From NCBI GenBank assembly GCA_030710605.1, contig CP092879.1, positions 40,548,842 through 40,612,841 on the forward strand: a stretch of 64,000 nt of DNA, written 5' to 3'. Each line of letters starts with the position of its first letter. Position 1 is the first letter of the stretch. This stretch comes from Cordylochernes scorpioides (taxonomy: Eukaryota > Arthropoda > Arachnida > Pseudoscorpiones > Chernetidae). The position numbers and the translations under genes are program-made. The notes beneath the pieces were generated by a model that was given only the letters and a program-made list of their open reading frames with translations, was not told the origin of the DNA and did not search any database. Below are positions 1 to 64,000 of the stretch, in pieces.

Positions 1-780
1 GTTATAGGGAATGATGGAAAAAATGTGTGTGTGATTCAGGGAATGATGGAAAATGTGTGTGTGTGTGATTAAGGGACTGATGGAAAATGTGTGTGATTAA
101 GGGAATGATGGAAAAATGTATGTGTGATTTAGGGAATGATTGAAAAATGTGTGTGTGTGATTAAGGGAATGATGGAAAAATGTGTGTGTGATTTAGGGAA
201 TGATGGAAAAATGTGTGTGTGATTTAGGGAATGATGGAAAAATATGTGTGTGATTTAGGGAATGGTGGAAAAATTTGTGTGTGATTTAGGGAATGATGGA
301 AAATGTGTGTGTGATTTAGGGAATGATGGAAAATGTGCTTGTGTGATTAAGGGAATGATGGAAAAATGTGTGTGTGATTTAGGGAATGATGGAAAAATGT
401 GTGTGTGATTTAGGGAATGATGGAAAAATGTGTGTGTGTGTGTGTGTGATTAAGGGAATGATGGAAAAATGTGTGTGTGATTTAGGGAATGATAGAAAAA
501 TGTGTGTGTATATGTGTGTTTAAGGGAATGATGGAACTGTGATTGAGAGAGAATTATAGAACGATTTTAATGAGGGAATGATGAAGGGAACTGTGATTGA
601 GGAAAATATGGAAATATAATTTATAAGGAATGATCGAACGATGTTTGAGGGTAAGACAGAACTATGATTGAGTGGGAATGATATAACGATGATTATGAAA
701 GATGTAATAACAGTGAAAAAATTGGAATTATAATAATTTAATAATGGATCCGATAGAATTAAAATTCCTAATAACAAGAA
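1..780. repeat. GT-rich minisatellite, about 31 bp unit
   Basis: The unit reads roughly GGGAATGATGGAAAAATG followed by a variable (TG)n and GATTTA or GATTAA. It is regular from 1 to about 535 and decays up to about 780. Unit length varies mainly through the number of TG repeats. No coding potential is apparent; an open frame on the minus strand at 520-777 is low complexity. Confidence 0.9.
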
Positions 781-1562
781 ATGTTAAAGGCTCGTAAGAT
801 AGGAGAATCAGTATCGGACTTGGAGTCCAATGGAAGGGAGATAAAACTGGATGTGAGTAAAAAGTCCAGGATTCCATTAATATTTTTGATATTTATGACT
901 CTATGAAATTTTTATGGTTGAGATTACTTTTGAGAAAAGTTTCCAAAAGATTTTTTAAAAAGTAAACTCAGAGCACAAATTTTAAAATTTAGTCAATATT
1001 TTTATTTCGTGAAAATTCTCTTGTAGAGAATACATAAAATGGAGCTGTTTTTAACGCGGCTAGAGTAAAATAAAGAGTTTGTCTTTTGTATCATTAAGCT
1101 TACATTATCTAATTGTTTTGTTATTTAAGGGATTTGGTTGTAATAATTTCAAATTTAATATAATTGATGATAAAATAATATCATAAAAACGTGTGTCTAT
1201 TTAGAATCTTCCAAAACAGTAATACCTCGTTAAAATATGAATTTAAAGGGACTGACAAAATAATCCGCATTGGAAAAATAGTATAAGTACCATATAGGCA
1301 ATCCAGGTTCTTATAACGTATCCATAGATCTTCAACTCCCCGGGGCCTTTACAGAATAAGAACACTAGGTAACCCAGGCTTCTGTAACGTTTCCATAGAT
1401 CGTATATTGTCCAGGCTGTCCTACGGTTTGAGAGAATGTCTTTCTTGCCCTAGTGAACCAGTTCACCAGGTGAAAAAATATATATACAGGTTGGAGCAGC
1501 TATTTGAGAAAACACAATATAGGTCCTGAAGAGGTTGCCAGGCCGGCATTCATATTTCTTTC
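781..1562. other. AT-rich stretch, nothing recognised
   Basis: I see no long open frame, RNA gene or recognisable repeat terminus here. A duplicated phrase (AGGTTCTTATAACGTATCCATAGATC-like, cut short here) occurs twice near 1305-1400, which suggests a small local duplication. Confidence 0.4.
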
Positions 1563-1847
1563 AAAAATAGACACTTCGGCCAATTAGAGTTTTATTTTCT
1601 CAACGTTTCCACAAAACTTTTTTGTTGTCAGGAGAAAAAAAAAATGAAGCATTTGGTAAGGCTTTAAAAATTGTTCTGAGGTTGCGAAAATTCGAAAATT
1701 CGCGTGAGAACGCCCTTACAACTTCAGAACAATTTTTCAACGCCTTGCCAAATGCTTTATTTTCATTTATTTCTCCTGACGAAGACAAAATATTTTGGTT
1801 AAAACGTTGAGGAAATAAAATCCTAACTGGCCGAAGTGTCTATTTTT
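1563..1847. repeat. Foldback (palindromic) element with hammerhead-like arms
   Basis: The outer ends are inverted repeats (AAAAATAGACACTTCGGCCA at 1563 and its complement ending at 1847). The interior is also palindromic, with AAGCATTTGG...TTGTTCTGA matching its complement on the far side and a centre near 1690-1705. Each arm carries a hammerhead-like motif pointing outward. The left arm (minus, about 1591-1638) keeps GAAA and a 6 bp stem I but has CTGACAA. The right arm (plus, about 1766-1820) has the consensus CTGACGA but AAAA instead of GAAA. Neither looks catalytic. The design resembles an inverted pair of Penelope-like ends. Open frames at 1600-1810 on both strands are by-products of the palindrome. 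Confidence 0.7.
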
Positions 1848-1922
1848 CACAGAAAAACACAATATAGGTGCCAAACTTTCCTGTGTGTTATAGTAACATT
1901 GTTTTTTATGTTGCAGCTAGAC

Positions 1923-2330
1923 ATGACAGACCCTACTATTGCGCAAGAAATGAAGAGACATGCAGTTATTGTCTCCTTGGCTGCAGGACACACCGATTCA
2001 GAAACTTCTGCATTCTTGAAAGTCGCCCGATCATTTATTTTTAAAAGTTCGGAGAGAATTGGAAGCTTCAATGGAACTGTGGCGGAAGTTTTCCAGAAGA
2101 AACGACATTGTCGACGTTCTGACAATACAAGGAAGCCAGACTTTTATAAACCGTGTCCAAGCTGCCATCGATTTCGAGAAAATTTCCACAACTCTCAATT
2201 TATTACAAATCATGGAAATTTTAGAAAGTTTTTGAAATACATCCAAGCAGTGCAAGATTCAAGATGTTTCTGTGGATGCGAGGAACAAACTTCTATTTAT
2301 CTTCTGCTAAATTGCCTCGTCACTCACCTA
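1923..2330 (+). pseudogene. Mariner-like transposase N-terminal relic
   Basis: An open frame from ATG 1923 (MTDPTIAQEMKRH...) matches the style of the N-terminal helix-turn-helix of mariner-family transposases: a short DNA-binding helix pair, then a KR-rich RRSDNTRKPDF segment. The wider open frame begins at 1836, but its first 29 residues fall in the neighbouring foldback element and are not expected in the family. After about 2145 the transposase-like reading (FINRVQAAIDFEKI) continues in a different frame, so there is a frameshift, and the D,D-type catalytic domain is absent. It is a dead fragment. Family assignment is by remembered similarity and was not tested by search. Confidence 0.55.
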
Positions 2331-2795
2331 TACTAACATAAACAATCAAATATATATACATATATGTTGTATTACATTTTGAGATGATGGATTATTTGCT
2401 GGTTTGTTTTGAGTTCATGAGCATTTTGAAAACAATAGTATTATGGTATTGGGATTGGATATGAAGTCGTAGTATAAATATCAAAAGTTTTAATCACAAT
2501 TAATGGTGCTGAAAAAATAATCGAGTATTAAATAATGTATTACTCTTAAGGCGTGAAGAATAAATAAAATAAAATATTACGCATTTACATATCTTCAAGA
2601 AGATTTGAGCCGGCCAAAGTAAAATACAAACAACAATGAGTTTATATAGGAAAAGCCGCGACATCTGGTGATCGACTTTACAGGGTAGTTTGTTCTAGAA
2701 ATTATAATTACCACACACACACACACACACAAATAGAATAACATTTTATATAACATATATATATTTTTGGAAAATAGAGCAATCCATAAATAAAT
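2331..2795. other. AT-rich spacer with a short (CA)n tract
   Basis: No gene is seen. A CA dinucleotide run lies at about 2711-2730, and the rest is low-complexity AT-rich sequence. Confidence 0.4.
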
Positions 2796-3169
2796 CTTTA
2801 ATTAAAAAGTCATATATTGGATCAAATTATAATTTATTTTACCAATATTTCAGTTGGCTGAACGCCAACCTTTATCAAGGTGTTATAACATATTTAATGT
2901 GTGTCAACAACAAACTCAGCGCCACATAACGTCAACAGAATTAAGTTCTAAAAATATTTTGTTATATTTAATATATATCAAATTTTTCTCCCCATTGAAT
3001 ATAACAAAATATTTTTAAAACTTAATTCTGTTGACGTTACGTGGCGCTGAGTTTGTTGTTGACACACATTAAATATGTTATAACACCTTGATAAAAGTTG
3101 GCGTTGAGCCAACTGAAATATTGGTAAATAAATGATATTTTGATCCAATATATACCTTTTTAATTAAAG
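2796..3169. repeat. 374 bp foldback with degenerate hammerhead-like ends
   Basis: Two arms of about 170 bp (2796-2965 and about 2998-3169) are inverted copies separated by a loop of about 30 bp ending in CTCCCCATTGA. Each arm contains a long hairpin (AGGTTGGC/GCCAACT type) flanked by CTTGATAA and GAAATATTGG. This mirrors the CUGAUGA...GAAA order of a hammerhead, but with substitutions in the first box, so catalysis is unlikely. Similar termini occur in Penelope-like retroelements. Confidence 0.75.
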
Positions 3170-3582
3170 ATATATATATTTACTTTTTATTTATATACAG
3201 TAATGTATTTGTCAATAATAGCTTTCAAAATTCCAATAAAAAAGGATTCGTCGAAAAATAAAATAGATTACGATTAAGCTAGAGAATATCAGCAAGTTGG
3301 GCAGGTTGAGTCTCTCGAAGGTTTTCTAATCTTCTGCACAAATGAGGAACCATCACTGGAGGGGACGGACTAATGGACTCGGCTGGACTCCTGATGGGAC
3401 GCCATTAGGTCTGCCGCATGTGGACAGCTGTGGACAGCTTACTTAAATACATATCTACCCATCGCAAAATGTCACAACATTCCAACAGATTTCACCGGTA
3501 CATTAGCCATTAGTACATATATTGGTAATAATATCTGCCGATTGTATCAAATTCAGAATACTAAACCTATTTAATATATCTC
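3170..3582. other. Unassigned sequence
   Basis: There is no long reading frame. The part at 3300-3440 is less AT-rich (for example GGACTCGGCTGGACTCC) but has no recognisable domain or RNA. Confidence 0.35.
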
Positions 3583-4110
3583 AATAACATTTTCAGAAAT
3601 AAGTGCGTTTTAAATTTGTAAATAATCGGGTAATATTCAATCTGAAAGTCAACCAGAAATTATTTTTATGGCTGCAACATTCACACTGAAAGTTCACTTT
3701 GCTACGACAGTAGAAATTCTCTGTAAAGGATAAAACCTAGTTGCAAATCCTAAGTTTACTTTAGGAAGAGATTTTCTTTTCCCGTAAAGTTGCCTTTTAG
3801 TAAAAAACGGTCATTTTGTCGATGAAAACTGTCCTTTGTTGAGAGGTGTCCTATAACGAGACTGTCCTCTCATGAAGGTTCCACTGTACCTTATCCTTAT
3901 ATACATCTATATATTTATATATATATATAATTTACCTATCTCAATAACCCTTGCTTAAAAATATGTGTTTTAAATTTGTAAATAATCGATTGGTATTCAA
4001 TCTGGAAGTCAACCAGAAATTATTGTTAGTGCTGCAACATTCACACTCAAAGTTCACTTTGTTACGTCAGTAGAACTTCTCTGTAAAGTATAACACCTAG
4101 TTGCAAAGCC
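3583..4110. repeat. Two direct copies of a ~165 bp repeat (MITE-like)
   Basis: The segments at about 3583-3752 and 3942-4110 are direct repeats sharing TTTAAATTTGTAAATAATCG, AGTCAACCAGAAATTAT, GCTGCAACATTCACACT and GTAGAA.TTCTCTGTAAAG. The segment between them (3700-3895) carries the wording of the TIR MITE seen at 24889-25167 (AGAGGTGTCC, AAAACTGTCCTTTG, ending GGTTCCACTGTA), so a MITE insertion or its decay contributed. Confidence 0.6.
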
Positions 4111-4125
4111 AAAGTATACATATAT

Positions 4126-4178
4126 CTATTAAATCCAAAAGACAAAAAAAATATGATGTTATACATCTTTTGGATTAA
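4126..4178. repeat. Short inverted repeat (hairpin)
   Basis: TTAAATCCAAAAGA and its complement TCTTTTGGATTAA flank about 25 bp. This may be a relic of a small palindromic element. Confidence 0.55.
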
Positions 4179-6054
4179 GTATTTTTCATAATCAAAAGAT
4201 TATATTCATGAAATCAGAACGCTTTTGATTTTCTGAAAACTTCCTAAACACAAAGCCTGTCTTCTCATGCTAACCAGGCAATGTGTTACTGAGTTAAAAC
4301 TTACTAATTGGGGTGATAGTCTGAGGATACAAATTTTCTTTTTATGATTTTGAGATCGATAGTATTTACAAAACATATAATTGAATATATAAAATGAATG
4401 TAATTAAATTTTAAACATTTTTTTCACGCTTAAATTTATTTGAGACCATTGGACCATTAATTTCTGTATTTTAACATCTCGAATTAATTGAAGCGAATAA
4501 AATCATATTTAGATTTAAATTATATTTATAATTTAAATATATCTCAATTTTCTCTCCACTTTTAGTGAAAATGTCTGTTTTTGATGCAAAAATATATGAG
4601 AGAAACTTATTTCAGAGATTATTTGAAAACATAAAAATCAATGATCTCCCATTAGAATTTGAATTAGTTATGTAAAGTTATAATTGTAAATTTCAAAATA
4701 TTTCTATTTGAGTTCAATCATTTTATTGCATCATAAACGGAATAAATTTGAGCGTTATAGTAGAACCTTCTTCATTTATATCTGTTATGGACTTTTTTTG
4801 GGAATGTTTTTCAATATCTTTCCATACAAGTCCAAAATAGATATAGATTAGAGCTATTCTCCTCTAAAGATAATATTTTTCTTTTATTTTCCGTTCTATT
4901 TCTGGTTCATTGTAACTTGTCATGCCGTCAATGCTTTGAAACCTGTACCCAAGGGCCACATGACCTACAGAGAGCTAGTTCTTCTAACAAGGCCTTGAGG
5001 ACGACCAGGTCTTCGTGTCAACCAAGGATTCCCTTTACAAGTTCTTATTTTAGCCTTGATATGGAAGGTAAGGGGAGTTGACAAAGACTATTATTATCTG
5101 GAGAAGGATTTTCGTCGTTGGGGGAGCCTTTTCTCGACTTTACATAATTGTTCAGAATATCTTTTCAATATATATAGGTCATGATATTTATAAATATATA
5201 AATAAAATGGCTTGTGTCGGAGTATGAAGAATGGAAAGATAAAATAGCCGGGTCAAAACCACCCTTTGGTCACCAGATGTCCAGCTTTCACTCCCTTTCT
5301 CCCTGGAACAATTTATTCTACTCAAAGCGGTGTAAAAGCACCTGCATGTGATTATCAAGAAATAGTTCTCACCAAGATGGTCTCGACATCAGTTGTTCAC
5401 AAGGCGGTCCTTCTCTTTCCTCTCGATATACGCCTCACGAGTTTCAACTTCTGGATCCTGTCTCCTGTGTGTCTTCTTACCACTCACCATGCAACAACCA
5501 GGACTGCTTCACAAATCGCCGCATATATTTATTTAATTAATTATCTTTTAATTAGTACTCTAGTAAAGAAAAGGTAACCAGGAGAGAGAGATCTATATGA
5601 GAAAATAGGACAAAAATAAATTATTTAGAGAAATTTCTTCGTCTTTCTTTATGAGAAAGAGCATATTGATTATTTCAAAAGTGTTTACACAAACTTCATG
5701 CTATAAATTTTAGTGAGTTTTCAGTATAAGACATTAATAAAATTGTTTAAGATCTCTCATTTGAGGTAAAATTATAATTACGATATTGATTTTTTTGGTC
5801 CCCGAAAATAGGCGTTAATTAAAGCATAAGAGAAAGCACTGTACAATAAAACGGAATGGACTGTGAAATCTCATATCATAAGGGATGATCGATGCTCATT
5901 AGAGGAGACGTTATAGGGAGGTTCTACAGCACATTTAACTAATTCAAACTAATAGTTAATAATTAGAATGTGAAATCTGAGATAACCTGTGTCGTTATAA
6001 GGTTTAACAATGACAAATGACGCCGCAATTAGTAAATCAACGGTGTAACTTCGT
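4179..6054. other. Non-coding stretch; a 103-residue open frame is not credible
   Basis: The frame at 5266-5577 is open in both copies (29752-30063 in B) but has no recognisable domain, signal or repeat structure, and conservation between two near-identical haplotypes is not evidence of coding. The complement of 5250-5290 includes TGGTGACC followed by purines, which could be a relic of an LTR-element primer site. That is only a suggestion. Confidence 0.35.
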
Positions 6055-6427
6055 CGGTGTACACGATGGTCTAAACCGTTGGTTTTAGACCGCTACGACT
6101 CGGGATCGAATCTCGCATTTTGGGCATTAATAAAATACTCCAATGACCTCTGATTATCGCAAAGATCGAACCTCACCAGCGAATTCAAATAATTCAAGCA
6201 GAGTTCTGGCGCACTTATAAATGCAAAATTCGAACTTCTTTTCACATGAGTAGAAATGTGGTGCACTTACTGTGAAAGCAGTCGCTAACTTCTACTTACT
6301 ATGGTTATCATGGCCTGTACCATGTGTACTAGGAATAATTAAAAAAGAGGGATCTCTCTGACGCTTGACAACTTTCTGTAATTGAAAGTTTTAGGTGCGT
6401 GAGAATAGTTCGATTCCATTACGTCGA
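6055..6427 (+). repeat. tRNA-derived SINE, copy 1
   Basis: The head resembles a tRNA, with A-box-like TGGTCTAAACCGTTGG and B-box-like GGATCGAATCTC. The body includes CTCCAATGACCTCTGATTATCGC, split here by family variation, then a conserved tail with TGGTTATCATGGCCTGTACCA and ACTAGGAATAA. A downstream extension to GTCGACAC is shared with 14944-15074. The matching copy in B is 30541-30912. Confidence 0.75.
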
Positions 6428-6431
6428 CACA

Positions 6432-6707
6432 TGGGGGTCGGTTTACACGAGTGGCCTAAACCGTTGGTTTTCGACCGCTACGACCCGGGATCGAATCTCG
6501 CATTTTGTGCACTTTTTTTCTTATAAAATAAAATACTTCAATGACCACTGATTATCGCAAAGATCGAACCCCACCAGCGAGTGCAAGTAACTAAACAGGA
6601 TCTGGCATACTTATAAGTGCAAATGTCGAACTTCTTTTCACATGTGTAGACATGTGGTGCACTTATAGTAAAAGCAGTTGCCAACTTTTTTCCACCATGG
6701 TTATCAT
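6432..6707 (+). repeat. tRNA-derived SINE, copy 2 (3' truncated)
   Basis: The head reads TGGCCTAAACCGTTGG, then GGTTTTCGACC, then a B box GGATCGAATCTC. The GG-TTTTCGA-CC arm places TTC at the anticodon, suggesting a tRNA-Glu-like ancestor. It stops inside the tail at GGTTATCAT and runs into another repeat (6735-6800). The B copy is 30917-31192. Confidence 0.75.
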
Positions 6708-6734
6708 TTATCAATTTTTTAATATAAATTTAAA

Positions 6735-6800
6735 GCGCTATGTCCCTCTAGGGACACTTGCGCTGTCATACATGTATGCCTTTACATTTGTCTATAATAT
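6735..6800 (-). repeat. Short repeat present inverted elsewhere
   Basis: The segment containing AAAGCGCTATGTCCC, CTTGCGCTGTCATACATG and CATTTGTCTATA occurs as its reverse complement at about 28318-28386 and 51490-51558. The family is unknown. Confidence 0.65.
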
Positions 6801-6804
6801 ATAT

Positions 6805-7220
6805 TGTTACGACGCTTCTCAGCCGTCGATGTTTGCGTTCAAGTTTTCTGAGGAAACAATGTGGGTTCGTTTTGGATACAGCTTAGTACTATAAATTTAT
6901 TCCCAGAGCTGTAAAGAGTAGATTGATAACTATATACAGTAAATGAAATTGCTTCCATTGTCCGCCCCGGGTAGGTTCCTCCTCGTCCTTCTTTGCCCCG
7001 TCCTCTGGTTGTTGATCAGCACGGTTCCACTCCTCGGGACACTTCCCCTAGCCAACTTGTCGCGTCCGTCGTCCCCGCCGTTCTCCCACCGACTGTGCTG
7101 TTACCGCCCCCCTCCTCTGGAATCTGTCAATAGACACCTTCCTTGAGGAAGGGAGGCTGCATACCTTCTTCACTGGCTTTGCCCACATCTTCCCTTCCAC
7201 TTCTTTGCTGCACCGCTTCA
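6805..7220 (-). repeat. 3' LTR (copy A)
   Basis: Read on the minus strand, it starts TGAAGCGGTGCAGC and ends GCGTCGTAACA. It matches 8869-9283 apart from scattered changes, for example around 6943-6960. Confidence 0.85.
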
Positions 7221-7243
7221 CTGCCCCCTTCTCAATCCTTTTC
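7221..7243 (-). promoter_or_regulatory. Polypurine tract of the LTR element
   Basis: Read on the minus strand, the sequence just before the 3' LTR is GAAAAGGATTGAGAAGGGGG. That is the expected position and composition for the plus-strand primer of an LTR retrotransposon. Confidence 0.65.
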
Positions 7244-7521
7244 GTCCCGAAAAGGACTGATTTCACCAGCGGCGCTGATCGGCGGCCCTTTGATCTCCCT
7301 GATGTCTTTGGCCACATGAATTCGTCAGAATCCTGGAAGTGTAGCGGTAGGATTAGCGCCAACCCTTGTGTGCAGAACCACATCTCAACACGGGCTTTAT
7401 TTCCACTCTCAACCAGTGCCGACGTCATTGATTGGTCTCGCTGTCTAGCACAGGGCGGTGGTTCTCCACACGATGGCGGCCATATTTCACTGCCTAAGAT
7501 GCTTTCATCTGATAATTTGAA

Positions 7522-8160
7522 TTATCCATGTGAACACTCTGTAGCCGCAATGTACAAAGGGTTGTGATCGTTTGTATTGCGCTTTCGCCGCTTCCTTCCA
7601 CGACGGGGCTGTAGATCGCCGATCTTTACAGTGGATTCGTCCACCTGATCCACGCTGTCCATATCGTGGCCTCCTTTTTCTTCTTTAGGTTTCCCATTCT
7701 CTTGCTCTAGAGGCTCTCTCTTTCCAAACCCTTCAAACCTGGGCTTCTTAGTGCCGACCACGCACAGGGCTGTGAATTTCATAAACCTTCTGGAGGTGTC
7801 GGATCCCGTGGCAGTCTCAAGGTCGATAGAACTTTTCCTAGGCGGTGGCTGCTTGATCTGCACCTTGTCGGGCGAAGGAACGAAGATGAATGGTACACAT
7901 TCTTGCCACATCTTTTCAGCTTGCATTGCAGAGGACGGCGCTGACACATTGCGCGCGACTTCCGCGTCACAGACATTGTCGTCGGACTTCCACAGAGCGT
8001 CCAATGCTCTATCCCGTTCAGTCGGGTCGCCGGCTCCAACTTCGGGGTGCTTCGACCATCTAGCCTTGTCGCACTTCCACGGAGCACCCAGCTCCGTCCC
8101 GTCCAGTTGGATCGCCGCGGTAGTCCCTGACAGTCTGACACTGTCGCTGAAGTCAGCCAC
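7522..8160 (-). CDS. Unassigned ORF inside the LTR element
   Basis: This is a 212-residue open frame starting MADFSDSVRLSG and ending in a very basic stretch (QPRRGRKRRKRN) followed by NDHNPLYIA. It lies in the internal region and is preserved in copy B (32007-32645) with a few substitutions. The mid part is proline and charged-residue rich (PPPRKSSIDLE). I recognise no catalytic motif, zinc knuckle or membrane segment. It could be a truncated gag, or the fused 3' remnant of a longer polyprotein after an internal deletion. An overlapping second frame on the same strand (7779-8399) is also open, so coding status is uncertain. Confidence 0.35.
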   Translation of the reverse strand: MADFSDSVRLSGTTAAIQLDGTELGAPWKCDKARWSKHPEVGAGDPTERDRALDALWKSDDNVCDAEVARNVSAPSSAMQAEKMWQECVPFIFVPSPDKVQIKQPPPRKSSIDLETATGSDTSRRFMKFTALCVVGTKKPRFEGFGKREPLEQENGKPKEEKGGHDMDSVDQVDESTVKIGDLQPRRGRKRRKRNTNDHNPLYIAATECSHG

Positions 8161-8515
8161 GCCTTTACATTGCAGCTCGCCAAGATCGTTGTTGTTTCCG
8201 TGGAGTATTTTAGAAATAATCCCAGGGTTGAATTTTCGCTCTGTATATCATCTTGAGGGCATTCTCCTTCCGTCCGCTTGATTTTATACAAAACACTCGT
8301 GCCGCAGCCGTTGTCGGAGGCGATTAGATCTCCCTCCTCCGCTACATAACCAGTCTGGATCATTTCCTGCTGTCGACACTCTTCGGACTTCTGAATCATG
8401 GGAGTATCTTCAAGCGTAGATTCTGGCAGTTCACTTACAACGTCTCCTGACGTGATGATCTTTGTTGTGATGGTCTTGACGGGATCTTCATCACCTGGGA
8501 TCGTCTTTTGTCCCC

Positions 8516-8792
8516 TCAGACATTGAATACGTGGGTTATTGGTTGCTGTGATTGTTTTTGAAAGCCATCAGGATTTTCTGGCGGTAGTACATTGAACTTA
8601 ACTTCGCAAGACATGGGTGTGGCAGAACGTTTGACATTCCGATTATGCTCGAGTCGGCTCAATCGAGATTCCAATGGAATAATCCTTTTATTAATCGATC
8701 TAACGTTTTCTCCGAGCACATCTACTTTCTGGCTTATCAGAGACTGAGCAATTTCTTGAATTTTTCAATTTCGAGGTCGGTTAGTTTTTCCA
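8516..8792 (-). pseudogene. Gag-like N-terminal relic (frameshifted in A)
   Basis: In copy B the equivalent frame (33001-33276) is a clean 91-residue ORF beginning MEKLTDLEIEKFKK with a leucine-rich heptad pattern (KKLLSLISQKVDVLG...IIPLESRLSRLE) that looks like a short coiled coil. In copy A two extra bases (AG) near 8740 break this frame, and the open part starts only at MLGENVR. It follows the primer site directly, the usual place for gag. Confidence 0.5.
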
Positions 8793-8846
8793 TTTTTCTT
8801 TTTAAATTAGCGCAAAATAAAATCTTCAATTAAAATTAACTAAGCT

Positions 8847-8866
8847 GTATCCCACTTCTGACACCA
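8847..8866 (-). promoter_or_regulatory. Primer-binding-like site of the LTR element
   Basis: On the minus strand, TGGTGTCAGAAGTGGGAT begins three bases after the LTR terminal CA. The spacing and the TGG start fit a tRNA primer site. The tRNA identity was not worked out. Confidence 0.6.
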
Positions 8867-8868
8867 AT

Positions 8869-9283
8869 TGTTACGACGCTTCTCAGCCGTCGATGTTTGC
8901 GTTCAAGGTTTCTGAGAAAACAATGTGGGTTCGTTTTGGATACAGCTTAGTACTATAAATTTATTCCCAGAGCTGTAAAGAGTAGATTGATAACTATATA
9001 CAGTAGATTAACTTTCCTCCATTGTCCGCCCCAGGTAGGTTCCTCCTCGTCCTTCTTTGCCCCGTCCTCTGGTTGTTGATCCGCACGGTTCCACTCCTCG
9101 GGACACTTCCCCTAGCCAACTTGTCGCGTCCGTCGTCCCCGCCGTTCTCCCCTGACTGTGCTGTTACCGCCCCCCTCCTCTGGAATCTGTCAATAAACAC
9201 CTTCCTTGTGGAAGGGGGGCTGCATACCTTCTTTACTGGCTTTGCCCACATCTTCCCTTCCACTTCTTTGCTGCACCGCTTCA
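8869..9283 (-). repeat. 5' LTR (copy A)
   Basis: This is the upstream LTR on the minus strand and is paired with 6805-7220. Confidence 0.85.
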
Positions 9284-9399
9284 ATATTTAAAATAATTTC
9301 AGGCCGTGAATATAATAGTCTATATAGATAATACCGTAACAGAGTTTTCCATTGTAAAGTCCTGAGCTATCTCCTCCGAAGATTCTGAACTACACATAA

Positions 9400-10553
9400 C
9401 GATCTATATACCAAAATTTTCGTTATTTTTTTCTTCGTTTGATAGGCCTGTTTTTATTTTCCTAATGTTAACAGTTATTTTTATTTTTTAATTTTATCTA
9501 TTTTACAATCGTGGATTTTTTGCATTTATCATCATCAATTCCTTTGTTTTGAAATGCGTTCTTTTGTCTTATTACCTTTTACTAATTTATAATATATATT
9601 TGATATATATATACATTTGATTATGATTATAATTTGTAAGTACTTTGTTATAGTTTTTCATTTAAATAGAGCTCAATTTTTGTGTATGTTTTCTATTTGC
9701 AGTATCTTTCCTAATGTCTTTGGCAACGTTTTTTTTCTCATAAATAGGCTGAGGTTATATTATTTTTCGAATTGTAGATTGAATTATTACTTTTATTCTA
9801 TAATAATTATCTTTTATAAGTGTTTGTTATAGTTTTTCATTTGAATTTAGCACAATTTTTGTATCTGGTTATCTTTTTTGGCATCTTTTCATCTCTCTTT
9901 GGCATCTTTTTTTTTTCTCATTAATAAGACCTAATCCAAATAATTTAATAGTGTGTGACGTTTTTTATTAAATTATTTGGATTAGGTCTTATTTTCTTTT
10001 ATTAATTTTTTATAGTTTTTCATTTGAATTTAGCTCCATTTTTGTGTCTTAGTTACTTTTTTGCAGTGTCTTTCATAATGCCTGATTTGATTACTTGATC
10101 TGTTATAGTTTTCATTTGAATTTAGCTCCATTTTTGTGTCTGATTTTCTTTTTTGCAGTGTCTTTCATAATGCCTGATTTGATTACTTGATCTGTTATAG
10201 TTTTCATTTGAATTTAGCTCCATTTTTGTGTCTGATTTTCTTTTTTGCAGTTTCTTTCATAATGCATGATTTGATTACTTGATCTGTTATAGTTTTTCAT
10301 TTGAATTTAGCTCCATTTTTGTGTCTGTCTTTTTTTTTCTTCTCATAAATAGGCTGATGCTGTATTTGTGTACTCAATTGTTGATTTTTGTGTCTGGTTT
10401 CTTTTTTGCAGTATTTTTTTGGAATCCTTTTTTTTTTCATCAATTGTTTCCTCACATGCTTGGAAATTTCTTTTTATGCCTGTCCTGGCTTTCAGTTTTA
10501 TAGTTTTCCTCTGCTTGGTTCTTATTTTACCTTTTTTTTTCAGCGTCTTCTGT
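9400..10553 (+). repeat. Pyrimidine-rich block with 92 bp tandem repeats
   Basis: The plus strand is extremely T-rich. Units containing GTTATAGTTTTCATTTG, TTTAGCTCCATTTTTGTG, TTTTTTGCAG and TCATAATGCCTGATTTG repeat with a 92 bp period at 10010, 10102, 10194 and 10286, with looser copies from 9650. Each carries a (T)nGCAG word that looks like a 3' splice site upstream of the Rep-like start at 10555. An intron-like role is an inference. Confidence 0.7.
9950..9991. repeat. Short perfect inverted repeat
   Basis: AATAAGACCTAATCCAAATA (9924-9943) and TATTTGGATTAGGTCTTATT (9969-9988) are exact complements around a short centre, a hairpin within the pyrimidine-rich block. Confidence 0.6.
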
Positions 10554-10554
10554 C

Positions 10555-10629
10555 ATGCCTCGAAAAGGCCATGGAAGACTCACTCCCCTAACCGCTAGGC
10601 GTGCTAATATGACTCGCCGCAGACACAAA
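10555..10629 (+). pseudogene. Helitron Rep-like N-terminal fragment
   Basis: After a polypyrimidine tract and CAG, a frame starts MPRKGHGRLTPLTARRANMT and continues RRRHK. Short Arg/Ser-rich starts of this kind are typical of Helitron replicase-helicase proteins. No further Rep sequence follows; the frame soon becomes low complexity. Confidence is limited because the match is only 25 residues. Confidence 0.35.
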
Positions 10630-10769
10630 CCCCCAATTGCTATTTCTCTTGTTTACTTTTTTACCAATGCCTATAATTTTTCACCTGAAAGATTTTTTAT
10701 TTTATTTGTTATTCAATAAACTATTATCACTTATTTTTGGTCTTCTTTTTATTTACTTATTTTACTGGG

Positions 10770-11083
10770 GGTTGGTGGAAGGATGGTCTAAGCCGTTGGT
10801 TTTCGACCGCTACGACCCGGGTTCGATTCCCGCATTTGGCACTTTTTTCTGAAAAATAAAAAATAAAATGCTCCAATGGCTTCTAATTCTTGCAAAAGTC
10901 CAACCCCACCAGCAAGCGCAAGTAATCAAACGGGGCTCTGGCACATTTGTACATGCAAAGTCGAACTGTTTTTCACATGTTTAGACATGTGGTGTACTTA
11001 CAGTAAAAACAGTCGACTACTTTACCCACCATGATTATCAAGGCCTGTACCACGTGTACTAGGGATAAGCAAAAAAAAAAAAA
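10770..11083 (+). repeat. tRNA-derived SINE, copy 3 (complete)
   Basis: The best-preserved head has A box TGGTCTAAGCCGTTGG, GGTTTTCGACC and B box GGTTCGATTCC, followed by GGCACTTTTTT. The tail reaches GGTTATC-like CATGATTATCAAGGCC, ACTAGGGATAA and an A run. It is nested in the Helitron at 9319-14642. Confidence 0.8.
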
Positions 11084-11459
11084 TATTTTACTCATTGATC
11101 TATACATACAATTATTTGCATACAATTATATACATACAGTTTTCTACATTTTTGCGCTCTGCAGTCTAATATGTTGTTAATAATAGGGGTTTTAGACAAA
11201 TATCAACTGTTGAAATTTGAATTTCCAAAATAGTTGAATTATCGAAAGTGTCGAATTAGTTTGTCATATGATAGGCCGTAGGTCGAGACATCAAAAATGG
11301 TCGAATTATCGTGTGTTGAATTAATTAGATTATATTGTATATATAAAAAAATAGAATTGTTGTTTTTAATGAGGTCTTTTAAATGAATTTATTCCTTTAA
11401 TATGTTGTCATATCTGCAATTTTTTTTCATTTCCAAAATATTTATTTACACTTTCACCA

Positions 11460-11778
11460 ATGCCTATAGGATCTTTGCGATGAAACAGGTATGGTGTTCT
11501 AGCGCATGTGCTCTCATGTCCTTGAAGCACATATACTGACAGTACCCAAAGTTGAACACACTGTATAATGTCTGAAATATCTTTGTCCCCTTCGGATACC
11601 AACTTTCGCTTCATTCTAGAGAGGCTTTATGTTTCACTAAGGTTGGCTTTTGCTATGACTATAAAGAGGGCTCAAGGCCAAACCTTTGCTACAAGAGCCT
11701 GAGTTTACGCACAGACGACTTTATGTGACTTTTTCAAGTGTGCGAACTTTGGATAGCATACATGTAAAGTTGAACCCA
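11460..11778 (+). pseudogene. Helitron helicase C-terminal relic 1
   Basis: Translating 11643 onward gives LAFAMTIKRAQGQTFA, the conserved LAFAMTINKAQGQT-type motif of the Pif1-like helicase in Helitrons. After a frameshift it resumes RLYVTFSSVRTLDSIHVKLN, matching HGQLYVAFSRVRTLDGI. Upstream sequence with LTVPKVEHT fits the ILTGTNVG region. Stops and shifts show it is dead. Confidence 0.7.
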
Positions 11779-11961
11779 AGTATATATAAAATGTAGTTTT
11801 TAATGAGGTCATTTAAATGAATTCCTATTATAAATCGTCTCCTCTGAAATATAGTTTGTAAATTTATATTCTGATTTATTTTATCCTTTTTTTTTTCACT
11901 TTCAAAATATATATTTACACTTTTCACCAATGCCTAAAGTTTCTCACCTAGAAGAAAAAAA

Positions 11962-12235
11962 ACTCCGCCTTTGCCGGTCCCAAGCCAGGATGAAAAAGGA
12001 GGAGGGGGAGCAGTAACAAGCTCACTAAAAAAACCTGGGCTCAGCTGGCCCGGCTGATAGTACCTTGTAAGGGCTCCTAATCCAGGGATACATTCTTTTG
12101 GAGCTAAGTCAGTGGCCTGCCACTGAGTAGTGCTCCCAGTCTTGATGACAAAGGCAGACGCATTCTACTTCACCCAATCATGATGGTTGTTAATTTCAAG
12201 CTTTACAAGCTTGACACTCTAATATGATTGAGTGA
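11962..12235 (+). repeat. Interspersed repeat with CCGGTCCCAAGCC motif, copy 1
   Basis: The repeat starts ACTCCGCCTTTGCCGGTCCC and includes AAAAAGGAGGAGGGGGAGCA, CTGGCCCGGCTGATAGTACC and AAAGGCAGACGCATTCTACTT. Related copies lie at 15205-15560 and 34381-34740. It could be a LINE 5' fragment; I cannot assign the family. Confidence 0.6.
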
Positions 12236-12429
12236 AGATAAGAAAGGAGAAAAAATATTTTTTGTATTTTTTTTTTGGCAATAATCTATTTATTATCAAT
12301 TAATTTGATTTTGGTCTTTATTTATTATTCCCCTGCTCTATACATACATTTTGTACATTTACAATGTCAGAAGTCCTCTCTGTAATACCTTTTTAGCAGT
12401 GAAGTTATATTTGAGCAACAAACAATTGT

Positions 12430-13350
12430 TGAAATTTAAAATGGTCGAATTATCGATAGTGTTGAATTACAGTTTGTTATATGATAGGCTGTAGGTCAGG
12501 ACAACAAAACATGGTCGAATTACCGAGGTTATATTGTATATATAAAACTATAAATGTAATTTTAATGAGGTCATTTAAATGAATTCATTCCTTTTATATG
12601 TTGTCTTATCTGTGATATAGTAGTATTGTTTGCAATTTTATTTGCTGATTTGTGTCTTTTTTTCCACTCAAAATATATATTTTTAAACTCTTGAATTACA
12701 GTTTGTAGGTAAGGACAACAAAACATGGTCGAATTATCGAGGTTATATTGTATATTGTATATATAAAACTATAAATGTAGTTTTAATGAGGTCATTTAAA
12801 TGAATTCATTCCTTTTATATGTAGTCTTATCTGTGATATAGTAGTATTGTTTGCAATTTTATTTGCTGATTTGTGTCTTTTATTTTCACTCAAAATATAT
12901 ATTTTTAAACTCTTGAATTAGTTTTTTATATGATAGGCTGTAGGTCAGGACAACAAAACATGGTCGAATTATCGAGAGTGTCGAATTACAGTTTTTTTAT
13001 ATGATAGGCTGTAGGTCAGGACAACAAAACATGGTCGAGTTATCGAGAGTGTCTAATTACAGTTTTTTATATGATAGGCTGTAGGTCAGGACAACAAAAC
13101 ATGGTCGAATTATCAATAGTGTCAAATTAAATTTGTTATATAATAGGCTGTAGGTAAGGACAACAAAACATGGTCGAATTATCGAGGTTATATTTTATAT
13201 ATAAAACTATAAATGTAGTTTTAATGAGGTCATTTAAATGAATTCATTCCTTTTATATGTTGTCTTATCTGTAATATAGTAGTATTGTTTGCAATTTTAT
13301 TTGCTGATTTGTGTCTTTTTTTTTTCACTCAAAATATATATTTTTAAACT
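12430..13350 (+). repeat. Tandem repeats inside the Helitron
   Basis: A unit of about 215 bp containing ACAACAAAACATGGTCGAATT, TTTTAATGAGGTCATTTAAATG and ATAGTAGTATTGTTTGC repeats from about 12494. Shorter sub-units of TATGATAGGCTGTAGGTCAGG plus GGTCGAATTATCG are present between 12930 and 13150. Confidence 0.75.
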
Positions 13351-13559
13351 CTTCAACCAATACCTATAGTTTCTTTCTTGAAATTGCTTACCAAACACGA
13401 GTCAGTGTTTCCTCAGTGTTAACAGTGTGGAGTGTAAGATTGTGGAGGAGCAAAATAACTTCCTATTGAATTTTTCAATGGCCTTACTCCCAGAAGAATG
13501 CCTCCACACCAGTTATACTCTAGGTTGGTGTTATTGTTATGCTTCTGAGAAATTTTAAT

Positions 13560-13893
13560 CTTAAGCAGGGTCTTTACAATGGTACATGTATGGTGATACA
13601 GTGCATGTGCTCTCATGTCCTTGAGGTACAAATACTGACAGGGGCCAATGTTGGACACACTGTATTGGTGTCAAAACATCTTTGGCTCCTTCAGATATCA
13701 ACATTCCCTTCATTCTGAAGAGGCAAGAGTTTCCAATAGGGTTGGCTTTTCCTATGACTATAAATAAGGCTTAAGGCCAAACCTTTGCTAGAGTGAGTTT
13801 CTTGCTACAAGAGCCTGCATTTATGCATGGACAGCTCTATGTGGCTTTTTCACGTGTGTGAACTTTGGATGGCATACAAGTAAAGTTGAAGCA
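13560..13893 (+). pseudogene. Helitron helicase C-terminal relic 2
   Basis: Reading fragments give QGLYNGTCMVIQ, VLEVQILTGANVGHTVLV and, after a frame change, LAFPMTINKA*GQTFARV followed by EPAFMHGQLYVAFSRV*TLDG. These are consecutive blocks of the Pif1-type helicase C-terminus of Helitrons, broken by stops and shifts. The order of blocks is correct, so this is one ancestral exon. Confidence 0.8.
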
Positions 13894-14136
13894 CAAATAC
13901 TGACCGGGACCAATGTTGGACACACTGTATTGGTGCCAAAAATATATTTTGCTCCTTCAGATATCAGCCTTCCCTTCATTCTTAAGAGGCATCAGTTTTC
14001 ACTAAAGTTGGCTTTTGCTATGACTATAAATAATATTTGGGTTCTTGCTACATACGCATGGACAGCTCTATGCGGCTTTTTCACGTGTTTGAACTTTGGA
14101 CAAAATACATATAAAGTTGAACCCATGTATGAATAA
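13858..14136 (+). pseudogene. Helitron helicase C-terminal relic 3
   Basis: An open frame contains VEAQILTGTNVGHTVLVPKI, then APSDISLPFILKRHQFSLKL and AFAMTINN. This is recognisable helicase sequence, then a deletion removes the AQGQTF block and shifts frame. HGQLYAAFSRV*TLDKI follows in another frame. It is adjacent to relic 2, which suggests a tandem duplication of the helicase 3' end. Confidence 0.75.
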
Positions 14137-14622
14137 AAATAGAAATTAATTTTTAATGAGTCCTTTAGATTAATTCCTTTTATAAGTAGTCTACTCTGCA
14201 ATATAGTTGACAACCTCTTTTTTCTGATTTATTTTCATAAACTTTTTACTGATGTCTATAGTTTCTTACCTCAAAGTATTTTTTTTTTTGTATTAGTTGT
14301 TTGTTAATACACTATTATCAATTATTTAGATTTTGAACTTTTCTTTATTCACTAAATTATCCCATTTCTCTATACATAAATTTTGTACATTTTCAGTGGC
14401 TGTCATCGCCTCTGTAATACCTTTTTACCGGTAAGGTTGTATTTAAACAACAATCGACTGTGTAAATTTGATTTTTAAAACGGTCGAATTATCGGAAGTG
14501 TCGAATTATTGATAGTGTCGAATTACAGTTTGTTATATGATAGGCTATAGTTCAGGACATCAAAACATTGTCAATCTATACTTTTAAAGTCTCTGCAGGC
14601 CCTTTGGGTAAACCCTGGGCGT

Positions 14623-14642
14623 TGCCCGGGTCACTCGGCTAG
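14623..14642 (+). other. Helitron 3' terminus (hairpin plus CTAG)
   Basis: The GC-rich hairpin CCTGGGCGTTGCCCGGG (14613-14630) is followed by TCACTCGG and CTAG. The same terminal wording recurs at 18205, 18523, 37990 and 46290, marking one terminal family. Confidence 0.8.
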
Positions 14643-14943
14643 TCATATAATATTAACAAGAAGAAAGAGAGAAAAAAGAACGGTGTACAAATGAAAGAAG
14701 TGTCTGGCAATATGTACAATCAACATAATTTGAATTATCAGTTTCTTAAAAGATATTTGGTGCTATTGTATAATATATAATTCAAAATATATCTACAAAA
14801 AGTAGTGAATTTAATATACATTTCTTTACTGGAAATAAAAATACTTGGATCTGTTACTACTAAATTATTGTCGATTTTATAGCCTTGAAAAACAGGACAA
14901 TCTAGTAAAAGATGTATTGAGGTTTGTTTCTCATGTCCATAAC
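14643..14943. other. Host-like flank of the Helitron
   Basis: Sequence continuous with 9318 in the empty site of copy B. It contains no long frame. Confidence 0.5.
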
Positions 14944-15074
14944 CATGGTTATCATGGCCTGTACCATATGTACTAGGAATGATTTTTAAAAAGAGGGATC
15001 TGACGCTTGACCAATTTGTCTAAGGGAAAGTTTTAGGTGCATGAGAATAGCTCGATTCCATTTCTTCTCGACAC
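14944..15074 (+). repeat. SINE tail fragment
   Basis: The segment matches the 3' part of the SINE at 6055-6427, from CCATGGTTATCATGG to TCTCGACAC, without the tRNA-like head. The B copy is at 34104-34234. Confidence 0.65.
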
Positions 15075-15204
15075 ATTTTTAGGCTGAATTCTGATTCAAA
15101 ATTTCAGTCGTTGCACCTTCAAGGTAGAGCGACTTCAAGGACAGTTGCTTTAGCGTCTGTTAATTATATGAGTCCTAATACACCTGGTAATCAACTGGTT
15201 ATTA

Positions 15205-15560
15205 ACTCCGCCTTTGCCGGTCCCAAGCCCGGATGAAAAAGGAGGAGGGGAGCAATAACAAGCTCACTAAAAAAACTGAGCTCAGCTGGCCCGGCTGATA
15301 GTACCCTGTAAGGGCTCCTAATCCAGGGATACATGATGAGCAGTGTTTGTACTCCATGTTAGGAGCGGCTGCACATGGCGTCTGTTCCTCATGTCAGAGG
15401 CGGCCATTTCTTTTGGAGCTAAGTCGGCCTGCCACTGAATAGTGCTCCCAGTCTTAATGACAAAGGCAGACGCATTCTACTTCGCCTAATTTCCCCGGCA
15501 GACACCATCAAAAGTCTCTACAAGCTTGATACCGTATTATAATTGAGTGGAGATGAGAAA
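15205..15560 (+). repeat. Interspersed repeat with CCGGTCCCAAGCC motif, copy 2
   Basis: This is a longer version of the repeat at 11962, with an additional block containing GGAGCGGCTGCACATGGCG and TCAGAGGCGGCCATTTC. The B copy is at 34381-34740. Confidence 0.6.
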
Positions 15561-16005
15561 GACTAGTTATTCATCATAATTAACGGCATAGGGCGTATTT
15601 TTATAAGCTTTTATTTAACTTACCTACATGTCTGTTTAAGAATTTTGTAATCAATTTTTAAAATAATTTCAGACTATCTAGAAACCTTAAAATTTGTACA
15701 CTCGTTCAATTCTAATAACAATGCAATTATAAAAAAAATCTCAGATGCCTAGATCGATAGGAAGTATGTTTAATTTCTCTTTTTAATGAATTGTCATCAT
15801 TAATAAGCCTTTTCTTGTATCCTTCTTGCAATTTTCAAATAAATAGATACCATAGACTCAAAACAGAAGTTTGATGTGTATAATTGCTATTTTTCAATTG
15901 AGATAACATATTTTGTTGTTAATAAAAAGGGTTAAGACTGTGTATCTCTCTATGTTCTTCTTTTAAGTTTCTTTGATAAAAAAGTTATGTATTTGCATTC
16001 AAACT
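15561..16005. other. AT-rich stretch, nothing recognised
   Basis: No reading frame, RNA or terminal repeat was identified. The same sequence lies in copy B at about 34741-35190. Confidence 0.4.
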
Positions 16006-16173
16006 AGGTCTTGTCTGGTTTACGGAAACATTGAAACATCTATACAACCGACTATATCCAAAGGTTACGTAACAATATAAATGCAAAAGATATCTCTTTT
16101 TCACAAAGAGCGCGAAATCTTTTCGTCTTATGATTTCGCGCTTTTTGTGAATTCGCTCACCAGTCGATTATAT
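16006..16173. repeat. Possible small TIR element with a strong internal hairpin
   Basis: Imperfect ends AGGTCTTGTCT and its approximate complement AGCCAAGACCT enclose a hairpin, AGCGCGAAATC...GATTTCGCGCT with CACAAA/TTTGTG outer pairs. The hairpin is slightly more complete in copy B (35278-35330, AAAAAGCGCG). Family unknown. Confidence 0.45.
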
Positions 16174-16887
16174 AAGCCAAGACCTCTTTTAAAAAAAATA
16201 GTATAATGTCTTGATTAAACGTACTAATTGTCATTTACTGAACTGTAGAAGTGTTTTAACATGGAGACAAAGATATGGTGTTCTCAGTGACCAATGAATC
16301 AGAGAAAATCTTGTGAATCTATGATTTGTCACGTTCATAGACATGTGAAACTGTCTTTAAAGCCGGGAGAACAATGAATTCTTAAATTTCATATCCTTAT
16401 AACTCACATTTATCTAACAACCTTCCTTTCAATATTTTAACAACTCTATATATAGGTATATCATTTTTAATTATTCTATTATATAGATCCCCCATTGTTG
16501 TCTGTCCAGATAACCCGATTTCGTTTTCTGTTAGGATTTGAAAGGATTTTTGTGAAGTGATTCCCTATAACTTGAAATTAAGCCCCAACATAAAAATAAT
16601 CCAGCCTTAAAGAGAAAACATAATATATAAGTAGTGATTAAGCTATTATTTGTGCGTGTGAATATATAAAAAAAGATGTTCTAAATGCCATACTTCATAT
16701 ATTCCCTTTACCATCTGCTTATCTTTTCAAAATTAAAAGAGAGAAAGAGAAAGACGGAGATTGAAATTACTTTGATCACAACGATTCTATATGGGTATAT
16801 ATATGGTTGAATAAAATTAATAGATAAAGTTATGAAAGTATATATATAAAATTACTTGAAAACTTTCTCCATAGATTGTATAAACGA
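16174..16887. other. AT-rich stretch, nothing recognised
   Basis: No supported gene. Small purine-rich tracts occur near 16735-16760. Confidence 0.4.
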
Positions 16888-17092
16888 TAAGGAAGAGTAA
16901 GGAGAAAAGATTTTTATTCAATTAAACTTGTGACAAGCTTTCGGGCAGTCACGCCCTTCAACAGGTAATAAAAAGAACAATTGACTATCAAATTGGAAAC
17001 AAACTGAGCTTTAAACAAAAATGATAGAACTGCAGCCTGGCCGCGAGAAAACGTGAATTCAGGAAAGTAATGTGAGGTGGGGGGGAGGGGGT

Positions 17093-17369
17093 TTATCCGG
17101 TTTTTAAGTTAATACATATATCATGATATTGTTTAGGTAAATCTATATGTCGATTAATACTGTCATTAGAAATGGATAAAATGGCCTCTATGATTAATCT
17201 CTGGTGTTTACTGGGAATGTTATTGTACAAGGTGGTGGGAGAATCTAAATTGAAAGAATGGCCAGTATTATGGGTGTGGTTGTATATGAAGGATCTGCCG
17301 TCTTTATTATTGATGCATCTACCATGTTCGATCATCCTGATGGCCACGGACCTACCTGTCTCACCTATG
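17093..17369 (-). pseudogene. GIY-YIG endonuclease fragment, left arm
   Basis: The frame reads (Y/N)IGETGRSVAIRMIEHGRC and continues through NHTHNTGHSFNLDSP to NLKTG before a stop. This is the C-terminal two thirds of the GIY-YIG domain, lacking the YSVSC part, which lies only in the centre of the palindrome and belongs to the right copy. Confidence 0.7.
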
Positions 17370-17371
17370 TT

Positions 17372-17737
17372 AGACATCCCATTACCCGCATACCTACCAC
17401 TGTTCGATCTTCTGGTGGCTCGGTCTATTCAGTCTCATGTAACGATTGTAGTGCAACCTACATAGGTGAGACAGGTAGGTCCGTGGCCATCAGGATGATC
17501 GAACATGGTAGATGCATCAATAATAAAGACGGCAGATCCTTCATATACAACCACACCCATAATACTGGCCATTCTTTCAATTTAGATTCTCCCACCACCT
17601 TGTACAATAACATTCCCAGTAAACACCAGAGATTAATCATAGAGGCCATTTTATCCATTTCTAATGACAGTATTAATCGACATATAGATTTACCTAAACA
17701 ATATCATGATATATGTATTAACTTAAAAACCGGATAA
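17372..17737 (+). pseudogene. GIY-YIG endonuclease domain of a Penelope-like element, right arm
   Basis: The frame includes GGSVYSVSCNDCSATYIGETG, cut here to 20 or fewer residues as SVYSVSCNDCSATYIGETGR, then IRMIEH and NHTHNTGHSFN. These are the signature parts of the Penelope-type GIY-YIG domain: Y-x-V/I-x-C-x2-C upstream of YIGETGR, followed by R and EH. About 110 residues are present, including the stop after NLKTG. The wider open frame begins at 17258, but its first 38 codons are antisense to the left arm and meaningless. The endonuclease would nick target DNA during retrotransposition; without a reverse transcriptase this fragment is non-autonomous. Confidence 0.75.
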
Positions 17738-17965
17738 CCCCCCTCCCCCCCACCTCACATTACTTTCCTGAATTCACGTTTTCTCGCGGCCAGGCTGCAG
17801 TCGTATCATTTTTGTTTAAAGCTCAGTTTGTTTCCTATTTTAATAGTCAATTGTTCTTTTTATTACCTGTTGAAGGGCGTGACTGCCCGAAAGCTTGTCA
17901 CAAGTTTAATTGAATAAAAATCTTTTCTCCTTACTCTTCCTTAAAGTATATATATGTTTTATAAA

Positions 17966-18155
17966 ATGCTAAAAATGAAGAGAAAAAGTTTTCTTTATTA
18001 AAATATATAGGTTACAAGCTTTCGGGCACCAAGCCCTTCTACAGGTACAACGTATTGTGAGAAACTAAAGCTATATATAGAATCGATATGATATATAGAT
18101 ATATATGATTTATATGAAATATAAAGAAAACTTTTTCTCTTCATTTTTAGCATTT
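17966..18155. repeat. Inverted-repeat element with a hammerhead-like hairpin
   Basis: ATGCTAAAAATGAAGAGAAA (17966) and its complement TTTCTCTTCATTTTTAGCAT (ending about 18155) form the ends. Inside the left end, on the minus strand at 18008-18043, CTGTAGA, a GGGC/GCCC hairpin and GAAAGCTTGTAAC resemble a degenerate hammerhead. Copy B (about 38019-38178) lacks exactly this hairpin region. Confidence 0.65.
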
Positions 18156-18204
18156 TAAAAGTATATATATGTATAAATAAAAAATATATGATAAATATAT
18201 AAAA

Positions 18205-18443
18205 CTAGACGAATGACCCGGGCAACGCCCGTGTTTTACCCGATTGAATGTTTTTATTCCAATACTATTTGTTACAATTATAAATTGGAGCCGTGGATGT
18301 CACTCTTGTGAAATGTCCCGCTCCAAACTTTACATGTACATTAGGTCAGCTGGTATTACCCCTCATTTTCACCGCTAGAGGCGCGAGCGAATTGACTTTT
18401 TGTAAATATACATAATTATAAAGATAGAAGCTTCTATAGAAGA
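18205..18443 (-). mobile_element. Mini-Helitron (239 bp)
   Basis: Read on the minus strand, the element begins TCTTCTATAGAAGC (18443) and ends with the GGGCGTTGCCCGGG hairpin, TCATTCGT and CTAG (18205). It is flanked by A and T, the Helitron target preference. No coding sequence. The B copy is 38224-38462. Confidence 0.7.
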
Positions 18444-18522
18444 TAATGATCATAATAATGATGCGCGCGCATCCGTGACAGCGATGAGGAATTGAGGAAA
18501 GACGGTCGTGACTATATATTAA
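18444..18522. repeat. GC-rich repeat block, copy 1
   Basis: The phrase GATGCGCGCGCATCCGTGACAG followed by GACGGTCGTGACTATATAT (cut to short words: GCGCGCGCATCCGTGACAG, GACGGTCGTGACTATATA) appears here, at about 18985-19040 and at about 23128-23198. It is the host context repeatedly invaded by Helitrons and LINEs. Confidence 0.65.
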
Positions 18523-18861
18523 CTAGACGAATGGCCCGGGCAACGCCCGATTTTACCCGAGTGCGTATATATTTTAAAAATGTTTTAATTAAAATACTAT
18601 TCGTTACAATTATAAATTGGCGCCGTGGATGTCTCTCTTGTGAAACGTCCCGCCCCAAACTGTGTGTGTCTTGAAAATATAAAAATAAAAATGTGAACGA
18701 AAAATATGTCCAGGGTAGCCTAGTGGTCATGGCATCTGCCCGGTAAGCGGAAGGTCGTGGGTTCGATTCCCATCCCTTGACACTTTTTTTATTTTATCCA
18801 TTCTGACCAAAATCTATCCGTGAACTTCACACAGAGAGAATAAGGCAATTATATAAGTAGA
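18523..18861 (-). mobile_element. Mini-Helitron carrying a tRNA-Thr-like gene (339 bp)
   Basis: Read on the minus strand it starts TCTACTTATATAATTGCC (18861) and ends with the GC hairpin, CCATTCGT and CTAG (18523), inserted between A (18522) and T (18862). The 5' about 70 bp and the 3' about 100 bp (GACATCCACGGCGCC, AATTTATAATTGTAAC) are shared with the Helitron at 37167, but the cargo differs: here a tRNA-Thr-like gene in antisense orientation. The B copy is 38542-38895. Confidence 0.8.
18708..18782 (+). tRNA. tRNA-Thr-like gene (anticodon GGT), probably pseudo
   Basis: A cloverleaf can be drawn with an acceptor GTCCAGG/CCTTGAC (one mismatch), A box TAGCCTAGTGG, anticodon stem TCTGC/GCGGA with loop CCGGTAA, and T arm GTGGG-TTCGATT-CCCAT containing the B box GGTTCGATTCC. 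The anticodon is GGT. The base before the anticodon is C instead of the near-universal T, which suggests a pseudogene or a tRNA-like module. A T7 tract two bases downstream would terminate RNA polymerase III. In copy B (38728-38802) the anticodon stem has a mismatch (GCGAA). Confidence 0.7.
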
Positions 18862-19091
18862 TAATCCAAATTGTGCCTTATCACACACTATTTTTTTATT
18901 TGGCCTTAATACCTTGTGTTTATAATCTATGACGTTATGCCGGCGGCGCGCGCCCTTTGGCTGCCGGCGAGCACGTGACCTCCCTGTGCGCGCGCATCCG
19001 TGACAGAACCGGCCGGCCCATGACGGTCGTGACTATATATATAATGGATGGATAATAATATTAATATAAATTCACTGTGCAACGTAATAAT

Positions 19092-20267
19092 ATGCCACCG
19101 ATTGTAATTAAATCGACGATCGGACCAACCGGCGAGAAACTTTGCATAATCGAAGCCTCCTTAATAACGAAGATCCTAGAAAAATGTGGAATCGAGTATA
19201 AACTTGAGGAAACGGTTCAATCAAAGAAGAGAACTCGCGGCTCCCAATCGGATGACTCAAGATCGCCAACTAGGAGCGAGCGTAATCTGAAGACGCCTAG
19301 AATGGACATCGACGAACAAAGTCCCGCCACTGAAATTTCTCAACAAATGAACGTAGCTCACCCACCGCAAGACGATGAAGAAAATAACGACAACGATGGC
19401 CCATGGACCACAGTCACTAACGTGAAAAAACCGAGAATTCCTCCTGTTATTGCAGAAAATGTAGCAGATTGGAAGCTTCTTTGCCAAGAACTAAAAGGCT
19501 TGTGCACGGAACCATTCCAAGTCACGATTTCTGGCAAAAAGCACATAATTAAATCGAAAAACATAGGCGACTTCAAAAAAATCAGGGAGTATGTACAGAA
19601 AAATAATGGAGGACTACAGGAGGAAAAACCACTGAAAGTGGTATTGAAGGGGGTAACAACAGCCTTCAAAGAAGAAGACGTCGTAACTGAACTGGTCTCA
19701 ATGGGCTTCACTGAGGTCATTGTCAAAAGACTCCATAGACAATCGACCAAAATACCGATGAATATAGTTCTAGTAGAGCTACCGAAAAATGAACACAATA
19801 AACGAATCTATGGAATAACCGAAATACTTTACCAAAAAATAGTCGTGGAATCATTCAGGACTACAAAACGAGTGACCCAATGCTTTAACTGCCAGGGTTT
19901 TGGGCATGGCCAGCTAAACTGCTTTTTGAAGCCCAAATGCGTCAAGTGTGCTGAAGAACATCATTCGAAGGATTGTCCAAGAAAGTCGAAACAGCTCCCA
20001 CCAAAGTGCGCTAACTGTGGAGAGGCGCACACAGCCAATTACCGCGGATGCCCAAATTTTCCGAAGCCACAACAACAGCAGCTAAAGCCTCCCAGACAAA
20101 ACTCCTCTAACACCATACCTCAAGCAAGCTCCACTAAAACAGAAGAAGCAACTGTTGAAAAACTAAAGGCAAGTTACGCAGAAACTACAAAAAAGAAAAC
20201 TACTCGTTCTGACACCAGGGAACTGTACGAAAAGTTATTAGAAATTATCAAAACTTACTTACAATGA
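19092..20267 (+). CDS. Jockey-type ORF1 (gag-like RNA-binding protein)
   Basis: The protein has 391 residues from ATG 19092. An in-frame GTG at 19077 is not needed. The N-terminal third is charged and low complexity, with a QPEDDEEN-type acidic stretch. A pre-C2HC domain spans roughly residues 182-258 (KVVLKGVTTAFKEEDV to VVESFRTTKRVT). Three zinc knuckles follow: CFNCQGFGHGQLNC (CX2CX4HX4C), CVKCAEEHHSKDC and CANCGEAHTANYRGC, the usual set for Jockey/I-group gag proteins. It would coat the element RNA and deliver it to the nucleus. The stop overlaps the ORF2 start as ATGA, consistent with termination-reinitiation coupling. No frameshift or internal stop is seen. Confidence 0.9.
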   Translation: MPPIVIKSTIGPTGEKLCIIEASLITKILEKCGIEYKLEETVQSKKRTRGSQSDDSRSPTRSERNLKTPRMDIDEQSPATEISQQMNVAHPPQDDEENNDNDGPWTTVTNVKKPRIPPVIAENVADWKLLCQELKGLCTEPFQVTISGKKHIIKSKNIGDFKKIREYVQKNNGGLQEEKPLKVVLKGVTTAFKEEDVVTELVSMGFTEVIVKRLHRQSTKIPMNIVLVELPKNEHNKRIYGITEILYQKIVVESFRTTKRVTQCFNCQGFGHGQLNCFLKPKCVKCAEEHHSKDCPRKSKQLPPKCANCGEAHTANYRGCPNFPKPQQQQLKPPRQNSSNTIPQASSTKTEEATVEKLKASYAETTKKKTTRSDTRELYEKLLEIIKTYLQ

Positions 20268-22888
20268 AAGGAAAATTACCTTTAAAAATCGATTTCTGGA
20301 ATTGCAACGGAATCAAACTGAAAAAAGAAGAATTCCTAAAGTTTTTAGAAGAAAACTCAATAGACATGGCATTTCTCAGTGAAACACACTTAAAACCATC
20401 TGTCGACCTCAAACTCAGAAACTATCAGACAATAAGAGACGATAGAATCGTTGGAAGGGGCGGTGGAACGGCAATAATTCTAAAAAACTATCTTAAATAT
20501 AAAAAAGTGCTGATTCAAACATCTAACATGGAAAACACCACAATTCTAATGAAACCAGATGGAAGGGCAGTAGTGCAGATATCGTCAATATATAAGAAAC
20601 CCGATCTACCACTCCAGGAGGAAGATCTGAATCTCTTGTTAGAGAATAATCAATCAGTAATCGCTGCAGGAGACTGGAACTCCAAGCACCCTCTTTGGGG
20701 CTCAAGAACCTCCAATAATAGTGGAACCGTGCTTCATAATTTTTCCGAAAAAGAAAACCTGGACATTGTCGCACCTTCTTCACCCACGCACTACAGTCCT
20801 TTGGGAAATCCAGACTTTTTAGACATCGCAATTCTTAGAAACATCCCCTGGACTTCGAGGATTAAGACCCTGGATGCCTTATCTTCAGATCACCTCCCAG
20901 TAATCCTAGAGCTGACCTGCCCGAAGGATGAATTCACGACTAGGGCTTGCCGACTCACTAACTGGGTACACTTCCAACAAGACTTAATTTCCAGTACGCC
21001 TCCTAGAGTACCCTTGAAAACGGAAGCCAATATTGACTCAGCAGTGACCATAATAAATGATAAAATCTACAACAGCTACTCAAAAAACACAGTTATATCA
21101 TCCTCTTCATCAAAACAGAACCCCTCAACCAAGGCCTTGATAAAAAAAAAAAATAAAGCTCGTAAGAGATGGCAAGCAACCTGGGATCCAGCCCATAGAG
21201 CCATTTATTTAAACCTACAGGGAAAAGTTAACAAAGCCCTCAAATCCGACTCCACCGAGAACTGGAATCAATTCATACACAAGATTGAATCAAGCCCAAA
21301 GGACTTCTGGAGAAAAACAAAACCCATCAGGAAAAAAACGGAAAGGATCTCAAGTTTAGTAACGAACGGCAAAACCTTATTGACCGACAAAGAAATCGGA
21401 AATGAACTTGCAGAACACTTCTCCAACCAGTTCTCCAAGGAAAAAGAAGAAGACCAACCAAATATAACTTATAATCACCAACAAGAAAAAATGCTCACAA
21501 TGACGACACCAAATGAAGTCAAAGAAGTGATTAAATACTTAGCTAACCACAAAGCTCCTGGCCATGACAATATCACTCCGCAAATGGCCAAGAATCTTCC
21601 CATCAAATGGATTGTATTTCTAGCTGGAGTATTCAACGCCGCACTGCACTTGTGTTACTACCCCAAAGTCTGGAAGCATGCTATCATAATTCCAATTCCA
21701 AAAAAATCCGCTAAATTCCCTGAAGATCTAAGACCTATCAGCCTCCTCTCCACCATCGGCAAAATTTACGAAAGAATTATTCTACGTAGACTTCATATGT
21801 ACTTGGACAACTCTAATTTCATCATCCCGCAGCAATTCGGATTTAGAAGGGGGCATTCAACAACTCACCAACTCATTGCAGTTCTGGACTACATCCAGAT
21901 AAGAAGATCCCACAAGGAAGTGGTAGGTGCTGTCTTTCTAGATTTTGCGAAAGCATTTGATAAAGTTTGGCATAATGGCCTTATAAAGAAACTCACAAAA
22001 CACCAGTTCCCAAATGACATTATCAATTTTATGCAGAATTATCTACAGGGCAGGACATTTTCAGTCAAGCAAGGAAATTTTATAACTGAACCAAAGCCAA
22101 TCCAGACTGGAGTACCTCAAGGCTCTATCCTCGGACCCTACCTTTTCAATATTTACATTAATGACATCCCACTGCACTCTAAATGTAAACTTAAGCTCTT
22201 CGCAGATGACACAGCAATTTTATTCAACTCTAAATCAGTCAACCTATTGGTTACTCAGCTTCAGAGTTACCTATATGACATAATCAAATGGTGCGATGAG
22301 TGGAAACTAGACATTAACCCAACTAAGACTCAAGCAATAGTTTTTCCCCCAAGAGATAACAAAAAATTCAAGCCACAAACCAACTTGACAGTAAACTCAA
22401 GCACTATTAGTTGGGCCGACCATGCCAAGTATCTTGGTGTCACTTTGGATTCGAAATTAAAATTTAACCTACATGTCCAAAACACCATAAAAATGGCAAA
22501 GATAGCCAAAATATCTCTATCAAGCCTGCTTAATTTTAAAAGTAATTTAACAACAAAGCATAAATTCACCTTGTACAAAACCTGTATTCTACCCATCATC
22601 ACGTACGCACTACCAGTCTGGGGCAAATATATCACACCTACGGATAAAAAAAGAATAGATGCCTTCATGAGGATTTTCTTACGAACCACTATAGGAGCCC
22701 CATTCAATCTTTCAAACAAAATTCTCAAAGAAGATCTCAACCAGCCTAATATAGAAGAGATTTATCAAGACTCTGCTACAAGACTATTCTCGCAATTTCA
22801 AAAATCCTCAAATACAACTATACAAGAAATTGTTCAAAACCAAGGTGACCTCAGCCACCGAATCCGACGACCTGGACCCAATGGCTAG
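20264..22888 (+). CDS. Jockey-type ORF2 (endonuclease-reverse transcriptase)
   Basis: The protein has 874 residues. The N-terminal apurinic-like endonuclease occupies about residues 5-225, with FWNCNG, SETHL, GGGTAII, GDWNSKHPLWGS and the catalytic SSDHLPV. The reverse transcriptase spans about 420-690, with NHKAPGHDNI, RPISLLSTIGKIYERI, QFGFRRGHSTTHQ, FLDFAKAFDKVWH, GVPQGSILGP and the active-site FADDT near residue 646. The C-terminal part has a WGKYITPTDKKRID-like thumb region and no RNase H domain, as is normal for Jockey. It would nick target DNA and reverse transcribe the RNA in place. It starts within the ATGA overlap with ORF1 and is full length for the clade. Confidence 0.92.
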   Translation: MKGKLPLKIDFWNCNGIKLKKEEFLKFLEENSIDMAFLSETHLKPSVDLKLRNYQTIRDDRIVGRGGGTAIILKNYLKYKKVLIQTSNMENTTILMKPDGRAVVQISSIYKKPDLPLQEEDLNLLLENNQSVIAAGDWNSKHPLWGSRTSNNSGTVLHNFSEKENLDIVAPSSPTHYSPLGNPDFLDIAILRNIPWTSRIKTLDALSSDHLPVILELTCPKDEFTTRACRLTNWVHFQQDLISSTPPRVPLKTEANIDSAVTIINDKIYNSYSKNTVISSSSSKQNPSTKALIKKKNKARKRWQATWDPAHRAIYLNLQGKVNKALKSDSTENWNQFIHKIESSPKDFWRKTKPIRKKTERISSLVTNGKTLLTDKEIGNELAEHFSNQFSKEKEEDQPNITYNHQQEKMLTMTTPNEVKEVIKYLANHKAPGHDNITPQMAKNLPIKWIVFLAGVFNAALHLCYYPKVWKHAIIIPIPKKSAKFPEDLRPISLLSTIGKIYERIILRRLHMYLDNSNFIIPQQFGFRRGHSTTHQLIAVLDYIQIRRSHKEVVGAVFLDFAKAFDKVWHNGLIKKLTKHQFPNDIINFMQNYLQGRTFSVKQGNFITEPKPIQTGVPQGSILGPYLFNIYINDIPLHSKCKLKLFADDTAILFNSKSVNLLVTQLQSYLYDIIKWCDEWKLDINPTKTQAIVFPPRDNKKFKPQTNLTVNSSTISWADHAKYLGVTLDSKLKFNLHVQNTIKMAKIAKISLSSLLNFKSNLTTKHKFTLYKTCILPIITYALPVWGKYITPTDKKRIDAFMRIFLRTTIGAPFNLSNKILKEDLNQPNIEEIYQDSATRLFSQFQKSSNTTIQEIVQNQGDLSHRIRRPGPNG

Positions 22889-23042
22889 CTGACAGCCAAA
22901 CACCCAACAACTGCCCTCCTGTAAGGTTCGGGGGGCCACTCCAGCATCACAACTCGCCATGTGTAAATAATCTGGACAAGGTGACTCGCGAGCTGTGCTC
23001 GAATGTAACACCTGCAAATTGAGATGAAATAAATAAATAAAA

Positions 23043-23050
23043 TAATATTA

Positions 23051-23087
<37 letters not shown>

Positions 23088-23115
23088 TATTATTATTATT
23101 ATTATTATCATTAGA
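23043..23115. repeat. (TAA)n/(ATT)n microsatellite
   Basis: TAA repeats switch to ATT repeats, forming an AT-rich palindrome. It abuts the 3' target duplication of the LINE. Confidence 0.85.
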
Positions 23116-24149
23116 TAATGATAATGATCATAATGATGATGCGCGCGCATCCGTGACAGAACCGGCCGGCCGGCCCATGACGGTCGTGACTATATATGTT
23201 GATATTCGAAATTTTTATAAATATTTATGTTTATTTACAATATTAAAGGACCTCGTATACAGTGGCTTCCACCGCGGGAAAGACTTGGCCAAAGATGGAC
23301 CGCCAGAGTTCTTTCCTACAGAGAAGACAGGTCGATAAGATGGCTGGCATTGCCTACCTCAGGTCCAAGATGGTAGTTGTAGATGGTCGTCTTCTCAAAA
23401 GGGACAATTGAAACAATTATATTGACAAATAGTCAATATTACCTAAGACGAATGGGAATGTATACAATGATTCATGAGCGAGAAAGACTCTACCATCTTT
23501 CAAGGTCATCTTCCAAGCGAAGAGGGTGTCTTCTTGGACCTGGAGGGGATCGTTTTGGAGAGAGAAAGGTGTGCGAGAGTAAAATTACAAATTTTAGATA
23601 AGCATTCAGATATAACTGGATATATTTGAAGTATTTCAGCTCTTATATTTTATTATAAATTATTATATAAAGCAAGAAACATATCCTCGGGAAGAAGCCG
23701 CTTAATATTTTATTATAAAAGTAGAACTTAAGAGAGATATTAGCTAAACTTCTATCAATAGCAGTCTTTGAAAGGGCTATCGTTCAAAACAGTACAAAAC
23801 ATAGTGTTTTCAAATATTTTATTTAATAAGTTTTATTTACCCAATATTTCGATGGACCAATTTTCCATCTTTTACGAAATTTTTGTTTTGAAGCACACAG
23901 CAGGTCGCGGTGAGCCACAGACGTCTTACAAGTTTGTTGGGCGATAAACCATCTATGATATACATTTTAAACAAATTTAAATATAAACAAAAGAAAATCA
24001 ATGTAATATATATAGCAATTCAATTAATTAAAGTGAAATATATATAATATTTTTCAAAGAGAAATATATAATATGTATTACCTTTCATATTTGGCCAATA
24101 ACTAGGCATATATGTTGGATTTAAAGTTTTGAACTAGCGTATAACTTAT
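23116..24149. other. Non-coding region with one hammerhead-like relic
   Basis: The third copy of the GC-rich block (GCGCGCGCATCCGTGACAG) lies at 23138-23198, with an enlarged CCGGCCGGCCGG palindrome. On the minus strand about 23845-23890, GATGG...CCATC followed by GAAATATTGGG resembles the degenerate Penelope-type end at 2796-3169. No convincing gene; the open frames at 23153-23601 are unassigned. Confidence 0.4.
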
Positions 24150-24297
24150 GAAAAAGGCATCTCCTTATCGTGCAACTGAAGGTTTCTGATGGCTTGCGTC
24201 ATCTATCGGAATAAATATCAACTATTCTCGTTGACTTCTAATTATTCCAGAATTGGCCAATTACTCATTCTTGATTAATCAAGAAAAGCTAACCACG
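24150..24297 (-). repeat. Retrozyme fragment ending at the ribozyme cleavage site
   Basis: This segment matches the retrozyme unit of 26353-26952 from AAAAAGGCATCTCCTTAT to AGCTAACCACG. The match stops at the base corresponding to the predicted hammerhead self-cleavage position, so the ribozyme core is missing. The B copy is 47387-47533. Confidence 0.75.
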
Positions 24298-24886
24298 TAC
24301 GTTTTTTCACATAGTGTAAAACTGTTTGTTAAAATAGCGACGTTCGGCCTCTCAAAATATTACGTTTATTTTCAAATAAATTTTCGGATCAAATTCAATA
24401 TACGTTTCATCATTGTGCATTTAACCTGTGGTTTTCAATGAATTTCTCAACCTATTTTATACACTTTGGGTTAAGTAGGGCTATCCTAAATAGAGTGCTC
24501 AGAAATGTAGGTAAATATCGGAGCGTGCAACCCTAGTTAACCTAAGGCATCAATAATGCGGAACACCAAACAGTGCCGTTTATGGCGCACGCTAGGCTGC
24601 CTGCCTGCATGCCTGGTGCTATAAGGAGGTCGGTCTCTAAGTCTGTTCCACATTCTGAGAAAGCACGTCGAGGTTCCGTGAAATAATCTCCGGGTAGCGT
24701 GGTCACTTACTTGTGGCAAATTGGGAGTCTTTGATGATTGATGTCTCTCCTGTTGAATCTCAATCGACTGACCTGTTTCATTCTTGCAGGACACTTCTTT
24801 CTTTCTTTCTTTAAGAGGGTCACTAAAGTACTTTAGAGTTTATTTTTTTTAATATAAATTATTCCAATATGTATTCAAACTAGAGT
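24298..24886. other. Unassigned, includes a weak ORF on the minus strand
   Basis: The minus frame at 24537-24794 (85 residues, with FLRMWNRLRDRPPYS) faintly resembles the C-terminal F-x-R-x-x-x-x-W-N motif of some LINE reverse transcriptases. It is interrupted by a 4 bp indel in copy B, so coding is unlikely. A TTTC tetranucleotide run lies at 24797-24812. Confidence 0.35.
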
Positions 24887-25167
24887 AGAACTTCCAGAAG
24901 AGGACTTTCCGCCTAGGGAACACCTCTCCACAAAGGACAGTTTTCATTGTCAAAAAATTACCTTTTAATATAAATTATTCCATTATGTTTTCAAACTACA
25001 GTAGAACCTCCATGAGAGGACATTACGGCTAGAAGACACCTCTCTATAAAGGACAGTTTTCATTGACAAAAAATTACCATTTCAACAACTATCCGGTAAG
25101 AGGACACCTCTTCATAAAGGACACTTTTACTCTGTGACTAGGTAGCCTTTACAGATAGGGTTTACTG
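24887..25167. repeat. Two tandem MITEs with CAGTAGAACC-type termini
   Basis: The first partial copy runs 24887-24985 and the second 25003-25167. They share GTAGAACCTCC, AGGACATT, ACACCTCTC.ATAAAGGACAG and a right end AGGGTTTACTGTA. The termini and TA context fit pogo/Tigger-type non-autonomous elements. The B copy is about 48114-48397. Confidence 0.65.
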
Positions 25168-25699
25168 TATATCGTTTTTCTATAGATACACATAGGGATA
25201 CCTGTAGAGAACGATATCCAAATTTTACTTTGGAATAATAGCGATTGTTTATTGAGCCTCAGTTAAGATATCTCTGGTCAATTATCGTAAGTATGACTTC
25301 TCTCTTGACAAACTGTGTGTATTTATCGATATCTCTTAGTGGAAGACAAATATTCTAATTTCCACAGTTAAATCTTAGATATCTTATTACCTATCATGAG
25401 CGGCCATTTATTTGAACGACCTACTCTATATTAAGTTGGTACATAATTATTTTTGAAGCCTTTTTGGGTCTTTTTATTTTAATTTACGTTTTTTAAAATT
25501 ATTATTATAATGAGAATACACTCCTTTCGCTATATTATATGCGTGGCCACTTCGAAAAAGATATTTTCACATAGCAACTTTCTTAATAATGATCCATCCT
25601 AATATGTAGGAGGGTACACAATTGTTCTTGAATTTAGAAATTGCTTTTGGAAGACAGATAAAAGTACACTTATAAATAAATGATGAGCCATAGCCCCAT
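25168..25699. other. AT-rich stretch, nothing recognised
   Basis: No gene or terminal repeat identified; same content in copy B (48398-48923). Confidence 0.4.
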
Positions 25700-25856
25700 T
25701 TGATTACTTACACTCGCTGGTGGGGTTGGACTTTTACAAGAATCGGGGGCCATTGGAGCATTTTTTTTAATCAGAAAAAAAGTGCTCAATGCGGGAATCG
25801 AACCCGGGTCCTAGCGGTCGAAAAACCAATGGTTCAGACCATCCTTCCACCGTCCT
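25700..25856 (-). repeat. SINE head and body on the minus strand
   Basis: The complement has the tRNA-like head with GGTTCGATTCCCGC and TGGTCTGAACCATTGG, followed by the body. The 3' tail is missing. The B copy is 48926-49083. Confidence 0.75.
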
Positions 25857-26352
25857 CTATTTACATCGTTAAAAATCGATTTGATATCAACTATAAATGT
25901 AGTGTAAGAATTCTATGATGGTAAAAGTGACAGAGATTTTTAAAACCTTAAATATTCCATGTCATCTTAGTAGAAAAAGAAAGATACCCCTTCCGCCAAG
26001 TAAATCTATCAGTAGATGTACTTTCCAATGACAGTCCAATTATAAACGAAGCCTTTTAAAAAAGAAAGTTGGAGATTAATTTATCAAAAGTTTCAAATAA
26101 AATGAGAGGAAAAATGAAACTAATTGAATTTTGTTTAAATTTGATAAATTAGTTTGCTGGGAGAAATGTTTCTAATTGATCTTCACCTTGATTAGTTTAT
26201 TGTGCTTTTTCTGTCTCTATTTAGGTAGAAAAAGTTTTAAACTTTTAAGTAAAAAATATTTTTTAGAAACTTTTGATATTGTTCTTTATACTTAAAAAAA
26301 ATATATATATATATATATTTCTATATAAATATTCAATATATATATATATATT
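25857..26352. other. AT-rich stretch with an (AT)n tract
   Basis: Nothing coding is visible. The AT run at 26300-26350 differs in length from copy B. Confidence 0.4.
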
Positions 26353-26491
26353 AAGAAAAAGGCATCTCCTTATTGTGCAACTGAAAGTTGCTGATGGCTG
26401 GCGCCATCTATCGGAATAAATATCAACTATTCTCGTTGATTTTTAATTATTCCTGAATTGGCCAAATACCCATTCTTGATTAATCAAGAAA

Positions 26492-26545
26492 AGCTAACCA
26501 CGGACGCGTTTCGAGCTGTTGGCCCTCATCAGCGTGGTGCAAGCT
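26492..26545 (-). ncRNA. Hammerhead ribozyme 1 (type I)
   Basis: In order on the minus strand: stem I AGCT...ACCACG, core CTGATGA, stem II GGGC with loop CAACA and GCTC (one G-U pair), GAAA, stem III ACGCGT, cleavage triplet GTC, then stem I partner CGTGGT and AGCT. All invariant core bases are present. Cleavage is predicted between the complements of 26503 and 26502. Confidence 0.88.
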
Positions 26546-26833
26546 GTACCTCAACGACCAAAAAAAAAATTGGTCATTAAGGCATCCTGAAAAATCATGA
26601 AACGGGTTGTTAAGGCCAGAATTGCGTGAGGACGCTACACAATGTGAAAAAATAGTACAAATGTAACATTGTACTGGGATAAGGTGCATAGATTAAGAGA
26701 AAGGCATCTCCTTATTGTGCAACTGAAAGTTGCTGATGGCTGGCGCCATCTATCGGAATAAATATCAACTATTCTCGTTAATTTTTAATTATTCCTGAAT
26801 TGGCCAAATACCCATTCTTGATTAATCAAGAAA

Positions 26834-26887
26834 AGCTAACCACGGACGCGTTTCGGGCTGTTGGCCCTCATCAGCGTGGTGCAAGCT
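26834..26887 (-). ncRNA. Hammerhead ribozyme 2 (type I)
   Basis: The same fold as the ribozyme 342 bp upstream, with a fully Watson-Crick stem II (GGGC/GCCC). Stem III is only the self-complementary ACGCGT, too short for a stable hairpin, so two ribozymes may pair through it. Cleavage is predicted between the complements of 26845 and 26844. Confidence 0.9.
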
Positions 26888-26959
26888 GTACCTCAACGAC
26901 CAAAATAATTGGTTATTAAGGCATCCTGAAAAATCATGAAACGGGTAGTTATATATATA

Positions 26960-27143
26960 TAGTAGAACCTCCATGAAAGGACATTCACGTTAGAGGACAC
27001 TTTTCTACAAAGGGCAGTTGTTATTTGCAAAATTATCTTTTTTACTATTTAGCAACTCTCCGGTAAGAAGACACCTCTCTCTAAAGGACACTTTGACTCT
27101 GCAATTAGGGTCCTTTACTGTATATTTTATTGGTTCTACTGTA
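26960..27143. repeat. MITE with GTAGAACC termini
   Basis: The left end TAGTAGAACCTCC and right end GGTTCTACTGTA are inverted repeats. The interior repeats AGGACA and ACACCTCTC wording seen at 24887-25167. It interrupts the right end of the retrozyme. The B copy is about 50121-50301. Confidence 0.75.
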
Positions 27144-27443
27144 TATATATGTGTCGTAATATCACGTGCAGAAATGTATCTTATAGAAATATATAAAGAA
27201 TGATAGCCTCTGTGTGTGGAAGTATAGGGAGAGGAAAGAGAAGGTTGGCTAGTCAGATCACACCCCTATTCGACCACGTGTCCTGCCTTCTGAAATGACA
27301 TTTCGGGGGAACTGGGATTATTTACCCCTTTGCGGTCACTATTTTAGCGTACTGAGTATAGTTTAAAATAGTCTGAATATGATTATCAAGGTATAGTCCG
27401 AACTGACCGATTGTTGAAGACTCTTTGCCCAGTAAGCAATATA

Positions 27444-27603
27444 CAGTTAAACCTGTCTATATCGCCCCCTCTTGGGATTCACCAAAATTGGGTGCTATAG
27501 AGAGGGGGTGCTATAGACAGGTCACTTTTAATGTAAATCGCATCGTACTACGTATTTAAAATGGGGCGCTATTTAGAGGGGGCGCTATAGACAGGTTTAA
27601 CTG
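27444..27603. repeat. 160 bp MITE with CAGTTAAACC termini
   Basis: Perfect-looking inverted termini CAGTTAAACCTGTCTATA and its complement enclose GGGGGCGCTATAG-type blocks, flanked by TA on both sides. Typical of pogo/Tc1-superfamily MITEs. The B copy is 50609-50768. Confidence 0.85.
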
Positions 27604-27735
27604 TATATAAGACGCACAATTTCCTTTATAAATTTCATTGAAACAATATATTTAGCTTATCACCCCAGTCCATAACATATTATCGGTGATAGAATATACG
27701 CTTCAACACTAGTTTGGACAAGTTAAGACAAAAAG

Positions 27736-27790
27736 CCAGCTCTATATACGATGGTTTCGGGCTATGTCCCTCATCAGTACAGGGGCAGCC
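27736..27790 (-). ncRNA. Second hammerhead ribozyme family, copy A
   Basis: On the minus strand: stem I CTGTA, core CTGATGA, stem II GGG with loop ACATAG and CCC, GAAA, stem III ACCATCGT, triplet GTA, and stem I partner TATAG. In this copy the stem III palindrome is broken by one base relative to copy B (ACCATGGT). Only one repeat of the surrounding element is visible. Confidence 0.75.
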
Positions 27791-28532
27791 TCGATTTCAT
27801 GATATCTTACGAGGGGAATTATGAAATCGGTCGAATTTACCAAAAAGGTGTGAAAGCTGGTGAAACGCGGCAGTGCCAATTTTCAGGCCATAATACAACA
27901 TAAAGTTGCAGGGGGATTTATTTTTTAAGGGAGAGAGGTGCTCCATTTGGTATATATATAAGGAGATACTAATTATTACCCATTAGTATCTCCATAAATA
28001 TATTATTAAATCTATCATTTTGTTTCATTTCAAAATATTTATTTTTCGAATTATTTCACTACTTTAGAGTAATAAAAAATGATACAATTATAATGAATAA
28101 TATTTGTTAAAAACATTTTTATGGCAAAAAATAATTGGAAAGAAACCAATATAAACCGGATATTAATTATAAAAACTATATCAACTGATTATTTATATTA
28201 TGCTTATTGTACATATTGCCAGACACTTCTTTCTTTTGTATAGTTATTTTTTCTTACTTTCTCATTGTTAACATCATATGACTATTCTATTCACGGCCTA
28301 AAATTAGTGCGTATATATGTATAGACAAATGTAAAGGCATACATGTATGACAGCGCAAGTGTCCCTAGGGGGACATAGCGCTTTAAATTGATATACAATA
28401 AAAATGTCATTTGATTTGAAAAATATTTTTATTTTATTCATATATGCGCAAGTTAAAATTTACTCAAATATATAAATCATGGGCATTTCTCAGGTCATGC
28501 GGATTTTTAAGATTAATAATTTTATAGGTAAA
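27791..28532. other. Non-coding, includes an inverted copy of the 6735 repeat
   Basis: Probably includes the body of the second hammerhead element up to about 27960. The segment 28318-28386 is the reverse complement of 6735-6800. No gene. Confidence 0.45.
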
Positions 28533-28882
28533 CTAGCAGATGTATCCGGCTTCGCTCGGATTTAACCCGAGTGAGTTTTTCTAATGAATATTTGATAAAA
28601 ACAATTTTTTTTTTCGAGCAAGCACTCACTTTCTACTGAATCGATTTTTATATACGTTTTGCCACGTTGAAAATTAGGAAATTCAAACTTCAGGATGGTG
28701 AGCAATTTATTTAAGTCAAGAACAAACTTTTAATGATGAACAAAAGATAAGCAATAAGGGAAGTTTACAGAGTAGCAAAATATGAACATAAAAAATTGAT
28801 TCGATAAGATAATACCTTAAATCAATATTAAAATAAAAACATAAAGCCTCCAGGGAAAAGATTCTTTTAAATTTATGTTTTT
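28533..28882 (-). mobile_element. Helitron 3' end, cut by the assembly gap
   Basis: Read on the minus strand the end is a TCCGAGCGAAGCCGGA hairpin, then TACATCTG and CTAG (28533-28536). The complete counterpart in copy B runs 51705 to about 52142. Confidence 0.6.
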
Positions 28883-28982
28883 NNNNNNNNNNNNNNNNNN
28901 NNNNNNNNNNNNNNNNNNNNNNNNNNNNNNNNNNNNNNNNNNNNNNNNNNNNNNNNNNNNNNNNNNNNNNNNNNNNNNNNNN
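28883..28982. other. Assembly gap of 100 N
   Basis: Exactly 100 N, the usual placeholder for a gap of unknown size. Both sides are the ends of overlapping versions of the same locus. Confidence 0.98.
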
Positions 28983-31289
28983 AAAATCATATTTAGATTT
29001 AAATTATATTTATAATTTAAATATATCTCAATTTTCTCTCCATTTTTAGTGAAAATGTCTGTCCTTGATGCAAAAATATATGAGAGAAACTTATTTCAGA
29101 GATATTATTTGAAAACATAAAAATCAATGATCTCCCATTGGAATTTGAATTAGTTATGTAAAGTTATAATTGTAAATTTCAAAATATTTCTATTTGAGTT
29201 CAATCATTTTATTGCATCATAAACGGAATAAATTTGAGCGTTATAGTAGAACCTTCTTCATTTATATCTGTTATGAACTTTTTTTGGGAATGTTTTTCAA
29301 TATCTTTCCATACAAGTCCAAAATAGATATAGATTAGAGCTATTCTCCTCTAAAGATAATATTTTTCATTTATTTTCCGTTCTATTTCTGGTTCATTGTA
29401 ACTTGTCATGCCGTCAATGCTTTGAAACCTGTACCCAAGGGCCACATGACCTACAGAGAGCTAGTTCTTCTAACAAGGCCTTGAGGACGACCAGGTCTTC
29501 GTGTCAACCAAGGATTCCCTTTACAAGTTCTTATTTTAGCCTTGATATGGAAGGTAAGGGGAGCTGACAAAGACTATTATTATCTGGAGAAGGATTTTCG
29601 TCGTTGGGGGAGCCTTTTCTCGACTTTACATAATTGTTCAGAATATCTTTTCAATATATATAGGTCATGATATTTATAAATATATAAATAAAATGGCTTG
29701 TGTCGGAGTATGAAGAAAGGGAAGATAAAATAGCCGGGTCAAAACCACCCTTTGGTCACCAGATGTCCAGCTTTCACTCCCTTTCTCCCTGGAATAATTT
29801 ATTCTACTCAAAGCGGTGTAAAAGCACCTGCATGTGATTATCAAGAAATAGTTCTCACCAAGATGGTCTCGACATCAGTTGTTCACAAGGCGGTCCTTCT
29901 CTTTCCTCTCGATATACGCCTCACGAGTTTCTACTTCTGGATCCTGTCTCCTGTGTGTCTTCTTACCACTCACCATGCAACAACCAGGACTGCTTCACAA
30001 ATCGCCGCATATATTTATTTAATTAATTATCTTTTAATTAGTACTCTAGTAAAGAAAAGGTAACCAGGAGAGAGAGATCTATATGAGAAAATAGGACAAA
30101 AATAAATTATTTAGAGAAATTTCTTCGACTTTCTTTATGAGAAAGAGCATAATGAATATTTCAAAAGTGTTTACACAAACTTCATGCTATAAATTTTAGT
30201 GAGTTTTCAGTATAAGACATTAATAAAATTGTTTAAAATCTCTCATTTGAGGTAAAATTATAATTACGATATTGATTTTTTTGGTCCCCGAAAATAGGCG
30301 TTAATTAAAGCATAAGAGAAAGCACTGTACAATAAAACGGAATGGACTGTGAAATCTCATATCATAAGGGATGATCGATGCTCATTAGAGGAGACGTTAT
30401 AGGGAGGTTCTACAGCACATTTAACTAATTCAAACTAATAGTTAATTATTAGAATGTGAAATCTGAGATAACCTGTGTCGTTATGAGGTTTAACAATGAC
30501 AAATGACGCCGCAATTAGTAAATCACCGGTGTAACTTCGTCGGTGTACACGATGGTCTAAACCGTTGGTTTTAGACCGCTACGACTCGGGATCGAATCTC
30601 GCATTTTGGGCATTAATAAAATACTCCAATGACCTCTGATTATCGCAAATATCGAACCTCACCAGCGAATTCAAATAACCAAGCAGAGTTCTGGCGCACT
30701 TATAAATGCAAAATTCGAACTTCTTTTCACATGAGTAGAAATGTGGTGCACTTACTGTGAAAGCAGTCGCTAACTTCTACTTACTATGGTTATCATGGCC
30801 TGTACCATGTGTACTAGGAATAATTAAAAAAGAGGGATCTCTCTGACGCTTGACAACTTTCTGTAATTGAAAGTTTTAGGTGCGTGAGAATAGTTCGATT
30901 CCATTACGTCGACACATGGGGGTCGGTTTGCACGAGTGGCCTAAACCGTTGGTTTTCGACCGCTACGACCCGGGATCGAATCTCGCATTTTGAGCACTTT
31001 TTTTCTTATAAAATAAAATACTTCAATGACCACTGATTATCGCAAAGATCGAACCCCACCAGCGAGTGCAAGTAACTAAACAGGATCTGGCATACTTATA
31101 AGTGCAAATGTCGAACTTCTTTTCACATGTGTAGACATGTGGTGCACTTATAGTAAAAGCAGTTGCCAACTTTTTTCCACCATGGTTATCATTTATCAAT
31201 TTTTTAATATAAATTTAAAGCGCTATGTCCCTCTAGGGACACTTGCGCTGTCATACATGTATGCCTTTACATTTGTCTATAATATATAT

Positions 31290-33767
31290 TGTTACGACGC
31301 TTCTCAGCCGTCGATGTTTGCGTTCAAGTTTTCCGAGAAAACAATGTGGGTTCGTTTTGGATACAGCTTAGTACTATAAATTTATTCCCAGAGCTGTAAA
31401 GAGTAGATTGATAACTATATACAGTAAATGAACTTGCTTCCATTGTCCGCCCCGGGTAGGTTCCTCCTCGTCCTTCTTTGCCCCGTCCTCTGGTTGTTGA
31501 TCAGCACGGTTCCACTCCTCGGGACACTTCCCCTAGCCAACTTGTCGCGTCCGTCGTCCCCGCCGTTCTCCCACCGACTGTGCTGTTACCGCCCCCCTCC
31601 TCTGGAATCTGTCAATAAACACCTTCCTTGAGTAAGGGAGGCAGCATACCTTCTTCACTGGCTTTGCCCACATCTTCCCTTCCACTTCTTTGCTGCACCG
31701 CTTCACTGCCCCCTTCTCAATCCTTTTCGTCCCGAAAAGGACTGATTTCACCAGCGGCGCTGATCGGCGGCCCTTTGATCTCCCTGATGTCTTTGGCCAC
31801 ATGAATTCGTCAGAATCCTGGAAGTGTAGCGGTAGGATTAGCGCCAACCCTTGTTTTCAGAACCACATCTCAACACGGGCTTTATTTCCACTCTCAACCA
31901 GTGCCGACGCCATTGATTGGTCTCGCTGTCTAGCACAGGGCGGTGGTTCTCCACACGATGGCGGCCATATTTCACTGCCTAAGATGCTTTCATCTGATAA
32001 TTTGAATTATCCATGTGAACACTCTGTAGTCGCAATGTACAAAGGGTTGTGATCGTTTGTATTGCGCTTTCGCCGCTTCCTTCCACGACGGGGCTGTAGA
32101 TCGCCGATCTTTACAGTGGATTCGTCCACCTGATCCACGCTGTCCATATCGTGGCCTCCTATTTCTTCTTTAGGTTTCCCATTCTCTTGCTCTAGAGGCT
32201 CTCTCTTTCCAAACCCTTCAAACCTGGGCTTCTTAGTGCCGACCACGCACAGGGCTGTGAATTTCATAAACCTTCTGGAGGTGTCGGATCCCGTGGCAGT
32301 CTCAAGGTCGATAGAACTTTTCCTAGGCGGTGGCTGCTTGATCTGCACCTTGTCGGGCGAAGGAACGAAGATGAATGGTACACATTCTTGGCACATCATT
32401 TCAGCTTGCATTGCAGAGGACGGCGCTGACACATTGCGCCCGACTTCCGCGTCACAGACATTGTCGTCGGACTTCCACAGAGCGTCCAATGCTCTATCCC
32501 GTTCAGTCGGGTCGCCGGCTCCAACTTCGGGGTGCTTCGACCATCTAGCCTTGTCGCACTTCCACGGAGCACCCAGCTCCGTCCCGTCCAGTTGGATCGC
32601 CGCGGTAGTCCCTGACAGTCTGACACTGTCGCTGAAGTCAGCCACGCCGTCACATTGCAGCTCGCCAAGATCGTTGTTGTTTCCGTGGAGTATTTTAGAA
32701 ATAATCCCAGGGTTGAATTTTTGCTCTGTATATCACCTTGAGGGCATTCTCCTTCCGTCTGCTTGATTTTATACAAAACACTCGTGCCGCAGCCGTTGTC
32801 GGAGGCGATCAGCTCTTCCTCCTCCGCTACACAACCAGTCTGGATCATTTCCTGCTGTCGACACTCTTCGGACTTCTGAATCATGGGAGGATCTTCAAGC
32901 GTAGATTCTGGCAGTTCACTTACAACGTCTCCTGACGTGATGATCTTTGTTGTGATGGTCTTGACGGGATCTTCATCACCTGGGATCGTCTTTTGTCCCC
33001 TCAGACATTGAATACGTGGGCTATTGGTTGCTGTGATTGTTTTTGAAAGCCATCAGGATTTTCTGGCGGTAGTACATTGAACTTAACTTCGCAAGACATG
33101 GGTGTGGCAGAACGTTTGACATTCCGATTATGCTCGAGTCGGCTCAATCGAGATTCCAATGGAATAATCCTTTTATTAATCGATCTAACGTTTTCTCCGA
33201 GCACATCTACTTTCTGGCTTATCAGACTGAGCAATTTCTTGAATTTTTCAATTTCGAGGTCGGTTAGTTTTTCCATTTTTCTTTTTAAATTAGCGCAAAA
33301 TATAATCTTCAATTAAAATTAACTAAGCTGTATCCCACTTCTGACACCAATTGTTACGACGCTTCTCAGCCGTCGATGTTTGCGTTCAAGGTTTCTGAGT
33401 AAACAATGTGGGTTCGTTTTGGATACAGCTTAGTACTATAAATTTATTCCCAGAGCTGTAAAGAGTAGATTGATAACTATATACAGTAGATTAACTTTCC
33501 TCCATTGTCCGCCCCAGGTAGGTTCCTCCTCGTCCTTCTTTGCCCCGTCCTCTGGTTGTTGATCCGCACGGTTCCACTCCTCGGGACACTTCCCCTAGCC
33601 AACTTGTCGCGTCCGTCGTCCCCGCCGTTCTCCCCCTGACTGTGCTGTTACCGCCCCCCTCCTCTGGAATCTGTCAATAAACACCTTCCTTGTGGAAGGG
33701 GGGCTGCATACCTTCTTTACTGGCTTTGCCCACATCTTCCCTTCCACTTCTTTGCTGCACCGCTTCA
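31290..33767 (-). mobile_element. Non-autonomous LTR retrotransposon (copy B)
   Basis: LTRs at 31290-31705 and 33352-33767 have the same TG...CA ends, primer site and polypurine tract as copy A. The gag-like start is intact here. The internal frame 32007-32645 corresponds to 7522-8160. Confidence 0.85.
33001..33276 (-). CDS. Gag-like N-terminal ORF of the LTR element
   Basis: This is a 91-residue frame starting MEKLTDLEIEKFKKLLSLIS, with regularly spaced leucines and isoleucines over about residues 8-45, suggesting a short coiled coil. The rest (NVLPPENPDGFQKQ) is polar. It is followed by an in-frame stop, after which other open frames continue the GC-richer internal region. It lacks a nucleocapsid zinc knuckle, so at most it is the beginning of gag. 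The longer open frame from 33312 adds residues that overlap the leader. The two-base difference in copy A destroys it there. Confidence 0.45.
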   Translation of the reverse strand: MEKLTDLEIEKFKKLLSLISQKVDVLGENVRSINKRIIPLESRLSRLEHNRNVKRSATPMSCEVKFNVLPPENPDGFQKQSQQPIAHVFNV

Positions 33768-33801
33768 ATATTTAAAATAATTTCAGGCCGTGAATAGAAT
33801 A

Positions 33802-33803
33802 GT
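33802..33803. other. Empty site for the 5.3 kb Helitron
   Basis: GAATAG joins TCATATAAT without interruption, whereas in copy A the same two words flank 9319-14642. This shows that the Helitron inserted without target duplication. Confidence 0.85.
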
Positions 33804-36063
33804 CATATAATATTAACAAGAAGAAAGAGAGAAAAAAGAACGGTGTACAAATGAAAGAAGTGTCTGGCAATATGTACAATCAGCATAATTTGAATTATCA
33901 GTTTCTTAAAAGATATTTGGTGCTATTGTATAATATATAATTCAAAATATATCTACAAAAAGTATTGAATTTAATATACATTTCTTTACTGGAAATAAAA
34001 ATACTTGGATCTGTTACTACTAAATTATTGTCGATTTTATAGCCTTGAAAAACAGGACAATCTAGTAAAAGATGTATTGAGGTTTGTTTCTCATGTCCAT
34101 AACCATGGTTATCATGGCCTGTACCATATGTACTAGGAATGATTTTTAAAAAGAGGGATCTGACGCTTGACCAATTTGTTTAAGGGAAAGTTTTAGGTGC
34201 ATGAGAATAGCTCGATTCCATTTCTTCTCGACACATTTTTAGGCTGAATTCTTATTCAAAATTTCAGTCGTTGCACCTTCAAGGTAGAGCGACTTCAAGG
34301 ACAGTTTGTTGATCGGGCTATTGTTTTAGCGTCTGTTAATTATATGAGTCCTAATACACCTGGTAATCAACTGGTTATTAACTCCGCCTTTGCCGGTCCC
34401 AAGCCCGGATGAAAAAGGAGGTGGGGAGCAATAACAAGCTCACTAAAAAACTTGAGCTCAGCTGGCCCGGCTGATAGTACCCTGTAAGGGCTCCTAATCC
34501 AGGGATACATGATGAGCAGTGTTTGTACTCCATGTTAGGAGCGGCTGCACATGGCGTCTGTTCCTCATGTCAGAGGCGGCCATTTCTTTTGGAGCTAAGT
34601 CGGCCTGCCACTGAATAGTGCTCCCAGTCTTAATGACAAAGGCAGACGCATTCTACTTCGCCTAATTTCCCCGGCAGACACCATCAAAAGTCTCTACAAG
34701 CTTGATACCGTATTATAATTGAGTGGAGATGAGAAAGACTGGTTATTCATCATAATTAACGGCATAGGGCGTATTTTTATAAGCTTTTATTTAACTTACC
34801 TACATGTCTGTTTAAGAATTTCGTAATCAATTTTTAAAATAATTTCAGACTATCTAGAAACCTTAAAATTTGCACACTCGTTCAATTCTAATAACAATGC
34901 AATTATAAAAAAAATTTAAGATGCCAAGATCGATAGGAAGTATGTTTAATTTCTCTTTTTAATGAATTGTCATCATTAATAAGCCTTTTCTTGTATCCTT
35001 CTTGCAATTTTCAAATAAATAGATACCATAGACTCAAAACAGAAGTTTGATGTGTATAATTGCTATTTTTCAATTGAGATAACATATTTTGTTGTTAATA
35101 AAAAGGGTTAAAACTGTGTATCTCTCTATGTTCTTCTTTTAAGTTTCTTTGATAAAAAAGTTATGTATTTGCATTCAAACTAGGTCTTGTCTGGTTTACG
35201 GAAACATTGAAACATCTATACAACCGACTATATCCAAAGGTTACGTAACAATATAAATGCAAAAGATATTTCTTTTTCATAAAAAGCGCGAAATCTTTTC
35301 GCCTTATGATTTCGCGCTTTTTGTGAATTCGCTCACCAGTCGATTATATAAGCCAAGACCTCTTTTTAAAAAAATAGTATAATGTCTTGATTAAACGTAC
35401 TAATTGTCATTTACTGAACTGTAGAAGTGTTTTGACATGGAGACAAAGATATGGTGTTCTCAGTGACCAATGAATCAGAGATAATCTTGTGAATCTATGA
35501 TTTGTCACGTTCATAGACATGTGAAACTGTCTTTAAAGCCGGGAGAACAATGAATTCTTAAATTTCATATCCTTATAACTCACATTTATCTAACAACCTT
35601 CCTTTCAATATTTTAACAACTCTATATATAGGTATATCATTTTTAATTATTCTATTATATAGATCCCCCATTGTTTTCTGTCCAGATAACCCGATTTCGT
35701 TTTCTGTTAGGATTTGAAAGGATTTTTGTGAAGTGATTCCCTATAACTTGAAATTAAGTCCCAACATAAAAATAATCCAGCCTTAAAGAGAAAACATAAT
35801 ATATAAGTAGTGATTAAGCTATTATTTGTGCGTGTGAATATATAAAAAAAGATGTTCTAAATGCCATACTTCATATATTCCCTTTACCATCTGCTTATCT
35901 TTTCAAAATTAAAAGAAAGAAAGAGAAAGACGGAGATTGAAATTACTTTGATCACAACGATTCTATATGGGTATATATATGGTTGAATAAAATTAATAAA
36001 TAAAGTTATGAAAGTATATATATAAAATTACTTGAAAACTTTCTCCATAGATTGTATAAACGA

Positions 36064-37157
36064 TAAGGAAGAGTAAGGAGAAAAGATTTTTATTCAATTA
36101 AACTTGTGACAAGCTTTCGGGCAGTCACGCCCTTCAACAGGTAATAAAAAGAACAATTGACTATTAAAATAGGAAACAAACTGAGCTTTAAACAAAAATG
36201 ATACAACTGCAGCCTGGCCGCGAGAAAACGTGAATTCAGGAAAGTAATGTGAGGTGGGGTGGGGGGGGGGGGGTGGGGGGGGGGGGGGGGGGGGGGAGGG
36301 GGTTTATCCGGTTTTTAAGTTAATACATATATCATGATTTTGTTTAGGTAAATCTATATGTCGATTAATACTGTCATTAGAAATGGATAAAATGGCCTCT
36401 ATGATTAATCTCTGGTGTTTACTGGGAATGTTATTGTACAAGGTGGTGGGAGAATCTAAATTGAAAGAATGGCCAGTATTATGGGTGTGGTTGTATATGA
36501 AGGATCTGCCGTCTTTATTATTGATGCATCTACCATGTTCGATCATCCTGATGGCCACGGACCTACCTGTCTCACCTATGTTAGACATCCCATTACCCGC
36601 ATACCTACCACTGTTCGATCTTCTGGTGGCTCGGTCTATTCAGTCTCATGTAACGATTGTAGTGCAACCTACATAGGTGAGACAGGTAGGTCCGTGGCCA
36701 TCAGGATGATCGAACATGGTAGATGCATCAATAATAAAGACGGCAGATCCTTCATATACAACCACACCCATAATACTGGCCATTCTTTCAATTTAGATTC
36801 TCCCACCACCTTGTACAATAACATTCCCAGTAAACACCAGAGATTAATCATAGAGGCCATTTTATCCATTTCTAATGACAGTATTAATCGACATATAGAT
36901 TTACCTAAACAAAATCATGATATATGTATTAACTTAAAAACCGGATAAACCCCCTCCCCCCCCCCACCTCACATTACTTTCCTGAATTCACGTTTTCTCG
37001 CGGCCAGGCTGCAGTTGTATCATTTTTGTTTAAAGCTCAGTTTGTTTCCTATTTTAATAGTCAATTGTTCTTTTTATTACCTGTTGAAGGGCGTGACTGC
37101 CCGAAAGCTTGTCACAAGTTTAATTGAATAAAAATCTTTTCTCCTTACTCTTCCTTA
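36064..37157. mobile_element. Penelope-like palindrome, copy B
   Basis: Arms 36064-36581 and 36671-37157 correspond to 16888-17943. The GIY-YIG fragments are at 36304-36580 (minus) and 36583-36948 (plus), with one Tyr to Asn change near the C-terminus (QNHDI instead of QYHDI) in both arms. Confidence 0.8.
36257..36300 (+). repeat. Poly-G tract (about 44 bp)
   Basis: An almost pure G run broken by three T or A bases. In copy A the same position is a run of about 14 bases, and the mirrored arm at 36948-36962 has only about 12 C. It may form G-quadruplexes, and the length may be a sequencing or assembly error. Confidence 0.8.
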
Positions 37158-37166
37158 AAGTATATA

Positions 37167-38005
37167 TCTACTTATATATTTGCCTTATTCTGTCTGTTTG
37201 TCTGTTTGAAGCTCACGGATGGGATTTTACATAACCATCGGTGGTTCAGTGGTAGAATGCTCGCCTGCCACGCGGGCGGCCCGGGTTCGATTCCCGGCCG
37301 ATACATTTTTTTTTTTTTTTTTACAATTTTTAAAACTCATTTATATATTATACAAGAATGACATCCACGGCGCCAATTTATAATTGTAACAAATAGTATT
37401 TGAATAAAAGCATTTAATCGGGTAAAACCCGGGCGTTGCCCGGGTCATTCGTATATAATAATTGTATAAACGAATGCAAGACAAAATCACCGCGAATGTT
37501 TCTTTTTTTTAAGGCAATTTCTTTTTAAGGCAATTATCGTTATTTATCGTTAATTTTTGTTTCGATTTTATTGAAAAAAAAAACGATATGGTGCCTTTAA
37601 AAAATGATCTTTATTAATATGCAGTTTTCTATTTAGTCAATATACCTAAGTTCATGTTGCAAATGTAATTATCTCTATCGATTTAGTAGGTGAAATGCAA
37701 AAAGAAAATCGACATGATTAAATCTTTATGAAAATTCACATTTTTATTTTTATATTTTCAAGACACACACAGTTTGGGGCGGGACGTTTCAAAAGAGAGA
37801 CATCCACGGCGCCAATTTATAATTGTAACGAATAGTATTTTAATTAAAACATTTTAAAAACACACAGTTTGGATCGGGACGTTTCACAAGAGTGACATCC
37901 ATGGCGCCAATTTATAATTGTAACAAATAGTATTTGAATTAAAACGTTTTTAAAATATATACGCACTCGGGTAAAACCCGGGCGTTGCCCGGGCCATTCG
38001 TCTAG
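37167..38005 (+). mobile_element. Composite Helitron with tRNA-Gly cargo (839 bp)
   Basis: The element starts TCTACTTATATATTTGCC and ends with hairpin, CCATTCGT and CTAG at 38002-38005, inserted into GTATATA/TATGTTTT, which is intact in copy A at 17952/17953. An internal hairpin terminus at about 37427-37450 has lost its CTAG (GTCATTCGTATATA), and a second 3' region follows with duplicated GACATCCA.GGCGCC blocks. This suggests that transposition read through a broken terminator to the next one. Confidence 0.82.
37235..37305 (+). tRNA. tRNA-Gly (GCC) inside a Helitron
   Basis: The 71 nt sequence is a nearly perfect animal tRNA-Gly: A box TGGTTCAGTGG, anticodon stem-loop CTCGC-CTGCCAC-GCGGG with GCC, B box GGTTCGATTCC, T arm CCGGG/CCCGG. 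Only the two outermost acceptor pairs are mismatched (CC at the 5' end against AC at the 3' end). A run of about 18 T follows and would terminate RNA polymerase III. It lies in the same orientation as its Helitron. Function is doubtful because of the acceptor changes. Confidence 0.85.
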
Positions 38006-38223
38006 TATGTTTTATAAAATGCTAAAAATGAAGAGAAAAAGTTTTCTTTATTAAAATATATAGGTACAACGTATTGTGAGAAACTAAAGCTATATATAGA
38101 ATCGATATGATATATAGATATATATGATTTATATGAAATATAAAGAAAACTTTTTCTCTTCATTTTTAGCATTTTAAAAGTATATATATGTATAAATGAA
38201 AAATATATGATAAATATATAAAA

Positions 38224-38462
38224 CTAGACGAATGACCCGGGCAACGCCCGTGTTTTACCCGATTGAATGTTTTTATTCCAATACTATTTGTTACAATTAT
38301 AAATTGGAGCCGTGGATGTCACTCTTGTGAAATGTCCCGCTCCAAACTTTACATGTACATTAGGTCAGCTGGTATTACCCCTCATTTTCACCGCTAGAGG
38401 CGCGAGCAAATTGACTTTTTGTAAATATACATAATTATAAAGATAGAAGCTTCTATAGAAGA
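38224..38462 (-). mobile_element. Mini-Helitron, copy B of 18205-18443
   Basis: Same ends and orientation as in copy A. Confidence 0.7.
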
Positions 38463-38541
38463 TAATGATCATAATAATGATGCGCGCGCATCCGTGACAG
38501 CGATGAGGAATTGAGGAAAGACGGTCGTGACTATATATTAA

Positions 38542-38895
38542 CTAGACGAATGGCCCGGGCAACGCTCGATTTTACCCGAGTGCGTATATATATTAAAAAT
38601 GTTTTAATTAAAATACTATTCGTTACAATTATAAATTGGCGCCGTGGATGTCTCTCTTGTGAAACGTCCCGCCCCAAACTGTGTGTGTCTTGAAAATATA
38701 AAAATAAAAATGTGAACGGAAAAATATGTCCAGGGTAGCCTAGTGGTCATGGCATCTGCCCGGTAAGCGAAAGGTCGTGGGTTCGATTCCCATCCCTTGA
38801 CACTTTTTTTATTTTATCCATTCTGACCAAAATCTATCCGTGAACTTCACACAGTGAACTTCACACAGAGAGAATAAGGCAATTATATAAGTAGA
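38542..38895 (-). mobile_element. tRNA-Thr-bearing mini-Helitron, copy B
   Basis: Same as 18523-18861, with a 15 bp tandem duplication of GTGAACTTCACACAG near 38845. Confidence 0.75.
38728..38802 (+). tRNA. tRNA-Thr-like pseudogene (GGT), copy B
   Basis: As 18708-18782, with an extra mismatch in the anticodon stem (TCTGC/GCGAA). Confidence 0.6.
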
Positions 38896-39098
38896 TAATC
38901 CAAATTGTGCCTTATCACACACTATTTTTTTATTTGGCCTTATTACATTGTGTTTATAATCTATGACGTAATGCCGGCGCGCGCCCGTTGGCTGCCGGCG
39001 AGCACGTGACCTCCCTGTGCGCGCGCATCCGTGACAGAACCGGCCGGCCCATGACGGTCGTGACTATATATATAATGGATGGATAATAATATTAATAT

Positions 39099-40568
39099 CC
39101 CCAGTTTTCCAGCTAGCTCTCTACCTGGTCACATCTCTGCTCTACTGCTCCTGCCATGGCTCCCTCTAGGAAGAAGAAGAAGGAGGCCGAGAATGCCGAG
39201 AAGCCCCTCATAACCCTCGCCCAAATGAAGATGGAGAACGCGGAGGCGTTGCTACCCTTCCAAAATCCCAATGAGTCTAGGGATCCTGCTTTCGTGTGGA
39301 AACTGTACGCCACCATGGACAGCTTCGTCAGGTTGCGGACTGGGCAGATCAATGCCCTCCTTGCTGAGGTGGAGAGCCTCTCTGGCATCCTCGCGTCCTT
39401 TAAGGAGCTGGATGAAGATGCCAACAAGCCCCAGACGGACTGCCACAGCACCCAAACAAGCCCTCCTCCCTGCTTAAAGGAAACCAGCTCCCAGACTGAC
39501 AAGCCCGCCACTCATGCTGCAACCAAGAGGAAGCAGCCTGAAGCTCCCAACCCCCCTGCCAAAAGATCCAACCTGAAAGGTCCAGCAAAACCTGCGCCTT
39601 CCCGCCCCACCAAGCCTGCGGCCGCCCAAGTGGTCCTCCATGGGGAAAAATCGGCGGCCCACACAATGGTCGTCTCTGATGACCCACAGGCTGGCCCTAG
39701 GGAGATTTACAAGGCTGTCCGCGCTGCCCACACTCTACCCCAAGGTGTTTGGGCCTCTCTACGCACCAAGGGGAAGCTGGTCCTCCACTCCAGCAATCCA
39801 GACATCATCCCTGAGGTAACAACCTCCCTGGCCAGCAAGCTAACGGGAATGAAGGTCCGCCAACAGAAGGTGATCCTGCCTCGCATCTGCCTCTTCAAAG
39901 TGGATGAGGAAACATCCAACTCCACCATTGAAGAGACGCTGCTGGGAACTCCTGCTGTCAGCCAACTAACTGGGGACAAGGTGGTGCGCGTGGCGCACCG
40001 TTCTGCAACCAGAAACGGGACCTGCACCGCCTTCATCGAGGTGGACCTCAACACCTTCAGAGCTCTGGGCATTCGCGGAAGGATCGTGGTGGATGGAGTG
40101 ATCCTCAACTTCGAGGAGTCCATCCGCGCACGAATCTGCTTCCGCTGTTGTGGCTTCGGCCACAACTCCGCCCAATGCACCAGAGACCCCAAATGCTTCC
40201 ACTGCGGTGAAAGCGGCCACGATGGTCGTTCCTGTCCCTCCGCTGCCGACCGGCGCACTTCCAAGTGCGCCAACTGCTGTGCCCAGGGCCTCTCAGACAA
40301 GCACGAGGCGAGAGCCTCAAGCTGCCCCACCTTGAAGCTTAGAGCCCTCAAATTCTAGGCTTCCAGGACCTCCTGCCTCCTCAACTGGCCTCCATCCTGG
40401 CTTCTCACCCATCAAGGCGCTGTTTCCCTGACCTCTCCAGCTTCTCCCCCCTGCGATGACACCTCCACTGCCAGATCCTTGGATCCCTTCCCACCAGTTC
40501 GCGACCTGCAGCCATAGTAGGGCTAGAAGACCCATTTTTGTGGCCAATTAGCCCGGATTCTCAACAAC
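39099..40568 (+). mobile_element. Gag-only non-LTR element (half-LINE)
   Basis: The element begins CCCCAGTTTTCC right after the duplication ATAATATTAATAT (39086-39098). The right duplication starts at 40569 (ATAATATTAA) and is completed by TAT at 46303 after a later Helitron insertion. It encodes only a gag protein and about 210 bp of 3' sequence with no reverse transcriptase and no poly-A tail. It is much more GC-rich than its surroundings. A comparable design is known from mammalian HAL1 elements. Confidence 0.75.
39156..40358 (+). CDS. Non-LTR gag protein with three zinc knuckles
   Basis: The protein has 400 residues from an ATG in good context (GCCATGG). The N-terminus is lysine-rich (MAPSRKKKKEAENAEK), and residues 60-95 could form a short helix (LLAEVESLSGILASFKELDE). 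A proline/lysine linker follows. A folded central part is at about 200-325, and three knuckles are at about 328-390: CFRCCGFGHNSAQC, CFHCGESGHDGRSC and CANCCAQGLSDKHEA..C. This order is typical of ORF1 of I/Jockey/R1-type LINEs. The frame stops shortly after the last knuckle and no ORF2 follows. The intact frame of 1.2 kb suggests recent mobility in trans. Several overlapping frames on both strands are side effects of high GC. Confidence 0.8.
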   Translation: MAPSRKKKKEAENAEKPLITLAQMKMENAEALLPFQNPNESRDPAFVWKLYATMDSFVRLRTGQINALLAEVESLSGILASFKELDEDANKPQTDCHSTQTSPPPCLKETSSQTDKPATHAATKRKQPEAPNPPAKRSNLKGPAKPAPSRPTKPAAAQVVLHGEKSAAHTMVVSDDPQAGPREIYKAVRAAHTLPQGVWASLRTKGKLVLHSSNPDIIPEVTTSLASKLTGMKVRQQKVILPRICLFKVDEETSNSTIEETLLGTPAVSQLTGDKVVRVAHRSATRNGTCTAFIEVDLNTFRALGIRGRIVVDGVILNFEESIRARICFRCCGFGHNSAQCTRDPKCFHCGESGHDGRSCPSAADRRTSKCANCCAQGLSDKHEARASSCPTLKLRALKF

Positions 40569-40578
40569 ATAATATTAA

Positions 40579-42290
40579 TCCTTTATATCTATAAAAATGA
40601 AATGCGAAATCGATGTTTGTTATCGCATCACGCAAAATCTACTGACTCAATCATTATGGAATTTCGCATGTAGGTAGCTGAAGATTTCGTTTAACATATA
40701 GGCTATTCAAAAAACGAAAAGGTTTAATGTGCTATTTTTAAAAAATGTTAAACCAAAATTCCTTAGTTCAAGCCTTTTACCGCTTGGCGGCGCACTGGTC
40801 GCGACGATAAATGAATCTGATTGGTTAATAATTTTACACGTTGTTGTTTTGTAATTTTACCCGATTAATGTGTGTCTTTAAAAGGTAAGATTATTTTTAT
40901 ATATTTAAACTCTTTTAAAATAATTTTAATTGATCATTATCAAATAAATACGCCCCCGGAACCTGGGTTAATTAAAACTGTATTGTGAAATTTCGCACGT
41001 AGGGAGTTGAGGTTTTGGTTTAACATTTAGGCTAAAAGCACAAAAATTGCATTTCGAAAAACTTTCTTTTCCTTTTTAGAAGGTAGATTTTATTTAATCA
41101 TTTAGTAATATTTTTTCAATTTAAATTAATTGGAATTATTATTTATTTCGCAGCTTATTCATATATTTTGCTTCGTTTAATTTTAATTAGTGTAAATATA
41201 ACGATCTACATCTTTAACGATAAGTGTAGTATTTTATCTCATATGGTATATTATTTTTAGAACAGTATTCTATTTTTTTTCTTTCTTATATTTAGAGTGC
41301 GTATAAATTTTATTAAAGTTGCAAAAAGTATATTTATTGAAAAAAGTATGTTTTACAATATAACTTGCTACATATATTTTACTATATGTTTGTTCCATGT
41401 AATATGTTTATGCTCTAATAGCATTTATATCCTTTCCTTTATATCTATAAAAATGAAATGCGAAATCGATGTTTGTTATCGCATCACGCAAAATCTACTG
41501 ACTCAATCATTATGGAATTTCGCATGTAGGTAGCTGAAGATTTCGTTTAACATATAGGCTATTCAAAAAACGAAAAGGTTTAATGTGCTATTTTTAAAAA
41601 ATGTTAAACCAAAATTCCTTAGTTCAAGCCTTTTACCGCTTGGCGGCGCACTGGTCGCGACGATTAATGAATCTGATTGGTTAATAATTTTACACGTTGT
41701 TGTTTTGTAATTTTACCCGATTAATGTGTGTCTTTAAAAGGTAAGATTATTTTTATATATTTAAACTCTTTTAAAATAATTTTAATCGATCATTATCAAA
41801 TAAATACGCCCCCGGAACCTGGGTTAATTAAAACTGTATTGTGAAATTTCGCACGTAGGGAGTTGAGGTTTTGGTTTAACATTTAGGCTAAAAGCACAAA
41901 AATTGCATTTCGAAAAACTTTCTTTTCCTTTTTAGAAGGTAGATTTTATTTAATCATTTAGTAATATTTTTTCAATTTAAATTAATTGGAATTATTATTT
42001 ATTTCGCAGCTTATTCATATATTTTGCTTCGTTTAATTTTAATTAGTGTAAATATAACGATCTACATCTTTAACGATAAGTGTAGTATTTTATCTCATAA
42101 GGTATATTATTTTTAGAACAGTATTCTATTTTTTTTCTTTCTTATATTTAGAGTGCGTATAAATTTTATTAAAGTTGTAAAAAGTATATTTATTGAAAAA
42201 AGTATGTTTTACAATATAACTTGCTACATATATTTTACTATATGTTTGTTCCATGTAATATGTTTATGCTCTAATAGCATTTATATATAT
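40579..42290 (+). repeat. 856 bp tandem duplication of a Helitron 5' region
   Basis: 40579-41434 and 41435-42290 are direct repeats starting TCCTTTATATCTATAA with very few differences. A degenerate third copy of part of it (CGTTAGCTCCAAGCTTTTAC, GGGGGCAGCACTG) is at about 45000-45240. Confidence 0.85.
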
Positions 42291-42472
42291 TTATATGGTT
42301 CAACCATATTTTTATATGAATGCATTTAGATATATATCCTGACCCATATAGGGTTAATTAATAACTCATTTGACATTTTACCTTTATTTATGGTCTTGGC
42401 AATATATATGTAAAGCTTTTTAGGTAAAAAAGAATTGAGGTATATTTTGAAATATAGATAAAAATCACAAGG

Positions 42473-42641
42473 AAGCAAGACCAGATCCAAATAAATAAAT
42501 TATGTGTGGTTTCAGAAACAGCATTGTTACCATCTTCAGACAAAAGTACTGAATACATTCAGTAATTTTGTCTTTATAAGGTGACAATGCTGTTATTGAA
42601 ACATCACACATAATTCGTTTATTTTTTATTTGGTCTTGCTT
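42473..42641. repeat. Inverted repeat with hammerhead-like arms, copy 1
   Basis: AAGCAAGACCAGATCCAAATAA and its complement form the ends (shortened here to AAGCAAGACC and GGTCTTGCTT). On the minus strand near 42515-42550 the order CTGAAGA, weak stem, CTGAAACC echoes a hammerhead. The diverged second copy is 45514-45680. Confidence 0.6.
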
Positions 42642-43390
42642 TTTTGATATTTTTAACATTGCCCTTGACTATTTGAAAATGATGCAAATTTCCTAATTAT
42701 TTTATGCCATTTTAAAAAGTACATTCTTTTGTAATAATATCTAATTTCCCACATTTTCCTAAAACTGCCAACAATAAACTAATAAAAAAAAAATCCAAGT
42801 CTGGGTATTTCAGTATTGCAGATATATTACATTTTTAAAAGTTGTTTAACTATAGATGTACATGCCGGATTAGGTGCCCTTAAAAATGTTTAATCTGGCT
42901 GTTTCTTCTTGAACTGCCGAGAGTGAAGTGGAGAAAGTGAAATTTTCAGGTTGCGAGGCCCATTTCCCTTAATTCACACTAATCCTTTGATTTTTTTTTT
43001 CATTTTTTAGATACCAAAGCCAAGTTTGGTTACTTGCACTCACTGGAGGGGTTTGACTTTTTCAAGAATCAGGGGTCATTGGGGCAATTTTTTTTTTTCA
43101 GAACAAATTCCCCAAAACTGGATTCGATGATCCCGGGTCGTGGTTTTTAAAAATCAACAGTTTAGACCACTCCTCCAAAAAAGCACTCTATACATTAGAT
43201 GTGTTTGTGAAATTGATCTTATATTTCAGATTATTTTTACCAGAATTTTTAATTTTGATATTTGCAGTTCATCTCCATTGTGCTGAAAGAAAATTCTTTA
43301 CTTAAAGTTTTAAAAACAGTTGGGGGCTCTATTCATTCAAGAGTAAACCCCACTCGAACAATACCCAGGCGAAGCCGGGTCCATATATCT
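42642..43390. repeat. Diverged repeat shared with 45681-46260, ending in a Helitron-like hairpin
   Basis: The two segments share GCCCTTGACTATT, TGCCGGATTAGGTGCCC, a minus-strand SINE relic and the end word GGCGAAGCCGGGTCC. They look like two copies of one Helitron interior. Confidence 0.6.
43028..43182 (-). repeat. Degenerate SINE (minus)
   Basis: The complement retains TGGTCTAAACTGTTG and the body GACCCCTGATTCTTG. The tRNA boxes are eroded. Confidence 0.55.
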
Positions 43391-44172
43391 ATATAGGCTC
43401 AATTTATTGGGCAGTTTTTTCAACCAAATTAGACTTTTTTTTTAGGCCTTCTTCCATTGTCTTTTTTTTTTTTTGCTGTCATTTGTTTAGGTAGTATTTA
43501 GATCAGTGATTCTTAACCTTTTTTTTGTTGCGGCATTATTTTAAAGATTTGAAAATTTGGCGGCACAATTTTAGAATTTCGCGGCACACTTTTGCTAACT
43601 TGAATGCAAGAAAATTCAAATTATGTATCAATATTTCTATGCAAAATCTAAGTAATATACATCTCTAACATTCAATTTGCTAATTTCGTTATTTTAAAAA
43701 GTAAAAAAATGAAAAAGAAAAAAAGAAAAACCATTACAAACGTGAACATAATCATATGCCTAAAATTCAGCGACACATTTTTAGAATTTCGCGGCACACA
43801 AAATTACCGCGGCACATTGGTTGAGAATCACTGATTTAGATTTATCTGCTTCATAATATGTAGCTGCTCATATATATCTATGTATGTTCTACTCATATTT
43901 GTTGTGCATATTTTTTCAGCTAATTGTATTTTTTTTTTTTACGTCTTCTTCCATTTGATTTTTTTTAATCAGTTGTTTTACGTTTTCGCTGAGTTTTATG
44001 CATTTTTCCCCTCCTTTCAGAATATTTCTATGCTTTTTTTTTATTTTGGCCTTAGTCATGAGTCGCGCTTATTTTAATACACTATTTTTGAATTTTTTTT
44101 TTCAATCTCAGTCCTTTATGTTTTACATTTTTCAGTTATCCTTATTTTTATTTTTACTAATGCTTTGTGTTT
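43385..44172 (+). other. T-rich region upstream of the Rep-like start
   Basis: Strongly pyrimidine-rich on the plus strand, with TTTAGGTAG and TTTGTAG words, interrupted by the hAT MITE. It parallels the T-rich block at 9400-10553 in the other large Helitron. Confidence 0.5.
43504..43833. repeat. hAT-type MITE (330 bp)
   Basis: Terminal inverted repeats CAGTGATTCTTAACC and GGTTGAGAATCACTG, with repeated GCGGCAC blocks inside, are flanked by the 8 bp duplication ATTTAGAT (43496-43503 and 43834-43841). This is diagnostic of hAT-superfamily elements. No transposase. Confidence 0.92.
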
Positions 44173-44411
44173 GTAGGTATGCCAAGCCATAGGAGAAGCA
44201 AACTTTCTCAGCGTTCCAATAGCTCTAGGGTTCAGCATGCTTCAGGGTCAAACATTGCAAGTAGTTGGTGTGCATCTTGAGTCTCCCTGTTTCTCGCATG
44301 GGCAACTCTATGTAGCATGCTCCCGTGTTTCCAGCCCTAAAAATTTATTTGTCTTTAGTTCTACTTTTAGCAAGACACGCAAAATTGTTTATCAGGGGGC
44401 TTTGATATAGA
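44173..44411 (+). pseudogene. Helitron Rep start fused to helicase end
   Basis: After a polypyrimidine tract and TTTGTAGGT, one frame reads MPSHRRSKLSQRSNSSRV, a Rep-like start. From about 44200 another frame reads VPIALGFSM, then LQGQTLQVVGVHLESPCFSH, then GQLYVACSRVSSPKNLFV and KIVYQGALI before a stop. The latter is the well-conserved C-terminus of the Helitron Pif1-type helicase. All of the Rep domain and most of the helicase are missing, so this is an internal-deletion derivative. Confidence 0.8.
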
Positions 44412-45409
44412 TTTTGACAATTTTGAAAGAGATTTCTTCGAATAATGATTTTGGGAAGCTTGACTTTTGTAACTACATAATTTATGAATAATTTGTTATC
44501 ATTATTGCTCTACTGTAGTTTCATCAATAAAGCTTTTTTTACTTTATTTTATTTTAATTTTTTCACATTTAATTCATTTACATAACTCTATTCTTGAAAA
44601 TTGTTTTTTTATTTTTTTTATGGTATCAACATTTCTGGTTCAATTAAGGTTTTTGTTAGCCTGCAACACACCTTATCATAGCTCATTGCATTTATCAGGA
44701 TAACTTTGCTGTTTTGATTTTTACACCATTGGTATTTTCATGCCTCTATAATATTATATTTGTTTGCAGAATTTTATAGACAATTTGGTTTGGGTTATAT
44801 ACTTTAAGAATTTGTAAAAATATAAAGGTCAAAGTTTTACAACAAAAAAAATTTTTGGAACACCATTTCTCTCCCATTTAATTTAATGATGCTTCATTTA
44901 TGATTTTAAGAATTGCTTTATTTTTATGCATGTTATTTTTAAAATTTGTGTTAGCAAGACATGGAATATTGTTAAGTTAATATATTATTAACATAAACTT
45001 TACCAACCCGTGAAGCGTTAGCTCCAAGCTTTTACAACTGGGGGCAGCACTGTTAGAGCTAATAAATGCTTTCGATTGGTGCTTACTTTTACATGCTGTT
45101 TGTTTTTAGACTAAATTAATACACATCAAGTTAGCATTTTTTCATTCTTCAAAAATTAAGATTCTATCTTTAACGTTTCATAATACTTTTAAAATTAAAG
45201 CCGGAAATAATATTGCTTTTTCCCATCCTGCAGGTCTACATTACACTGCAACAGCTATCATAACTCTGGCTTTTGGCATTGATATTTATATAATGTGAAA
45301 GTACTGTTTGCTACCTTAAGCTCTGGAGAGATTATAATGTGTCTACAGATCCATCATGTGGAAATCACACCATAGTGAAAATGCATTTAGCTGGTAGCAA
45401 TGTATCACA
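44412..45409. other. Helitron interior, non-coding
   Basis: AT-rich, no frame. Contains the degenerate third copy of the 5' region repeat near 45000-45240. Confidence 0.45.
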
Positions 45410-45512
45410 TTTGTAGACATGTGGTGCGCTTACAGTAAAAGCAGTCGCTACCTACCCACCATGGTTATCATGGCCTGTACCACGCGTACTAGGGATAATT
45501 ACAAAAAAAAAG
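45410..45512 (+). repeat. SINE tail fragment
   Basis: ACATGTGGTGCGCTTACAG, GGTTATCATGGCC and ACTAGGGATAA match the SINE 3' region. Confidence 0.65.
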
Positions 45513-45513
45513 G

Positions 45514-45680
45514 AAGCAAGACCGAATACAAATAATTACATTATGTGTGGTTTCAGTTACATTTTGGCTATCTTCAGACAAAGGTACTGAATACATTCAG
45601 TAATTTTGTCTTTATATGGCAACAATGCTGTTACTGAAACATCACACATATATATATATTTTTTTATTTGGTCTTGCTTT
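45514..45680. repeat. Inverted repeat with hammerhead-like arms, copy 2
   Basis: Diverged counterpart of 42473-42641, with the minus-strand order CTGAAGA then CTGAAACCAC near 45555-45585. Confidence 0.55.
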
Positions 45681-45907
45681 TTTGGTATTTTTAAAATTGC
45701 CCTTGACTATTAGAAAATTATGCAAATTAACTATTTAGAAATGTAAGTGCCGGATTAGGTGCCCTTTAAAATGTTTGCTCTGGCTGTTTGTTCTTGGACA
45801 GCCGAGAGTGAAGTGGACAAAGTGAAATTTTCAGGTTGTGCCGACCATTTTCCTTTATTCAAACTAATCATTAGATTTTTTTTTAATTTTTAAGAATAAA
45901 AGCCCTG

Positions 45908-46063
45908 TTTGGTTACTTGCACTCACTGGAGGGGTTGGACTTTTTCAAGAATCAGGAGCCATTGGGGCAATTTTTTTTTTCAGAACAAAGTGTCTAAATC
46001 TGCATTCAATGATCCCGGGTCATGGTTTTTAAAAATTAACAGTTTAGACCACTCCTCCAAACA
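45908..46063 (-). repeat. Degenerate SINE (minus), second copy
   Basis: Similar to 43028-43182, with eroded head boxes. Confidence 0.55.
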
Positions 46064-47386
46064 GCACTCTATTCATTAGATGTGTTTGTGAAATGGATCC
46101 TATATTTCAGATTTTTTCACAAGCATTTTCGATATTGCTGTTTGCAATTTATCTCCATTTTGCTGAAAGAAAATTCATTACATTGAGTTTACAAACAGTT
46201 GGGGCCTCTATTCATTCATGAGTAAACCTCGCTCGAACACTACACAGGCGAAGCCGGGTCCAGTCGGGTAAAACCCGGGCGTTGCCCGGGCCACTCGGCT
46301 AGTATAATAATAATAATAATAATTTTAGATAATTATTATCATTAGATAATGATAATGATCATAATGATGATGCGCGCGCATCCGTGACAGAACCGGCCGG
46401 CCGGCCCATGACGGTCGTGACTATATATGTTGATATTCGAAATTTTTATAAATATTTATGTTTATTTACAATATTAAAGGACCTCGTATACAGTGGCTTC
46501 CACCGCGGGAAAGACTTGGCCAAAGATGGACCGCCAGAGTTCTTTCCTACAGAGAAGACAGGTCGATAAGATGGCTGGCATTGCCTACCTCAGGTCCAAG
46601 ATGGTAGTTGTAGATGGTCGTCTTCTCAAAAGGGGCAATTGAAACAATTATATTGACAAATAGTCAATATTACCTAAGACGAATGGGAATGTATACAATG
46701 ATTCATGAGCGAGAAAGACTCTACCATCTTTCAAGGTCATCTTCCAAGCGAAGAGGGTGTCTTCTTGGACCTGGAGGGGATCGTTTTGGAGAGAGAAAGG
46801 TGTGCGAGAGTAAAATTACACATTTTAGATAAGCATTCAGATATAACTGGATATATTTGAAGTATTTCAGCTCTTATATTTTATTATAAATTATTATATA
46901 AAAAGCAAGAAACATATCCTCGGGGAGAAGCCGCTTAATATTTTATTATAAAAGTAGAACTTAAGAGAGATATTAGCTAAACTTCTATCAATAGCAGTCT
47001 TTGAAAGGGCTATCGTTCAAAACAGTACAAAACATAGTGTTTTCAAATATTTTATTTAATAAGTTTTATTTACCCAATATTTCGATGGACCAATTTTCCA
47101 TCTTTTACGAAATTTTTGTTTTGAAGCACACAGCAGGTCGCGGTGAGCCACAGACGTCTTACAAGTTTGTTGGGCGATAAACCATCTTTGATATACATTT
47201 TAAACAAAATTAAATATAAACAAAAGAAAATCAATGTAATATATATAGCAATTGAATTAATTAAAGAGAAATATATAATATTTTTCAAAGAGAAATATAT
47301 AATATGTATTACCTTTCATATTTGGCCAATAACTAGGCATATATGTTGGATTTAAAGTTTTGAACTAGCGTATAACTTATGAAAAA

Positions 47387-47533
47387 GGCATCTCCTTATC
47401 GTGCAACTGAAGGTTTCTGATGGCTTGCGTCATCTATCGGAATAAATATCAACTATTCTCGTTGACTTCTAATTATTCCAGAATTGGCCAATTACTCATT
47501 CTTGATTAATCAAGAAAAGCTAACCACGTACGT
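47387..47533 (-). repeat. Retrozyme fragment, copy B
   Basis: Counterpart of 24150-24297, ending at the same ribozyme cleavage position. Confidence 0.75.
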
Positions 47534-49654
47534 TTTTTCACATAGTGTAAAACTGTTTGTTAAAATAGCGACGTTCGGCCTCTCAAAATATTACGTTTAT
47601 TTTCAAATAAATTTTCGGATCAAATTCAATATACGTCTCATCATTGTGCTCATACTTTAACCTGTGGTTTTCAATGAATTTATCAACCTATTTTATACAC
47701 TTTGGGTTAAGTAGGGCTATCCTAAATAGAGTGCTCAGAAATGTAGGTAAATATCGGAGCGTGCAACCCTAGTTAACCTAAGGCATCAATAATGCGGAAC
47801 ACCAAACAGTGCCGTTTATGGCGCACGCTAGGCTGCCTGCATGCCTGGTGCTATAAGGAGGTCGGTCTCTAAGTCTGTTCCACATTCTGAGAAAGCACGT
47901 CGAGGTTCCGTGAAATAATCTCCGGGTAGCGTGGTCACTTACTTGTGGCAAATTGGGAGTCTTTGATGATTGATGTCTCTCCTGTTGAATCTCAATCGAC
48001 TGACCTGTTTCATTCTTGCAGGACACTTCTTTCTTTCTTTCTTTAAGAGGGTCACTAAAGTACTTTAGAGTTTCTTTTTTTAATATAAATTATTCCATTA
48101 TGTATTCAAACTAGAGTAGAACTTCCAGAAGAGGACTTTCCGCCTAGGGAACACCTCTCCACAAAGGACAGTTTTCATTGTCAAAAAATTACCTTTTAAT
48201 ATAAATTATTCCATTATGTTTTCAAACTACAGTAGAACCTCCATGAGAGGACATTACGGCTAGAAGACACCTCTCTATAAAGGACAGTTTTCATTGACAA
48301 AAAATTACCATTTCAACAACTCTCCGGTAAGAGGACACCTCTTCATAAAGGACACTTTTACTCTGTAACTAGGTAGCCTTTACAGATAGGTTTTACTGTA
48401 TATCGTTTTTCTATAGATACACATAGGGATACCTGTAGAGAACGATATCCAAATTTTACTTTGGAATAATAGCGATTGTTTATTGAGCCTCAGTTAAGAT
48501 ATCTCTGGTCAATTATCGTAAGTATGACTTCTCTCTTGACAAACTGTATTTATCGATATCTCTTAGTGGAAGACAAATATTCTAATTTCCACAGTTAAAT
48601 CTTAGATATCTTATTACCTATCATGAGCGACCATTTATTTGAACGACCTACTCTATATTAAGTTGGTACATAATTATTTTTGAAGCCTTTTTTGGTATTT
48701 TTATTTTAATTTACGTTTTTTAAAATTATTATTATAATGAGAATACACTCTTTTCGCTATATTATATGCGTGGCCACTTCGAAAAAGATATTTTCACATA
48801 GCAACTTTCTTAATAATGATCCATCCTAATATGTAGGAGGGTACACAATTGTTCTTGAATTTAGAAATTGCTTTTGGAAGACAGATAAAAGTACACTTAT
48901 AAATAAATGATGAGCCATAGCCCCATTTGATTACTTGCACTCGCTGGTGGGGTTGGACTTTTACAAGAATCGGGGGCCATTGGAGCATTTTTTTTAATCA
49001 GAAAAAAAGTGCTCAATGCGGGAATCGAACCCGGGTCCTAGCGGTCGAAAAACCAATGGTTCAGACCATCCTTCCACCGTCCTCTATTTACATCGTTAAA
49101 AATCGATTTGATATCAACTATAAATGTAGTGTAAGGATTCTATGATGGTAAAAGTGACAGAGATTTTTAAAACCTTAAATATTCCATGTCATCTTAGTAG
49201 AAAAAGAAAGATACCCCTTCCGCCAAGTAAATCTATCAGTAGATGTACTTTCCAATGACAGTCCAATTATAAACGAAGCCTTTTAAAAAAGAAAGTTGGA
49301 GATTAATTTATCAAAAGTTTCAAATAAAATGAGAGGAAAAATGAAACTAATTGAATTTTGTTTAAATTTGATAAATTAGTTTGCTGGGAGAAATGTTTCT
49401 AATTGATCTTCACCTTGATTAGTTTATTGTGCTTTTTCTGTCTCTATTTAAGTAGAAAAAAAGTTTTAAACTTTTAAGTATAAAATAATTTCTAGAAACT
49501 TTTGATATTGTTCTTTATACTTAAAATATATATATATGTGCAACTGAAAGTTGCTGATGGCTGGCGCCATCTATCGGAATAAATATCAACTATTCTCGTT
49601 GATTTTTAATTATTCTTGAATTGGCCAAATACCCATTCTTGATTAATCAAGAAA

Positions 49655-49708
49655 AGCTAACCACGGACGCGTTTCGGGCTGTTGGCCCTCATCAGCGTGG
49701 TGCAAGCT
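49655..49708 (-). ncRNA. Hammerhead ribozyme 1, copy B
   Basis: Core CTGATGA, stem II GGGC/GCCC, GAAA, ACGCGT and GTC are all intact. The G-U pair seen in copy A is a G-C pair here. Confidence 0.9.
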
Positions 49709-49994
49709 GTACCTCAACGACAAAAAAAAAATGTTCATTAAGGCATCCTGAAAAATCATGAAACGGGTAGTTAAGGCCAGAATTGCGTGAGGACGCTACA
49801 CAATGTGAAAAAATAGTACAAATGTAACATTGTACTGGGATAAGGTGCATAGATTAAGAAAAAGGCATCTCCTTATTGTGCAACTGAAAGTTGCTGATGG
49901 CTGGCGCCATCTATCGGAATAAATATCAACTATTCTCGTTAATTTTTAATTATTCCTGAATTGGCCAAATACCCATTCTTGATTAATCAAGAAA

Positions 49995-50048
49995 AGCTAA
50001 CCACGGACGCGTTTCGGGCTGTTGGCCCTCATCAGCGTGGTGCAAGCT
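49995..50048 (-). ncRNA. Hammerhead ribozyme 2, copy B
   Basis: Identical in core to 26834-26887. Confidence 0.9.
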
Positions 50049-50900
50049 GTACCTCAACGACCAAAAAAATTGGTTATTAAGGCATCCTGAAAAATCATGA
50101 AACGGGTAGTTATATATATATAGTAGAACCTCCATGAAAGGACATTCACGTTAGAGGACACTTTTCTACAAAGGGCAGTTGTTATTTGCAAAATTATCAT
50201 TTTTACTATTTAGCAACTCTCCGGTAAGAAGACACCTCTCTCTAAAGGACACTTTGACTCTGCAATTAGGGTCCTTTACTGTATATTTTATAGGTTCTAC
50301 TGTATATATATATGTGTGTCGTAATATCACGTGCAGAAATGTATCTTATAGAAATATATAAAGAATGATAGCCTCTGTGTGTGGAAGTATAGGGAGAGGA
50401 AAGAGAAGGTTGGCTAATCAGATCACACCCCTATTCGACCACGTGTCCTGCCTTCTGAAATGACATTTCGGGGGAACTGGGATTATTTGCCCCTTTGCGG
50501 TCACTATTTTAGCGTACTGAGTATAGTTTAAAATAGTCTGAATATGATTATCAAGGTATAGTCCGAACTGACCGATTGTTGAAGACTCTTTGCCCAGTAA
50601 GCAATATACAGTTAAACCTGCCTATATCGCCCCCTCTTGGGATTCACCAAAATTGGGTGCTATAGAGAGGGGGTGCTATAGACAGGTCACTTTTAATGTA
50701 AATCGCATCGTACTACGTATTTAAAATGGGGCGCTATTTAGAGGGGGCGCTATAGACAGGTTTAACTGTATATAAGACGCACAATTTACTTTATAAATTT
50801 CATTGAAACAATATATTTAGCTTATCACCCCAGTCCATAACATATTATCGGTGATAGAATATACGCTTCAACACTAGTTTGGACAAGTTAAGACAAAAAG

Positions 50901-50955
50901 CCAGCTCTATATACCATGGTTTCGGGCTATGTCCCTCATCAGTACAGGGGCAGCC
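50901..50955 (-). ncRNA. Second hammerhead ribozyme family, copy B
   Basis: As 27736-27790, but stem III is the perfect palindrome ACCATGGT before the GTA triplet. This is the more complete version. Confidence 0.78.
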
Positions 50956-51704
50956 TCGATTTCATGATATCTTACGAGGGGAATTATGAAATCGGTCGAA
51001 TTTACCAAAAAGGTGTGAAAGCTGGTGAAACGCGGCAGTGCCAATTTTCAGGCCATAATACAACATAAAGTTGCAGGGGGATTTATTTTTTAAGGGAGAG
51101 AGGTGCTCCATTTGGTATATATATAAGGAGATACTAATTATTACACCCATTAGTATCTTCATAACTATATTATTAAATCTATCATCATTTTGTTTCATTT
51201 CAAAATATTTATTTTTCGAATTATTTCACTACTTTAGAGTAATAAAAAATGATACAATTATAATGAATAATATTTGTTAAAAACATTTTTATGGCAAAAA
51301 ATAATTGGAAAGAAACCAATATAAACCGGATATTAATTATAAAAACTATATCAACTGATTATTTATATTATGCTTATTGTACATATTGCCAGACACTTCT
51401 TTCTTTTGTATAAAGTTCTTTTTTCTTTCTTTCTCATTGTAAACATCATATGACTATTCTATTCACGGCCTAAAATTAGTGCGTATATATGTATAGACAA
51501 ATGTAAAGGCATACATGTATGACAGCGCAAGTGTCCCTAGGGGGACATAGCGCTTTAAATTGATATACAATAAAAATGTCATTTGATTTGAAAAATATTT
51601 TTATTTTATTCATATATGCGCAAGTTAAAATTTACTCAAATATATAAATCATGGGCATTTCTCAGGTCATGCGGATTTTTAAGATTAATAATTTTATAGG
51701 TAAA

Positions 51705-52142
51705 CTAGCAGATGTATCCGGCTTCGCTCGGATTTAACCCGAGTGAGTTTTTCTAACGAATATTTGATAAAAACAATTTTTTTTTCGAGCAAGCACTCAC
51801 TCTCTACTGAATCGATTTTTATATACGTTTTGCCACGTTGAAAATTAGGAAATTCAAACTTCAGGATGGTGAGCAATTTATTTAAGTCAAGAACAAACTT
51901 TTAATGATGAACAAAAGATAAGCAATAAGGGAAGTTTACAGAGTAGCAAAATATGAACATAAAAAATTGATTCGATAAGATAATCCCTTGAATCAATATT
52001 AAAATAAAAACATAAAGCCTCCAGGGAAAAGATCCTTTTAAATTTATGTTTTTATTTTAATAATAAAAATTATTATCTATTAATAAAATAATAAATAATT
52101 TATTACAATATAAATAAATATTAACTTATATAGAGAGAGAGA
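51705..52142 (-). mobile_element. Small Helitron spanning the end of the duplicated region
   Basis: The 3' end is at CTAG 51705-51708 with the adjacent GC hairpin. A plausible 5' end is TCTCTCTCTCTATATAAG at 52142. The 5' boundary is less certain. Confidence 0.5.
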
Positions 52143-53157
52143 TATACTACCCTATGAACTTAGCCAACAGGCCGAGAAGGGATATTTTATACATAGAGAT
52201 GACCTAGCTTCGTCTGTATTCTGCTCGAGTGATTGTTTTGATGTTAGAATTTTGGTTCCGCGTACTAAAAAAGATGATCTGGTTTCGCCCTTGGTATGCT
52301 TTAAGGAATTTTCCTTGAAATAATTTTGTTTCTGATAATCTCTCTCTCTCTCAAACATGATACTGCAATATTGTCATCATCATTTTCTGACTAAAAAATA
52401 ACTATTTTTACCCAATACTTGATCATTTTTTATTTTTCTTGGTTAAAAAAAAAAAAAAAATACAATAAACTCTTCCAGATTGAACTCAATATCCTGTTAA
52501 TATTTCAGCCGGATTAGGTACTTATTCAGGACTTGTATAGCTGACAAACATAACATACACTAGACTTTTATATATATAGAAATGATTGAATTTGCTTTCA
52601 AATAATATTTTTGGCCTTAAATTTTTTTAGGATACATTATTAACGAAATTTTGCAGTAATATTAGCATCAGGCTTCATGAAAACGAATTAATCAAGTTAA
52701 GCTGATTTTTGACTATTTTCAAATTATGGGGACGAATTCATTCCAGATCTCTCTCATGTATCTTTCACTAAAATGTAAATAAGGTATTGGTTTAATTTGA
52801 TTATACTTTTAATAGTCTATATTTCGAGCTGCTACTTCACCTATACACCTACTTGTTAAACTTATAAAATTTTATTAGAAATTTTAATGGAGAATAGAGT
52901 GATAGTGTCCTTTCAATATTTCTTATTTTATGATACTTTCTTTAATAAGCTGCTCGGGTGAATACTTAGCAGAAAGAACCTTGTTGATGTGTCCATTAAA
53001 AATTCTATACATTAATTATATTATTAATTATATATAGATAAATTATATAATTATAATAAATCGTAATTTGATAGTTCAGTTTCAGCTTGCGCTAAACTGC
53101 CATTATATCCTGCTATAAAATTTTATTTAAACAACATTTCTTCCGTTTTATCTATCC
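52143..53157. other. Unassigned AT-rich sequence
   Basis: No credible gene. A TCTC run at about 52340-52352 and an A run at 52445 are present. Confidence 0.4.
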
Positions 53158-53376
53158 ATGGAACGTCATAGATGTTTAGAAGACTCATTGAAGTGGAGGG
53201 CCATTGGTAGTATAGAGGCAGGCCAATCCCAAGCAGAAGTTGCAAGGTGGCTCGAAACGTCAAGAAAAGTGGTTTCGAATCTATGGAAACAATTTCAAGA
53301 AACAGGAGACATCTCCAGAAGAGAAGGACAAAGTCTTCCGAGAATCACACAACCTCATCAAAAGATAGCATTATAA
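53158..53376 (+). pseudogene. Tc1-like transposase N-terminal fragment
   Basis: The 72-residue frame MERHRCLEDSLKWRAIGSIE continues with AGQSQAEVARWLETSRKVVS and NLWKQFQETGDISRR. This is the first helix-turn-helix of a Tc1-type transposase (AGxSxxxVARxL...VxNLWxxFQETG). The frame then stops where the second DNA-binding domain and DDE catalytic core should follow. An overlapping frame (53247-53447) does not restore homology. It is a truncated relic; no flanking inverted repeats were identified. Confidence 0.75.
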
Positions 53377-54050
53377 TAACATGTCGATTTTTAAAATTAT
53401 TCTTAATAATTTATTATGTGTTTCACATTACAATTTATCTATTTTAATATTCTTATATGTAGCAATTAAGAATAAATCGCCAATATCTTGGATCAAAACT
53501 ATTTATTCTTCCAATAATCCGAGGTGGTCAGCTGTGGATAGAATTCCAAGTGAATAGTGTTTGTAGTGGATGTTCCTAGCAGAGGCAACAAGGGGCCACG
53601 TCGAAATACTGGAAGATATCAATAAATAAGTTTGATTCAAGATTCATAATTAATGTATCTGACACATCAAATTGTTTCATCCTTCGATAGATAGAGTATA
53701 AAGTCTATAGAGTTCCTAGAAACGACCAATTGTTGCCATTGCCGGCCCAGCGCCCGCCGGGGAAGCCTCTATGAACCTCGGGTCTGACTACCTCCTGGTG
53801 AAAACTTGTACTGTCACGACATCTGGCCATAGGTATGCCACCTAGGCCATGGTTTAGCGATGACGATTTGACTATGGGTCATTTTTTTAACCGAGCTGGC
53901 GATTGGTCTTAGGCATATCTACTGTTGGTCGTCTTGGCAGGACTCATGACGTCAGGGGTTGATCAGATCGCCAGAGGTAAAATGGCTTCCCCAAATTTGA
54001 AATAAAAAATAGAACTCTATGATATCAATTGTGTGTGCTTTGTGAGTGGC
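53377..54050. other. Unassigned sequence with a GC-richer patch
   Basis: The part at 53735-53960 is GC-richer (GCCGGCCCAGCGCCCGCCGG) but has no open frame or recognisable RNA. Confidence 0.35.
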
Positions 54051-54170
54051 TTAATGGTATGTAATTGTGAGAGGTATAGTGGTGTGTAATTGTGAGTGGT
54101 ATAGTGGTGTGTAATTGTGAGTGGTATATAATTGTGAAATTGTGAGCAGTATCGTGGTATATAATTGTGA
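54051..54170 (+). repeat. Short GT-rich minisatellite (~27 bp unit)
   Basis: Four or so copies of GTAATTGTGAGTGGTATAGTGGTGT-like units, shown here as GTAATTGTGAGTGGTATAG. Confidence 0.75.
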
Positions 54171-54320
54171 AAGTGTATGTGTATAGAGGGCCTGTTGTGA
54201 TTATGTATTGAGAATGTAAAAGAGGCTATATATCGAAAAAGAAGTTACAATTTAAATTATTGATATAAAACAACAATAATATCGTAAATATAGAGGCAGC
54301 CTGGCCGGCATTCATAGTTC

Positions 54321-54455
54321 TTGAAAATAAAGATACTTCGGCCATTAAATCATTTTATTACCTCGACGTTGCGACAAAAATCTTTTGTCCTAGATTTTTG
54401 TCTAAACGTCGAGGTAATAAAAAGATTTACTGGCAGAAGTATCTTCATTTTCAAG
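54321..54455. repeat. Foldback element related to 1563-1847
   Basis: Ends TTGAAAATAAAGATACTTCGG and its complement (shortened: AAAGATACTTCGG / GAAGTATCTT) enclose an inner inverted repeat TTATTACCTCGACGTT / AACGTCGAGGTAATAA. The outer context GGCCGGCATTCATA is shared with the element at 1548, so the two belong to one family. The hammerhead-like core is further reduced. Confidence 0.65.
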
Positions 54456-54473
54456 AAATATCAATAATAATCT

Positions 54474-54815
54474 TCTATATATATAAAATTGAATGTCTGT
54501 CTGTTTGTTTGTACTCTATAGATTCAAAAACCATACATCCAATCGCCGTGAAATTTTGGGATATTATTAGGTATATCACCGGGAAGGTTTTTGAAAAATA
54601 ATTTCATGAATATCTTGAATATCCTTAGAGTTATTTGCAGATTTGTAGATTTAACTCGCAAGCAGCGCCCCCATTGTGACGATGTTAACAAGTTTTCTTA
54701 TCGCTAAGTTTGTTATCTTAAATATTATTTATCAAAAGTAAGATTATCTCAGGATGACAGGGCAATGTGACACGGGAAAAAATGTTCACTAAATAAAACT
54801 ATGATTTTCTATATG
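54474..54815 (+). mobile_element. Helitron 5' head, copy 1
   Basis: TC start, then TGTCTGTCTGTTTGTTTGTA, ACTCTATAGATTC and CGCCGTGAAATTTTGGG. This wording is typical of the 5' region of invertebrate Helitrons. Five further copies follow downstream. Confidence 0.65.
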
Positions 54816-55355
54816 ATATAAAAAGCCAACAATGAAGAGTGAATGTAATATAAAAAGCCAACTATGAAGAATGAATGTAAGATAAAAAGCCAACAATGAA
54901 GAGTGAATGTAATATAAAAAGCCAACAATGAAGAATGAATGTAAGATAAAAAGCCAACAATGAAGAGTGAATGTAAGATAAAAAGCCAACAATGAAAAGT
55001 AAATGTAATATAAAAAGCCAACAATGATGAATGAATGTAAGATAAAGAGCCAACAATGAAGAGTAATTATAATATAAAAAGCCAACAATGAAGAATGAAT
55101 GTAAGATAAAAAGCCAACAATGAAGAGTGAAAATAATATAAAAAGCCAACAATGAAGAGTGAATGTAAGATAAAAAGCCAACAATGAAGAGTGAATGTAA
55201 TATAAAAAGCCAACAATGAAGAATGAATGTAAGATAATAAGCCAACAATGAAGAGTAATTGTAATATAAAAAGCCAACAATGAGGAATGATTGTAAGATA
55301 TAAAGCCAACAATGAAGAGTGAATGTAAGATAAAAAGCCAACAATTAAGAGTAAA
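54816..55355 (+). repeat. 32 bp minisatellite array 1
   Basis: Unit ATATAAAAAGCCAACAATGA followed by AGAATGAATGTA, alternating with AGATAAAAAGCCAACAATGA plus AGAGTGAATGTA, giving a 64 bp higher-order dimer. Further arrays: 55697-56236, 56578-57344, 60067-60810, 61151-62363, 62706-63591 and 63936-64000 (runs off the window). Confidence 0.92.
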
Positions 55356-57344
55356 TCTATATATATAAAATTGAATGTCTGTCTGTTTGTTTGTACTCTA
55401 TAGATTCAAAAACCATACATCCAATCGCCGTGAAATTTTGGGATATTATTAGGTATATCACCGGGAAGGTTTTTGAAAAATAATTTCATGAATATCTTGA
55501 ATATCCTTAGAGTTATTTGCAGATTTGTAGATTTAACTCGCAAGCAGCGCCCCCATTGTGACAATGTTAACAAGTTTTCTTATCGCTAAGTTTGTTATCT
55601 TAAATATTATTTATCAAAAGTAAGATTATCTCAGGATGACACGGTAATGTGACATGGGAAAAAATGTTCACTAGATAAAACTATGATTTTCTATATGATA
55701 TAAAAAGCCAACAATGAAGAGTGAATGTAATATAAAAAGCCAACAATGAAGAATGAATGTAAGATAAAAAGCCAACAATGAAGAGTAAATATAATATAAA
55801 AAGCCAACAATGAAGAGTGAATGTAAGATAAAAAGCCAACAATGAAGAGTGAATGTAATATAAAAAGCCAACAATGAAGAATGAATGTAAGATAATAAGC
55901 CAACAATGAAGAGTAATTGTAATATAAAAAGCCAACAATGAGGAATGATTGTAAGATATAAAGCCAACAATGAAGAGTGAATGTAAGATAAAAAGCCAAC
56001 AATGAAGAGTAAATGTAATATAAAAAGCCAACAATGAAGAATGAATGTAAGATAAAAAGCCAACAAAGAAGAGTAAATATAATATAAAAAGCCAACAATG
56101 AAGAGTGAATGTAAGATAAAGAGCCAACAATGAAGAGTAAATGTAATATAAAAAGCCAACAATGAAGAATGAATGTAAGATAAAAAGCCAACAATGAAGA
56201 GTGAATGTAATATAAAAAGCCAACAATGAAGAATGAATATATATATATAAAATTGAATGTTTGTCTGTTTGTTTGTACTCTATAGATTCAAAAACCATAC
56301 ATCCAATCGCCGTGAAATTTTGGGATATTATTAGGTATATCACCGGGAATGTTTTTGAAAAATAATTTCATGAATATCTTGAATATCCTTAGAGTTACTT
56401 GCAGATTTGTAGATTTAACTCGCAAGCAGCGCCCCCATTGTGACGAAGTTAACAAGTTTTCTTATCACTAAGTTTGTTATCTTAAATATTATTTATCAAA
56501 AGTAAGATTATCTCAGGATGACACGGCAATGTGACACGGGAAAAAATGTTCACTAGATAAAACTATGATTTTCTATATGATATAAAAAGCCAACAATGAA
56601 GAGTGAATGTAATATAAAAAGCCAACAATGAAGAATGAATGTAAGATAAAAAGCCAACAATGAAGAGTGAATGTAATATAAAAAGCCAACAATGAAGAAT
56701 GAATGTAAGATAAAAAGCCAACAATGAAGAGTGAATGCAGAATAAAAAAAACAACAATGAATAGTAAATGTAATATAAAAAGCCAACAATGAAGAATGAA
56801 TGTAAGATAAAAAGCCAACAATGAAGAGTAAATATAATATAAAAAGCCAACAATGAAGAATGAATGTAAGATAAAAAGCCAACAATGAAGAGTAAATATA
56901 ATATTAAAAGCCAACAATGAAGAGTGAATGTAAGATAAAAAGCCAACAATGAAGAGTGAATGTAATATAAAAAGCCAACAATGAAGAATGAATGTAAGAT
57001 AATAAGCCAACAATGAAGAGTGAATGTAATATAAAAAGCCAACAATGAAGAATGAATGTAAGATAAAAAGCCAACAATGAAGAGTAAATGTAATATAAAA
57101 AGCCAACAATGAAGAATGAATGTAAGATAAAAAGCCAACAAAGAAGAGTAAATATAATATAAAAAGCCAACAATGAAGAGTGAATGTAAGATAAAAAGCC
57201 AACAATGAAGAGTAAATGTAATATAAAAAGCCAACAATGAAGAATGAATGTAAGATAAAAAGCCAACAATGAAGAGTGAATGTAATATAAAAAGCCAACA
57301 ATGAAGAATGAATGTAAGATAAAAAGCCAACAATGAAGAGTAAA

Positions 57345-57904
57345 TCTATATTAATAAAATGCAAATTTCATAAGTGGTGTTCGCTAAAAACTTTGTTACA
57401 ATGCATTAATTTCAACAAATTTTCAACATTTATGTAAAACGAGATGGAGCAGGTTTTGCTTAACATCAAAATATTTTTCCTAACTTTAACATGCGTAACT
57501 TCGCTGTTATTGATTAAATACAAAAAAACAACAGAGTTAATTTTATTTTTATATAAATATAAAAAAAAATCTGCAATTCATTCAACTCAATCTAAAAAAA
57601 TATTCAAAACAAGCAATTTTAAGATAACACCATATGTAAAACAGTCGGCCAAGAAAACAACAACGATATTACATCTTTCTCACATATTCACACACAATCT
57701 TGATTAATTATTAAAACTAATCTTTAACATTGTTCATTATACTTCATAATATATAATATTCGTTAGGCAAACTTTCACTCGGATATCTTCAATATAAATG
57801 GAAATTTCATAAGTGGTGTTCGCTAAAAACTTTCGTTACAATGCATCAATTTCGACCAAATTTTCAACATTTATGTAAAACGAGATGGAGCAGGTTTTGC
57901 TTAT
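57345..57904 (+). mobile_element. Two starts of another Helitron-like family
   Basis: TCTATATTAATAAAATGC at 57345, continuing AAATTTCATAAGTGGTGTTC, recurs at about 57787 with AATGGAAATTTCATAAGTGG. Both share GTAAAACGAGATGGAGCAGG. A 3' end was not found. The open frame at 57444-57707 is low complexity and not credited. Confidence 0.5.
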
Positions 57905-58045
57905 CAAACAACAACAAACAAAACAGCTTTATTAGGGCATCTTGCCCTGTACGCATTCTCCGTGGAGTTATAGACAATATTAACCATAAGAGAACAGGTG
58001 AAAATATAGTATTTACAGTCAAGGTATGTCAAACAGGGTGACTTT

Positions 58046-58920
58046 TTATTGTGCCCCTGTTCTTCTCTCTTCCATGAGTGCAATTTTATTCCCAACCGCT
58101 TTTTGAAAGTTGAACAGTTCAATTGCCCAACTTTTCTTATCTGAAACAGTTTTTATTAGCTTTATTGAGTTCAAATGCGGTTTAGGAAGACTTTTCAGGA
58201 TCTTTTTTCTCTCTCCTTCCAGATCCCCGCATTCAGCAATAAAATGGTATATTTCATCAGTTATCTGACTTCCACATAACCCACAGTACAAATCTTCTTT
58301 CTTAATTGCGTAAATATGATTTTCTTTGATCATTGTTGACATTAATCTGATCTGTGCAATAAAACTCACTAAAGCTGAAGACAGATTGCATGAAAAGTAA
58401 TTTTCTGGCATAAATGAATCATAAAGTAACCTATAGTTTGAGTATGTTTTCGTAAGAGATAATTTTGCCAGATCTTGCTGCAATAGCTGTTCATTTTTTA
58501 TTTTTAGTATATTCGGAAGTTCGATCTGTATGTCATCATAATTTAACCTATAGTTTAGCCATGTGAGTCCACAATGATTGATGATATCCATAATATTCTT
58601 ACAGAATCCTATAGGTTTTTTTGTCATTAAGGAAATTTCCTTCAATCTATTCCAGCATAGCTTAGGTAGTCTATTGTCTTCCATTTTTTGTAATCTAATG
58701 AAATATTTCAAAATTAATTTGATCGTTGTAAAAGTCAAAGATAATCTGCCTGTTTCCAGCCTTACAATGTACCCTGGTATATATCTTGGTAGATTCAGAA
58801 AATTTTTGATAAACGTATTCTGTAATTGGTCTATAATATCCGTATTGTCCCAAGCCCACACAGGGGCCGCATAGAGCAGTATTGATTTAATAACTGAGTC
58901 AAATAGATTCAGAGCAACTT
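58046..58920 (-). pseudogene. LINE C-terminal region with CCHC-type finger
   Basis: After correcting the frame, the protein continues LLYAAPVWAWDNTDII through IKNFLNLPRYIPGY to a finger YCGLCGSQITDEIYHFIAEC (C-x2-C...H-x4-C), the C-terminal zinc-binding motif found in several LINE clades. It ends with a normal stop at 58046. It is the natural continuation of the RT frame at 58921-60065. Confidence 0.8.
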
Positions 58921-60065
58921 TTAATGAGTTAATTTTTCTTTTTTTATCATTCTAATAGTTGAATTTATTGCCGTATTTGCTTTGGCTTTATAAAAGAGGG
59001 CTACCTTTTTACTATTAATAGTGGAAGTGAATGGATATCCCAGATATGTAATATTGGACGCAACAGTCAGTGGGGTGTCACCCCAGTACCAGTTTTCGTG
59101 TCTTGCCGGTCTTCCTCCATTTCTGGATACTATTATTTTGGACTTATTTTCATTTAAAACTAATTTGTTCTTATCCAGGTAAGACTTTAGTAAATTGATT
59201 TTAATTTGAAGATTAATTATCGATTCTCCAATTATGGCTATGTCATCCGCATACATAAGTAGGTGTAAAACGCCAAAATCAGGGAGATGAAATCCTGTAA
59301 GTGCTGAGTTATTATAAAGTTCTATTAGGTCGGCCATATATAGTATAAATAAAAGTGGGGAAAGTGATTCTCCCTGCAACACTCCAGAATTAATTTTCAC
59401 ATTATTTGAATATTGTCCTTTCCATCGGATAGTGATCTTAGCTTCTTGGTAAAAGTTTTTTATCAGCATTACAAATTTATTGCTAATGCCCATTTTATGC
59501 AATTTTTGCCAAAGTAAATCATGTGGGACTGTGTCGAAAGCTTTAGTCAAATCGACGAAGAAGACATATAGCTTGCCTCGTTTTCTTCTCAGAGATAATT
59601 GGATGAGTGAATTCAGTAGTATTATGTGGTCAGTGCATGATCGGTTCTTACGGAAACCTGCTTGGTTTTCTAAAATAATCACTCTTTTTTCTATCCAGTT
59701 GTTTAATCTGTTTCTTAGTATTGTAGTAAATAATTTAGATATATTACTGCAGAGGGCAATCCCTCTGTAATTTGTTGGGTTATTCTTATCACCGCTTTTA
59801 TATATAGGGTGTACTATTGAGTTCGTCCAGAGTTGCGGGTATTTTTCTGTGGACATTATTTTGTTGAATAGGTTTTTCAATTTAGTTAAAGTCGGTATCG
59901 GTAAATTCTTTAGCAACTCATTTGGTATACCATCGAGTCCCACTGCTTTGCCATTCGCTAGTTTTTTTACTACATCATAGATCTCTTCAAGGGTTATTTC
60001 CGCGTCTAAATCTGGAACTTTCCAACCGATCATCTGGTTTAAGGTAAAAGTAGCTTCATTATTTG
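58921..60065 (-). pseudogene. LINE reverse transcriptase domain
   Basis: The frame begins at the truncation point (NNEATFTLNQMIGWKVPDLD) and contains the RT blocks NGKAVGLDGIPNELLKNLP, VHPIYKSGDKNNPTNYRGI, QAGFRKNRSCTDHI, FVDLTKAFDTVPHDLL, GVLQGESLSPLLF and the catalytic YADD. The thumb region follows (ASNITYLGYPFTS). The frame is artificially fused upstream to more than 200 residues of translated minisatellite, which should be ignored. It ends at a frameshift in an A run (T run 58940-58947 on the plus strand). The YRGIAL wording differs from the Jockey element, so it is another LINE clade, not assigned. Confidence 0.85.
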
Positions 60066-63000
60066 TGAAGAGTGAATGTAATATAAAAAGCCAACAATGA
60101 AGAATGAATGTAAGATAAAAAGCCAACAATGAAGAGTGAATGTAATATAAAAAGCCAACAATGAAGAATGAATGTAAGATAAAAAGCCAACAATGAAGAG
60201 TGAATGTAAGATAAAAAGCCAACAATGAAAAGTAAATGTAATATAAAAAGCCAACAATGAAGAATGAATGTAAGATAAAAAGCCAACAATGAAGAGTAAT
60301 TATAATATAAAAAGCCAACAATGAAGAATGAATGTAAGATGAAAAGCCAACAATGAAGAGTAAATATAATATAAAAAGCCAACAATGAAGAGTGAATGTA
60401 AGATAAAAAGCCAACAATGAAGAGTGAATGTAATATAAAAAGCCAACAATGAAGAATGAATGTAAGATAATAAGCCAACAATGAAGAGTAATTGTAATAT
60501 AAAAAGCCAACAATGAAGAATGATTGTAAGATATAAAGCCAACAATGAAGAGTGAATGTAAGATAAAAAGCCAACAATGAAGAGTAAATGTAATATAAAA
60601 AGCCAACAATGAAGAATGAATGTAAGATAAAAAGCCAACAAAGAAGAGTAAATATAATATAAAAAGCCAACAATGAAGAGTGAATGTAAGATAAAAAGCC
60701 AACAATGAAGAGTAAATGTAATATAAAAACCAACAATGAAGAATGAATGTAAGATAAAAAGCCAACAATGAAGAGTGAATGTAATATAAAAAGCCAACAA
60801 TGAAGAATGAATATATATATATAAAATTAAATGTCTGTCTGTTTGTTTGTACTCTATAGATTCAAAAACCATACATCCAATCGCCGTGAAATTTAGGGAT
60901 ATTATTAGTTATATCACCGGGAATGTTTTTGAAAAATAATTTCATGAATATCTTGAATATCCTTAGAGTTACTTGCAGATTTGTAGATTTAACTCGCAAG
61001 CAGCGCCCCCATTGTGACGATGATAACAAGTTTTCTTATCACTAAGTTTGTTATCTTAAATATTATTTATCAAAAGTAAGATTATCTCAGGATGACACGG
61101 CAATGTGACACGGGAAAAAATGTTCACTAGATAAAACTATGATTTTCTATATGATTTAAAAAGCCAACAATGAAGAGTGAATGTAATATAAAAAGCCAAC
61201 AATGAAGAATGAATGTAAGATAAAAAGCCAACAATGAAGAGTGAATGTAATATAAAAAGCCAACAATGAAGAATGAATGTAAGATAAAAAGCCAACAATG
61301 AAGAGTGATTGTAGAATAAAAAAACAACAATGAATAGTAAATGTAATATAAAAAGCCAACAATGAAGAATGAATGTAAGATAAAAAGCCAACAATGAAGA
61401 GTAAATATAATATAAAAAGCCAACAATGAAGAGTAAATATAATATAAAAAGCCAACAATGAAGAATGAATGTAAGATAAAAAGCCAACAATGAAGAGTAA
61501 TTATAATATTAAAAGCCAACAATGAAGAGTGAATGTAAGATAAAAAGCCAACAATGAAGAGTGAATGTAATATAAAAAGCCAACAATGAAAAATGAATGT
61601 AAGATAATAAGCCAACAATGAAGAGTGAATGTAATATAAAAAGCCAACAATGAAGAATGAATGTAAGATAAAAAGCCAACAATGAAGAGTAAATGTAATA
61701 TAAAAAACAACAATGAAGAATGAATGTAAGATAAAAAGACAACAATGAAGAGTGAATGTAATATAAAAAGCCAACAATGAAGAATGAATGTAAGATAAAA
61801 AGCCAACAATGAAGAGTGAATGTAAGATAAAAAGCCAACAATGAAAAGTAAATGTAATATAAAAAGCCAACAATGAAGAATGAATGTAAGATAAAAAGCC
61901 AACAATGAAGAGTAATTATAATATAAAAAGCCAACAATGAAGAATGAATGTAAGATGAAAAGCCAACAATGAAGAGTAAATATAATATAAAAAGCCAACA
62001 ATGAAGAGTGAATGTAAGATAAAAAGCCAACAATGAAGAGTGAATGTAATATAAAAAGCCAACAATGAAGAATGAATGTAAGATATAAAGCCAACAATGA
62101 AGAGTGAATGTAAAATAAAAAGCCAACAATGAAGAGTAAATGTAATATAAAAAGCCAACAATGAAGAATGAATGTAAGATAAAAAGCCAACAAAGAAGAG
62201 TAAATATAATATAAAAAGCCAACAATGAAGAGTGAATGTAAGATAAAAAGCCAACAATGAAGAGTAAATGTAATATAAAAAGCCAACAATGAAGAATGAA
62301 TGTAAGATAAAAAGCCAACAATGAAGAGTGAATGTAATATAAAAAGCCAACAATGAAGAATGAATATATATATATAAAATTAAATGTCTGTCTGTTTGTT
62401 TGTACTCTATAGATTCAAAAACCATACATCCAATCGCCGTGAAATTTTGGGATATTATTAGGTATATCACCGGGAATGTTTTTGAAAAATAATTTCATGA
62501 ATATCTTGAATATCCTTAGAGTTACTTGCAGATTTGTAGATTTAACTCGCAAGCAGCGCCCCCATTGTGACGATGATAACAAGTTTTCTTATCACTAAGT
62601 TTGTTATCTTAAATATTATTTATCAAAAGTAAGATTATCTCAGGATGACACGGCAATGTGACACGGGAAAAAATGTTCACTAGATAAAACTATGATTTTC
62701 TATATGATTTAAAAAGCCAACAATGAAGAGTGAATGTAATATAAAAAGCCAACAATGAAGAATGAATGTAAGATAAAAAGCCAACAATGAAGAGTGAATG
62801 TAATATAAAAAGCCAACAATGAAAAATGAATGTAAGATAAAAAGCCAACAATGAAGAGTGATTGTAGAATAAAAAAACAACAATGAATAGTAAATGTAAT
62901 ATAAAAAGCCAACAATGAAGAATGAATGTAAGATAAAAAGCCAACAATGAAGAGTAAATATAATATAAAAAGCCAACAATGAAGAGTAAATATAATATAA

Positions 63001-64000
63001 AAAGCCAACAATGAAGAATGAATGTAAGATAAAAAGCCAACAATGAAGAGTAATTATAATATTAAAAGCCAACAATGAAGAGTGAATGTAAGATAAAAAG
63101 CCAACAATGAAGAGTGAATGTAATATAAAAAGCCAACAATGAAAAATGAATGTAAGATAATAAGCCAACAATGAAGAGTGAATGTAATATAAAAAGCCAA
63201 CAATGAAGAATGAATGTAAGATAAAAAGCCAACAATGAAGAGTAAATGTAATATAAAAACCAACAATGAAGAATGAATGTAAGATAAAAAGCCAACAAAG
63301 AAGAGTAAATATAATATAAAAAGCCAACAATGAAGAGTGAATGTAAGATAAAAAGCCAACAATGAAGAGTAAATGTAATATAAAAAGCCAACAATATAGA
63401 ATGAATGTAAGATAAAAAGCCAACAATGAAGAGTGAATGTAATATAAAAAGCCAACAATGAAGAATGAATGTAAGATAAAAAGCCAACAATGAAGAGTAA
63501 ATATAATATAAAAAGCTTACAATGAAGAGTAAATGTAATATAAAAAGCCAACAGAGTAATGTAAGATAAAAAGCCAACAATGAAGAGTGAATCTATATAT
63601 ATAAAATTGAATGTCGGTCTGTTTGTTTGTACTCTATAGATTCAAAAACCATACATCCAATCGCCGTGAAATTTTGGGATATTATTAGGTATATCACCGG
63701 GAAGGTTTTTGAAAAATAATTTCATGAATATCTTGAATATCCTTAGAGTTATTTGCAGATTTGTAGATTTAACTCGCAAGCAGCGCCCCCATTGTGACGA
63801 TGATAACAAGTTTTCTTATCACCAAGTTTGTTATCTTAAATATTATTTATCAAAAGTAAGATTATCTCAGGATGACACGGCAATGTGACACGGGGAAAAA
63901 TGTTCACTATATAAAACTATGATTTTCTATATGATATAAAAGCCAACAATGAAGAATGAATGTAAGATAAAAAGCTAACAATGAAGAATGAATGTAATAT

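Follow-up and report, generated by a model that had tools for sequence, protein, structure and literature searches.

Do the tandem hammerhead motifs in this stretch of Cordylochernes scorpioides DNA mark a retrozyme, how would such an element be cut, and how did its copies come to lie where they do? We utilized a descriptor for type I hammerheads to scan the whole 64-kb window (the complete stretch of 64,000 nucleotides analysed here), with 200 dinucleotide shuffles as a control, identifying six motifs, all on the minus strand and with CTGATGA starting at 26532, 26874, 27777, 49695, 50035 and 50942. The shuffles contained a mean of 0.01 motifs, two of the 200 having one, and a relaxed scan allowing one core mismatch, run with no shuffle control, returned the same six sites. 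Owing to a probable haplotype overlap within the window, the six amount to roughly three distinct sites, which fall into two sequence types (Table 1).

Table 1 Positions in the window of the putative retrozyme arrays, their predicted parts and related sequences
Feature	Position	Strand	Basis
Retrozyme array A	26346-26951	minus	direct repeats at spacing 342, BLAST, sequence
342-nt monomer of array A (predicted circle)	26503-26844	minus	between both predicted cuts; circular fold
Hammerhead A1, stem II with a G-U pair; predicted cut 26503/26502	26483-26548	minus	descriptor and sub-threshold Rfam HH9
Hammerhead A2; predicted cut 26845/26844	26825-26890	minus	descriptor and sub-threshold Rfam HH9
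Palindromic helix III of A1, ACGCGU	26504-26509	minus	sequence, dimer energy
Palindromic helix III of A2, ACGCGU	26846-26851	minus	sequence
Array B, 28 bases missing at low-coordinate edge	49537-50112	minus	BLAST, descriptor, alignment
Array B monomer between predicted cuts, 340 nt	49666-50005	minus	descriptor
Hammerhead B1; predicted cut 49666/49665	49646-49711	minus	descriptor; limits by analogy with A1
Hammerhead B2; predicted cut 50006/50005	49986-50051	minus	descriptor; limits by analogy with A2
Copy C, older and incomplete insertion of the unit, without hammerhead core	24140-24301	minus	BLAST, alignment, ends
Copy C in right contig, identical, probably other haplotype	47371-47532	minus	BLAST, ends
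Second hammerhead-like motif (doubtful)	27735-27805; right-contig twin 50900-50970	minus	descriptor

Structure and classification of the repeat

Array A repeats a 342-nt unit about 1.76 times and is inserted in a TA-rich tract. Each unit holds a complete core of type I topology, reading on the minus strand CTGATGA, a 4-bp stem II (GGGC/GCTC in A1 and GGGC/GCCC in A2), GAAA, a short helix III and a GTC triplet. Stem I comprises 6 bp in both units (ACCACG/CGTGGT), with an internal loop and an outer AGCT/AGCT helix extending it. The two predicted cuts lie exactly 342 nt apart by the descriptor positions, and the junction of the predicted circle reads ACGCGUC followed by CGUGGUUAGC. The unit has a GC content of 40 %, the window one of 35 % with a CpG o/e of 0.81. 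No ORF in array A rises above chance, the longest ATG ORF of 69 codons being equalled in 136 of 500 shuffles; that of array B has 52 codons. The preliminary description had proposed a tandem pair of complete hammerheads in a retrozyme of this length, with no ORF in the 342-nt interval between the cuts: the cores, stems and cuts are all present, the interval is exact, and the statement on ORFs is right in substance.

Animal non-LTR retrozymes, in the passages of Cervera and de la Pena 2020 (PMC7229834) that describe them, are tandem repeats of 170-400 nt, non-coding and low in GC, which contain type I hammerheads and form self-paired circles. Array A resembles them in its type I tandem arrangement, size, low GC and self-paired circle, a likeness judged by the published description, and it lies within the limits given for the class (non-coding repeats of about 150-450 bp with GC below 45-50 %), whereas the type III hammerheads and 600-800 nt units of plant LTR retrozymes differ from it in both respects. 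Target-site duplications in the animal class, when present, exceed 4 bp; there is no clear one at array A, where the candidate TATATATATA is low-complexity sequence, and a simple pattern search for Pol III A and B boxes found none for the retrozyme. The animal retrozyme architecture put forward beforehand is supported by the size, type I topology, tandem dimer, GC content, self-paired circle and chance-level ORF, and we conclude with high confidence that the arrays represent an animal non-LTR retrozyme, a non-autonomous and non-coding retroelement. In animals, retrozymes offer the genome a simple way of encoding circular RNAs.

A covariance-model search, which the preliminary description had named as a check, gave a divided answer. 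Rfam at gathering thresholds returned no hammerhead across the whole window and only three tRNA matches, whereas a scan of 23800-27300 under an E-value limit placed Hammerhead_HH9 (gathering score 52 bits) below threshold at both array A sites, with 26.5 bits (E = 0.0013) at A2, 24.5 bits (E = 0.0056) at A1 and zero non-standard pairs in the two alignments. The absence of any covariance-model hit, which the preliminary description would have taken as a refutation, holds at the curated threshold only. These matches count as support since they coincide with both descriptor sites of the array. The empty result at gathering threshold would also suit a chance resemblance inside an ordinary satellite repeat, a reading rendered extremely improbable by the near absence of motifs from shuffled windows, the circle fold (z = -6.8, below) and the retrozyme-like size and composition of the unit. 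Covariation in the four hammerheads of arrays A and B lent no support, since the arrays are probably alleles, the four are thus not independent, and the single difference between them is one-sided.

The hammerhead core pattern had no matches in viral contigs. Two matches in bacterial contigs, where about nine would be expected by chance (by arithmetic with equal base frequencies), were rejected as relatives, both being without a matching stem I by eye. Array A had no match to plasmids.

Folding of the predicted circle and the palindromic helix III

The minimum free energy of the 342-nt circle is -105.4 kcal/mol, where its shuffles average -69.7 (sd 5.25; z = -6.8) and none of 200 reaches so low a value; for the 340-nt circle of array B z is -7.0, again without any of 200 shuffles folding as low. 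Both circle folds contain stem I with its outer helix as well as stem II; circles of the opposite strand fold to -82.5 and -80.5 kcal/mol, values that have no shuffle baseline of that strand. The linear 69-nt hammerhead fragments are not more stable than their shuffles (z of 1.04 and 0.04, with 174 and 94 of 200 shuffles folding as well), which counts against the retrozyme as the best explanation. In the minimum-energy folds, linear and circular, the core GAUG bridges the cut site by pairing with CGUC, a modelled pairing which would have to open in a working hammerhead, while the centroid of the linear fragments contains helices I and II alone, without that pairing.

A point absent from the preliminary description is that helix III is of the dimer type. 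The segment between GAA and the cleavage base is the palindrome ACGCGU, which within one hammerhead forms one A-U pair closing a CGCG loop and between two hammerheads can pair at all six bases, giving a double hammerhead with a 6-bp helix; this one-pair helix III with a palindromic tetraloop, A[CGCG]U, is present in all four hammerheads of arrays A and B. By the nearest-neighbour model, A2 paired with itself as a double hammerhead reaches -42.9 kcal/mol, close to an unconstrained dimer minimum of -43.4 kcal/mol with slightly different pairing, and a single hammerhead reaches -11.7 kcal/mol with the one-pair helix III and -17.6 without helix III. Since ACGCGU is all there is of helix III and does not suffice for a lone hammerhead, efficient cutting should need the paired double form, a need which would explain the importance of tandem units. 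The modelled energies suggest that the retrozyme likely cuts as a double hammerhead.

Comparable arrangements have been described. The axolotl hammerhead HHR_Amex1 and a newt satellite share the one-pair helix III and palindromic tetraloop, are active as dimers (dimeric axolotl constructs cutting much more efficiently) and have units of 330 and 350 bp, compared with 342 in the present invertebrate host (PMC7229834); the CpG o/e of 0.81 and the PRE_C2HC domain of a nearby LINE likewise suggest an invertebrate. Palindromic helix III and proposed dimers are described for Aedes and other hammerheads, the Aedes one being inactive in assay, and the repeat-type hammerheads of Aedes aegypti resemble ours in their described palindromic helix III and loop III (PMC3088659). 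More generally, a weak helix III is reported to block cutting of the monomer and not of the dimer in many type I hammerheads (PMC7761336). The pDo500 satellite of Dolichopoda cave crickets likewise places a hammerhead in an arthropod tandem repeat, with single and double forms proposed, although its unit is about 500 bp and helix III stays inside a single strand in the double form suggested for it (PMC2837043). The present palindromic helix III would add a further case, in an invertebrate, of a hammerhead whose cutting should rely on units in tandem.

The short palindromic helix III would also fit a piece of a Penelope-like element, the terminal repeats of which have minimal type I hammerheads acting as dimers, and the window does contain GIY-YIG-like ORFs (Pfam E = 0.03, below cut-off). 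We consider this origin very unlikely, however, since the internal loop and outer helix of stem I here set it apart from the minimal form, described as free of helix III and of stem I-II loop elements (PMC7761336), since the tandemly repeated unit is short and non-coding, and since the relaxed scan found no hammerhead in the regions of those ORFs.

The second hammerhead-like motif is doubtful as a hammerhead because of its low Rfam score and unfavourable energies. It has a GUA triplet and a palindromic helix III ACCAUGGU, broken in the left copy as ACCAUCGU; HH9 scores its right copy at 13.8 bits (E = 0.91), and the hammerhead fold of -2.8 to -5.9 kcal/mol compares with a minimum of -24.6, the double form of -26.6 with one of -60.6.

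Insertion loci, probable haplotypes and ends

Positions 28883-28982 are a gap of 100 N between two contigs, across which the left (4499-28882) and the right (28983-52053) match in order. We identified nine matching blocks above 300 nt, six of which are collinear (881-4835 nt, 97.3-99.1 % identity) and interrupted by different insertions in the two contigs, the remaining three being an inverted block of 487 nt (98.4 %) and two 418-nt repeats (96.4 %). Around arrays A and B 56 of 5730 aligned sites differ, plus 102 gap columns, and the arrays themselves differ at 7 of 576 sites, including 1 of 132 in the hammerheads. Given this collinear overlap, arrays A and B are probably one insertion seen in two haplotypes, a real tandem duplication being the possible alternative. 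The preliminary description had treated B as a separate copy with the same structure: the structure is indeed kept, but the copy is probably an allele and not independent evidence. The G-U versus G-C difference in stem II, which it took to be of compensatory type, proved to be a change on one side only, with G-U in A1 and G-C in the other three units. Conservation of the hammerhead above the rest of the unit was considered and set aside, the differences being too few.

That array A is a dead fossil, a true retrozyme by origin at a locus now neither transcribed nor cut and making no circle, is quite possible, if short of probable. It would accord with the lack of a promoter signal by simple Pol III patterns, the decay of copy C to 91 % without a core and the 28 bases by which array B falls short at one edge; the full core and pairs kept in all four hammerheads of arrays A and B argue against it, as does the single haplotype difference among the 132 hammerhead sites compared.

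As a working retrozyme, the element would be transcribed and its transcript cut twice by its own hammerheads, presumably in the dimer form; a host tRNA ligase (RtcB-like) would close the cut monomer into a circle, and an autonomous element, Penelope-like or LINE, would supply the reverse transcriptase that copies the circle for more than one lap and inserts a dimer-like array. These steps, from transcription and double cutting to closure by a tRNA ligase and copying by the enzyme of another element, follow the published model, with which none of the present results conflicts and of which the copying back into DNA is, in the sections cited, itself still a model (PMC7229834; PMC7761336). Copying that went past one lap of the circle and then stopped early would leave an array of 1.76 units.

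The window holds two insertion loci, A and C, each also present in the right contig. Copy C is 91.4 % identical to the unit along 162 nt and has flanks unrelated to those of array A. In transcript sense the 3′ ends of copy C and array A agree to about 9 nt, a comparison made less precise by the AT tract next to array A. At the 5′ side the match runs to 24297, the counterpart of 26502, which is the first base past the predicted cut; beyond it come one mismatch and three bases that still match, after which the likeness is no longer clear, although MAFFT can force 6 of 12 columns to agree. The 5′ end of copy C thus lies at the predicted cut or within 4 nt of it, where a random end would fall at about 9 of 342 positions by our own arithmetic. 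There is no target-site duplication at copy C. As a single event, with no such duplication and examined after seeing the data, this end is a lead and not proof.

We tentatively put forward, as a rather unlikely reading, that the insertion ends record the life cycle of the element, both copies starting from a fixed 3′ priming site, with A representing about 1.76 laps of a circle and C having stopped at the predicted cut on a self-cleaved linear monomer as template. If true, copy C would be a genomic trace of ribozyme cleavage in a living animal, and linear and circular RNAs would both be reverse-transcribed. The reading is testable genome-wide, since family members that all share one 3′ start and have their 5′ ends at the cut would tell whether the template is linear monomers, circles or both.

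Neighbouring elements

A LINE with long open frames occupies 19065-22888, including an 891-aa endonuclease/reverse transcriptase frame (RVT_1, E = 2.4e-43, with endonuclease domains) and PRE_C2HC in its first ORF. It is without a counterpart among the right-contig blocks above 300 nt and is possibly a polymorphic insertion. A second reverse transcriptase ORF lies at 58921-60861 (RVT_1, E = 3.9e-37), and the GIY-YIG-like ORFs, similar below the Pfam cut-off to that end of Penelope-like elements, lie at 17249-17737 and 36460-36948 in near-palindromic DNA (16879-17952 and 36055-37166). All of these are candidate helpers for the retrozyme, none being tied to it by evidence.

Short elements with inverted ends, presumably MITEs by their appearance, are found at 26958-27150 and 27446-27600, one of them directly adjoining the retrozyme array. 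Long 32-bp tandem arrays (54816-57345 and 60066-63606) flank a reverse transcriptase ORF. The tRNA matches above the Rfam gathering score are at 18709-18781, 37235-37305 and 38729-38801, the first and last of which are near identical and may be the heads of tRNA-derived SINEs or alleles.
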